From assembly GCF_050003625.1 (NCBI RefSeq), contig NC_134397.1, forward strand, positions 197,429,063 to 197,493,062: a stretch of DNA of 64,000 nt, given 5' to 3'. The notes beneath the pieces were generated by a model. It ran no database searches. It was not told the DNA's origin and worked only from the letters and a program-made list of their open reading frames with translations. The translations under genes were made by a program, and so were the position numbers. Source of the stretch: Haematobia irritans. Taxonomy: Eukaryota > Arthropoda > Insecta > Diptera > Muscidae. Shown here piece after piece: positions 1 to 64,000 of the stretch. Every line of letters begins with the position of its first letter. The stretch's first letter is position 1.

Positions 1-1797
1 GAGGATTACATTTTTTTAATATTGAAAACAACTAATGCACTTTTTTGTGCTGAAAGGTTTACAATCCATAGATGTACATATTTATTTATTGTAAAAGATA
101 AATAATTTAATAAATATATATTTTCTTTAAAGTTCCAAAAATTAGAAAAATCTACTTTTTGAAATGCTTTGTTTCCTAGTATTTTCACAAATACATGGAA
201 AAATAAAAATATCATATTTATACGGTTTTATTGAACTGGGTAGATTAGATAATCTTGTGAATGACCAAAAATATAATTAGGATCAAAATATTTGTAGTGT
301 CCAATTTCTCGATTATAAATTTCCTTATCGAGTGCAATAAAAACACTAATATTGTAAGATAAATTCAAAAGCAACCAAAAAACAATAAAGTAATTTTGTT
401 CTAATTTTTTGTCTGATTTCGAAATTTTAAAAGGAAAATTTATTTTATTTTAAAAATCCTTTTGAAACATTCGACATCCGTCAAAATTAAACGTAATGAG
501 TCATTCACACTTAGAGAAAATTAATTTATATACGAATACGAATATCTGTTTCGTTACGTCATTTATTTGATCTTTAAGAGGAAGGACTCAAGAAAAGCAT
601 TGCAAAAAAACATAAATATTTTAATAATAAAAAACCATTTTATCTTCTATTAAAAAATATTTAAATTAAGCTATATAAAAAATAAGATATTGATCGATTT
701 GTTTATTTGTCATTTATCTTAACTTTTTGTGATCCATAATCATTTCTCATATTATTTAGTTTTTCTTTGCCCTCTCTGTAAAAAAACGAAAAGTTATGCG
801 CCTGCGCTCTCAGCAATATTTTTTAAATTTCTTTTTTTGTATAAGTGTCCATGTTAATATAGTGATTTTCTATATAATTTTCTTTTCCCGTGAAGTTTTC
901 GTTTGTACCTTAAGGAAAACAATGTTTTAATGGCTTTGGGGGTAGTAACATTTGTTCGTTTCACTTTTAAATCGTATAAGAGAAAACATATTGTTTTGGT
1001 CAAAAATAGTAGGTTTGTCAAGTTATATATTTGTTTTTATTACAGAAAGGCACAATTGATTTTATTTTCTTTTATTTAACAACAAAACATCATTTTTAAT
1101 TCTTGAAATTTACGAAGTGCAGTGTATGTTATATTAAAAAAAAAACATTTTTTGCGTATAAAATTCAGTCTATTTGTTTTTAAAAATATATATTTTGTTT
1201 GTTTTTCATTTAATTAATTTTTGAGATTCGTACTTTTTCAGAAGTAAAACCAAGGAATCTATCTTTAAATGTTTTCATGTATATAAAAATGGAAATAAAC
1301 AAAACCTCAATGCAAAAAGGTATTTAGTCTTCATCATTATAGTTGTATATAATTTTATAAAAATATATTAATATACTTTTTAGTTTTGTTTTGTAAATTC
1401 TTTTGCCATTGTACATAAATGTAAATTTTATGTTATTATAGGTTTGTTTAATTTATTTGTTATTATTATGATGTAAATGTTAGATTTTTCTTTATAAATA
1501 GTTATCTTTATTTCATTACTTTTTAAATAATACATTTTAAGCATTTACAGTTTTATGAAAAAAAAATTAGGGATTTCACTTAGGTATTTACCATTTGAGT
1601 TTGCATCTTAATGAAGTTATTTATAGTTCTTTTTAGTCCATTTTAAATAAACAAATGTTAAATAAACTACTTAATCTCAAACTTACAAATTTAATTAAAT
1701 TAATATATAAAATGAATATATAAAATTAAAACACTTACTTAGGGTTTCCTAATAGTTTTTTCATGCTTTTACGGAAAATGTCATCCCGTTTGGATTT
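1..1797 (-). other. 3' flank / probable 3'UTR of Hairless
   Basis: Very AT-rich sequence with no credible reading frame on either strand. It lies directly downstream of the Hairless stop codon and contains many AATAAA-type motifs on the minus strand, so part or all of it is probably Hairless 3'UTR. The true polyadenylation site cannot be chosen from sequence alone. Confidence 0.5.
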
Positions 1798-4700
1798 TTA
1801 ATGCTTCGATAAATTTAAGGGTACATCTGCAAAAAAAAATGATGGTAAAACGTTAATATCACCAATAATTATGCTATGAGCATAATCGTACAAGTGAAAC
1901 TAGAATTCTTCCTATTTTGTATCTCTTATGATTACGTAGTTCGCACAAGTAAACACTAAGTCGTAGTCTTGATAAATCGTCGTTTTTGTATTTACTACAA
2001 TTTTTGTGTGGAAATAATATTTTTTCATTTTTGTCAAGAAATAGAAAAAGTAAATCGTCCAAGAAAAGTCGAATGTTGATTTAAAAAGTCAAAAATCGTC
2101 ATTTATAAATTCTTTTTTAATTTTTCTAGTAAAAATTTTGACAGGTAAACATATTCATAATGTTGTCGAAAAAATTACCTGAACTTTGTTCATCCTTATT
2201 GCTAGTTTGATACATAGAATTAGCAGTTGTCGCTGTTGGAGCAGAAACTGCAGAATTCCCTGGTAATGGTGAGCTAGATGAATAATTGTTCTTTGATGCT
2301 TTGGAAAGATCTGTTGTATCAGTCATTGGTTGCGCTGATCCTAAAGCCGCCGATACTGTAGCCGACGCAGGGACTAAACCTGCTGATGTATGCATTACAG
2401 CTGGATGTGACGAAGTCATGCCATGAACCATGGCATTGAACATCGATCCAGGTGGTAGGGGTGGCAGAGTGCTACTGGAATGATGATGAGGAGGGGTAGC
2501 TGCTGAAGCGCTACCGAAACCAGCGGCAGCAGCCGCAGCCGCCAATGCTGCAGCATTGCCCACACCATTATATTGGTATCCATGATAAGGAGGCGATAAA
2601 CGAGCTGCCGCAGCAGCAGCACCAACTGCAGCTGCGGAGAGCATCGCTGGGTGTCGAGATGCTTGTAAAAGTGCCGGATTGGCTGCAGCTGCACTTTGAT
2701 AATGCTGCATCCATACTTGGGGATGCCGCATAGCCGCTAGTGTTGAAATATAGGGATGGTAGTAAGGCGAACCAACGACACCTGGAATGTAAGACGCTGC
2801 AGCAGCAGCAACGGCGGCTGCAGAAGAAGGATTGGATGTTGTTGGAGAAATAGCAGAAGTGGGATGATGAGGGCTACTTGTTCCCGCGCCATACATATAA
2901 GAATAAGGATGTAAGGGAGAGCTTTGTACATTCGCATTACCCGGAGATGCACGATGTAGCAAAAGCTGTTGATGTGACACAGGAGTTCTCCGCTCACTAT
3001 CCTCATTACGATGACTTTCCATGGTTGGTGAGGTGCAATTGCTGTTGTTCGTTGTTGTATTGGCAGATGTAGGCGATGCAAATTGCCGTCGTATTGAAGC
3101 AGTCTTTTTTGGTACAGTTCGAGGTGTAGTTTCACGTGGTGAAGCTGTCGTTGATCTTTGTGGAGAGAAATCTCCCCTTTGTGTCGATGGAATGTTATGA
3201 TTTGAAGTACTTCCACTCATATTGGTAGAAGACGTTGGTGTAGTAGCTCGAAATGCTGAAGAATGATGACGGGGTGAACGGGAACTATTAGTTGCAGTCG
3301 ACGATGTTGACGAAGTGGCTCCGCTTGACGATGTTGAGGGGGAGAGAGCACTTGTCATGGTAGGCGGAGGGATGTAATGAGGAGACGTCATGTATGGTGA
3401 ATAAAAGGTTTGTGGTGATTGATTATAATGGGGCTGAGGTGAGCCAGTGTTTTCATTCATTCCTGCATACTTTATTTTATTATATACCTCAGGCATCGGT
3501 CTCGGCGACCGGCGGCCGTAATCATATCCGACCCCTGTGTTTATACCAGAGTTAGTAGTCGGGCTTCTTGAGTGTGCTTCACGCATGGGTGAACTATAGG
3601 GTGGAGACCTTTTCAATTTAGAAGCAGAATTTGATGGCGATTTTCCTCCACATTGTGCATTTCCTTCTGGCGAAGTAGGAGACTGATTGGCCGAATTGTG
3701 AATCGATGACGACTGATATGAATTGTATCCCATTGAGTTGCTAGTAATTGTAGCTGGCAAATCGGAACCCTTTCTGTTGGAAGCTGAAGAAGATGAAACA
3801 GGAGGATTCGAACTGGAGGAACCTCCGCCTAAAAGCGAATGTATGCTATATGAACTGTATAGTTTTGTTTGAGGTTGGGAGGTGGTAGCTAGACCTGCAG
3901 TTGATTTAGTCGTCTGATTGTTCGATTGCGTACTAAAAACATTCGTGGAAGAAGCACTTTTACTCATTGGAGAAATATGAGGTGGCTTGGTATGCGATAC
4001 ATTACTATTCGCCGTACTCGTAGTAGTACTATGATTCCCTTTAGCCCGACTACGTTTGCCACCAGCTGCAGTAGCGTTGTCCTCCAAAGATACTTTTTCG
4101 AATTCTCTCAGAATACGTTTACGCGGAGAAACATGTTGTTGATGATATTCGACTAGACGTGAAGCTGCTGAATTCGAAGGAGGTGATACTTTGGAATTTT
4201 TACCTCCTACTACTGAAGTGGCTGGTGTTAATGTCGATGAAGTTGATGTTGTAGAAGAAGGTGTGAATGGTGTTGATGTTGTTAATGAATTTTGTGTGGA
4301 ATTCTTAAATAAATGAGGAGTTGCAGCTAAACGAGATGCAGAAGCATCCATAAGTTTTTGTACGATAGTAGTGAGCTTGGCTCTTGTTTTAATATTTTCT
4401 GGCTTTTTAAGTCTTTTTTCTTCATCTCCTTGCTTGTCGCATTCATTCTCGGTTCTTGTCACTGATGATGTTCCTGGAACATTTATTTGGGAATCTTCGT
4501 TTGGGGCATTGCCATTCAATGATTCAGATTTCTTTGAAATTTCCATCGTTCCATCACAATCACTGGTATTCATTTTTTGTACCTCGTCGACATTGGGATC
4601 GATAGGAGTTTTCGTTTCTTTTTCTCCATTTTCATTTCTAATAGGAGAATCCGCTCTTGTCATTTCGACATCGTCACATTCTTTAGCGCTAAGTCTGTTG

Positions 4701-7700
4701 ATAGCTTCTTTATCATGATTAAATTCTTCCTTGGAGGTTGTGCTGCCACCTTTGCTCTTTTCAACAATCTCACATTTTATATCTTGACCTATTTTGGGTT
4801 GTTCTTTAATTTCAGCACATGTATCTGGGGTTTTTTCAACAATATCAATGTCATCACTAGTCTTTGTTTTTACATCAATGTCGAATTTGAGATTATGTGG
4901 CTGTTTCTGCTCTTTATTTTTAATGTATAACATAAATAATTGAGAACCATTCTCTAATGATTTGATATCGTAGGGTTTTCTACGCTTTCTTAGTGCCAGC
5001 AAGCGAGCCGAAGATGAGAATTTTCGACATGCGGGCTTATGATAAAATAGCGCCATTTCTTTTGACACATTTTTTCGTGGCGCCGCCTGCTTCCAGCAAT
5101 GATCTCTTTGCCAAGGCGACGATTGTAGGGAACTATTGTCATCTGAGACTAGGAGAAAAAACGATAAGAAAAATTATGGTGCTTATTAATACCATTGCTT
5201 TAAGATAACAAAATAATAATGTTTCAAACATACAACTTAAGGAGTTGGAGCATTCATTCTTTGGATATGAGACACCGACACCACCGCTGCCTGCACTAAT
5301 GATCGCTGCTGGTGACGATGTAGTTAATGGTGAGGGTATTATACCACCAGATGTAGATGCCGTTGCCGATGGGGTAACTGTCGATGATGTGGCCGCCGAT
5401 GGAGTCCTAAAAACTTTTCTCGGAACTGATACCCATCCACTTTTATCGCCATCCTTTGAACGTGCCAGTTCCAAAATAAATTTTCCATCTGCAAAGATAA
5501 ATGGCAAAAAGTCACTCATCAAATCGATTGTATTACAAAAAAAAAAAAAAAAAAAAAACAGAAAAATACAAAATTTTCAAATTGAGTATCGATGTTTATT
5601 CCATCAAAGTTTTCTTATGAACTAATTTCCACAAAAAAAGCCAAACTTTCGATAACAGCAATCAGCAACTGCCGTTTTACGTTAGATGAATTAAGAAAAA
5701 TATATATTTTTTCTGTTGCAGCAACACGTCTGCAATCTTGTAATAGCATTCTTGGTAGCTTTGGTCCAAAAAAAATTAATAATTAGAAAATTAGACTGCG
5801 GACACATGTGTTAGTTAAGGTAGAATTGCACACCATGCATATGGGGGCTATACCTACTAGAGGTCTGCACAATTCCATTTGTAAATGCAGAGTACACGTG
5901 TACTTGCTACATGAGTACATCTATTTGAGAGAGTCGCAAAAGTATTGGTACACATTTTGATGAACACCAAAAGCCACGAGTAACTTCTTGTTGCTACTCT
6001 GATGTCTTCACTACCAACAAACACATATTCTGCTTTCTCTCTTATTGAAGTGTACTCAGAGTGATCACGTCGAGTATGTTGCGAAAACAAAACTTCATAG
6101 AGTACTCCATGTACCACGTGCAGTTTCAGAAATACAAAAAAACAGTTACTCTCAATAATATATGTTTTGGTTTGTTATAAAGAACGGCAAACGTTAAGGT
6201 AAGTGTGTGACATACATAAATATATGAAATATGTGATATACATACATATCTATGATTAATAATAATGGAAAGTTTTGCTTCGCATATAACTGAGAAATAC
6301 TTGTGGTACCACGTGAAGTGAAGAGAATCCATGTTGTACTTTTTCTCAAGTACTTACATTTTTATTGTTCCTTTTTTTCGGAACACATATTGTTTCGGAT
6401 AAGTACTTGGTGGTATTTGACAAGCAAGTGTTCTCTTCACTTCACTACTTGCGCTCTGAGAGAAAGACAGTGTATGTACTATATTCGACAGCGAATTGCA
6501 TACATGTAGTGAAAAGTTATTCGATGCAGACCTCTAATACCTACAAATGATGCGATATAGCCCATCCAACCTACATGAATAAAAACTACTTGTGTCAAGT
6601 TGCAAGTGGATAGCTTGTTTTGTTCGGAAGTTAGCGCGATATCAATATGTCGACGGACAACGCTATAACGAACCAAAAAACCAAAGGGCGTGAAATATAA
6701 AAAAATTATCAAAAGCGCAGAGGCGAGGAATGCAATCAGCAAATATATTGGTGTTCCGATGCATGTTGTGTAACTAAATTTAAGAATTCTGAGTGTTTTA
6801 AAGCTTCTCTAAAAAGGAGGTCCCTTGTCATTGAATTTAACATAGAATCGGGCAGTACTCAGTGATAAGAGAGAAGTTCACCACTGTGGTATCAAAATGA
6901 ACTGAATAGTCTAAGTGAGCCTGAAATATCGGGCTTCCACTATACCTAACCTAACCTATCGTGTTCGTCAATTCATTCGAATATAACGTACGCACACATG
7001 AGCGCATGGTAGGTAATTCCACCTTTAGTGAAATTACTTGAGGTAATCCCACCTCATGTGAAACCTCAATTTTGGAAAAAACCTCTTCATTCGCCCAGAA
7101 TTGTATAAAATAATGGAGCGCTTAAATTAGCATGGAAACACCAACAAATTTGTTCCGATTCTTTGTCATATCAAATTAAATTGCACGTAAATTGCAAATA
7201 ATATATAAAATTAGATGTATTTTAATATATAATTGCAATTCCTTTTGAAGTCACTCATTTCTATACGTACCTTTGAAAAATTGCAATCGTCCACCAAATC
7301 CACCACCGCCACCAATAGCATTATTATGATTATGATTGTTTGTAGAAGTTGACGATATTGGAGGCCTGCCAATATCCGTACGAGTAAGATGGGTACAATG
7401 GATGCTGCTATTGGAGCTGTTGACAATTTTCGATTGACTATTTGTGTTGTGAGCAGAAACAGACAAATTTATGACAGGTGACGATGTCGGTGAGTTCACA
7501 CCAGAAGTGCTATTAGATGAAGTTTGATTGCTCGATGAATTTATTGTATAATCGATAACGCCCGATTCTATGGAGGATGTGGCCATACCTCCGCCGCTGT
7601 TATTTTTCGCCGATTTAAAGGGTTTGGCAAATTGAGGCGTTGAAAATGGCGTGGAAGCTGTTTTCGAGGAAAGACCTGTGGATTGATTGTGTGGCGGCGT

Positions 7701-8648
7701 TGAAGATCCGTCCACCAATGAGCCATTGTTCAGTTGTTGATGTTGAGAAAATGTTGCTGAATTGTTGTTATTAAATGCTGATGATGCTGAATTATTTAAG
7801 GCTGTTAAAGTATTAGCCAAACGTTTATGGTTTGTGGCATTGACAGCCGCCGCTGCGATAGCTACCAATTGAGCATGAGCAGCGGCAGCAGCCGTTTTTG
7901 CATTTGCAGATAATGTCGTCGATTCCGCTAAGGCTGTTTTTGTGGAAGATGAGCTGTTGGATGAATTCGATGTGGATAATGGAGATGATGTTGATAACGC
8001 TGAAGATGACGATGATGTTGAAGTCAACTGCTGTTGTGGTGTGGATATATGGTGTTGTTGTGGTATTTGAAAATTAGCGGCTGCCGTTAGCAAAGTGGCA
8101 GTGGCTGTAGCAACAGCTGCGGCTGCAGCAGCATTTGTACCATTCAAACCGTTTTTTAATAAAATTTTTGCCGCCTCGGCAATAATTAATTCGCTATTAC
8201 TAGTATTATTATTATTATTGTTGTTTTGCGGACTTTTATTATTGTTGCAATTCGCTGCATATGCAAGATCCTTGGATCCTAATACATTCGTTGTGGTTCG
8301 GCTACTATTACTATTTGTTGTTTGTACGGCCGAAGGTACCGTTGTTGTGGTTGTGTTTGTTGTTGTTGTTGTTGTTGTTGCAGATGTTTCATCTGTCATT
8401 GCTATTATTGAAGCCTCCGGTGATGTTGCAACATTTGCCTGTTGCTGCCTTTCTTGCTGTTGCCGGATTGCATCTTGCTCTTGTTGCTGTTGTTGTTGTT
8501 CGGCAACATTTTGCAGGATTTTATTCTTCAGCGTTTTCGCTTTACGTTTCTGCTCTACTACAATAGGAAGATGTTGGAGTTTTTCCTTTTCCGTAATGCT
8601 ATCATTCGGTGTAGTTGCGTTTGAAGTTTCGTTTTGCAAAATTTTCAT
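1798..8648 (-). CDS. H: Hairless, Su(H)-binding Notch co-repressor (4 coding exons, 1543 aa)
   Basis: Coding exons are 7271-8648, 5234-5488, 2179-5148 and 1798-1826. All introns are GT-AG and phases join exactly. Hairless is the nuclear adaptor that turns Suppressor of Hairless into a repressor of Notch targets by recruiting Groucho and CtBP. The conserved Su(H)-binding block (GGRLQFFK, then DGKFILELARSKDGDKSGW) is split by intron 1 at about residues 452-476. The Groucho motif YSIHSLLG is at about residues 978-985, and the CtBP motif PLNLSKH forms residues 1537-1543 in the tiny last exon. An in-frame TAA lies 24 nt upstream of the start ATG, which fixes the start. The protein is longer than the roughly 1,077 aa fly protein because of Q, N, A, S and T-rich low-complexity tracts. 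Intron 2 (5489-7270) carries a hAT element and a SINE fragment. Identification rests on several diagnostic motifs in the right order. Confidence 0.97.
5858..6536. mobile_element. Non-autonomous hAT-type element (679 bp)
   Basis: Perfect 12-bp terminal inverted repeats, TAGAGGTCTGCA at 5858-5869 and its complement at 6525-6536, resemble hAT/hobo termini. They are flanked by an 8-bp direct repeat, ATACCTAC (5850-5857 and 6537-6544), the target-site length expected for hAT. No transposase frame is present. It sits in Hairless intron 2, nested inside an older dispersed-repeat fragment visible on both sides (about 5830-5857 and 6537-6640). Confidence 0.8.
6796..6960 (+). mobile_element. SINE fragment (5'-truncated)
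   Basis: Matches the body and tail of the SINE family at 39240-39582 (AGGAGGTCCCTTGTCATTGA, then the GATAAGAGAGAAGTTCACCA segment) and ends in a CCTAACCTAACC tail. The tRNA-like head and a stretch of about 45 nt of the body are missing. It lies in Hairless intron 2. Confidence 0.8.
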
Positions 8649-8678
8649 GTCATCGTCGATACTGTAACAGATTTACAT
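8645..8678 (-). promoter_or_regulatory. Start-stop mini uORFs in the Hairless leader
   Basis: On the minus strand an ATG is followed immediately by TAA (8678-8673). A second ATG-ACA-TGA mini-frame (8653-8645) overlaps the Hairless start codon, its TGA sharing bases with that ATG (ATGA). Both would precede the main frame in any mRNA that includes this stretch. Splicing at the CAG just upstream of the start (about 8661) would remove the first one only. Confidence 0.5.
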
Positions 8679-11600
8679 GTGAGAAATTCGTGAAGACAAC
8701 GACGACGACGACGTAGTAAACAGTTCCAATTCTGTGATCTGTTCACCAGTTGTAGCCAATATTGAATCCTGCAAAATAAACATAAAATATAACAATTATA
8801 TTCATATAGATGTATGATTACCATGATTTAGTTTTACTTTGGAAAATGCAAAATTTCGTATAAATTTTACTGTAGTGAGTAGACTCATGGTGTGTACTAT
8901 TCTTAATTAAATTTTCTCTTATATAGTATTTTTCATTCATATGTGTGTGCCTCGTATTTGTGTATTTACATTGCAATCTTTTCCTTTATGTGCCTGTCTC
9001 TGCTGTCTCATGCTTTTTGCACCTTCTTTCCGTCGCTTTTATTCACTGGGATGAGGTGGTTTCCACACACAATGCAAAAAAATTTTCTAGCCAAAAGTTA
9101 ACCATTCCACATAGGTTGCCCAAAAATACATCTTGTAAAAAAGGAAAGTGATTTTTTGCATTTTATTTCTTTTGCAATGAACGGAGTAGTTGTGTTCATA
9201 TATTTAAAGAGTTATATACGAGAAGACCACACATTTTATATGAACTTTGTTTTAATCTTTATTTCGACCGTCGTTCGTTTTCCCCCACTTGTGTTCACAT
9301 CACATCGCTCTACACAACTCTGTACAGAAAAGTTAACATTTTAGCAACCGCCTTGAATGTTGTTGGCTGTTGGTTTTCAATGAATATACTGTGTCCAGAG
9401 TAAACGCGATTGAACATTTGTTAATGGATGCCAGCGTGAAAGGGGATCTCTCTTGTGACCCCTCTCACGAAACTGTTATGTGTATGCATTTTAACATACT
9501 GGTGGGGTTCCTGTCAGTGTTGTCAATAATTTAGTTTTATTAGAAGGTAATATATTTAAGCACCGGTTTCCATAAGGATAATAATAAGGTATAAGTCTTA
9601 TGGTGGGTACTATGTTCGATTTCCATGACGAAAGCAAGATTATTTTCTCTATTAGTTTATTGAATTAATGATATTTCAGTACAGAGAAAAATAGATTTAA
9701 AATTAAATATATATTAGATTTAGAGAATCTGCATGAAGGTTTTTGTTACGGATTTGCAAATTTTGGAATTAGCAATTTTGCTCAATGTGAATATAAAAGA
9801 AAATAAAAAATTAAGAAACTATATTTTGAAAAAAAAAAAAAACGAGGAATATACTATAAATACCCGACGACAGTCAGACATAAACGAATATTCTTATTAT
9901 TTTTTTTTTTTCTTAATAATATTTTTTTCTTAAAATTAAATAATAAAAAGTACATTTATGATCTATTATAAATGTTGTTAGGCTTTATTAAATATTTTCT
10001 ATACTTCTTCGTTATTTTTGGTAAAAATAGTACATTTTAAAGAGACAATATTAAGTAAAAATTTGGTCGGAAGAGTGTAGTTTTCGGTATACCGACCCTA
10101 GAAAATTGCCGTTTAAGTGTCCGGCCTTCCGGACTTTCTCCAATAAATACTAAAAATACTAAATACAGAGTCTTAAGTGGGCTAACGCGAACCCAGGACC
10201 TATCCGGGTCCATGGTTATGAAGTTTTTTTATATGTATTCTAAATATATTACTTTTAGGATGATTAGGTGCGATGGGTACTAAATCCAATATACATGATA
10301 ATGAAAACTTTAGGGGAAAATAAGTCTTTACGACAAAAAGTAGTCTTTACCTACCTACCACAAATTATATCATTGCATTATCTTCTACTCTTGTAACATT
10401 TCGAAATGTACGAATGATACGTTCTATTGCAGTATATTATTGATGTTTCCTTTAACTTACACACACAATTTTTAAGTGGTCCAATCGGACAACTTGTACT
10501 AAAGTAGATTTAAGCCAAATAATTTAGCTCAATTCGCCCTCTATGATTTTAAATTGCATATAAAGCAAGTAAAGGTAATAAAAAAAATAATTTCTTTTTA
10601 GCATTGGAAGAATTTTAATCTCTATCTATCAATTAGAAAATAAGAAGTCGAACTTAAAAAAATCGTTTGATTAACAACATTGGCAGCATAGTTAAAGCAC
10701 CAGGCTTGCACTCGTCACACACAGATAATAATTTACGGCAATGAGAGGGAGAGAAAGAGATGCACTTAACAGCAAAGAATTGAATGTTAATACGATAGGG
10801 AAACACAATGGGAGCATGTCGACAAATGCAAGAAGCACCCCCTTCCTACCTTCCGCTGTTGTTTTTGGAAAATTTATGTGTTGGCGTTGTTGTTGTTCGT
10901 TATTTGCTTTGGTGCTGACGACCACCTCTTCAAGCATCGTCCTCTGTCATTGTTTCCTGTCGAGGGAATTGACAATTATGTTAAACACAAGACTAATATT
11001 ATCTGACAAAGGAATCGTAACGGATATTGTTAGAACTAACTGAATCATGATCTTGACTCGCCTTTGATAAAACAAACATTTCTTTTGCCCAATTCAAATT
11101 ATTGTACGATAAAACTATAACGTAAACGCCCCTAAAAGTATGGTAACCCACACACAAATGAACTCAGGTCATGCAATGCTACTTGGCAACACTGTCCCGT
11201 CGAAGTACATTTATTTCTTTTTTATTTAATATATTAGTTGTTCTTGCAATTATTAAAGAATTTTGTTAGCGCAAAATGAATTATGCCTTAGTAATGTGCA
11301 ATACCACTTGAACGATTCGTGACGATAGTGAGAAAAAATCAAATAAACACAACGTTGAACTCCACCACACACATATACACTCATACATTTACAGAATATC
11401 CAACAAAAACGAACGCCGTGAACCGGTTCCATAAACGAATCAAACCCGTGTTTTTATTCACTTTTCCTTTGGGATTAAATTGGAATTCCTTTTATGCGTT
11501 TTTCTATCATTTTTTTACACTATTAATGAGGGGAGAATCGCATATAATCTCTGGATATTCATTCATATTTTACCACCGATATCGCTTTATTTGCATTGCA

Positions 11601-13674
11601 ATCACATATTCTTTCTTGTCATTTGAAAATTATCCACACTACTTTTCAATTCTTCTTTTCCCCATCAAACGAACAATGCACACATACATTCATTTAATAG
11701 CGCACCACATACATCACATATGAGCGTATACATCCCATCATGTTCTTCGTTCTTCACACTTTTTTCCATTTATAATTCATTTATTTGCAAGATTTTCATA
11801 ATTCCTTACTTTTTCACGTCGTATAGTTGATGTTTCGTTTTGTTTTTTTTTGTGATAAAATTAATTAATGAATAAAATAAAAAACTAAAAATGCAGACAC
11901 ACGAACACGACGACAACGTAGATGTAGACGAAAAAATCTTATGAGGTGTTGCCACACGATATTAATTGACCACTGCGCTGCATTCGGCGTGCAGCAAAGG
12001 GAATTTTCTCACGCGGTTACAACAACAACTCGTGAGAAATTTCCCATGAGCGTGGGAAAATGAAAATAAAAAATGGGAATTTTTCGTTGTTGTTGTTTTG
12101 AACCGAGGTACGCACACCAACTTATAATCATGTACACATTTATACATTAAGGAGGGTCAGTTCTATTAGAACATGCGTAACAGTTGCATTATTAATTTGG
12201 TCTTGTGAACAAAACACAAAATTATATTATGTTTAATTAAAAATTAAACAATAATTATTGTATAAACAATCGTTATTAAATACTAATGAATATATTAAAC
12301 AAATTAAATTATAATATTAAATTAATGAAAACCATGTGCCAATTCTATTATTTTATGGTTTTACCAGATATTAGATACCCAAGGTATATTTGTATTATTA
12401 TAATTTCCTTATATTAAGGGCCTCTTCGGAAATGCAATATTGCACAACTGCAAATCAGCTATTGTAGATGTTTTTTTATTTTGTTTGCAATATAGAAGGT
12501 ACAAATATCGGAAATGAAAAAATGTATGTCTTTACGTTCTGGATTACGAATTCGAAAATTGTTATTAACTTAACGACTTTTCCATCTTACGCTAAGATTT
12601 TTTCCCAATTAAATTTCTAATCCACAAGAACAGCTTGTAAAAATTTAGTATTGAATTGCGCTTTGGAGAAAAATTTGTCTACAAATAATGCGCTTTTAAG
12701 GCCATATCGAAATATCATATAATCTGAATGTTATTAAAAATAAACCAATGCGGATACTGAATACTAAATTGCAAATTCATTCAATTTGGGGTATTGGTTT
12801 AACTCTAAAAATGGACCAATGTTAACCAATATTTCAAACGGAATACAGCTAGGGCCAGATCGAGTAGATCGGTATATATAATATATATTCCAGAGGCTCA
12901 TTTTCACACACCTGAGAGTTAGTATAGCCTGACGTTAAAAGCGTACGCTATACAAAATTTATTTACTATTTTCTACGAAAATGTGTATATTTATTACTAT
13001 ATGAATGTAAAAAAGCCCTTAAAGTTGAATATTAGATAATAATAATAATAGCAATTGTTGGTTTCATTTTTAAAAATTCGAAAAATCCAAATTTTGAAAA
13101 ATCGAGGTTCAAGACTCATACCCTTATGAATTACCCATGTTAATGATTCTATTAGAATTATTTTAACCAAAGACAACTATGTACATAAATATATGTATTT
13201 TCTTTTTATTAAAAAATAGATCAACATTTTAACACATTTATATATTTATTTCTTTAAGCCACATAGTGGAAATTAGCATTAAAAAAAATTACATAAAAAT
13301 GTGCAATTTAGGTAATGTTGAAATTCGACGCAGTCATACAAAGATAATATTTACAAGTTGTACGACATTGTTTACATCTTTACCAATAAACATGTGGAAG
13401 CAACAAAAAGTGGAAATATTTTGAAACGGCTTCCTTCCATTCAATTCGTTCTAAATAGACAGAGGTAGTTTAAATTGTCCTATTATTTAAAACGTTTCGA
13501 ACAAAAAGTTTCGAAAATTATTTTTGTTTCAACTACGAAATATTTCTGTGATTTTCACATATAATCAATCATGCTATTAATGTATCAGAAATTTACAATC
13601 ATGCATACATTTTATGATCAAGAGATTACTTGTGAAAATTCCAGACCTGTTGTGACTTATAACTAAATTCAGGA
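8679..13674. other. Hairless/TIM44 intergenic region and Hairless upstream region
   Basis: No credible coding gene is seen. A possible Hairless 5'UTR exon starts at 8768 after a TTTATTTTGCAG acceptor. Its frame opposite the start codon is closed by TAA, so it is noncoding. More distal 5' exons or promoter elements may be present but are not recognisable. The only repeat I can name here is the dispersed copy at 10035-10520. Confidence 0.5.
10035..10520 (+). repeat. Dispersed repeat family 1, copy 1
   Basis: Shares extended similarity with 57540-58000, including the landmarks GGTCGGAAGAG, GGGCTAACGCGAACCCA, GGACC..TCCGGGTCCATG and TACTTTTAGGATGATTA. No coding potential or clear termini. Two copies in one window suggest a common nonautonomous element. 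Confidence 0.65.
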
Positions 13675-13728
13675 TTTATTTTGATGTTTGCAAACATAAC
13701 AACTATGTATCGGACTCTATATATTAGT

Positions 13729-15253
13729 TTAAACAAATTGTTCTTGACTATTGGCTGATAATTCCATTAACCTCCAAGCGGCTTTTGGATTTAATTCGTT
13801 GGGATCTCGGCATAAAACCCAAACATAATTGACACGCATTACTTTTTCAGGATCGCCTTCAACGACTTTGTTGGAACTGCGTTCACGAACACACATGATT
13901 TGTTGAGCTTGGAAAGTAATAATGAGTACAGGTCCTTGTTCCATCACTTTGCCCATGGCCAAATCAATATTTTCGATATCGAGAATTTTTGAATCTAAAT
14001 ATAGTCCAGCTTTAATGGCCTGGCTTATGGGTGTGGAAATAATATTAAAGGTACTCTCAAAACACCAATCTTTCAAAATCTCCAAATCTCCACGAACCAT
14101 TGCTTCCAGAATGTTGGGTATAATATCTGTTTCGCAGTCTTTTAGGAAATGTTTTTCGTCAAAATTGGGGTCTATTTTGCAAAGCTCAGTTAAAGTTTCT
14201 GACAATTCTGTTTTGGAAAATAGGCCTCCCATTACATCGGAAACTTTGTCTGTTAATAGCCTCGATGCCCGTATGACAGGATTTTCAGATTCTTCATATT
14301 TCATTTTCCAATCGAGAACTTTATTTACGTAGGCATTGTTATTTTTGAAATTTTCCCATGACTGATAGAATTTTGAGTCCTTATGCAGCTCCATGCCCAT
14401 AGCTTCCATATTTGGTTCAACAACTCTTTCATCTGCGGCCAAATCAACTTCTTTGCGTTTACGCAAGCGAGTCGGTGATCTATAAACTCTCGAGTTTATA
14501 CTTTGGGTATCCATTTCTTGTTTAATCATTTTTGTGGTATCAGATATAGCCTGAAATGCTGTAGTCTGACCAATCTTTTCACCTTTTTCAGATATGGTTT
14601 CCTTTGCAGTTTTAGCTTGTTTGGAAATTTCTTCGCCAAGTTTTGAAGCCTTTTTTGCAAAATCGGTTTTTCCGGCCTCATCAATAACATCGGAGACCTT
14701 TTCCTTGATGTTTCCTAGCTGGTCTTTTAGGATATTGGAAGATTTTTGTGCTTCTGATTCAACGACATTAAATTTTTGTCTAGCTGATTGCAATGCTTCG
14801 GATTGTTCCAACTTTTGAGCTTCTTCGCGGAATTTCTTAATGCTTTCTTTCATTTCCTTGTTTTTCTCCATTTCGTTTTTTATATTGTCGATGAATTGTG
14901 ACAGAAATCCTGGTCTTCTTCCTGGTTGCGAGTACCAACGCTAGAATATATAAATATGTATTGGTAAATATATGTAAAGAAATATATAACAATTATTTTG
15001 GAAATTCAAACTCCATGTGAGTCACATAAAGTTCCAAAAGTGAACTCACCTGCAGTTCCAGCGTTTGAAAACATTGTTTTCCCACTAGAATGGTTTTATT
15101 GTTCCTCGTTAAAGCCAGGAATTTGTACTAAAACCAAAAAAAACACGTCAATTTATTAAAAAACAGTTTTCGTAAAACCTTCACAAATTTACACCGATAT
15201 TTCATACATTTTCCGATATTAAAAACGCATATTTGATAAACATTACTTACCAT
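13729..15253 (-). CDS. TIMM44: TIM44, mitochondrial inner-membrane import motor subunit (430 aa)
   Basis: Coding exons are 15251-15253 (ATG only), 15050-15127 and 13729-14940, all joined in phase 0 with GT-AG introns. TIM44 tethers mtHsp70 to the TIM23 channel on the matrix side of the inner membrane and helps pull presequence proteins inward. The N-terminus (about residues 1-40) is basic with few acidic residues, as expected for a matrix-targeting signal. A long charged, coiled-coil-like stretch rich in K and E follows. The C-terminal half carries the conserved Tim44 domain (around FYQSWENFK, then IDPNFDEKHFLKDCETDIIP, and ending near RVNYVWVLCRDPNE). An AATAAA signal lies at 13675-13680, 49 nt past the stop. 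The length fits the insect family. Confidence 0.95.
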
Positions 15254-15518
15254 TTTGTTTAGTTTGTAAGTGGACAGTATTTAGTAATAATTTCAGTTAA
15301 TTTTTTTCAAATTAATTAATCCTAATGCCAATTTATGTAATTTGTCGGTGTATTTCGTGTGGATATTTTTTATCATGCTGTTTAATTGTCACTGTCAGAA
15401 CATCTGATTGGAATTTGACATTCCATTGGTTTCTCCTAAATATGAACTTTATTTTCATATTTACAAAAGGGCCGTTCAGATGAGAAGATTTGTTGGTTGA
15501 CTTATGTCGAATTTATGC

Positions 15519-15745
15519 GTCGTCCAGACTACAAGTTTTTCCGGACAGAATGTCTGTGTCTAGATTATAAGTATATCCGGACGATAGTGCTCGTGTCGAA
15601 CATATCCCAGATGTTGGCCACACTATAAGTTAAGTCCGAAGGCATAATCGATACTGCTGCATATTTTTGGGACCGATAAAACATTTACCGATTATTTAAT
15701 CATCGCCGACATTCCGTCCGGAAAAAAACTTATAATTTGGACGAT
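15519..15745. mobile_element. Foldback MITE, TCCGGAC family, copy 1
   Basis: An imperfect palindrome with arms of about 36 bp beginning near GTCGTCCAGACTACAAG and ending with its near-complement. The core (ATAATCGATACTGCTGCAT and ACATTTACCGATTATTTA) matches the reverse complement of the element at 23812-24054, so this is an older member of the same family. No coding capacity. Confidence 0.7.
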
Positions 15746-16053
15746 CATCAATTTAAAATTATACGAACGGTAACGATATTGGTTTTACAACAAATCTTAC
15801 AGTCACATTTACATTTCATTAAATTTTTCTGTGCTTAATTTTTGTAAAATCATTATAGCAGCTTGATATTGACCGATTGTGGGTGGAAGGCTCAAAATTT
15901 TACCAAAAAAATACAATACTTATTTATAGATTTTTCTGATTTAAATCGGTTAAATTTGAGTCGACATATGAGATTTTTATCGTAAATATACACTTTGTGC
16001 GTCGTTCATAGTATAAGCTTATCCAAAAGAAATGTCTATGTTTGTGTTATGAG

Positions 16054-16284
16054 CCGTACAGACTATAAGTATATCCGGACGGAATGTCTGTGTTCGTAAA
16101 GAATCTTACTTTGTGGCCGAACGCTAAGAATGGTCGGAGGTAAGTAAAATATCGATAAATGTGTTATCTATCCCATTAAGAAACAGCAGAATCGATTATG
16201 TTTTCGAACATAACTTATAGTGTCACCCGGATATGTCTCAAAATGTTGGACACGGGCATTATCGTCCGGATATAGTCTGAACGG
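16054..16284. mobile_element. Foldback MITE, TCCGGAC family, copy 2
   Basis: Inverted termini near CCGTACAGACTATAAG and CTATAGTC-like CCGTTCAGACTATATCC (read from the other end) bound a core homologous to 23812-24054. It is more diverged than that copy. It sits immediately upstream of the P-like transposase locus. Confidence 0.65.
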
Positions 16285-16357
16285 AGCAAAAATATTATTT
16301 TCAAATGTGCACGGTATATTATATCATTAGTAGTTCCCTAAACTAGTGACGTTAACA

Positions 16358-16458
16358 CCTCTCCTTAAATTGCCTTTTCCAACACTATTTTGCAAAAGTG
16401 CAGTTATAATTTCCCATTTAAAGGAATTAAAAAATTCTGTCAAACGATTTGCGAATGC
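16358..16458 (+). repeat. Segment X: copy of the nanos 5' flank
   Basis: About 101 bp running from CCTCTCC to GCGAATGC match 24245-24345, which lies about 245 bp upstream of the nanos start codon. Only a few differences near the 5' edge are seen. A 30-bp spacer separates it from segment Y. Confidence 0.85.
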
Positions 16459-16488
16459 ATTAAAGTTCCCATTTTTACAACTTTTCGA

Positions 16489-16608
16489 AAGTTTATGTGA
16501 AAATAGGTTTCCTTCATTTAGCACAAAAGTAAACAATTAAGTGAAATTATAGGAAAAAAAGTGTTTAAATTTGTATAGCAAAGTGAGTGCCAAGAGTATG
16601 GTTAATAA
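16489..16608 (+). repeat. Segment Y: copy of the Abi 5' leader region
   Basis: These 120 bp match 60742-60861 with a single visible mismatch. In the Abi locus the segment spans the probable first noncoding exon, a strong GTGAGT donor and 26 nt of intron. The copy was therefore made from DNA, not from spliced RNA. Confidence 0.9.
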
Positions 16609-16796
16609 CTGGCAGAACTGCATCCGGAAGCTGAAGGTGCAGTGGCAGTCGCAGAACTGCATCCGGAGGCTGAAGGTGCAGTGGCAGAACTGCATCCGGA
16701 AGTTGAATGTGCAGTGGAAGTCGCAGAACTGCATCCGGAAGCTGAAGGTGCAGTGACAGGTGCAGTGGCTGAACTGCATCCAGAGGCTGTAGGAGA
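16604..16796 (+). repeat. 33-nt coding minisatellite (AELHPEAEGAV units)
   Basis: Four to five imperfect units of GCAGAACTGCATCCGGAAGC plus GAAGGTGCAGTG, some with 6-nt spacers, read in one frame as the acidic repeat AELHPEAEGAV. This frame runs into the P-like transposase exons through a GTAAGT donor at 16820. Stop codons just upstream (TAATAA) close the frame, so no ATG in this frame precedes the repeat. Confidence 0.75.
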
Positions 16797-18328
16797 TATG
16801 AATCCACAGCAAATGGATTGTAAGTCATATTTTTAATCTCATATTTAAAATTTCATCAAACTTTTCCATATTTAAAATTTCATCAAATTTTTCCATACAG
16901 CTGACGGACTTAGTCGCCAGAATGAAAGGAGTAGACCCCCTCCTTTCACCCACCGTATATTTGGCGATCTTTATCAATATTATTTACATGGAAGTGATGA
17001 TTATGTTTCCTTCAACTTATCACGTATGTATTTATAAGTATTTTGCAAAATTTTTTATTTTTATAATAATGTTCAAAATGCTAATAAGATAATACTCTGT
17101 ACTTTTAAGGCACACCTGTAGAAATGCTTCTAAGAAATGCACCGGTAAGGATTCCGCAACAAGGCATTACAGAAATGATGAGAAATTTTTTGGCGTTTTT
17201 CGCAAGAAATTTACTTTCATACGAAAAATGCGTATGCATAGCATCCGACGAGATGTATGTTAATGCTTTGGGGGGACCCTTGAATGAAGCGAACAGAATT
17301 AGGGTCTTCTCCATGAGCAGTGTGGCTATGAAGAGACAGTGGTCGGTAGTGGTGGCGTACTACCCATTGACAAGGGCAAACCCTATTGGTTTAGATGTTG
17401 AACAACTTAAAGATGTTCTGGAAGCGGTGGAGGAGACCGGATTTAAGCCACATTTTTACTGTTCCGATTCATTCCCTCAAATAAGAGCTGCATGCATTGA
17501 GGAAGCCCACCTCTTCATATTAAGACCAGGTTATACTTACCTTTTATATTCATTTATTTCCAAGCTTTCTTATTTAATTTGATATTTATTTCAGAACTAA
17601 ATCCTTTGAACGAACGTGTGTGCTATGTCTTTTGGACATAATACATGCAATAAATTCTGCAAGGAAACATATAATGACTAATTTTGTTGACGTGAACACA
17701 ATTCCAGAGCGGTTCAAACTGAGATATGGATACCGTTGTGAACGCTTCCGCCATTTTTACGACCGCAACTATGGCAACTACTCATTTAATAGAGATTTTT
17801 TTTCATCCGAATTTAGTAATTTGGAATCTCATACGGAAGAAATTAGGGAAATTTTGCGAAAATTCCACAATCTTCTAAGTTCAAATTTCGCAAAATATGA
17901 ATTCGAAAAATTGGTTTATAGCGATATTGGTGAGTATATTAATTTATATCAATATATATTATATTTATTTTTTTATTTTAGAAACAATCGATGAGTACGT
18001 TCAATTTTTTATGCAGTCTGGAGATACTTTCAAGAAAGTGGTATACTCACTAATGGGAATTAAAGCGGCGGCTACAACCATATTCACAAGATTTGACATT
18101 GTAAATATAATAAAATGTAAATCTCTAACCACAATATGGTTAGAGCAATTATTTTCAATATGGCGTCATAATTACCCGATAAGAGCCACGTCATTATATC
18201 CAACATTGTACCTTATTGGGAGATTATACTCCCAATATTACATAACGGGACACCCATACACGACAAGGCATTTTCAATACGTTACAGACTTTGAAAAAGA
18301 AATGGAAATCCTTGAAATAAATTATTAA
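16610..18328 (+). pseudogene. P/THAP9-like transposase, decayed
   Basis: Exons inferred are: up to 16819; 16901-17023; 17110-17529; 17595-17929; and 17982-18328. P-superfamily transposases have an RNase-H-like catalytic fold. Visible hallmarks in order are SDEM (first acidic residue), a CSD block, a DIIHAINSARKH block resembling the P-element DTPHLIKLVRNH segment, and a C-terminal EQLFSIWR block resembling the family's EHFFGSMR. Near 17630 the frame must shift by one base to stay on the family pattern, and otherwise meets TAA at 17633-17635. No THAP zinc finger and no terminal inverted repeats were found. I call it a pseudogene, but alternative splicing around the shift cannot be excluded. 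Its 5' flank is chimeric (segments X and Y). Confidence 0.65.
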
Positions 18329-18779
18329 ATTATCAGGTAACTAATCAGATATTTTTCATAATATCGCAGCTTTATAAAGATTTATTTAATACAAGGTGCT
18401 TTCATCATTTCCAACATAAATTCAATTTCTCTTGAGAAAATACAAAAATGTGGAAATTTTTTAATAATCAATTGAACTTATAATAATTGATAAGAAAAAC
18501 TAAAACACGAAATGAAAACTTTAAGGCAATCACTAAACTCAAATCTCTTTGCAGACAACTAAAATATTTGGATGCTGCATTCTTGGACACAATAATGACA
18601 TAGTTTTCTTTGAAGAATTGGAGAATATGGGTGGTAATTAGGTGGTGTAATTATGCTACCGGAAACTCGCATTCAACAACAAATAATTCGCATATGATTT
18701 TGGATGAAGGTAAGACAGAAACAAACAAAAATATTCAGCCAACATGGACAGACAGTAAAAATGTCCATAATAGCCATTC
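18329..18779. other. AT-rich spacer without recognised gene
   Basis: Lies between the P-like locus and the minisatellite. I see no motif or reading frame I can support. Confidence 0.4.
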
Positions 18780-19225
18780 TACCAGAAATAGTATAAAATT
18801 TTCTATACAGAAAAAATTGAGAAAAACTTCTATACAGACACACAATTTTGACAAACTTTTCAGTAGAAAAAAAATGTTGACAAAATCTTCTATAGCAATA
18901 AAATTTTGACAAAATTTTCTATAGAAATACAATTTTTTCAAAATGTTCAATAGAAATAAAATTTGACAAAAGTTTTCTATAGAAATAAAATTTTGCCAAC
19001 AATTTTCTGTAGAAATAATATTTTGACAAAATTTTCTATAGAAATAAAATTTTGACCAGATTTTCTATAGAAAAAAATTGACAAAAATTTTTATAAAAAT
19101 CAAACGTTGACAAAATTTTCGATAAAAATAAAAATTTCACAAAATTTTTTATAGAAATAAAATTTTGACAATATTTTCTATAGAAATAAAATTTTGACAA
19201 AAGTTTCCTATAGAAATAAAATACA
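18780..19225 (+). repeat. TTTTCTATAGAAA minisatellite
   Basis: About 13-15 imperfect units of roughly 29 nt with consensus AAATTTTCTATAGAAATAAA followed by ATTTTGACA. Each unit contains the palindrome TTTCTATAGAAA. Related arrays occur at 25440-26090 and 57370-57470. It abuts the left edge of duplicate block A. Confidence 0.85.
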
Positions 19226-19283
19226 AAACAAGAACAAAATGCAAGAATAAAAATCAACTTAATTTTCTAATTTATAGCTGAAT

Positions 19284-20481
19284 TGGAAAGAAAGAAATCA
19301 CTGAAAACATTAATATACGAAGAAAAGCATGCGGTAAGTAAACAAACATTATCATGTCAATGTTTGCATAAATTAAAATGTTACACATTTCTCTGACACG
19401 GAGTTTACGTGGAATGCAAGCAGTTCTGAAGCAATACATTGATAACCGGGGTAGCATTGACGAAGCCATTGAAAAATCTCAAATACTGCAGGAGAACCCT
19501 CGTTTGTGTCCAACTTTATGCAAAGTTTTGGTTACTGAATTGATTTTCGGACGGAAGCAACTAAACGGCGAATCCAGACCTGTACAAACAGTACGCGAAT
19601 ACAGAGATCGTTTAGTGGAGGCTCTAGGAAGCGATCCAAGCTCTTTGGTGCAGAAGAAAAAAGGCAAGATTTACTGTTTAACACTCCCTTAAGACGTAAA
19701 TTCGAAGATGGGAAAAAATAAATTGAACATTGCCAAAAAGGAAAAATCTAATTTCGATGAAAGTCCAGAAAAGCCGGGTGATATTCCTGCACAAACAACT
19801 GAAGAATTGAATCCATCAGACCTCGATAATAGCAGCACAAATGCTTTCTTATGGTTAATGGTATTCTCAGTATTGATGTATACATTTCCATTTCTTACAT
19901 TTTATGGTGTCCGTTCATGGCTAGAATAATCATTTGAATTTGATACTTTTCAAAGGAATTGCTTTTCGGCGTTTGCATCAGCTTTAGTTGTAAACTTTAT
20001 AGTATGTCTTTACGTATATAAAGCATTCAGCGAAAAAGATTCCAGCAGCACTAACCCTCCGATAAACGAAAAGAAAAATAATTAAATTTAAGAAGCAAAT
20101 TTTACCCCCCATTGTAACTGATGTTGTAAATAACATTTTTGAATAAAGGCCTAATGAATAAAATTTTTAACTAATATATTATACACTTTCTTATTATTTC
20201 GTTTGTTTAGATGTTAAACCTCGCTATGTACGTATCAATAGAAATTTACTCAATGTCAATGATGCCCATGCTATGTTGGCTGATGAGCAATGGCGTAAAA
20301 AGGAAACCACACCATTCGAACGTTATGAAGATTTCTTGAAGGCAGTAATGGAATTGGAAGAAGACGAATACATGATGGACATGCATGTTGATGATTTACT
20401 TATTTTTCATCCAAAAAATAAACATTATTGGGCAAGTCATCAATATACCAAGGAAAAGCGTTTTATGCTGCAAGACAAGGT
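19284..20481 (+). pseudogene. NSUN5 fragment (no start, no catalytic exon)
   Basis: Corresponds to part of exon 1, exon 2 and exon 3 of the intact NSUN5 at 33194-35247. It lacks the promoter, the start codon and the last exon, which holds the SAM-binding site and both catalytic cysteines. The exon 2 acceptor ACACAG has become ACACGG, and the nearest alternative AG would shift the frame. Exon 3 coding sequence (about 20213-20479) is otherwise conserved. It cannot make a methyltransferase. Confidence 0.9.
19708..20085 (+). pseudogene. VMA21 copy with nonsense codon
   Basis: Alignable over its whole length to the intact VMA21 at 34373-34750. A GAA to TAA change at 19927-19929 ends the frame at 73 codons, after the first membrane segment and before the second. 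The rest stays in frame to the original stop, so decay is recent. It has also lost the shared NSUN5 promoter. Confidence 0.92.
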
Positions 20482-20518
20482 TTGTTCCGATGTGCACACA
20501 ATTTAATATCCCATTTGA

Positions 20519-20549
20519 GAATTCATGTATCCTTTAGATACATGAATTC
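20519..20549. repeat. Perfect 13-bp palindrome with 5-nt loop
   Basis: GAATTCATGTATC, loop CTTTA, then GATACATGAATTC. Block B has only the left arm and a different sequence in place of the right arm, so the right arm appears to be a local inverted copy. Confidence 0.9.
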
Positions 20550-20647
20550 CCATCCAGCCTATATAAGTATCTCATAATTATTTTTAGAATAGTCCTCTAA
20601 ATTACTGGCATGATATTTAATGTTTAAATTACTGGCAAAATTTAACA

Positions 20648-21394
20648 TACCTGATGGTTGGCTGAATGATTCTCCATTAACAAATATAGGTGTGTATCAA
20701 GCTAGTTTAATTGGAGAGGCATTGTATGATGCTCGGGTACAAATCGATCATGTGTATTGTTCGTCTGCTTATCGTTGCATTCAAACGTGTACCAGCGCAT
20801 TGGAAGGTAAGTGCAATAAATAAAAAAACATGGTGGAATTATCAATTTATCTATCGTATCAAATAAACATAAAATTAAATTGGAACCAGGATTATTTGAG
20901 TGGATGGCATGGTATCCCGAAGGTGTTCCCGATTGGCTTAGCAAAGATGAGTTGAAAGCAGCAAATTATAATGTTGATTCGGATTATCAACCACTTGTAA
21001 CCGTTAACAATCTCAATGAATCGATAAAGGAAACAACAGAAGAATTTTATACACGTAACTATGAGGTTTTAAGAAAAATTGTTGAATCTACTTGTAAGTT
21101 GGTTAGAAATAACTCCTGTAATTTATATTAATTTTGACATTTTTCCTCATTCTAGCTGGAAATGTTCTGATTGTGGCTCATGCTACTACATTGGATACCT
21201 GCACCAGACAATTAGTAGGAGAAGCACCAAGAAACATTAACGAATTGCGACAGGTTATACATAAAATACCTTATTGTAGTTTAGCAAATGTTGAACACAT
21301 TGATGGTCAATGGAAATTAGTGGAACCTGAATGTTTGCCAGTCACACATTCGAAAAATCCGCGGTTCGAATGGAATGCATTGAGTGCCACATAG
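20648..21394 (+). pseudogene. UBASH3 3'-exon fragment
   Basis: Matches exons 7, 8 and 9 of UBASH3 (37969-38750). The six upstream exons, including the catalytic RHGE, are absent. About 22 nt that contain the exon 8 splice acceptor and first codons are deleted near 20870, and CSPAYRC in the intact gene has become CSSAYRC. The last exon (about 21156-21394) is otherwise open to its stop codon. Nonfunctional as a phosphatase. Confidence 0.9.
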
Positions 21395-23811
21395 TGCAAG
21401 TGTTTTGAAGAGTTTATTAGTAAACTTTCTTCCTAAATGAAACAAAACAAATACATAATTATTAACATAAAATGTAGACCTAACTTGTTATTAACTTTTT
21501 TTTAAGTTACTATGATATTTATTTACAAACAATTCTAAATTTGTAACTTTGTTTTTTTTTATTTATTTTTTTATGAAGAGGTTGTGGTCTTAAATTAACT
21601 TATTACAATCCTAGCTGTTGTAATCTACCTTTACAGATATAATACTAAAATGTTGGTCTCGAGAATATCACGCAATCCTTAATACTGCCATATTACTTGA
21701 GTTCGTTTTCTTTAAAGATATATTTTGTTTTTTATAAATCTGTAACAGAAAAACTTTGGGCAATACACATTAATATATGATGAAATGTAATGTAATGTCA
21801 TCTCAAAAAAATAGAGCAAACAAAGTTGTAGATGTAAATATTATTTACATCAAGTATTGCACAAACATGTATATTTTTTCGGAATAAAATTGGAATTATC
21901 CCCGAATATTTTACTGCTCAATATATAGATAATATTTTTTAGCATACAATTAATGATAATTAATTCTATAAGATGGACTTATTATGCGTTAATCTGTCTC
22001 TTGATTGAAGATTTCAATTTTTCATTTGAAAACAACAGCCCGGTTGGAATGCCTGAAATAGCAAAAATGAACAATTTCACGCACGGTATGTAACTCCACC
22101 TTTAAAGCTTGGACCTATATTAGTTCTTCATGATGAAATTTGTAAGAAAATATTTAGCACAAAGTTGGATCACGCAGTTTAATGTGTTTCGGAAAAATGA
22201 TTTTCGAAAATCTTCCATGATGAAAGAATTTAGTACCAAGCTAATCACATTTTGTTTTTTGCGTAAATCCATGTATTTACACATAATTTAAAATTTAGTT
22301 TACTATAACAATTAAATGAATTACAAAACACGGTATTGTTCTTATTTTTAATTCGCTTCCAAATGGAATGTTTTTTATACAAATATATGTACTAACTTAT
22401 ATTTAGTATTACTATTATTATGCATTTCTTATTAGTGAAGTTTGAAAACATCTTGTTAGCAATATTAAAAAAATATAGGTACGATATATAAATTGATACA
22501 TAAAGAATGAAATATGTTTATTACTATAAAATGGATCATTTTTTACAAATCAAAAAGTTCAGGGTGGCTACCCACTTTCCGATTGTGAGAGAAATAAAAT
22601 TATCATTCCCAGTCACCTTTGTTTTTCTTTTGTGTTGTGGATAAAAGGAATTTCGGATGGCCCGAAATAATTTACATATTGATATTTTAAGAAACTACTT
22701 TTATGGACAAAGAAACATCATTCTTCTAATAATCTAATCTGAACAAAGCATTTATTCACAGTAAACGACCCTGTCACTACATCCCTGCCAGCATTTCAAT
22801 GTTCCATTTCATCCTCATCGCTACCACAGACTCGTAAGTGACACTGCAACAATCGCCAACTGTGATAGTATTTTGCCATCACTATTCGCATTAAAGTATT
22901 TTGCCATCACTATTGTTACAAGAGCCATTTTATATTTTGTGAAACACCAAGCGCAACTGGCTTATTATAATTTATTTCAATGAAAACGAAAATAAAGTGC
23001 TGAAAACATAGTTATTACGCTTAAAATTGTGAAAAGTAAATTGGTGAACAATTTTTGACTTTCCAAATGGAATAGTGATAGTTTTTCAAATATTTTTCCA
23101 GACACGCTGCCTCCATTGGGAATAAAAGTACTGGCTGATAGACGCTACAACATTTAACTTACAACTTGTAACTCAACATCAATCTCTTATTAATGCATAA
23201 AAATGTATTAAATGTGATGTGATAGAAATATAAATGTTATATTTATGAAAATTTATAAATGTTTCATAAAATTAATAAACATCTAAACAATCGTGTTTTA
23301 CTTGACCATAATGATTCTTTTAAAACTATCTTAAAATGCACTTTGTCTGATTGTTTGAAGGGGCTCTTATTGGCGTCCTTCTAAATGTATCCAGAAGGGC
23401 TCCTAATAATTGCACTCATGCGATACTTTTTTGTAGTAACTTGGCGTGGTACAACTTCTCAATAGTGACGGCGCTTTTCCGAGGAGTTTTGGATATCGTA
23501 TAAGACTGTTTTCGACGTAGTGGGGATTCTCTGAAGCGCCCCCAAATTCAAAAAATGTTGGCAGAGATCATGCAAAATGTTAATTGTCAGTTTCTTCCTA
23601 CATTTTACAATAACAGCGAGGTTTCCCTAATGATTTTCTGATGTAACATCGTATGTTATATATTAATTTTCTAGATTTGCGTATCTTAAGAAGGCGTGAA
23701 AATATAATCAAAAACAATTTAGCTAAAAAACACACTAACAAAATAGTGCTTTTAATTTACAGAACATTTTGGTGCTCATTTTTTTTAATTTCATTTCTTA
23801 TAAATGGACTA
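21395..23811 (+). other. Duplicated noncoding flank (block A)
   Basis: Noncoding copy of 35538-37968, reverse orientation, including a copy of repeat R at about 22760-23600. No gene is seen in it on either strand. Confidence 0.7.
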
Positions 23812-24054
23812 ATGCGCTTTACAGACTATCAGTTATTCCGGACGGAATGTCGGTGTTTGTAAAGAATCTTATAGTGTGTCGGATCGATACGACTTGTCGG
23901 CGATGACTAAATAATCGGTAAATGTGTTATCGATCCCATAAACATGCAGCAGTATCGATTATGCCTTCGGACTTAACTTATAATGTGCACAATATATGGG
24001 ATATGTTCGACGCGAGCACTGTCGTCCGGAATAACTGATAGTCTGTAAAGCGCA
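23812..24054. mobile_element. Foldback MITE, TCCGGAC family, youngest copy (243 bp)
   Basis: Near-perfect terminal inverted repeats of at least 30 bp begin GCGCTTTACAGACTATCAGT. TA dinucleotides flank the element (23810-23811 and 24055-24056). The equivalent place in block B (TA at 35537-35538) is empty and uninterrupted, so the element moved in after the duplication, with a TA target duplication as in Tc1/mariner-type elements. Confidence 0.9.
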
Positions 24055-24244
24055 TAAAACGTGCCCTATTTCTATATATTTATCATCTTTCTATAATTAA
24101 GTAATATTTCAATTGTGTGTAGTGTTGTGTTTAAAAAAGGTTTGAACTGAAAGGAAGTTCAACCTACCATTGTTTGAAATTGTGTTGAATTCAAGTATTC
24201 TTGATACTAATACGAATCCATTTTGTTCTCGTAACTTTGGCAAC

Positions 24245-24589
24245 CCTCTCCTTAATTGCCGTTTTCCAACACTATTTTGCAAAAGTGCAGTTATAATTTC
24301 CCATTTAAAGGAATTAAAAAATTCTGTCAAACGATTTGCGAATGCTTTGCTAGTTAGACGGGTCCATCGAGAAAAGTTTTGTTTAGTAAAATAGCGCTGA
24401 AGAAAATAAATTAGCAGTGTGATAGCAAACATAGCAATTGACCAAAATTTGAAAACTTGTAGTGTTTTTGCAACAATTTTCTAAGCTAGTTGTGTGTGTG
24501 TTGGAAACCAATGATCTACAGGTCTTCCGTACAAAAGTAACGGAGATTTTGTTTGGTTGAAATTGAAATTCCAGGAATACAGTTTAATT
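24245..24589 (+). promoter_or_regulatory. nanos upstream region and 5' leader
   Basis: Lies between the right end of block A and the nanos start codon. Its first 101 bp (24245-24345) are segment X, repeated at 16358-16458. The transcription start is not identifiable, but position makes this the likely nanos promoter and 5'UTR. Insertion of block A replaced everything farther upstream. Confidence 0.55.
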
Positions 24590-27500
24590 ATGTATCGCAG
24601 TAGTCCTGAGACAAAAAAGGTAAGCACGATAATGCATGTTCATATGTATGAAAGTTTTGAGGGGGGGCATGAGTCTGAATAAACAGTTATATGTGCATCA
24701 CGTCTGTCTGATTGTCTTCTTTTCATTTTCTTTTTCAGCAACCCGAAATGTTAAATAATTTCTTCGGATTAAACAGTCATGGGCTGCATATGAAATGTTT
24801 CCAAGAAATGTATTTGGATACATGCAGTAAATTGGTTGAAGCGTCTGCCAACATTTCTCCCACATCTTCAATGATGGAGTCTTCATCACAAAGCTCATCA
24901 TCACAATCTTCTTTGTCACCTACATCAACGGCAAGTTTGTCTCCTCCATCTAGACAACAACAACAACAGCAACTACCTGTAGGAGGTAACTTAGGTGGCA
25001 GTGGTATGTCGGAAAATTTACAACAGCAGCAACATGATGAAATTTCAAAATCACTACAAATGTTTGCTATGTTGACTGCCTATTCCAATGGGAATGGTAA
25101 GTAGAAATATAGAGTTTTCTGCACATTCCTCTATTCTTAGAACTAAAAAAATGAATTCCAAGGAATATTTTTTGTTTCGTAGAATCGATCGTTACGTTGT
25201 AATTTCAAGGTTTTCGCGATAAATTAACACTGGCATAAATATACTTTCGATTCTAAACTCGAAATGTTATTGTTACAATTTTGTGTTGGAAAGGCCTAAT
25301 TTCAGAATTAAGGGCGACGACATTTTCATTATCATTTATTTTGGACTTAGTATCACGGTTCCCACTGGTGGTAGAATTCTACCAAAAATAGTAGAATTCT
25401 TGATGTTTTGGTGGATTTTGCAAGGCATTTCTCTCCAACTAAGAGATACTTAAATTTTCTATATAAATGGGATTTTGGCCAAATTTTCTATAGAAATAAT
25501 ATTTTAAAATTTTGTTTAAAAAAATTTTTTTTGGGAAAATATTCTATACGAATAAAATTTTGAGAAAATTTTCTATAGAAATAACATTTTGAGAAAATTA
25601 TCTAGAGGAATAAAATTTTGAGTAAATTTTCTATAGAAATATTTTTTTACGACTTGTGGTAAAGTGCATTTGTTCCAAATTCATAATTTATGTATTTATC
25701 GAAAAAAAATGGGAAAATTTTCTATAGAAATAAAATTTTAAGAAAATTTGCTATAGAAATAAAATTTTGAGAAATTTCTCTATAGAAATAAAATTTTGAG
25801 AAATTTCTCTATAGAAATAAAATTTTGAGAAAATTTTCAATAGAAATAAAATTTTGATAAACTTTTCTATAGAAATAAAATTTGGAGAAATTTTTCTATA
25901 ATAAAATTTTGAGAAAAAGTTCTATGGAAATAAAATTTTGAGGAAATTTTCTATAGAAATAAAATTTTGAGAAATTTTTCTATAGAAATAACATTTGAGA
26001 ATTTTTTCTATAGAAATAAAATTTGGGAAATTTTCCTTTGGGTATAAAAATTTTAGTACATTTTCTATAGCAATAAAACTTTAAATAATCTATATATTAT
26101 ATTTTTTTGAACTCCTACCTCTTAAAAAACAACCAAATTCCTATTTTTTTTATTTATCGTTCTTCGTAATTAATACACATAAAAAATTAATAAACTTTTT
26201 CTTACATACAAAAGGCTTTACAATTATAATTCTATATTCGTAGAATTATTTTTATTCAGTGGAATATTTTTGTTTCATGGAATCGACCATTCATATCATT
26301 AACTTGTAATCTTTTTGTGAGTTCTCAAAAGTTTATATTACGTGTTTTGAATGAATAACTCAAAACACTTAGCTTTGGTCCAACCTATATTTGTAGGGAT
26401 TATCTTGAGATCTTTACGATAATTATTTTCCTGCTTCCGTTTCCTAATTATGTACATATACAATATTGAACAAACAAAATCGCCGCAATCTTACTCACCT
26501 ATACAAATGACAAGTTAAACAACAACAAATACCTATAGGCCGTTGCGGTATATCAAAATGTTTTCTACAGTAGTACCAACATGATGAATCTTGCTATTCC
26601 CATGGGAATAGTAGAAAATGGCTTTTTGTACATTTCCGTTATTCCTAGAATTGAAATTGAATTTTATGGAATATATTTTTTCGTGGAATCCATAATCCAA
26701 GGTTGCCCTGAAAAATTTTTAAATGCTTACCACAAATGGTAAATTGCTATAGCTTTGGTCCATGGGAAACTTTGGTTAGGATATACTCAAATATTCCCAT
26801 CGTATATGACCACCATCTACTACATTTGTATTCATGGTTTATTTTTAGAACCGACAGCGGGTATCGAGGTACCCCAATTGCCAAATTCTCCCGTTGAGGC
26901 AGTAATGCAAGATTTTGCCTGTAATGGTTATATTTGTGATGAGCTTAATCGCTATCACCTCGGGATTCATTTGTCCAATGCCGCCGCTGCCTGTGGAGGA
27001 AATAACTTAAGTGCAGGCCAAAGTACCTCAGGACTTTTGGCAGCAGCAGTGAATCAACCTTATAATGGTGTCAATCCACTCACAAGTTCAGCACTTTCAT
27101 TTACACCACAACAACTTCAGCAGTTGCAGCAATTGCAGCAACATAACATCAATCTGAATTTTAACAACAACTTTTGGAAAATGTTACCTACCCACTTACA
27201 ACAACAGAATGCTGCTGCAGCTGCTGCTGTTAATATGGATTATAATTGCAATCAAAATAAGAAAATTCCCAAGCGCTATAATAATGGATCGAAAAACGAA
27301 AAATATGTAAGTATACATAACCAATATAGGATATTTCACTACATTATCACAAAAATATCGAAATATCGTTTCATAGAAATTAGATATTAACATTTCAAAA
27401 ACGTTCTACAAAATACTGGCATTTTATCAGCAACTTACAAAATCTTTTGTCACAAAAACTTTATACAATTCATATTTTTTTTTTTTAAATTATAATCATT

Positions 27501-28728
27501 GATAAGATTTAATAAAAACAAATATCAATCAATATTAAAGTGAAACTGTTAACTTTTAAATTGAATAAATTAAAAAATTTTGATTTATATTGGAGAAATT
27601 TATAATAATTTTCAAGTTTGAATAATTTTCTTTGCAAATAGAAGGTATTATCGGAGCTATAAGTTTGGTTAGTTCGCATAAACCGCCATTGTACGGAAAC
27701 TTTTTGATGTAGAAAGATCTTTGAAAGTGTATATCCTTTTTTTAATTTCAATGCATTTCTAATCAATCCGAGGCGAAATGAACTAATTCATAAAGTGTAT
27801 TCTGCGTCATATTATTATTATTTTTATTTGAGTATGACTAGCACAACATATTGATACGCTATAGCCCATTTCTGAAACATTTGGGCCATAGTCGATAATT
27901 ATTTTATATTGGTTTTTCATGAATATTAAAATTATTAATTTCGTTTTGTTTTGTTGGTTTTGTTCATTGTTATTGTTTTTGATTTCAGCTTAAAACCATG
28001 CATTGACTAAACTACAAGTGTAGCTTAACCAACAGAGGAAAAGAATGTTTGTCAAATTTATTTGGGCAAAGCCCTATAGACTGCAAGATGGTTGGATGGA
28101 CGCACGTTTCGAAATTACCACATTCCTCATCAGCATCCTCTACTTGCAGCAAAACTATCAACCAATTATCAGAATAAATTCAGGCAGTTCATTAAACCCA
28201 ACAATGAACCACACTTGAACCTTCCGAAAAAAGGTTTTACATGATAGCCGGCTTATGCCGAAATAAATTCGTACAAACATATCTCTTTTTCCTTTGCCAC
28301 CGTCAAATCATCGGTTTGAGTGCAGTTGGCTGGGTTTATTTTGAGCGTGCTTCCTCTTTTCACATTCGTTTTGTTTTGATAAGTTTTAAGCTGAAATCAA
28401 AAACAACAACAATAATTAATTTCCTAGTCTTTTTAATTATATTTATTTAATTTTTTTTCAGACATCGGCTAAACATTGTGTTTTCTGTGAAAATAATAAT
28501 GAACCAGAGGCCGTTGTAAAATCCCACGCGGTGCGTGATTCTTTGGGCAGAGTCCTTTGTCCTAAATTACGGACATATATATGTCCAATTTGCAAAGCAT
28601 CTGGCGATAAGGCACATACTGTTAAGTATTGTCCCCAAAAGCCGATAATTACAATGGAAGATGCCGTCAATGCGGAATCGTTCCGCCTATCCAAAGGCAC
28701 ATACTATAAACAACAAATGAAAGTTTAA
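24590..28728 (+). CDS. nos: Nanos, germline translational repressor (370 aa)
   Basis: Exons are 24590-24619, 24739-25096, 26849-27306 and 28462-28728, all GT-AG with matching phases. Nanos acts with Pumilio on target mRNA 3'UTRs in germ cells and the posterior embryo. The last exon encodes the two diagnostic CCHC zinc knuckles. The first has spacing C-X2-C-X12-H-X10-C starting at about C288, the second C-X2-C-X7-H-X4-C ending at about C339. The tail [17 protein letters not shown] is near-identical to the fly protein. The short first exon ([10 protein letters not shown]) and the [13 protein letters not shown] motif match the fly N-terminus. The middle is rich in Q, N and A. A polyadenylation signal lies at 28899-28904. 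No CTGGC loop typical of Smaug recognition elements was seen in 28729-29700. Intron 2 contains a minisatellite. Confidence 0.97.
25440..26090 (+). repeat. TTTTCTATAGAAA minisatellite in nanos intron 2
   Basis: Roughly 18-20 degenerate units of about 28-30 nt, AATTTTCTATAGAAATAAAA followed by TTTTGAGA. Same family as 18780-19225 but with GAGA in place of GACA, a subfamily mark. Interrupted by unrelated sequence at about 25650-25700. Confidence 0.85.
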
Positions 28729-30819
28729 ACAACTACAAAAAAAAATCGTAATCAAATTGGTTTCTACAAAAGAAGAAAATATCAAAACGTTTTGATAAAT
28801 TCTCATTTTTAATCAATATACGATAGATATATATATATGCATATATGTTAAAAAAAATGTTTTGAAAACATTTTTAGTACTGAATTAATAATAGATTAAA
28901 TAAATGCGCTTGATGCGTACTCGTTAGATTTTATAGTAGTATAAAAAGTTTTCTTTTATACATTAAAAGATTAGTTTTGCATAAACACAAATGTTTTAAA
29001 TGTATAAAATTCCCAGTTAATTTAACTTTTGTATATGTATTACAAATCTATTACAATTTTATTGCATTTCAATCGTAGCTAATACGTTATAATGAATTTG
29101 CTTACAATATACATATATATGTAATAAACCAAAATTTGCCTTCAAATTACTCTTAATTGAGTTAACGATTTTTTCACAATTTGTTGATCAATTGTGAATT
29201 CGATTTTAAAAGTATTTCATACAATCTTTTTAAATTTTTTCTAATGTCTACATGTAAAATGATTTTTTAAATTAATCCATAAAGTATAACTTCAATGATG
29301 TTTTGTTTACACATGTTATATATCTCAATACCTAATTTTCTTAATATTTTAAAATAATTGACATTTAATTACAAAAAAAACAAAAAAGAATAAGATTTGA
29401 TATTAAATTTTTTAAATTAAATATTTTCTTCGTTTAAAACAAAATTTTTGCTTATATTGATCGTGAAAAAAACATATAATGTTACAACAAGAAGCTAATT
29501 TTATTTTCAAGTAGATTTTGAAATTTCGTTTAATATAAATGTCTTAATTTATTTCATTATTACTCAATATTCAATATGAGAATTCAATCATTTTAATTTT
29601 GTGATTTATAAAAGTTAATGCACTCATATTAACATAATGAGATATGTATGTAATATTGAGGTGTGACGACCATCATCCAAAACAAATCTTATAAGTCGAG
29701 CTCGATTTATGTATTCTAATTACCACATATGTAAAAAATTACGTTTTATAATAAATAAATGTATATTTTTATACAAGCTGAACATGACAAGAGGATCTAT
29801 TTTATTTGAGGTTCTTTGCAGGAAAATAAAAATATCCGCAAACTCTAGCAGTTTGCTAAAGCTACTCATATTTACTACGAGTTTAGTAAAAAGTATAAAA
29901 TAAATAATAAACTGTACTGTTCCGAGGGTAACTCCAGTAAAGGTATAATAGAAAGCACATGAAAAAGAGGTAATTAAAGTAAATAAATAATAAATAGGCT
30001 TACCAACATAACCAGGATGGTGCAATAACTACTTGGCCTAACAGCCTGATGCAAGTGTATCACAAAAAAAAATCTTCACCTGGGTCATTATCATAATCGC
30101 CGCCCGCGGAAGTGAGAATTACCGAGGATTTTAGAAACATGGACTCCATTTTCCATGTTTTTAAAATCCTCGCAGATACTTTTTTCCGAAATCAAAGAGC
30201 GATTGAGTGCTGTGTACAGTAACTATTCTTTTTTCGAAATTATAGTTCTAAACCGAGGTGCCACCCTCGAACAATTTTCCCATAATTCTTTTCACCTATA
30301 CCAATAAATTTCCCAGATTATTCAAACAAGCACGAAGAAATTTACCGGAATAACCCAATTGATTCCAGAATTGGGAAACTGAATTTGGAGACCAAAAGAG
30401 AGTCAACGAACAAAAGTACTATATGGGAAGGATGACCGAAGAGGGAGATAATTGGTTTATGCCGACGGGGTTGTCGGAGCCAGACATGAAGCGATTTACG
30501 TCAGCCAAAAGTATGCGAGAGTATCCTGTAAACATATAACCATCCAACCATATACATTTTTCTTTTTTTTTTTACATTTTACTCGTTATGAAATTCGAAA
30601 AACAAAACGTTTTTGCAAATTCTGTAAAAACAAAATAATCATGAAAGTTAGAATAAGCGACAAAGTTAACTGGACACTTCATTTACTCAGTTATGCAAAA
30701 TCAATATACATACAAATTATTCATTTTCTCTTGAACTGCACTTGCTTTTTATTATTGGCAAAAAGTTGCTGAAATAATTCAAATGTGTTAGCATTGCAAA
30801 TAAACAAGTATATAAAGCA
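28729..30819. other. nanos 3' flank, no gene recognised
   Basis: Contains nanos 3'UTR at its start (AATAAA at 28899 and further candidates near 29122). A small inverted repeat lies at about 30120-30175 (CCGAGGATTTTAGAAACATGG against its near-complement). No coding sequence can be supported. Confidence 0.45.
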
Positions 30820-32850
30820 GTAAATTCGGCCGGGCCGAATTTTAAATACCCACCACCATGAATCAAGTATAATAGGTTACTATGAAAACTCTTTGTCGTA
30901 GTGGGTTACTTGATAATATATAGAATTGTAGGGGGTTTCATGACAAATCTTCTCCCAAACGAGCCAGCTCCCGAAGACTAACTTTAAAGATTCTACCTAT
31001 GAAGGCCAGATAAGATTCTGGATTTATGAGAACCAATTTTGTTTGAGTTTTAGAGAAAATATAAACATATCGTGTATATGTTGAAATTACGCCTTGACTT
31101 AAAATCTTAAATCTGTAGATTTTTCCGCATTTATTTAAATACGATGAGTAAAATCTGGAACTTTTACTTTCAGTTTGAAGCAATTTTCATGATCAGTGCG
31201 CCTGCTATACCCTGAAAGAAGTGTTTTCTTTTTTGAGAAACGTAATTTTAGGCAAGCAAAGTTTTCTTTTGACACAAATTTTAGAGACAATCGTTGAATA
31301 AACGAAACACTTTATAAGAAAAAGAAATTTCGTTTGTCTAAAATTTTATTATAGATTACTAATTTCCAGCAAATCGGATAAAAACTACGGATTCTAGAAG
31401 CCCAAGAAATAAAGCCGGGAGATCGGTGTATATGGGGGCTATACCAAAACATGAACCGATAGGCATCATTTGCTACTCACATATTTGTGATCTTAAAATA
31501 CCTCCAGATTTTCAATTTCAAACAAGTCGGCCAGAAAATATAGTCTCTAAACGCCCAAGAAGTAAAAATCGAGAGATCAGTCTATATGGGGGTTATACCA
31601 AAAAATGGACCGATATACCTCAATTTCGGCACTCTTATTTGTGGTCTAAAAATCCCTCTAGATTTCGAATTTCAGGCAAATCATGTAATAAATACAGTTT
31701 ATTGTAGCTCAAGAATTTCAGGCAATGCGGATGTTAAATATAGTTTCTAGAAGCCCAAGAAGCAAAATGGGAGATCGGTCTATATGGGGGCTATACCAAA
31801 AAATGGACCGATGGGCACCATTTTCGGCACACCTTTTTATGGTCCCAAAAGAACTCTACATTTTCAATTTCAGGAAAATCGGATAGAAAATATAGTTTCT
31901 AGAAGCCCAAGAAGCTAAATTGGGAAATCAGTCTCTATGGGGGCTATATCAAAACTTGGACCTATGAGCACCATTTTCGGCACACCTTTTTATGGTCCTC
32001 AAATACCTCTAGATTTCCAATTTCAGGCAAATTGGATAAAAACTACGGTTTTTATAGGCCCAAGACTCCAAATCGGGAGGATGGTTTATATGGGGGGTAT
32101 ATCAAAACATGGACCTATGCGAACCATTTTCGACACACCTCTTTATGGTCCCAAAATACCTTTAGATTTTCAATTTCATACAAATCGGATAGAAAATACT
32201 GTTTCTAGACGCCCAAGAAGCAAAATCGGGAGATCGGTCTATATGGGGGCTTTACCAAAACATGGATCGATGTGGACCATTTTCGACACACCTCCTTATG
32301 GTCCTAAAATACCTCTGGATTTTCAATTTCAGACAAATCGGATAGAAAATACTGTTTCTAGACGCCTAAGAAGCAAAATCGGGAGATCGGTCTATATGGG
32401 GGCTATACTAAAACATGGACCGATACGGACCATTTTCGACACACCTCTTTATGGTCCCAAAATGCCTTTAGATTTCCAATTTCAGGCAAATCTGGTAAAA
32501 CTACGGTTTTTATAGGCCCAAGACCCCAAATCGGGAGGTCGGTTCATATGGGGACTATATCAAAACTTGAACCGATATAGCCCATCTTCGAACTTGACCT
32601 GCCTGCAAACAAAAAACTAATCTGTGCCAAATTTTGGGACGATAGTGCCATTATTGAAGGCTGTAGCGTGATTACAACAGACAGACAGAGGGACAGACGG
32701 ACATGCTTATATCGTCTTAGAATTTCTCCCTGATCAAGAATATATATACTTTATATAGTCGGAAATCGATATTTCGATGTGTTACAAACGGAATGACAAA
32801 CTTATTATACCCCCGTAACCATTTTATGGTGGTGGGTATAATAAAAACAA
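30820..32850 (+). repeat. Dispersed repeat, TACCCACCACCAT family, with eight ~152-bp internal units
   Basis: Begins with GGCCGGGCCGAATTTTAAAT plus ACCCACCACCAT and ends with ATACCCCCGTAACC..TATGGTGGTGGGTATA, so both ends carry a TACCCACCACCAT-like box. The interior has units marked by GGGAGATCGGTCTATATGGG at about 31419, 31571, 31770, 31922, 32075, 32228, 32381 and 32531. Related copies are at 47820-48420 and 38850-40130. No recognisable protein. Confidence 0.8.
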
Positions 32851-33193
32851 TAAGACAATATCATTGATATATCCCACGTCTGGAAAAAGAGTAGAGATTC
32901 TGCTAATGGGTCCAATCTAACATTCAGATCATAGTTCCGAAAACAAATTCCCCAAACGTCTCGGAGTCACATTCGAGAGTCTCTTCAAACTTAAGCTTCT
33001 ACTTACTTAGAATAGCGTGGGTGCAAACTAATTTGGATTTCTTTCCATTTTACGAAGGCGCTTACACCAACAATAAAACTCAACAACTACACAATAAGTC
33101 AATGTTTTATTAATCCGATCATGTAAATTCATAACTAAAGCTTTAACATAAAGTGTATTGTAATTATATGAAATATGTAAAGAATTTATCAGC

Positions 33194-35247
33194 TTATTCT
33201 TCGAATTTAGTTTTTTCAAAAATCGCTATGAATATACCATCTGATAAATCTTCCGATGGTCTTGTGTACAAACAATTTTTACCAATTTTTTTATATTCCA
33301 AATTGCCAACATTAATCCATTTGTTGCGTAAGGACTTTTTAGCACTTAACAATTTAAACGATGGATTCATTTCCAAACATCTTTGAACCACTTGTTCGTT
33401 CTCTTCTTCGTATAGAGAACACGTAGAATAGGCAATACGTTTGATATCCGGAAATGCAGTCATAGCATGCGAAAGCATTTTAATTTGTAATCCAGCTAGT
33501 TTCTTTAAACGTTCTGGATTTTTTTCGTCTGGTTCCAAGGACATACGATTTTGCATACCTGATCCTGAGCACGAAGGATCGACGAGAATATATTCCACAC
33601 CAGGACATTGTTCTGCAGTTACCGTGAGAGCATCCGCTTGTATGGGTTGGACTATTTCGCAGCCAGCAGATTTTGTCATGTTGCACAAAACATTATGACG
33701 TTCTGGACTTTGTTCCACTGAATATATGATGCCTTGGTTGTTCATAACGTTGCATACATGGATTGTCTTCATTCCTGGGGCAGCACACATATCTAAAACG
33801 GTACTACCCACTGGAGGATTTAGCAGTTCAGCTACTAAGCAGGTACCCTATAAGTAAATATCATGCCAGTAATTTAGAGGACTATTCTAAAAATAATTTT
33901 GAGATACGTATATAGGCTGGATGTAACAATATCTAAAGGATACATGAATTCTCAAATGGGATATTAAATTGTGTGCACATCGGAACAAACCTTGTCTTGC
34001 AGCATAAAACGCTTTTCCTTAGTATATTGATGACTTGCCCAATAATGTTTATTTTTTGGATGAAAAATAAGTAAATCATCAACATGCATGTCCATCATGT
34101 ATTCGTCTTCTTCCAATTCCATTACTGCCTTCAAGAAATCTTCATAACGTTCGAATGGTGTGGTTTCCTTTTTACGCCATTGCTCATCAGCCAACATAGC
34201 ATGGGCATCATTGACATTGAGTAAATTTCTATTAATACGTACATAGCGAGGTTTAACATCTAAACAAACGAAATAATAAGAAAATGTATAATATATTAGT
34301 TAAAAATTTTATTCATTAGAAATGTTATTTACAACATCAGTTACAATGGGGGGTAAAATTTGCTTCTTAAATTTAATTATCTTTCTTTTCGTTTATCGGA
34401 GGGTTAGTGCTGCTGGAATCTTTTTCGCTGAATGCTTTATATACGTAAAGACATACTATAAAGTTTACAACTAAAACTGATGCAAACACCGAGAAGCAAT
34501 TCCTTTGGAAAGTATCAAATTCAAATGATTCTTCTAGCCAAGAACGGACACCATAAAATGTAAGAAATGGAAATGTAAACATCAATACTGAGAATGCCAT
34601 TAACCATAAGAAAGCATTTGTGCTGCTATTATCGAGGTCTGATGGATTCAATTCTTCAGTTGTTTGTGCAGGAATATCACCCGGCTTTTCTGGACTTTCA
34701 TCGAAATTAGATTTTTCCTTTTTGGCAATGTTCAATTTATTTTTTCCCATCTTCGAATTTACGTCTTAAGGGAGTGTTAAACAGTAAATCTTGCCTTTTT
34801 TCTTCTGCACCAAAGAGCTTGGATCGCCTCCTAGAGCCTCCACTAAACGATCTCTGTATTCGCGTACTGTTTGTACAGGTCTGGATTCGCCGTTTAGTTG
34901 CTTCCGTCCGAAAATCAATTCAGTAACCAAAACTTTGCATAAAGTTGGACACAAACGAGGGTTCTCCTGCAGTATTTGAGATTTTTCAATGGCTTCGTCA
35001 ATGCTACCCCGGTTATCAATGTATTGCTTCAGAACTGCTTGCATTCCACGTAAACGCTGTGTCAGAGAAATGTGTAACATTTTAATTTATGCAAACATTG
35101 ACATGATAATGTTTGTTTACTTACCGCATGCTTTTCTTCGTATATTAATGTTTTCAGTGATTTCTTTCTTTCCAATGCAATTTTTAATACGGCTGCACAC
35201 CTTTTGTATTGGGTGGGAACTTTAACTGAATGATTAAAACCCGACAT
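33194..35247 (-). CDS. Nsun5: NSUN5, 28S rRNA cytosine-C5 methyltransferase (435 aa)
   Basis: Exons are 35125-35247, 34795-35056, 33991-34259 and 33194-33847. NSUN5-family enzymes methylate a conserved cytosine of large-subunit rRNA with SAM. The last exon has the SAM motif DMCAAPGMKT, the DPSCSGSGM catalytic loop with its cysteine, and the second cysteine in YSTCSLYEEENE. The N-terminal region (about residues 1-130) matches the family's helical domain. Intron 2 uses a GC donor (GGCAAGA after AAAAAAG) and contains VMA21. If unspliced, translation ends ten codons on, 16 nt before the VMA21 ATG. An AATAAA for the long mRNA is at 33106-33111. The partial copy at 19284-20481 is its decayed duplicate. 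Confidence 0.95.
34308..34313 (-). terminator. Intronic polyadenylation signal after VMA21
   Basis: AATAAA on the minus strand about 60 nt downstream of the VMA21 stop and inside NSUN5 intron 2. It would end the short NSUN5/VMA21 transcript that does not use the GC-AG splice. Block A has two such signals at about 20141 and 20156. Confidence 0.6.
34373..34750 (-). CDS. Vma21: VMA21, V-ATPase assembly factor (125 aa), nested in NSUN5
   Basis: VMA21 is a small ER membrane chaperone for assembly of the V0 sector of the vacuolar ATPase. The protein has a hydrophilic N-terminus of about 45 residues. Two membrane segments follow (about residues 46-70, FLWLMAFSVLMFTFPFLTFY; and 83-103, ending VVNFIVCLYVYKAF), then a charged tail. 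This is the VMA21 hairpin layout and length. The gene lies wholly inside NSUN5 intron 2 on the same strand, starting 16 nt after the stop codon read when that intron is retained. No separate promoter is evident, so it probably shares the NSUN5 promoter. The start ATG is the first in frame. Confidence 0.88.
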   Translation of the reverse strand: MGKNKLNIAKKEKSNFDESPEKPGDIPAQTTEELNPSDLDNSSTNAFLWLMAFSVLMFTFPFLTFYGVRSWLEESFEFDTFQRNCFSVFASVLVVNFIVCLYVYKAFSEKDSSSTNPPINEKKDN

Positions 35248-35330
35248 TATTATTTCAACAATGTTGTTTGAGAGAGTGCATCTCTTGCACGTGATGTTGT
35301 AGGAAATGTCAAAATATTATAAAAGGGTTG

Positions 35331-37968
35331 CCAAAGTTGCGAGAACAAAATGGATTCGTATTAGTATCAAGAATACTTGAATTCAACACAATTTCAAACA
35401 ATGGTAGGTTGAACTTCCTTTCAGTTCAAACCTTTTTTAAACACAACACTACACACACACCTAATCGACTATTTCGACACTTGAAATATTACTTAATTAT
35501 AGAAAGATGATAAATATATAGAAATAGGGCACGTTTTAGTCCATTTATAAGAAATGAAATTAAAAAAAAAATGAGCACCAAAATTTTTTGTAAATTAAAA
35601 GCACTATTTTGTCAGTGTGTTTTTTAGCTAAATTGTTTTTGATTATATTTTCACGCCTTCTTAAGATACGCAAATCTAGAAAATTAATATATAACATACG
35701 ATGTTACATCAGAAAATCATTAGGGAAACCTCGCTGTTATTGTAAAATGTAGGAAGAAACTGACAATTAACATTTTGCATGATCCCTGCCAACATTTTTT
35801 GAATTTGGGGGCGCTTCAGAGAATCCCCAATACGTCGAAAACAGTCGTATACGATATCCAAAACTCCTCGGAAAAGCGCCGTCACTATTGAGAAGTTGTA
35901 CCACGCCAAGTTACTACAAAAAAAGTATCGCATGAGTGCAATTATTAGGAGCCCTTCTGGATACATTTAGAAGGACGCCAATAAGAGCCCCTTCAAACAA
36001 TCAGACAAAGTGCATTTTAAGATAGTTTTAAAAGAATCATTGTGGTCAAGTAAAACACGATTGTTTAGATGTTTATTAATTTTATGAAACATTTATAAAT
36101 TCTCATAAATATAACATTTATACGGCTATCACATCACATTTAATACATTTTTATGCATTAATAAGAGATTTATGTTGAGTTACAAGTTGTAAGTTAAATG
36201 TTGTAGCGTCTATCAGCCAGTACTTTTATTACCAATGGAGGCAGCGTGTCTGGAAAAATATTTGAAAAACTATCACTATTCCATTTGGAAAGTCAAAAAT
36301 TGTTCACCAATTTACTTTTCACAATTTTAAGCGTAATAACTATGTTTTCAGCACTTTATTTTCGTTTTCATTGAAATAAATTATAATAAGCCAGTTGCGC
36401 TTGGTGTTTCACAAAATATAAAATGGCTCTTGTAACAATAGTGATGGCAAAATACTTTAATGCGAATAGTGATGGCAAAATACTATCACAGTTGGCGATT
36501 GTTGCAGTGTCACTTACGAGTCTGTGGTAGCGATGAGGATGAAATGGAACATTGAAATGCTGGCAGGGATGTAGTGACAGGGTCGTTTACTGTGAATAAA
36601 TGCTTTGTTCAGATTAGATTATTAGAAGAATGATGTTTCTTTGTCCATAAAAGTAGTTTCTTAAAATATCAATATGTAAATTATTTCGGGCCATCCGAAA
36701 TTCCTTTTATCCACAACACAAAAGAAAAACAAAGGTGACTGGGAATGATAATTTTATTTCTCTCACAATCGGAAAGTGGGTAGCCACCCTGAACTTTTTG
36801 ATTTGTAAAAAATGATCCATTTTATAGTAATAAACATATTTCATTCTTTATGTATCAATTTATATATCGTACCTATATTTTTTTAATATTGCTAACAAGA
36901 TGTTTTCAAACTTCACTAATAAGAAATGCATAATAATAGTAATACTAAATATAAGTTAGTACATATATTTGTATAAAAAACATTCCATTTGGAAGCGAAT
37001 TAAAAATAAGTACAATACCGTGTTTTGTAATTCATTTAATTGTTATAGTAAACTAAATTTTAAATTATGTGTAAATACATGGATTTACGCAAAAAACAAA
37101 ATGTGATTAGCTTGGTACTAAATTCTTTCATCATGGAAGATTTTCGAAAATGATTTTTCCGAAACACATTAAACTGCGTGATCCAAGTTTGTGCTAAATA
37201 TTTTCTTACAAATTTCATCATGAAGAACTAATATAGGTCCAAGCTTTAAAGGTGGAATTACATACCGTGCGTTAATCCATGAAATTGTTCATTTTTGCTA
37301 TTTCAGGCATTCCAACCGGGCTGTTGTTTTCAAAGGAAAAATTCAAATCTTCAATCAAGAGACAGATTAACGCATAATAAGTCCATCTTATAGAATTAAT
37401 TATCATTAATTGTATGCTAAAAAATATTATCTATATATTGAGCAGTAAAATATTCGGGGATAATTCCAATTTTATTCCGAAAAAATATACATGTTTGTGT
37501 AATACTTGATGTAAATAATATTTACATCTACAACTTTGTTTGCTCTATTTTTTTGAGATGACATTACATTACATTTCATCATATATTAATGTGTATTGCC
37601 CAAAGTTTTTCTGTTACAGATTTATAAAAACAAAATATATCTTTAAAGAAAACGAACTCAAATAATATGGCAGTATTAAGGATTGCGTGATATTCTCGAG
37701 ACCAACGTTTTAGTATTATATCTGTAAAGGTAGATTACAACAGCTAGGATTGTAATAAATTAATTTAAGACCACAACCACTTCATAAAAAAAATAAATAA
37801 AAAAAAAAACAAAGTTACAAATTTAGAATTGTTTGTAAATAAATATTATAGTAACTTAAAAAAAAAAGTTAATAACAAGTTAGGTCTACATTTTATGTTA
37901 ATAATTATGTATTTGTTTTGTTTCATTTAGGAAGAAAGTTTACTAATAAACTCTTCAAAACACTTGCA
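35331..37968. other. Noncoding flank between NSUN5 and UBASH3 (block B)
   Basis: NSUN5 and UBASH3 are both on the minus strand, so this is the UBASH3 3' flank and the NSUN5 upstream region. It holds repeat R (about 35780-36580) and otherwise AT-rich sequence. It is duplicated at 21395-24246 except for the MITE found only there. Confidence 0.6.
35780..36580 (+). repeat. Repeat R (source copy in block B)
   Basis: Shares long stretches with 55655-56710, including CCAAGTTACTACAAAAAAGT, GAAGGACGCCAATAAGAGCC-type text and CACAGTTGGCGATTGTTGCA. A third copy lies in block A and a short fragment at about 59905-60030. Noncoding; family unknown. Confidence 0.7.
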
Positions 37969-40900
37969 CTATGTGGCACTCAATGCATTCCATTCGAACC
38001 GCGGATTTTTCGAATGTGTGACTGGCAAACATTCAGGCTCCACTAATTTCCATTGACCATCAATGTGTTCAACATTTGCTAAACTACAATAAGGTATTTT
38101 ATGTATAACCTGTCGCAATTCGTTAGTGTTTCTTGGTGCTTCTCCTACTAATTGTCTGGTGCAGGTATCCAATGTAGTAGCATGAGCCACAATCAGAACA
38201 TTTCCAGCTTGAATGAGGAAAAATGTCAAAATTAATATAAATTACAGGAGTTATTTCTAACCAACTTACAAGTAGAATCAATAATTTTTCTTAAAACCTC
38301 ATAGTTACGTGTATAAAATTCTTCTGTTGTTTCCTTTATCGATTCATTGAGATTGTTAACGGTTACAAGTGGTTGATAATCCGAGTCAACATTATAATTT
38401 GCTGCTTTCAACTCATCTTTGCTAAGCCAATCGGGAACACCTTCGGGATACCATGCCATCCACTCAAATAATCCTGGTTCCAATTTAATTTTATGTCTAC
38501 CCGTTAGCTTAAGACCTTTATTTGATACGATAGATAAATTGATAATTCCATCATGTTTTTGTTTTTTTATTTATTGCACTTACCTTCCAATGCGCTGGTA
38601 CACGTTTGAATGCAACGATAAGCAGGCGAACAATACACATGATCGATTTGTACCCGAGCATCATACAATGCCTCTCCAATTAAACTAGCTTGATACACAC
38701 CTATATTTGTTAATGGAGAGTCATTCAGCCAACCATCAGGTAGGTTGTTTCTAAAAAATATCGAATAAACGAAATCAGTCGTAATTTCTAAATATAAGAT
38801 ATTGTTGGGAGTAATGACAAAAGAGTCTCTGTTAAATAAAAAGGCAGATTAATTACCTATATAAGCCTCTTTAGTTCTTGGTCGGTTTAAATAGAGGTGT
38901 CTATTTGTATTTAGGAACCGATATGAACCAGTTTTCGTATGGTGATTAGAGGGCCAAATTTCAAGCGGATGAATTTTGTTCCTCCATGGGGTTCTATATA
39001 TCATTATGGACCTATATGGACTAATCTTTGCATGATTGTTACAGAGCATATACTAACATCGCTTACCAAATTTCAACTCGGTCAGATGAAATTCGCTCCT
39101 CCAAGAGGTCCCGGAAATCAAATCTAGGGATCGGTTTATATGTGAGCTATATATAATTGTTGATCAATTGTTGCATCGTTGTTAGAGATCATAAGCTAAC
39201 GTCGCGCTGGTGACATTTCTGAGGGTTTCAAAGCTTCTCAAAGCCACCGTGGTGCAATGGTTAGCATGCCCGCCTTGCATAAACAAGGTCGTGGGTTCGA
39301 TTCCTGCTTCGACCGAACACCAAAAAAGTTTTTCAGCGGTGGATTATCCCACCTCAGTAATGCTGGTGACATTTCTGAGGGTTTCAAAGCTTCTCTAAGT
39401 GGTTTCACTGCAATGTGGAACGCCGTTCGGACTCGGCTATAAAAAGGAGGTCCCTTGTCATTGAGCTTAACATGGAAACGGGCAGCACTCAGTGATAAGA
39501 GAGAAGTTCACCAATGTGGTATCACAATGGACTGAATAGTCTAAGTGAGCCTGATACATCGGGCTGCCACCTAACCTAACCTCAAAGCTTCTCTAAGTGG
39601 TTTCACTGCAATGTGGAACGCCGTTCGGACTCGGCTATAAAAAGGAGGTCCCTTGTCATTGAGCTTAACATGGAATCGGGCAGCACTCAGTGATAAGAGA
39701 GAAGTTCACCAATGTGGTATCACAATGGACTGAATAGTCTAAGTGAGCGTGATACATTGGGCTGCCACCTAATCTAACCTAACCTAACGTCGCGTACCAA
39801 ATTGGATTGGATCGGATGAAATTTGCCAAGATGAATCGGAAGTCAAATATGGGGATCGGTTTAAATGGGGGCTATACCCGATAGAACCCGTTTATAGTAC
39901 CATCCGACCTACACCAATAAAAACTATTTGTGCCAAATTTCAAGTTGATAACTTGATTCGTTTGTCTGATTTTAACAAGCGGACCGTAATCGATAGAACG
40001 ACTCGGAATTTCACCACGGCCCAAAATACACATATATACTTTATTGGATCTGAGACCAATATTTCGATGTGTTGTAGGCGGAATGCCAAAGATAGTTTAC
40101 ACCCCATCCTATGGTAGAGTACATAATAAGCCATACACACAAAAAAAATTTTTTTTGATTCAATCACGAAATTAATTGATCCAAAGTTTTTTTATTGAAA
40201 TGTCTTCAATCACAGAAATGATAGTATCAATTAGAAAATTAATTGAAAGCCAATTCAAAATTTAATTTATCCAATTAAACAATGAATTGATACTTTTAAT
40301 TTTTGTGATAGATTTTTATTTGAGTTAAAAAATTTGTTGAATCAATTAAATTTTTAATTGAATATTTTTTAAAACTCAATTAAGACTTTAATTGGAAAAA
40401 TGTTCGTGAAATTTTTTTTGTGTATATTCGTTTTTTTTTTCGTTGCCGCTGTTCGCTTCGGTTCTTATACCAATCGAATGTTATCATTTCAGGGTATCTT
40501 GATTTTTCCAAATCATAGCGCCGAAAAGAATATTCAAATACGGATTTATTTTTCCTCATACACACAAACAAATTTTGTTGTCTTCAATCACGAAATTAAT
40601 TGATATAATTAATTTTTAATTGAAATCTCTTCAATCACAGAAATGATATTATCAATTAAAAAATTAATTAAAAGTCAATTAAAAAATTAATTAAAAGTCA
40701 ATTAAAAAATTAATTAAAGTCAATTAAAAAATTAATATTTTACTATTAATTTTTGTAATTGAATTTTAATTTGTTGAATCAATTAAATTTGTAATTGAAT
40801 ATTTTTTAAAACTCAATTAAGACTTTAATTGGAAAAATTTTCGTGAAATTTTTTTCTGTGTATTAATCAGTGAAATTATTAGGACAGCAGAAGTGTTGGA

Positions 40901-43900
40901 TAGTTCAATTGTATGCAACTTTAAAAGTTTTGGACTTATGAGGATGTGGAAATCCGAAATAGCTTTCTTCTTCCCAACAATTTTGGACAACATTTTTTTA
41001 TTTTTTTTACTTTATTTCAACTTTATTAGTAACATAGCCTCATAGAGGCCCTATTCATTACAAAATATAGGGCCATAAACGAAAATCAATAATGATAGGC
41101 TAATAAAGAAGCCATTGTATCATTACATGTACTATGTAGGTAGGTTAAATTTACTTCGTACATGTTGGTATGAAAAATCTGGCCATACTATTTATTATTA
41201 TATCCTTGTTTTTGACATTTACTTTTATACTTGTCATCACTACTTTAATTGTCATTGATCTCAGCTTCCGCTTTAAGTCTCTCTCTTGTTTAACATCTCT
41301 TAAAAGAAGCACGCATAATAAAACTCAACTCTCATTTTACTAATTTAATCGTGTTTTAATTAAACCATCACAACAGGTTATGGGCCCAGAGTCCGTTTAT
41401 TAAATTAGTTAAACCGTTTTGAGAGAAACAAGAATTGAATTTGTATAGAATGGCGTTTGCTACAAATTTTAATGTTGAAAAACTGATCGGAAGAGAGAAT
41501 TATGCATCGTGGTCATTTGCAGTGAAAAATCTACTTCAGCATGAAGAGTTATGGGATACGGTCCAAGGAATTTATCCCGCAGATGGAAGAGATGTCAAAG
41601 CTGACATAAAAGCAAAAACCAAAATTATTTTGTTAGTCGACAAAATTAATTATGTCCACATTGAAGATGCTGCGACTTCGAAGGAAGTTTGGGACAAATT
41701 AAAAGCCGCCTTTCCAGATTCTGGGTTGACCCGCCGTGTTGGTTTGTTGCGGCAGCTTATTACAACAACTTTTTCATCGTCCGAGAATATTGAAGAGTAT
41801 GTAAGCAAGATTGTGTCCACTGCTCATAAGTTGAAAGAAGTTGATATGCCAGTAAGCGACGAATGGATCGGAACATTACTCTTGGCAGGCTTACCAGAAG
41901 AATACGCGCCAATGATAATGGGTATTGAAAGCTCTGGAGTGAAGATTACGTGTGACTAAGCTTTTGCAAGATGTAAAAAACCCGAGTAGCAGCAACAGCG
42001 CAGCTTTTTTTACCGACAGGAAGAAGAAGAAAAATTTTCCAAATAAAAAAATCTTCGCTGCTTCAATTGCAATCGGTTTGGGCATATAGCAACTAACTGC
42101 AGAGACAAAAAGAAAATAGATAACATCAACAGCGCACATGGATTTTGCACTGTCTTTGTAGCTGGTGCCATTAATCCTAATGATTGGTTTGTAGACTCAG
42201 GCGCAAGTCTTCATATGTCGATGAGAGTGGATTGGTTTACAGAAGTAAAAGAGTCACATATCAAGGAAATTTTTGTGGCCAATAAGGAGCGACTGCCAGT
42301 AAAAGGTGTGGGTGACATAAAAATGCAGCTAAAAATTGATGGTGAATTGTTGGATATAACAATTTTTAACGTGCTTTATGTTCCCGAATTGACTGCAAAT
42401 CTCTTATCCGTCAGTCAAATTGTAAAAAGAGGCTACACCGTCGAATTTCTGGACAAAAAGTGTGTTATATCAAAAAATAACAAAATTGTGGCTACAGCTA
42501 GTCAGAAGGACAGTATGTATAAGTTGGATGGTCATACAAATCATATGTGCATGATTGCAAAAAGTGGAAGTTTTTCATTATGGCATGCCCGAATGGGACA
42601 TTTGAACCATCAAGATATGTTGAAGACACAGAAGCGTGTAAATGGAATGAAATTTGAGATGTCATTAACTGAAAAGTGTGTGTCGTGCCTTAAAGGCAAA
42701 ATGTCAAGAAAGCCGTTCAAAAAGTCTACGTCCAGTACAAAAGATTTACTTGAACTTGTGCATTCGGACCTTTGTGGCCCGATGGAGGAGACATCTATTG
42801 GAGGAGCTAAGTATTTTATGATTTTCATTGACGATTTTTCGCGTAAAATCTTCGTATATTTTTTGCAGGCAAAAACGGAAGTACCAGCATTATTTTTACA
42901 TTTTAAATCCCGTGTCGAGAATGAGACCGGCAAAAAGATTAAATGCTTGCGTACGGACAATGGCACGGAGTATTGTAATCAACAGCTGTCATCAATACTC
43001 ATCAACAGCGGAATACAGCATCAGACTACAGTACCGTATAGCCCACAGCAAAATGGGGCCGCCGAACGTGCTAACAGGACGATAGTTGAAAAGGCGCGCT
43101 GTATGTTATTTCATGCTGGATTACCAAAAAAGTTTTGGGCAGAAGCTGTTGCGAATGCCGTATATGTCATAAATCGTTCCGTTTCTGCCTCTGTTGCAAA
43201 AAATATTCCACAGAAAATGTGGACTGGCGAAGAATTAGATTTGTCGCACCTCCGAATTTTTGGTTGTCGAGCCATTGCATATGTACCCAAAGAGAAGAGG
43301 AAGAAATGGGATGCAAAATCACAAGAATTCGTATTCGTTGGCTATTGTGAAGACACCAAAGGCTATCGTCTTCTAGAACTAGATGGTTTACGTTTAGTAA
43401 AGAGCCGGGATGTAGAATTTTTTGAGGACGAGTTTCCCCAAAGACAATCAAATTCAGAATTCGATGGATATAAATTTCTTGATGTTGTTTACAAAATTGG
43501 TTGTCAACAAGAAAGTGATGGCACAGATGATGATACGACCAATGGTGATGGTACAAATGTCAGTGATGGTACAAATGGTGATGGTGGTACTGTTTGCTCC
43601 AACGTTTTTGAAGACACTGTTGAGTTGTCAACAGACAGTGAAAGCAGTGGTTCATTTTATGATCCCCCAGAACAAAATCAAGTTGAAACCGAATTGGAAA
43701 CAAACGAAAATAACACCGTCCGTCGTTCAGCTCGCACTCCAAAGCCTGTTCATATGAAAGACTATTATTTGTATTTAGTGGAGGCTGACGTTGTTGATGA
43801 TCCATTGTCTGTGGATGAAGCTTTAAATAGTGTTGAATATAAGCAGTGGAGGCAAGCCATGGTTGCGGAATACAAATCCTTAATGGACAACAACACCTGG

Positions 43901-46900
43901 GCATTGGTTGATTTACCTCCAAATACTAAACCTATAAAATGCAAATGGGTTTTCAAGAAAAAGCGTGACGAAAATGGATTTGTTCAGCGGTATAAGGCTC
44001 GATTAGTAATCAAGGGATGTTCGCAGAGACCTGGTATTGACTTTCAGGAGACTTATTCTCCAGTCGTTCGTTATACATCAATAAGATACTTATTGTCAAT
44101 AGCAGCCAAATACGATCTTGAAATTGAGCAGATGGATGCGGTAACCGCTTTTTTGCAAGGAGATTTAGATGAGCAAATATATATGGTGCCACCAGAGGGT
44201 GTATATAGCGATACCAATGGTAAGGTTTGCAAACTTAATAAGGCTATCTACGGTTTAAAACAAGCGAGTCGTCAGTGGAATATAAAATTGGATACCGTTT
44301 TGAAAAGTTTGAAACTGAAGCAGTCAAAATTAGACCCATGCATTTATTTTGATATTAGTGGCTCCAATATATTTATCATCGCCGTATATGTTGATGACCT
44401 GTTGATTTTTACTAATAACACTGAGCTTAAAAAAAAGGTGAAACAGGAACTTCAAAGAACATTTTCTATGAAAGATTTAGGAGAAGCGAAAAGTTGTGTT
44501 GGGCTACGAATACGAAGAGATCACCAGAAGGGTGAGATTTATATAGACCAGTCAACGTATGCTGCCGAATTTTTGAAACGATTTAATATGGATGAATGCA
44601 AACCAGTTTCGACGCCTTTTGATTTGAATGTAAAGCTAACAAAGCCTCGATCGGATTTAAAGTGCTCCGATAACATTCCGTATCAAGAAGCCATAGGCTG
44701 TCTTCTATATTTGGTTCAAGGAACACGACCGGACTTGGCATACGCAGTGAATTATCTGAGTAAGTTCAACAATAATTTTGATAATTCGCATTGGACAGCT
44801 GTGAAGCGTATCTTTAGGTACCTTAAGGGTACAATAGATACAAAAATTACCTACAAGAAAAATGCTGATTTTGAAATATGTGGATATTGCGATGCCGACT
44901 ATGCTAGTGATTTGTCAGATAGAAGATCGTGCACAGGGTATGTGTTTATTCATCAAGGAGCTATTAGCTGGAACAGCAAGCGACAAACTACAGTAGCCTT
45001 ATCCACGACAGAAGCGGAGTACATGGCTATGGCAGCAGCTGTACAGGAGGCCGAGTGGTTGCGGCAATTTCAACAAGACTTGTTTGAAAATTTAAATGAT
45101 GGCGGCATATTAATCTATTGTGACAATAAAAGTGCCTTAAACCTGGCATCGACGGATGCCTATCATGCTCGTTCAAAGCACATAGACGTGCGTCATCATT
45201 TTGTTCGGGAAAAATTAAACGATGGTCATATAAGGCTTCAATATGAATCGTCAGAGAATATGGCGGCTGATTTTCTTACAAAACCAGTGACTAAGGAAAA
45301 ACTCTTCAAATGTGCCTCGATATTGGGACTTACATTTGTATAGCCAGCTTTTAGTGGAGGTGTTGGTATGAAAAATCTGGCCATACTATTTATTATTATA
45401 TCCTTGTTTTTGACATTTACTTTTATACTTGTCATCACTACTTTAATTGTCATTGATCTCAGCTTCCGCTTTAAGTCTCTCTCTTGTTTAACATCTCTTA
45501 AAAGAAGCACGCATAATAAAACTCAACTCTCATTTAACTAATTTAATCGTGTTTTAATTAAACCATCACAACAGTACAACAACATTCCCGAGTGCGCAAA
45601 ATAGATGACAAATGCATATAAAAATTTACAAAAATAGATGAAACAATTTAAGGGAACTAATTTCAACGATTTATGATAGCATATAGTAAGGATAGTCGGT
45701 ATTTTACGGTTTATCCAGTCTCAGGGTATTATTATAGGATATAAAACCAATATTTGGGCTTGATAAAGACTAAAACTTACCGTTTTGGCAGAGTTTTTGG
45801 CATATTCAAGTCTTTGCGCATATAAGTATTGAACTCATCAAAGCAATACGGAATCCAAGTGCCAAATGTAAAATCAACTCTTTCGCCGTGACGCATTATA
45901 TAAACTCGTCTATTTTTCGAAGACAAAGAGACAGAGTTATCAGCTGAATGTTGACTCAGTGTATCATCTGGTTTAGGTGGAGCCGATTGCAGCGGCTCAA
46001 CTTTAATGTCACCACATGCATTTGGAGTTGACATACTGTTTGGAGTAATTTCTATCAAAGGCGTTGCCTGTTGTTGATGATGAGAATTATTATTGGCTAT
46101 GGTAGGTAAATCCAAACAGGGTTTTAGAGTTTTGCGTAGATACTTTTCAACACTTTGTTCAGAATCCTCGTTAAATGATGAGCCTTCAATAAGTTCGGCT
46201 GCATGTATACCAACTAAAATTGAATAAAAAATAAATGAATAACAATTGCACTTAGTGAATTATAAGTAAGATTTCGTACTTTGCGTTGAATCACGATGGT
46301 GTCGATGGTGTTCCTCTGTTTCTGTTGATAAACTACGCCCATCAACTAAATCACATTCTTCATTCGAGGTCAAAGAAGGAGTTATTGATTTAGACAAACG
46401 AACTACACGATGCAAAGTCCATGCATCTGATTCCGCTGTTCTTTCGGTGTAGTTTACGGGCAAGTGACCTTGAGCTCCAGTTAACCAAGATATGCCTTCA
46501 GCCCAGCCGTCAGAAGAGTTGTCAACAGCGTCACTATTCAAATAGATATAATCTCCAATACGCAATTCAAGTTCATCGATTTCATGAGGACTATGTGGAT
46601 AGACGACTTTTTGCACCTATCAGACGAAGAAAAAACATTGCCACACATTTAGCTTCAAACTTAAAATTTCGCCATACTCTATTTTTGTTTTGTATTCATA
46701 TCATAAAATTAACTTTATCGATAAACGTTAATATTAACAACAAAAACACAAAAGTTATAGTATTTGAAATTTGTATATACTTGTTTTGTAGCCAATCTGG
46801 GATCACGCGAATACAGTCGTAGTTCCCAATTGGAGGCACATGATGCGTCTAGTGATTCCACTAAAGTTTTCAGTGCATTGAATTGGCTCTGCGGAAATTG

Positions 46901-49900
46901 ATACGCTAAAGTCAGGTGCAATGATTTCACGTGTGGCTCCAAGGAAATTGCTATTTGTTTGTTTGTCATTTATTTGTAGATATTTTTTTTTAATTATTGT
47001 TGCATTGTATGTAAAAAAAGGAAAGAAAAAGAACGAACAACAATAATAATACAGAGTGTGAAAAATATGCAACGAATAATAGGCAAATATGTTTATTTTC
47101 TACACGTACTTATAGTTTTTAAATAGAGTATATAGTATATTGTGGTATACGAAAAAAAAGCAACACATCTACTATGATGTGTAGATAGAGTATCAAATGT
47201 ACTACTGAAATGAAATGTAAAGAAAACGGAAAGCACAACCCATATTCTATACTATACATACTACATAGAGCCAAAACTAAAGAAGAAATGTGTGTCAAGT
47301 AGTATAAAAACTACGTAAACATGCTTGAAAGCTAATTACTTTAAATTATACATTGGTTTATATATTTGCATGTGTATAACTTATATAGGTAGTATAAAAT
47401 ATTTTGAAAGTTGGTTTAAAAGGATGTTCAGAACCATGATGGATCGGAACAAATGCACAAAAATATATATTTAACATTAAACTCTGACAAAATTTAAAAT
47501 ATATCAGTCGTGTAAAAACTTTGCTATAGGTAAAGCGTAAAATTGGTAAATATATTATTTTATATGCGAGAACTATCCCTTTACACGGAATGTCCATAGA
47601 TCTAGTCACCGTGTAAATGTTGGTATGGTGATGTATGTAATATATCATATAAAGGGGTGGGCTACCAACGGGAATTGAACATGGCTTTTCAACTAGCATA
47701 ATGCCACAACATTAATACGATATATATTGACAGGATATTAAGAATGTGTGCATTGTCTAAATTTCAAATAACATCTAAACGCTGGATATTCTACCGTAAG
47801 CAATATATAAGATTGTCGTCATCTAGTATTATACCCTCCACCATAGGATGGGGGGTATATTAACTTTGTCATTCCGTTTGTAACACATCGAAATATTGCT
47901 CTAAGACCCCATAAAGTATATATATTCTGGGTCGTTGTGAAATTCTGAGTCGATCTGAGCATGTCCGTCCGTCCGTCTGTTGAAATCACGCTAACTTCCG
48001 AACGAAACAAGCTATCGACTTGAAACTTGGCACAAGTAGTTGTTATTGATGTAGGTCGGATGGTATTGCAAATGGGCCATATCGGTCCACTTTTACGTAT
48101 AGCCCCCATATAAACGGACCCCCAAATTTGGCTTGCGGGGCCTCTAAGAGAAGCAAATTTCATCCGATCCGGCCGAAATTCGGTACATGGTGTTAGTATA
48201 TGGTCTCTAACAACCATGCAAAAATTGGTCCACATCGGTCCATAATTATATATAGCCCCCATATAAACCGATCCCGAGATTTGGTTTTGGAGGCTCTTGG
48301 AGAAGTAAATTTCATCCGAGTTGAAATTTGTGGATGACAGTCTTTCGTAGAAGTTTCTACGCAAACCATGGTGGAGGGTACATAAGAATTTACGGCCGTA
48401 TATACTTGTTTTTCAATAAGATATTCTTTTTGTTGTTATTTCGTCTTGGAATTTTATGTCTCCTCGGATTTATCACCTTGGATTTATAATCCTTAAACAA
48501 GTGCGAATAATTGCAGTTAATTGATATACCCATAGGCAACTCATCACTCTATAAAAGGAAAATATTTGTTTGATTCAGTCACAAAACTAATTGATTACGA
48601 AATCATCCTCTCAGAAGTGGACATCCACAGAAAAATTAAGATTTTTTTTAAAGATTTGGATGGAATTTTTAATTTTTTTTTGGAGGGGGGGGGGGGGGGG
48701 GTAATCACGAATTAACATCCTTTTCGCTATATGACTGTTAGTTTAGGTATGATGAGCAAAAGTAATTTTTCATAAAAAAAATAGATTTATTTAGGAATTA
48801 AAGGGTGGTTAAATTGTAAGGGCCGATGTTGAATGTGAACCACACCTAAACGCCAAGTTGTTTTCCGAATTTTGTTTGACATTTCTCTATTTCAGACTTA
48901 CTCAATTTGAACCATGGAGAGATACACAATCCAACAACGTGTTAAATGGTTCCAAGAAATGGCAACAGTGTATGATCAATTTTCGAAGAAAATCATCTTC
49001 AGTGATGAGGCACATTTTCACCTCAGTGGATTCGTCAATGAACAGAAATGCCGCATTTGGGCGAATGAGAATCCAAGAGTGATTGTCGAAAAAGCAATGC
49101 ACCCACAAAGAGTGACTGTTTGGTGCGGTTTATGGGCTGGCGGCATCATTGGGCCGTATTTTTTCCAAAATGAGGCCGGTCAGGCAGTTACTGTGAATGG
49201 TGTTCGCTATCGTGAGATGATAACGAACTTTTTATGGCCCGAATTGGAAGATATGGATGTGGACGATATGTGGTTTCAACAGGACGGTTTCAGCACTAGC
49301 CACACACCAAACGAAACAATGGCTCTTTTACGCAACAAATTCAATGGCCGTGTTATTTCACGTAATGGCGATGTCAATTGGCCGCCAAGATCATGTGATT
49401 TGACACCGTTGGACTTTTTTCTTTGGGGTTATTGGAAAGAAAAGGTGTACGTCGATAAGCCAGCAACAATTCAAGAGCTAAAGGATGAGATAATTCGGCA
49501 CATTAACGGCATAGAACCTCCATTATGCCTCAGCGTCATCGAAAATTTGGACCATCGGATGAAGGTGTGCCACCGAGGTCGCGGCGCCCATTTGGCCGAT
49601 ATTTTGTTCCATACATAATTGGGTAATACCAATATATCATAATAAAATAAAATTACAATAATTTCCTAAATAGTTTGTGTTTTGTTCAAAATCAACATCG
49701 GCCCTTGAAATTTTAACCACACTTTGATGGTATTTTAAATTTTTGGGGGGTTATCTCGAATTAACTTTCTATTCGCTCTAAATCGCTTGGTTTAAGAGAT
49801 ATACACAAAGTAAGTTTTTTTCTACCAGTTATAAGAGGTTAGTTTTAAGTCTGCTAAAAACAGCAGTCGATGTCTGCCGTTATATTTTTGTTCTTCTGGG

Positions 49901-52900
49901 TCTAACGAACAACAAATTATAAAATTGTTAGGTTATAACTTGTTTCTCAAAGCATATTTATTAACCAAAAGTTGTTTTTGGTATAAATTTGCACTGTAAT
50001 ATACTTATAAGTTCTTAAATGCGATCAGCAAATATTTTGGTTGCTGTTATGCCTCTATATGATAAAGAGTTTTGTGCAAATGCTATAGATATTCATAAAA
50101 TAGTGTTTTAATTGTGTTACGATGCCCCTAAGTTGACATTTTTATTTGTTTCAGCCAAACTAAAACATATTTTAATGTAATCGAGGTTAAATAGGTTAAT
50201 AGCAGACAATGTTTGTTATTTTAGTAAACAGTGACTGCTTTTCCTTTTTCATCAGACTTTTCTGCTGTTTTTACTAACAAATTTCTTTGGGTGTAAGATA
50301 ACAAATATGTCGCAACAAATGTACACTTTTGAAATGTGTCCCGTTTTCAGTGTGTCCAAGTTTAGGAGGTTTCACTGTAGTATTAATCACCGACCCTAAT
50401 TAATTACACAAGGGAACAATGGTTCTGTAGATTAAGTAATGAATATTGTTTTTAAGAGAATATTGTTTAGGAGTTTCGGATTTTGTTATGGTGAACCGTT
50501 TTCAAGTAATTCCAATATATGTAGCGGAAGTGCCTTAATTTTGAACATAACGGTATATCTCGAAAAGTCGAACTGATAGAAAAAAAAAACCAAGTGCAGA
50601 TTTGGATTCAGCGACCTCAAATTATTAAGAATTTGCTATAAATTTCAAATCAACACAAAAAAGTTCAATTTTGTTCCCTCGTGTTATTAATCAAATTAAA
50701 AATTAGCTAAATTAATTCATGTGATTGATTTTTGTTCTGATTAAAAAAAAGGTTTGAATCAAATAGTTTTTTAATTTAATATTTTTGAAGATTTTAATTA
50801 GAAATATAGAGATAATATTTTTCTTTAGAAATTTTGATTTTATTCGTTCTTATTATTTGATAATATTTTTCTATGAAGGGTGATGTTTTTCAAAGCAATG
50901 GACGGTTATAAAAGGAAATTTATGGCATAATTATTCGACTTTTACTTTCAAAATAAAAAAAAAGAATTTAAAACGGATCTGAAAAAAATATGGTTAACTT
51001 TACTATAAGCAATGGATGGTTATGAAAGGAAATTTATGGCATAATTATTCGACTTTTACTTAAAAAAAAAAAAAAGAATTTAAAACGGATCTGAGAAAAA
51101 TTATGGTTAATTTTACTATAATGTACATTGCATAAGTGTAATTTATCAAAGAAAATATTTAAAAAAAAACCATCCCAGACTGTGGTAAAAAATAAAACCA
51201 CAAGCATCTATAATTCAATATATACTACTGATAAGAAATGGACAAATAAAACAAAGATAAGATCGGAGTTAAAATAGGGTTAGAGTTGCTGCAATGTACA
51301 TTGTATAAATTACCAAAAATATAAAACAAACTCACAAAATTAAAAACGTAAGCATTAATAATTCAATATATTCTACAGATAAAAAATGGAAAAGAGAAAT
51401 AAAGATAACGAATAAATTTTACCGAGCAAATGCAATACCTAATAATATTGTTTTTAGCGTTATTTAGATAAAAGAATCAATGGCTACCAATCAATATCAA
51501 TAGATGTTTGTTTCTCGATGTCAAACTGAATGCCGTCGGCTAAACCAATGAATTTGTGAATAACCGGCAAACTAAATAATCAACAATTTTCAAACTAATC
51601 TTACACTCATAAAGTGTGTTAAAAACAACAGTCAGTGTCTGCTGTGATATTGTATTTCAGGGTATCGCAAACAACAAAGTGTAAAATTCTTAGGTTTTAA
51701 AATGCCACCAAAAGGGACTCAAAAATATATGAACAGAACTTTTTAAATTAATATTAAAAAAATGGATTATAATCAAAAAAAAGCTGTACAATTAAAAAGA
51801 ATGGCCAAGTCTTGTTTTTGTAAAATATCAATTAGCAGCATTATTATACGCAATATTTCATTAAAAATTTTTATAAATTTTAAAATGGTTTGAACCATTT
51901 AACCTGTCTTTTTAGTTTTGCAGAAATTTGGACGTTTATTATTTAGAGATATCTCAAACTATATGAACGTTCAACACTATATCGTTTCTTGGAAACTAAC
52001 ATTGTTCATTTTTTTTAAATACGGTTATCGGTCAGTGCATCTTCCTTTAGTGGGATTGGGAAAAACATAAAGCATTCTAACTACATCGAGAAACATGAGG
52101 AAAATTGGATATTGATAAAGTAACACTTCTGAAATTCACTCAAATGGTCAATAGAAAAGCATTTGATTTTCTATAAATTTTACTTTTATACAATGAGGAA
52201 ATAAAATATGGATTTGATATAGTGAATGTCACAGCTTAAAATATAATTCTTAATTCAATTTAGCTTACAGCGACTGCTACGCGGTATACAACGATTTCCC
52301 GATGAGACCGCACCACACCAGGGAAAACAAGCAACTATTGCATCAAGTTGCTCATATGTATCGCTAATGACTACGCACGCAATTGTTTTGATGCATTGTT
52401 TTGTTTTTATAATTGCCAGCGAAGAGGCATTGTATTGCAAAAAAGCAAAATTAGTATCGTTTCGTTTTATAATCAACATCAACAAACATAAATAAGGTGG
52501 GTTATCCATTTGTTTAGCATTATTATGAGAAAAATAACATACATACAAAGATTACGGAAAGAGAAAAATTGGGAAGAAACGAACAAAATAGAAAAAACCA
52601 TTTATTAAAACGCACCCGGTTAGACAAGTAAACCATCATCCCGAAAAGTTTTAGCAACATATCAGGGAAAAAGGCAATGAGGGGAACATACTTGAGTTCG
52701 AAACTTCCTTCACGTATTGCAAAGCCAAACGTTTCAAGTAATTGGCATCATCTTCGGCCACAAAGAAGCCCATAAAATTTTGACTCATATATAGTTCTAA
52801 TTTAATTGGACGATCCAATAGAGCTCCGGTCATATCCACAACTTGCTTTAGAGCTTTTGACAACTGCAGGGAGCATTCATCTGGAGCCTGCAAAGCAAAA

Positions 52901-54039
52901 CATGCTTATGTATAAATAAAAATTAAATGTTTAGTTTTTTTTTTTTAATACCTTAAAGAAAGAAACTAGAGTGATGTGAGGCACGTAGTTATGAGCTCCA
53001 TTCCATCCACATAATTGTCTTGATTTGGTCCAAAAGTCTTCAAGTTGTTGCAGAAATGGCCCCGTAGGGCATGCGTAAAGAATATATTCACGAGGTGTGC
53101 ATTCATCGAGAGTCGTGTCATTTACATGAGCCAATAGCCAATCTGAAGCTATTTGAACTCCACGATTTCCTGTAGACGCTAGAGCTTTTTCACTGGAAAA
53201 AAGAAAAAAAATTAAAAGAATTTCTTGCCAACATAAATGAATATCCAATTTTAACTTATTTTCAAGCTAGAAGTAATACAAAAGAATAACTAGGTTCTCA
53301 CATAAACGTGATTTCATTTTCACGATTCTAAAGTTCTATCCAGCTCTTGAAAATAATGAAAAGCCAAATGTTTTGAATACTATGGGGTCTCAGGAGAAGA
53401 TCTTCAATAATTGCCACGAAAAGCGAAACTGGTCCGGACCCCGGAGGATGTAGTACTTGTGGGTAAATATGGAAAATGCAGACACGATTAATTCCTTTAG
53501 CATTTTTGAGTTATTTTTCTAAACGTAACAAAAAATTTAAATAGATTTTCGCTGCGAAATCCAAGCATATGGTATTTTAAATCTTATTAAAACCGCGACG
53601 AAAAATGTCTTACACATACATAATTATAATAAATTTCAAAAAATACGCGAACAAACCTTTTGTTATGATGATCCAGCAATAGTTAGGTTGTGATATTTGC
53701 TAAAATCCAACAATAGTGTGTTTCTACGTTTGACATCTCCTGTTTATGTCTGTTATCAGTGAAAGGTGAATGACATATATCTAAAGAAGAAGGTCACTCC
53801 ACCCCCACCCCACGCAGTAGCAAAAAATCAATAACAAAAAACTTATATAGACAATTATAATTTAGCCACTACTCTTAATTTTGAATTAAAAACAGTAGGC
53901 CAATATCGAAAATGCTAAGAACTTACGCTCTATGTTTCTGGAAGCCCATTTGTAATAGAGTTTGAATCGGAGTTAAATGCTGCTTGGAAATCCTTGTAGG
54001 TGTCTGATTTTTACGTGGCGGTAAAGTAGCATTAGCCAT
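37969..54039 (-). CDS. UBASH3: UBASH3 (Sts-like) UBA-SH3-histidine phosphatase (713 aa, 9 exons)
   Basis: Exons are 53927-54039, 52952-53192, 52692-52887, 46781-46950, 46280-46616, 45781-46213, 38584-38750, 38270-38515 and 37969-38207; all phases join. In vertebrates these proteins bind ubiquitin and dephosphorylate Syk/Zap-70-type kinases. Domains in order: UBA (about residues 24-60, [11 protein letters not shown] then [13 protein letters not shown]); the 2H-phosphoesterase-like region with HITLVSFF and [11 protein letters not shown]3 (LRIGDYIYL to LPVNYTE); and a phosphoglycerate-mutase-type phosphatase with MRHGERVD (catalytic H461) and [10 protein letters not shown] (H643). Introns are swollen by a copia element, a SINE and MITEs (intron 6), and by a dispersed repeat and a mariner (intron 3). 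The 3' exons are duplicated in block A. Fly counterpart: CG13604, from memory. Confidence 0.93.
38850..40130. repeat. Dispersed repeat, TACCCTCCACCAT family, split by a SINE
   Basis: Diverged text typical of the family (ATTATGGACCTATATGGACT, GGGGATCGGTTTAAATGGGG, CGACCTACACCAATAAAAAC, ATTTCGATGTGTTGTAGGCG) lies on both sides of 39207-39783. It is in UBASH3 intron 6. Confidence 0.65.
39207..39783 (+). mobile_element. Composite tRNA-derived SINE insertion with 11-bp target duplication
   Basis: The direct repeat CTAACGTCGCG flanks the insert at 39196-39206 and 39784-39794. Inside are a 33-nt body fragment, one full monomer (39240-39582) and a third copy lacking its head (39583-39783). The full monomer has a tRNA-like head with an A-box-like TGGTGCAATGG at 39250-39260 and a canonical B box GGTTCGATTCC at 39294-39304. 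A TATAAAAAGGAGG body and a CCTAACCTAACC tail follow. Internal RNA polymerase III promoter boxes and the target duplication define it as a SINE mobilised by a LINE. Confidence 0.9.
40138..40862. mobile_element. Two adjacent AATTGA-rich MITE-like elements
   Basis: Copies at 40138-40425 and 40558-40862 share TCAATCACGAAATTAATTGA near the start, AATCACAGAAATGATA inside and TTCGTGAAATTTTTTT-TGTGTA at the end. The ends are partly complementary. A short internal array of AATTAAAAGTCAATTAAAA is expanded in the second copy. Fragments of the same family occur near 48545-48620 and 50690-50790. Confidence 0.6.
41163..41375 (+). repeat. copia 5' LTR
   Basis: 213 bp with TG..CA termini. It differs from the 3' LTR at a single base in CTCATTTTACTAA versus CTCATTTAACTAA, which implies a very recent insertion. 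Confidence 0.95.
41450..41959 (+). pseudogene. copia-type gag, interrupted
   Basis: Starts at an ATG about 75 nt after the primer-binding site. It encodes a UBN2/copia gag domain ([24 protein letters not shown]-type [22 protein letters not shown]). The frame stops at 41957-41959. The continuation (about 41952-42045) reads in another frame, and the CCHC zinc knuckle (42059-42100) is back in the first frame, so two compensating shifts or an indel cluster separate capsid from nucleocapsid. Whether this is a lesion or programmed is not resolvable here; a lesion is more likely. Confidence 0.8.
42059..45343 (+). CDS. copia-type polyprotein: zinc knuckle, protease, integrase, RT, RNase H
   Basis: One open frame from the CCHC knuckle to the stop before the 3' LTR; the first ATG inside it is at 42215. 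The order PR-IN-RT-RH is that of copia. Motifs: protease DSGAS; integrase HHCC region near HARMGHLNH and CVSCLKGK, then the catalytic core ([15 protein letters not shown], the [13 protein letters not shown] glutamate); reverse transcriptase YVDDLLIF; RNase H CDADYASD and STTEAEYMA. It has no stop codons, consistent with the near-identical LTRs. The protein acts only in the element's own replication cycle. Confidence 0.92.
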   Translation, partial: CFNCNRFGHIATNCRDKKKIDNINSAHGFCTVFVAGAINPNDWFVDSGASLHMSMRVDWFTEVKESHIKEIFVANKERLPVKGVGDIKMQLKIDGELLDITIFNVLYVPELTANLLSVSQIVKRGYTVEFLDKKCVISKNNKIVATASQKDSMYKLDGHTNHMCMIAKSGSFSLWHARMGHLNHQDMLKTQKRVNGMKFEMSLTEKCVSCLKGKMSRKPFKKSTSSTKDLLELVHSDLCGPMEETSIGGAKYFMIFIDDFSRKIFVYFLQAKTEVPALFLHFKSRVENETGKKIKCLRTDNGTEYCNQQLSSILINSGIQHQTTVPYSPQQNGAAERANRTIVEKARCMLFHAGLPKKFWAEAVANAVYVINRSVSASVAKNIPQKMWTGEELDLSHLRIFGCRAIAYVPKEKRKKWDAKSQEFVFVGYCEDTKGYRLLELDGLRLVKSRDVEFFEDEFPQRQSNSEFDGYKFLDVVYKIGCQQESDGTDDDTTNGDGTNVSDGTNGDGGTVCSNVFEDTVELSTDSESSGSFYDPPEQNQVETELETNENNTVRRSARTPKPVHMKDYYLYLVEADVVDDPLSVDEALNSVEYKQWRQAMVAEYKSLMDNNTWALVDLPPNTKPIKCKWVFKKKRDENGFVQRYKARLVIKGCSQRPGIDFQETYSPVVRYTSIRYLLSIAAKYDLEIEQMDAVTAFLQGDLDEQIYMVPPEGVYSDTNGKVCKLNKAIYGLKQASRQWNIKLDTVLKSLKLKQSKLDPCIYFDISGSNIFIIAVYVDDLLIFTNNTELKKKVKQELQRTFSMKDLGEAKSCVGLRIRRDHQKGEIYIDQSTYAAEFLKRFNMDECKPVSTPFDLNVKLTKPRSDLKCSDNIPYQEAIGCLLYLVQGTRPDLAYAVNYLSKFNNNFDNSHWTAVKRIFRYLKGTIDTKITYKKNADFEICGYCDADYASDLSDRRSCTGYVFIHQGAISWNSKRQTTVALSTTEAEYMAMAAAVQEAEWLRQFQQDLFENLNDGGILIYCDNKSALNLASTDAYHARSKHIDVRHHFVREKLNDGHIRLQYESSENMAADFLTKPVTKEKLFKCASILGLTFV
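45361..45573 (+). repeat. copia 3' LTR
   Basis: 213-bp partner of the 5' LTR, directly after TTTTAGTGGAGG and directly before the right target duplication GTACA. Confidence 0.95.
47820..48420 (-). repeat. Dispersed repeat, TACCCTCCACCAT family, compact copy
   Basis: Bounded by TATACCCTCCACCATAGGAT on the left and AACCATGGTGGAGGGTAC on the right, with ACGGCCGTATATACTTG outside. The interior has TAGCCCCCATATAAACCGAT and related units. In UBASH3 intron 3. The open frames in it follow the repeat and are not genes. Confidence 0.75.
48685..48701 (+). repeat. Homopolymer of 17 G
   Basis: Uninterrupted run of 17 G in AT-rich DNA. Likely to form G-quadruplex and prone to length error in assembly. 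Confidence 0.9.
48800..49725 (+). mobile_element. Tc1/mariner-superfamily element with internal deletion
   Basis: Inverted ends of about 30 bp: GTTAAATTGTAAGGGCCGAT on the left, and the complement of ATCGGCCCTTGAAATTTTAA on the right, both next to GTTG/CAAC. Total length about 925 bp, short for an autonomous mariner. No clear TA duplication was seen. In UBASH3 intron 3. Confidence 0.8.
48914..49618 (+). pseudogene. mariner-like transposase, N-terminal half mostly missing (234 codons)
   Basis: The frame starts [12 protein letters not shown], typical of the DNA-binding start. It then jumps almost at once to the catalytic core [13 protein letters not shown], so most of the helix-turn-helix region is missing. 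Catalytic acidic residues: SDEAHF, WFQQDGF and [11 protein letters not shown]. The spacing between the second and third is 37 residues, as in DD37D-type elements. The usual QQDGATCHT-like motif is altered to [10 protein letters not shown]. The frame is open to a natural stop, but the loss of the DNA-binding part makes activity unlikely. Confidence 0.8.
49726..52691. other. UBASH3 intron 3, remaining part
   Basis: AT-rich with no gene. It contains a tandem duplication at about 50896-51120 and a fragment of the AATTGA-rich MITE near 50690-50790. Confidence 0.5.
50896..51120 (+). repeat. Tandem duplication of ~112 bp
   Basis: Two adjacent copies starting GCAATGGACGGTTATAAAAG and GCAATGGATGGTTATGAAAG, both containing GGCATAATTATTCGACTTTT and AATTTAAAACGGATCTGA. 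They differ at few sites and in an A-tract length. Confidence 0.85.
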
Positions 54040-55654
54040 TTTTAATGTTAGTGTTCTTTGTATAAATTAAACAATACTCCGACAACTATGCGCTAGTTTA
54101 TTTGATTTTATTGAAAATTCACTATATTCAATTTAAATTTTGTATGTACTATCAGTGAAAATTTTTGGTAAAAACAAACTACACACCACAAACACCACAT
54201 AGACAAATGAATGTAGATACGACCGAGGAGTCGAGTGACAGATGGATTTGTTTATCTACTGTTGTTTTAGATAATTATGTCTGCAAAGATAACGATAACA
54301 AATCGATAAATTAAAAGGAAATAATGGGACCTTATGGTATGTTGAACGATATACCATATAATAGCTCCGTTCGAGAACCCGATAATTTTTGATAATTATT
54401 AGAAATTTTTACTGGAAGTCGTTCGTTTACACCAAAACGCCAGCAAAAGAGAGCCGTAGAGAGACTACATTTGACAGTTATGAGATAGAGAAATTGCAAG
54501 TTTTTGCTAGAGATTTTTTTCCCAGTAAAATCTTGCAAACCATAGCATACGTTGCCAGCTGGTTATTGCCCAACAAACACAAGTATGAGCATTTTTCGTA
54601 GGTAACGCCATATCAATTTGATAGTGAATCTCATCTTCAACATTAGTTCAAATGGCCTTGCATATTGCTTGCCTTCAACAAATTTTCCAATGGATTTGAA
54701 GCATTAATATTAAATTTAGTTTGAAAAGTTGTTGCTACTATATTGAGAAATTGTTGCTAACGTGTTGAATTCTACTGTTGAGGGTAATGTCTGTTTTTTG
54801 TTGAGAACGCGATTTTCTCAACAATTTCTCTGATTGAATTCTAAGCTAATTCTTTGAACAAATATTTGAAAGCGTATTGAATATAAGCATTTTTCCAATG
54901 TATGTGTTTATTGGGTGATAACAAACAGAGTACCAATACAATGTACATGTTCGGCAACTACGATTGGAAGTTAAATACACAGGATTCGTTTTTTGTTTTC
55001 AATGTTTTAGCAGCTGAAATTTTCAATGTGCAAATAGTTATTGGATACCGTTCGTGTACTTTTCAGCAACTTTAAGCAAAGAGTGTAAAATACACTCTTA
55101 CTCTCTTGCTAGTTTTTACTGGATATTTTTTATTGGAAAAGTACGCGAACAGACCTAATATCGCAGCAAAAAAATTTGGAAGTTCTAAAGGCACAACTTT
55201 AAAAGAACTTCCAAAAATGTCCTCCCAAAGAAGTTCTTTACTTTAACTGCACAGAAAGTTAATTTGAGTCAATTTTTGTCGTTTTTTTATATTTTTAATC
55301 GTAAATTTGAACTTTTTTTGTTTCAAATAGGTTAAAAACATATTAAGAAATAATATGTTACAATGTTACAAATTATTTAAATTTTGCGAAAAATTCTAAT
55401 TCTATTCTAGAAAAATTGCGAATTTTTGAAAAGATTTAATTTCAAAAGTCCCAGACAAGCTGAGAATGCATTAAAAATCATAAAAAATGGTAAAAGTTAT
55501 TTATTTGTCAAAGTATAACAACATTTCTTAATTCACATCAAAAACACGGAATAAAAAATGGTACAAATTATTTATTTGTCAAAGTATAACAACATTTCTT
55601 AATTCTTAATTCACAAAAACACGGAATTCGCATCACATCTTAACCCTGACAACA
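54040..55654. other. UBASH3 5' flank, no gene recognised
   Basis: Contains the UBASH3 promoter by position. No coding sequence supported; scattered A/T tracts and a short duplicated segment near 55500-55620 (TGGTACAAATTATTTATTTG type). Confidence 0.45.
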
Positions 55655-56710
55655 TTTTTTGAATATGATGGCTCTTCTGAGAATCCCCACCACTTCGAAA
55701 ACAATCGTATACGACATCCAAAACTCGTCGGAAAATCGCCGTCACTATTGAGAAGTTGTATCACGCCAAGTTACTACAAAAAAGTATCGCATGAGTGCAA
55801 TTATTATGTGCCGTTTTTATAAATTTAGAACGACGCCAATAAGAGCCCCTTCAAACAATCAGAAAAAGTGCATTTTAAGATAGTTGTAAAAGAATAATTT
55901 TGGTCAAGTAACACACGATTGTTTAGGCGTTTATTAATTTAATTAAACATTTATAAATTCTTATAAATATAACATTTATACCACTATCACAACACATTTA
56001 AGGCCGGTATGCACCTCCAGCGAAAAATTTCATTCCCATAAGAAATGCATTGCTATTTATGCTAACGAAATTTTCGGTAGCGTTCAATTTCGTAAGCTGG
56101 TACGCACCTCTAATGAAAATAACAGGGTTGTCAAAAGCCTATTTTGGCAGCAAACATTTAATTTATTACAATCATTGTGTGCGTAAAAGTTTTAAAAGGT
56201 CTGTAAATAATAAACAATTTATTTGAGGAATATTTGGAACATATATTAACAATTTTTAAAAGCGATTAGCTGGTTTAAAATTTGTGTATACAGCCCTGTT
56301 TTTTTGTTGTAGACTTAAATAAATTTTTGCTACCGAAAATTTCGCTAGAGGTGCATACCGGCCTTTAACATAAATTTTTTCATTAATAATAGAATGATGT
56401 TAATTTACAAGTGGCAAGTTACATGTTGCATCGTCTATCATCTAGTGTTTTTATTATCGATGGAGCCAGTTTTCATGTTTTCAGCACTTCATTATCGATT
56501 TTATTTAAATAAATTATAAGAAGCTAGTTGCTCTTGGAGTTTCACAAAATATAAAATGGCTCTTGTAACAATAGTGATGGCAAAATACATTTCATACGCT
56601 TCCCCCATCACAGTTGGCGATTGTTGCAGTGTCACTTACGAGTCTGTGGTAGCGATGAGGATGAAATGGAACTTTGAAATGCTGGCAGGGAAGAAGTGTT
56701 GCAAATGCCG
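55655..56710 (+). repeat. Repeat R, copy outside the duplicated blocks
   Basis: Collinear with 35783-36575 but interrupted by the MITE at 56001-56364. Divergence is clearly higher than between blocks A and B, so R is an older dispersed repeat carried along in the block duplication. Confidence 0.75.
56001..56364. mobile_element. MITE with AGGCCGGTATGCACCTC termini
   Basis: Perfect 17-bp terminal inverted repeats (AGGCCGGTATGCACCTC and complement) flanked by TTA on both sides (55998-56000 and 56365-56367). It interrupts repeat R. A 3-bp TTA target fits PIF/Harbinger-type elements. A second internal inverted segment starts GGTGCGTACC-like near 56095. Confidence 0.75.
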
Positions 56711-57000
56711 TGCAATGCCTGTTGAAATGGTGGACATACGTCCTATGACAAGCCCATGCTAAATTCATCGCTTCTGCGTTGATTTTGCACCACTTCCGGA
56801 TCCAAAATGAACATTTTCACTACTTTTTTGGCGACGCCTGTTTTGCTGGGTATCTGAAATCTGCATTCATAGGAAAAAGACTGCTGTAAATAACCGACAC
56901 TGACTGCTTCTTTTCAGCAGACATTTTTTTCTAAAACAGGAGTCTTTGAGAATTACATTGGACCTCTGAACAACTTCAAACATTAATACATTTGTCCTTA

Positions 57001-57316
57001 TGTTAGGTACAGTTGAAGCCCGATGCTCACTTAGACTATTCAGTACATTGTGATACAACAGTGGTGAACTTCTCTATTATCACTGAGTGCTACCCGATTC
57101 TGTGTTTAGCTCAATGACATGTGACCTACTTTTTATAGCTGAGTCCGAACGGTGAAACCATTTACAAAAGCTTTGAAACACCTAGAAATATTACCAGCAT
57201 TGCTGAGAGGGGATAATCCACCACTGAAAAATTTTTGTGTTTGGTCGAAACTGGATTTGAACCCACGACCCTGTGTATGCAGACGGTCATGCTAACCATT
57301 GCACCACGGTGGCTCC
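57001..57316 (-). mobile_element. SINE, near full length
   Basis: Minus-strand copy of the family at 39240-39582. It has the head GCCACCGTGGTGCAATGG, B box GGTTCAAATCC (about 57252-57262), the AGTAGGTCACATGTCATTGA body and a short CCTAAC tail. More diverged than the copy in UBASH3. Confidence 0.85.
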
Positions 57317-57369
57317 CCCATATATTCACGAACGTCTTCCAGTCACGGTTGCGACTCGAGCCAAAAATA

Positions 57370-57470
57370 ATAATAGCAAATTTTGTCAAAATTTTATTTC
57401 TATAGAAAATTTTGTCAACATTTTATTTCTATAGAAAATTTTGTCAAATTTTATTACTACAGAAAATTTT
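57370..57470 (-). repeat. TTTTCTATAGAAA minisatellite, short array
   Basis: Three to four units of AAATTTTATTTCTATAGAAA type followed by ATTTTGTCA, the reverse orientation of the array at 18780-19225. Confidence 0.75.
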
Positions 57471-57539
57471 GTACCAATTCAACATGAACAAATTTTGTTA
57501 ATTCTCACAGCAATTTTTCATGAAATGAATGAAATTGTG

Positions 57540-58000
57540 TTTTTGGTATATATTTTAAAGAGAAAATATCAAGTAAAAATTTTGTCGGAAGAGCGAGTTT
57601 TCGAGATACCGACCCTTGAAAATTGACGTATTGGTGGCCGGTCTTCGGCCGGGGTTTAAGACTTTCTCCTATGGACAGGGTCCAAAGTGGGCTAACGCGA
57701 ACCCAAAGTGGACAGGTGGGTTTGAGACTTTCTCCTATGGACAGAGTCCAAAGTGGACTAACGCGAACCCAGGACCTCTCCGGGTCCATGTTGTTCTAAA
57801 TATATTACTTTTAGGATGATTATATGCGATGGATACTAAATCCAATATACGTGATAATGAAAACTTTAGGGGCCCGCAATTCCGAAAATAGGTCTTTCGG
57901 ACAAAAAGTTGTATAATGCATTTTGTGTTTAGAATCGAAAAGTCTACACGCTGGCCAAAAATTGGACCAATCGAACCACTTATACTAAAGTAGATTTAAG
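57540..58000 (+). repeat. Dispersed repeat family 1, copy 2
   Basis: Matches 10035-10520. A segment containing CTTTCTCCTATGGACAG and GGGCTAACGCGAACCCA is present twice in tandem here (about 57660-57705 and 57727-57770), but once in copy 1. Confidence 0.65.
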
Positions 58001-58222
58001 CCTATTTATAAATTCCTTTTTGTGTCTTGCAACTTTTTACAATATAATTTTTATAGGAATATTACGCGAACACACCTTATGTCAGCTCCTATGAAGACGT
58101 TCTGCGTTTTTAAGCAAAGTAATTGAAACTAATGTTGGCGTGATAATTCTTGGCCAAATAATTCTTCTTGCACTGGAAAAACAATAATCGACATCTCCTA
58201 AAATTGTGTGGATCGTCTCAAA

Positions 58223-59553
58223 ATGGCGAAATTAAATACTTGTTTTGTACTGACTATATTTATTTTCCTGCTTTGTTCTTTTTCTTGCGGCGAGAAAAAG
58301 TCGAAGAAATATTCAAGAGAAGCTAATGACCCGCATTTCGAGCAAGTCAAAAGTGAAACTTATGATCCGGACTTCAGAAATTTGCCCAGACCTTTTAGAA
58401 TGGCAAAATTAAATTTGGTTTGGTCTAAGGCCCAAAACGTAAGTTTGAATTATGGATAATAGTTTTCTTTTCACTAAGCTCTCTATTTCTTTACATGAAG
58501 CGTTTGACGGAACCAAAGTTAAAATCATTGTACATGGAACTTAAAATACAAGATAAAGAAGAAATTGCATGGAAGCAGTTAAACTCGCAACACAAAGATA
58601 AAGATGGCTTGAAAGAAAATGAGCTACGACGTAAATTGATAGGAATTATGAGCTCGTACGATTTATTGGAGCATTTCGAAGAAACTGAAGACAGGGACAA
58701 AATTAAGCCATACAAGAAATTCCATGACCCCGAAGAGCGCCACATCAACAAAAGTCTTTTTAAAGATAAGAAGCTTAATAAGTTGTGGGAAAAGGCAGAA
58801 GTTTCCGGATTCACTGCAGAGGAATTGAGTTCACTAAAACAAGAATTTGAACATCATCAGGATAAGGTTGATGTCTACTATAGCCTATTGGAAAATCTGG
58901 GTACCAATGTGGATGTAAACAAACATGAGAGTTAGTTCGAATATATCAAACGAATATGATAGAGACTTTTTATATCAATTTGTTCTCTTTCTTTTCAGAT
59001 GCTATTAATGAGGATGAAATGGAGAATTTCAATATGATTTCCAATGATCCCAATGACAATGAAATCGAAACACCAGAGACAGCACGTAGTAAATATGAAA
59101 GTAGCATTAACCAAGTAAGGGATCATCACCGTAGTATTAAGGATCATTATGAACGTCTGGAACGTCTTGTGTCATCGGGTCCGCATAGCCAAGATTTCAT
59201 AGAACCTAAAGTGCAGGGACTTTGGCGTGTTGCTCAATCAAGTAATTTCAGTGAAAAAGAATTATCCTCGATAAAAACTGAACTGCATCATTTTGAGTCT
59301 CGTCTACTAAAGCTACGACATTTGCATGCAGAACATGCCTTACAAAAAGAAAAATACAAGGTAAACAATATAAAATAGTATTTTCTTTCCTAATTACAAA
59401 TACCCCTTCATTTCTTTTCTTTAGAATGAGAAACATCAAGACAAAACAAATCGTTTTGATGAGCTCGAAGAAACGCTTAAAAAGCAAAGCCGTAAAGTGG
59501 AAAAGATTCAAGAGAATATAGAGAAAACTATTTTTAAACATTCTGAACTTTAA
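58223..59553 (+). CDS. LRPAP1: RAP / LRPAP1, ER chaperone of LDL-receptor family (378 aa)
   Basis: Exons are 58223-58438, 58501-58930, 58999-59360 and 59425-59553; phases join. RAP binds newly made LDL-receptor-family proteins in the ER and blocks premature ligand binding. Residues 1-25 are a signal peptide (FVLTIFIFLLCSFSCG). Three helical RAP repeats follow. The second has YKKFHDPEERHINKSLFKDK and KLNKLWEKAEVSGFTAEEL. The third has EPKVQGLWRVAQSSNFSEKE and a long charged C-terminal helix. The last residues are HSEL, a KDEL-type retrieval signal like the HNEL of vertebrate RAP. The ATG at 58223 is chosen because it starts the signal peptide. An AATAAA lies at 59694-59699. Fly counterpart CG8507, from memory. 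Confidence 0.93.
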
Positions 59554-59904
59554 CTTCTCTCTAAAGATTAAACAGATGTGCTGATAAGAAACGCACGAAA
59601 TGAATGGCCAAAATGAATCAAATTTTATTAGTTTGTAAGCTAGTGTTTTCAATAGGAAAATGAAATATTTTTGATAAATCTGTGTATATACCAAATAAAT
59701 TTTCTGTTTCAGTAAAAATTTATTCCATCATTTGAATATATGTGGGTTTGTTTGTTAAAATGTTGCAAATTCTGTCGAAGAACTTGTATATTCGAGTTGG
59801 TTCTTGGTAAATTGGCTGGTAAATTTCAACTCATGACTACATAGAATACTCGGTATTAGGAAGGTATAAACACTTGATTTGCGTAAAGCTAATATATCAA
59901 CCCC

Positions 59905-60030
59905 TGTCAGCATTTAAAAGTTCAATTTTTTATTTATTACATTTACAATAAAATTATAAATACATTTGACTGCTAAGGTCTTAAACTAGTATAGACTCCT
60001 AAGTGACCCTACAACAATCGCCAACTGTGA
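59905..60030 (-). repeat. Repeat R fragment
   Basis: Contains CTGTCAGCATTT and AGTGACCCTACAACAATCGC plus CAACTGTGAT, matching the right part of repeat R in reverse. Degraded. Confidence 0.5.
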
Positions 60031-60292
60031 TTTTTGACACATTTCCCATAAAACTAAAAAATTGGAGGTGGAACATTGTTATTACTCTTAAAACTACTAA
60101 AGGTATGAGATGAAAATATGGTCAAAAGGCATCAGTATCTCAAGGAAAACGAAAAAAGCTTTTGTGGATTTTATAGGGATAATTCTAAGTCATCTTTAAA
60201 CAAATTGAGAATTAATAAATCTACGGATCTAAAAGCAATATTTTATGAGCTCTTACATTTATACATTTGAAAGTTCCTTATAATAGCCCATT

Positions 60293-60478
60293 CACATTGC
60301 ACTTCCAAAATCCACTTTAACTAGATTTCAATTGTCATTTGTCTTATAAAAAGAAATTCAAATCCACTTCTATAGGCTCTACACTTATACTCAAAATCCA
60401 CATATTCGAGATTTGAAATCTACTTTTTATAAGGCAAATGACAGTTTAAATCTAGTTAAAGTGGATTTTGGAAGTATA
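60293..60478. mobile_element. Foldback MITE-like inverted repeat
   Basis: Arms of about 60 bp: ACTTCCAAAATCCACTTTAA plus CTAGATTT on the left and the complement on the right, with related short segments (AAATCCACTT, AAATCTACTT) inside. The internal region is about 70 bp. No coding capacity. Confidence 0.7.
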
Positions 60479-60741
60479 ATGTGTATGCCGTATTAATAGA
60501 TTTCGATCCTAATGTGTATGAGGTATAAAATACGCTTTATTGTTTCAAAACAGAAATATAGATATACTTTTGGAACCCGTCAATTTGGTAACTTGGCAAT
60601 TCTTCTTTAACAATTCTTCAAAAATTATTAAATACACTTTAAATTGAAAATTGGCAACACTGTTTAGCTGACATAGAAACAGCTGATCATCTTGACTTCT
60701 GTAGCACGCATTCACATTAGGTAAATACATTAAAAATGGAG

Positions 60742-61112
60742 AAGTTTATGTGAAAATAGGTTTCCTTCATTTAGCACAAAAGTAAACAATTAAGTGAAAT
60801 TATAGGAAAAAAAGTGTTAAAATTTGTATAGCAAAGTGAGTGCCAAGAGTATGGTTAATAATAGTAGTAGTACAAATGATAAAATGCCCAAAAAATATAG
60901 AAAGAAAATTTTACGTGTGGCCTATATTCTTTGCTTTGTGGCTGTGTATGTGTGCATCATTTTTTTATCACTTGAGTCACACCCCGCTGTAAAATGATGA
61001 ACTATGATATCTACTCTATTTCCCACTAAGATGACAATTCTGAATAATTTATTCAAATGAGTTTTGAGTTAATTGTAGTTTCCTTACATAAACGGTGCTT
61101 TTTGTTTTGCAG
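60742..61112 (+). promoter_or_regulatory. Probable Abi 5' leader exon and first intron
   Basis: A strong donor AAA|GTGAGT at 60836 pairs with the acceptor TTTTGCAG ending at 61112, so the Abi mRNA probably carries a noncoding exon ending at 60835. Bases 60742-60861 are segment Y, copied at 16489-16608. The transcription start was not identified. Confidence 0.6.
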
Positions 61113-61133
61113 AGCCCCCCACTTCAAACGTGA

Positions 61134-62601
<1,468 letters not shown>

Positions 62602-63171
62602 GTAATATATTTGATAGTAACACTATTTTACTAACTACTTTATTTAATAATTTAAATCATATGAATAATATATTTAATATTCTACGGATAAGGTTTATAT
62701 GTTTTTCGTTATATTTGGAGAGTATATTAAGAATCAAAAATACTAGTTTTTAAGCTCTTCATATTTTGGTTTGTGGAAAAATTAAATTTTTATATTTTTA
62801 ATGTCCTGTTCTCCTATTTCATAGGAAGAAAATTCGTCTTTTTTTCAAAAGGAAAGTCGCTTCATATTTTGCTATCGAGCCTATTTTTAAAATTCGAATG
62901 AGTTATAAGGTCAAAAAATTAAAAATACTCGAATTCGACTTGTTTTGGAATAGGTTTTGTTCTATTTATAAGAACAGAACATATAGCACAAAATATTCAT
63001 ATATCAAGGCGTCGCATTTTTCTAGATTTCTAGAAAGATTTTGTCGTTTCAAATTTCAAAAATAGTGAGAATCATAAAAAAAAAACTATTAATTTGTCGA
63101 GTTTGGTTAACGGCGAAATGATAAAAACTCTGCCGTTAACAAAATATGATATTTTGTAGCCAAAAGAGTGG
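62602..63171. other. Abi intron, nothing recognised
   Basis: AT-rich sequence downstream of the 12-nt exon. No exon encoding the SH3 domain is seen before the window ends. Confidence 0.5.
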
Positions 63172-63355
63172 GTTAGGTAAGGTGTAGTAGAAGCCCTTTA
63201 TTATAGGCTCACGTAAACTTCTTTCTTATCAAATGAGTGCTGCCTCTCATTTGATAAGATGAGGGACCTCTTATCAATGAGGGACATCCTTTATATAAAC
63301 CAGAGAAGCTTTGAAACACTGAAAAGTGTCAACAGCATTACTGAGAGTGACTAAA
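63172..63355 (-). mobile_element. SINE fragment, diverged
   Basis: Reverse-strand relative of the SINE body, with TTAGGT tail remnants, TCAAATGAGTGCTGCC, a GAGGGACATCCTTTATATA segment and GAAGCTTTGAAACACTGA. A short local duplication of TCATTTGATAAGA-type sequence is present. Confidence 0.6.
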
Positions 63356-63521
63356 GAGTAAGAAAATAATGAACAATTTAGTAATTTGAAGTAATCAGTG
63401 GCAACTGTTGCATCTAAATCATCTTTATGATTTCTCAATAAAATTTTACCAATTACTGTTTAATAAAAATTACCCTGTAAATCCAAGAAACTTCGGCATT
63501 AATAGAGAAATAAAGCCTTAA

Positions 63522-63737
63522 CCCTTATACTACGTTGGGTATTAGGTCGTATTTTTCATCACCGAATTTCTTACTTTTGGATTATAAGTAAAAGTTCTTA
63601 CTACTCAGCATGACTTCAGCATATGTTACCAATTAATGCACTGAGTAATATAAATTGTTAATTATATTCGAACAGTAAGATATGCGGTGTTAAAAACACG
63701 ATATGGGTCATCAAATGACCCCAACGTAGTATAAGGG
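63522..63737. mobile_element. piggyBac-type MITE (216 bp)
   Basis: Perfect 18-bp terminal inverted repeats CCCTTATACTACGTTGGG, flanked by TTAA on both sides (63518-63521 and 63738-63741). The CCC start and TTAA target are the piggyBac signature. No coding capacity. Confidence 0.85.
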
Positions 63738-63795
63738 TTAAATAACTCTGAATAAATAAATTTGAGACATTGCCACACATTTGTATGAATTTGAT

Positions 63796-64000
63796 ATTAG
63801 GTTAGGTTAGGTTAGTTGGCAGCCCGACGTATCAGGCTCACTTAGACTATTCAGTCCATTGTGATACCACATTGGTGAACTTCTCTCTTATCACTGAGTG
63901 CTGCCCGATTCCATGTTAAGCTCAATGACAAGGGACCTCCTTTTTATAGCCGAGTCCGAACGGCGTTCCACATTGCAGTGAAACCACTTAGAGAAGTTTT
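63796..64000 (-). mobile_element. SINE, cut by the window end
   Basis: Tail TTAGGTTAGGTTAGGTTAG, then the body in reverse (AGTGATAAGAGAGAAG complement and GGCGTTCCACATTGCAGTGA). The tRNA-like head lies beyond the window. Confidence 0.85.

Follow-up and report, generated by a model that had tools for sequence, protein, structure and literature searches.

A swapped-order, inverted duplication between nanos and Tim44 in the horn fly, possibly derived from a DNA circle

Results

The window analyzed here is a 64,000-nucleotide stretch of the horn fly (Haematobia irritans) genome (contig NC_134397.1, positions 197,429,063 to 197,493,062). Its plus strand encodes nanos (24590–28728; predicted start at 24590, zf-nanos exon at 28420–28728), head-to-head with a minus-strand Tim44 gene (13732–15253; Tim44 domain at 13732–14940, first exons predicted). 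We take CG11779 to be Tim44, and the Tim44 gene in the window to be its orthologue. Farther along, the minus strand carries NSUN5 (33194–35247), with VMA21 (34750–34373) sitting between its exons, and UBASH3 (37969–53266), which comprises UBA, SH3 and histidine-phosphatase exons and extends beyond the right end of the donor block described below.

Comparison of the sequence with itself bore out the original prediction that one block, A (19282–24247), is the reverse complement of another, B (33855–38746, minus strand), with its halves swapped. Three plus-strand segments of A are matched: segment 1 (19282–20619; B 35176–33855, E=0), which contains NSUN5 from codon 25, VMA21, NSUN5 exon 3 and most of the next intron; segment 2 (20644–23812; B 38746–35536, E=0), which contains the last three UBASH3 exons and their 3′ flank; and segment 3 (24055–24247; B 35538–35324, E=2e-66). 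A combines a flipped block order with donor ends joined in the copy and copy ends adjoining in the donor: the far ends of B are fused inside A at 20619/20644, as had been proposed, and in B the two ends of A are separated by 147 bp. The ends had rightly been called neighbors, but their partners are 35176 and 35324 rather than 35178 and 35331. Were the copied length uniform over 0.5–10 or 0.5–15 kb, such close spacing would be expected by chance with a probability of ∼2–3%. The 147 bp that A lacks (35177–35323 of B, minus strand) consist of sequence upstream of NSUN5, its ATG (35247) and its first 24 codons, which upholds the proposed opening in the 5′ region of that gene.

Gaps excluded, mismatches between A and B number 22/1318, 37/3160 and 2/191 in segments 1, 2 and 3, or 61 substitutions in 4669 aligned bases overall (95% CI 1.00–1.68%), with 2, 8 and 1 gaps (16, 44 and 22 bases), respectively; the divergence of A's two halves (22/1318 vs. 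39/3351) does not differ significantly (Fisher p=0.20). Both blocks lie on one and the same 281-Mb contig. A 261-base query spanning the joint in A yielded three matches in the 1.17-Gb assembly (three candidates, all scored), corresponding to the full A and the two halves of B, and the 10-kb flanks of the window yielded no further copy of either block.

The joint in A contains a filler of ∼24 extra nucleotides (20620–20643, plus strand; the placement is ours), which includes a 13-nt copy of adjacent sequence, TAAATTACTGGCA, also present 27 nt upstream; outside A and B, none of 107,356 24-mers shares a 13-mer with the same 305-nt flank. Alternative end joining in Drosophila produces templated fillers copied from flanking sequence, according to the available part of one report (PMC2895639), and by analogy the filler in A may be likened to the templated insertions of polymerase-theta end joining described there, although it is longer than their usual 3–8-nt runs. 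Only microhomology and short indels occur at the closing joint and at the right end of A. The longest word common to the two ends of B, compared within 500 bp and in both orientations, is 10 bp, and homologous recombination between them was rejected on this ground. A perfect 13-bp hairpin in A, 70–100 bp from the joint, has an imperfect counterpart in B. Both ends of B fall within ∼8 nt of splice acceptors, and the longest word shared by the opening region and the left target flank of A is 14 bp, inverted.

NSUN5, VMA21 and UBASH3 are intact across B, where NSUN5 is identical to the annotated H. irritans protein. In an eight-row VMA21 alignment (B and seven other flies, picked from 24 hits), B carries the conserved residue at all four invariant columns where A and B differ; the NSUN5 N-terminus with the motif HS(V/I)KVP, which A lacks, is present in 15/15 aligned proteins (that of B plus 14 chosen among the listed hits). 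A has suffered a stop in VMA21, deletions in UBASH3, and insertion of a MITE absent from B (23813–24054; 242 bp, 32-bp terminal inverted repeat, TAA target duplication). Because the three genes are intact in B and A has the features of a pseudogene, B is the native donor locus and A a derived pseudogene copy, the direction originally proposed; the integrity of the genes in B rules out A as donor. A retrocopy is excluded by the introns that A retains, and an origin from circular RNA both by these introns and by a joint that does not coincide with splice donors.

A makes up only the right-hand two thirds of a larger tract, whose limits are marked by two copies of a 105-bp direct repeat (97.2% identical). 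One copy (X; 16354–16458, plus strand) lies on the Tim44 side, while the other (X′; 24242–24345, plus strand) begins exactly at the right end of A, overlapping it by CCT. This repeat looks like a target duplication, in which case the insert would span ∼16459–24243 and be larger than A. The prediction had been of a circle-derived A upstream of nanos; A and its site hold, and besides X/X′ the same tract also contains a 120-bp patch and a P-like unit. The patch (16489–16608, plus strand) is 99.2% identical to its presumed donor at 60742–60861 (plus strand), ∼0.3 kb upstream of an Abi-like exon (Pfam Abi_HHR, E=0.0017, below the family cut-off). The tract's left part also holds a gene resembling P-element transposase (16798–18328, plus strand; start set by likeness to P0145); the closest relative found, a sequence from the same species, is only 75% identical, so that this unit may be older than A. 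A 29-bp minisatellite (18795–19222, plus strand) ends 60 bp before A, and related arrays occur elsewhere in the window and in its right flank. Reading by eye found no Helitron or TIR-transposon ends (TC...CTRR or TIR) at the ends of A or of the tract; capture by such elements was rejected on this ground and because the repeat measures 105 bp, in place of a short target duplication.

A ends at 24247 and the predicted start of nanos is at 24590, so that the proposed landing site upstream of nanos holds; A lies between the two head-to-head genes, and Tim44 still faces nanos from its far side. Given published synteny and the orthology assumed above, the insertion site is the Tim44/nanos interval. 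In the available parts of published accounts, nos and CG11779 are head-to-head in Drosophila and in the blowfly Cochliomyia and linked in Wohlfahrtia, and a FlyBase paper names them as an overlapping or nested pair. To judge by this published adjacency, outgroups may lack A.

Discussion

To our minds there is a slightly better than even chance that A stems from a B-derived circle, captured with other scraps during repair of a break between Tim44 and nanos. The 4.9-kb segment 33855–38746 would have been joined end to end by error-prone end joining, leaving the templated filler at the joint; the circle would then have been cut open at the 5′ end of NSUN5, with loss of 147 bp, and captured along with the 120 bp matching 60.7 kb and the P-like unit into a break near the nanos/Tim44 promoter, the break ends becoming duplicated over ∼105 bp. 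A would subsequently have decayed through the MITE, the VMA21 stop and the UBASH3 deletions. The sequences, the joints and the direction of copying from B to A are shown; from them, no circle but only its expected product having been seen, we infer physical closure of the segment and the arrival of all tract parts in one event. We put forward more tentatively, as a proposal with well under an even chance, that a single germline repair event combined the circle, a copy from a locus 44 kb away and the P-like unit, duplicating 105 bp of target and splitting nanos from Tim44.

A circle is supported by the swapped order with both joints, the lack of a significant difference in divergence between the halves and the 147-bp spacing of A's ends in B, as well as by the templated filler, the CCT microhomology at A's end and the lack of long homology between the ends of B. 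The donor polarity, the host site and X/X′ also speak for this reading. It was originally held that one circle model accounts for all four breakpoints; it does fit them, but a staggered inversion, a strong rival that had been overlooked, or a re-ligated linear fragment gives the same order, the latter (one break and re-ligation) in one of four arrangement classes, which weakens the case. So do the landing site, only 9.6 kb from the donor and unusually close, and the opening loss of 147 bp: in 16 human circle-mediated duplications (Chicote et al. 2020; PMC7450558, available part), copies reinserted 0.09–58 Mb away or on other chromosomes, the nearest donor-copy pair being 90 kb apart, and 1–27 bp were lost on opening.

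Nor is a closed circle needed, since the other scraps in the tract favor a patchwork of several pieces. A fragment of B may have broken near the start of NSUN5, or a polymerase may have switched templates, the pieces being strung together with scraps as in chromoanasynthesis or MMBIR. We regard this as less likely than a circle, though well worth weighing: the 120-bp match, the P-like unit, the templated filler and the CCT microhomology all agree with it, and the perfect hairpin near A's joint, imperfect in B, suits template switching, but on its own it does not account for either the 147-bp spacing or the single relative orientation of the two halves.

It is improbable that A was copied to nanos from across the junction of a former head-to-tail B–B tandem, the second B later being lost by unequal exchange. 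The joint in A is equally a tandem-duplication joint, and tandem duplication is a typical false positive for circle calls (PMC7188851, available part); however, neither the window nor its 10-kb flanks show a second B, and the copied length would have to match one unit within 3%. Slightly less probable still is that the nanos interval was inverted once, staggered breaks at its two ends duplicating the break regions in inverted order (P-Q ... rc(P)-rc(Q)), a mechanism discussed for Drosophila inversions. The block order fits it exactly, and A and B are close together and inverted. It would, however, make A's ends ancestral and place UBASH3 beside nanos, whereas the published 5′ neighbor of nanos is CG11779, so the outgroup order is not the uninverted one expected. 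The gene we take to be its orthologue still faces nanos. An inversion would also have broken NSUN5, exon 1 of which is intact and conserved in B, and does not produce X/X′; we therefore reject it. An assembly artefact or haplotype duplicate is the least likely explanation, given the 61 substitutions, 11 gaps and MITE with target duplication that separate two blocks on the same contig.

Circle-type duplications are known in cattle, fish and humans, and A would be a clear fly case of this known type of accident. As far as the available parts of the cited reports go, the human duplications (PMC7450558) show the same A-B/C-D to B-A/D-C flip with donor ends fused in the copy, and share with the closing joint and right end of A microhomology and short indels, features called non-specific in that report; they differ in size (22 kb to 3.9 Mb vs. 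4.9 kb), and the horn fly tract adds other scraps and the 105-bp direct repeat. A second human set (Takahashi and Innan 2020; PMC7188851) likewise combines swapped order with halves in the same relative orientation; its three candidates measure ∼20–130 kb, and its available part describes no target duplication. The vasa duplicate of Nile tilapia (PMC3245284) is, like A, a DNA-level copy with introns and swapped order involving a germline gene, but arose through a ∼28-kb circle at a distant site, with vasa itself copied, whereas nanos only adjoins the landing site of A. Circular intermediates are also reported for the KIT translocations of cattle (Durkin), which share the circular permutation but reach 480 kb, run between chromosomes and affect coat color. 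Reintegration of extrachromosomal circular DNA has been proposed in another fly for the histone block of D. mojavensis (PMC3355041), which, unlike A, is ∼90 kb long, consists of tandem repeats and lies at an inversion breakpoint; the available part describes no permuted single copy.

A offers a young, small and readable fly example of the origin of swapped-order duplications, and its joints suggest error-prone end joining. Inverted, circularly permuted order alone is no proof of a circle, because a staggered-break inversion produces an identical pattern; the synteny of the flanks has to be consulted as well. The tract separates genes that are head-to-head in Drosophila and blowflies, providing a natural experiment on nanos regulation; if the one-event reading is true, this would be an insect germline insertion, resolved to the nucleotide, that combines a circle with patchwork and splits a head-to-head promoter pair which has stayed together in those flies. 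Part of B also has a relative at 55.6–56.7 kb, in three matching pieces; it was considered as a third circle product, but the pieces are 80–90% identical, so it is probably an older repeat.

Structure and divergence of the copy

Self-alignment of the window bears out the original prediction that A (19282-24247, plus strand), a rearranged copy upstream of nanos, is an inverted, circularly permuted version of B (33855-38746, minus strand), the block carrying NSUN5, VMA21 and UBASH3 sequence. A first follows the minus strand of B from 35176 to 33855 and continues with 38746 to 35324; a MITE of 242 bp (23813-24054) is present in A and absent from B. Ungapped identity is 98.7% (61 mismatches in 4669 positions; 11 gaps), and the halves of A differ from B at 22/1318 and 39/3351 positions, not a significant difference (Fisher p = 0.20), as expected from a single event. 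At fly mutation rates of 2.8-5e-9 per generation, the divergence corresponds to roughly 1.3-2.4 million generations. Mismatches are absent from 779 bp of B (36232-37010), a run reached in only 2 of 2000 mismatch shuffles, and gene conversion between the inverted copies would be a possible cause.

Donor polarity

Judging by gene integrity, B is the native locus and A a dead copy, so that B had rightly been named as the source. UBASH3 exons continue from B to 53.3 kb (including UBA, SH3 and phosphatase parts), NSUN5 continues to a catalytic exon at 33194-33847, and the NSUN5 protein joined from window exons matches the annotated protein of the horn fly, Haematobia irritans, without a difference. 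B's VMA21 is complete, and A's has a stop at codon 74; six of its codons carry an amino-acid change or stop, four of them at invariant columns of an eight-row alignment (B and seven other flies, chosen among 24 matches), and at each of these four the conserved residue is the one found in B. Coding differences number 20 in 1584 aligned bases (8 synonymous, 12 nonsynonymous), noncoding differences 41 in 3085. A also lacks NSUN5 codons 1-24 and the catalytic exon. The native splice acceptor of its UBASH3 exon at the joint (20619/20644, where B's far ends are fused) is gone, and the next UBASH3 exon has had its start removed by a deletion of 21 bp.

Insertion site and surrounding tract

A Tim44-domain gene (13732-14940, minus strand, E = 8e-44) faces nanos from the far side of A; we take CG11779 to be Tim44. 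In published work, nos and CG11779 lie head-to-head in Drosophila and Cochliomyia hominivorax, and in the latter the promoter of nos overlaps the 5'UTR of CG11779; the two genes are also linked in Wohlfahrtia magnifica, and a FlyBase paper names them among overlapping or nested gene pairs.

Direct repeats of ~105 bp (16354-16458 and 24242-24345), 97.2% identical, flank a tract larger than A, and the right copy begins exactly where A/B homology ends, with CCT common to both. The simplest reading is that they arose when the target site in the Tim44-nanos interval was duplicated, which would make the insert ~16459-24243. The left part of this tract contains a 120-bp patch that matches 60742-60861, a stretch lying upstream of an Abi-like exon, at 99.2% identity, a short minisatellite, a 29-bp minisatellite with similar arrays elsewhere in and near the window, and a multi-exon P-element-transposase-like gene (16798-18328). 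Among 1514 candidates, three proved to be relatives of this gene, all of them horn-fly sequences; the best shows 75% identity, and in one the match covers just 18% of the query. Patch and repeat show a low divergence similar to that of A, but the P-like gene may be older. Between Tim44 and the left repeat lie two relatives of the MITE (~15510-15750 and 16045-16290, limits set by eye; 89% over 151 and 80% over 172 columns).

Mechanism

Because the ends of A are 147 bp apart in B, the most economical account, to which we give somewhat better than even odds, is a circle formed from B by joining 33855 to 38746, with its opening at a point between 35176 and 35324. At the joint ~24 nucleotides are extra, and among them is a 13-nt word repeated 27 nt upstream; a check of 107,356 24-mers taken from outside A and B gave none with a 13-mer in common with the joint flank. 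Templated insertions are common in Drosophila polymerase-theta-dependent alternative end joining (PMC2895639). Nearby, a perfect 13-bp hairpin in A (imperfect in B) accounts for 5 of the 7 mismatches among the 143 aligned bases closest to the joint, plus a 4-bp gap; a change of this kind would suit template switching. Within 500 bp, B's ends have no common word longer than 10 bp. Both ends (33855 and 38742-38746) fall close to splice acceptors, ~8 nt away at most with exon starts that we read at 33847 and 38750, possibly by chance.

The nearest alternative, a linear B fragment broken once and re-ligated in swapped order, is made a serious one by the patchwork nature of the tract's left part. 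The circle reading fits the block order, but the original prediction overlooked that one inversion with staggered breaks gives the same order. If P stands for the NSUN5/VMA21 segment and S for the UBASH3 segment, an ancestral alpha-P-M-S-beta would become alpha-P-rc(S)-rc(M)-rc(P)-S-beta, and the inverted orientation of A and B and their spacing of only 9.6 kb would follow from the inversion as well. We reject this very improbable origin, since it implies that A's ends are ancestral and B's interior new, whereas NSUN5 exon 1 is unbroken across that interior (the start HS(V/I)KVP occurs in 15/15 aligned fly proteins, B's own among them), predicts UBASH3 as former 5' neighbour of nanos, where published work has CG11779 and the horn fly has a Tim44 gene on that side, and does not produce the direct repeat. 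Searching the rest of the window and 10 kb each side for the 24 NSUN5 residues missing from A gave nothing below E = 4. Both weightings, for circle and inversion, depend on CG11779 being Tim44, as we take it to be.

Relation to known cases and other repeats

Circle-mediated duplications had been said to occur in other animals, and the literature agrees, with swapped-order duplications established in human (PMC7450558; PMC7188851), tilapia (PMC3245284) and, as cited in those papers, cattle. For Drosophila, one paper suggests eccDNA reintegration for a histone block (PMC3355041), which is tandem, unlike the permuted single copy A; among the papers listed by literature searches of partial coverage, none showed a fly with a permuted single copy, which is weak evidence of absence. 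The horn-fly example belongs with the known swapped-order duplications, and what makes it interesting is where it landed, how small it is and how readable its scars are.

Three pieces at 55644-56698, interrupted by ~370 bp with inverted ends, are 80-90% identical to B 35784-36576 (UBASH3 3' flank) and may be an old repeat family. A UBASH3 intron holds a Copia-type LTR retrotransposon (41163-45574; RVT_2, rve) with LTRs 99.5% identical, and 153/154-bp tandem arrays (31393-32576) lie between nanos and NSUN5. The interval that contains nanos (24248-33854) is flanked by A and B as long inverted repeats, 98.7% identical, recombination between which could invert nanos.
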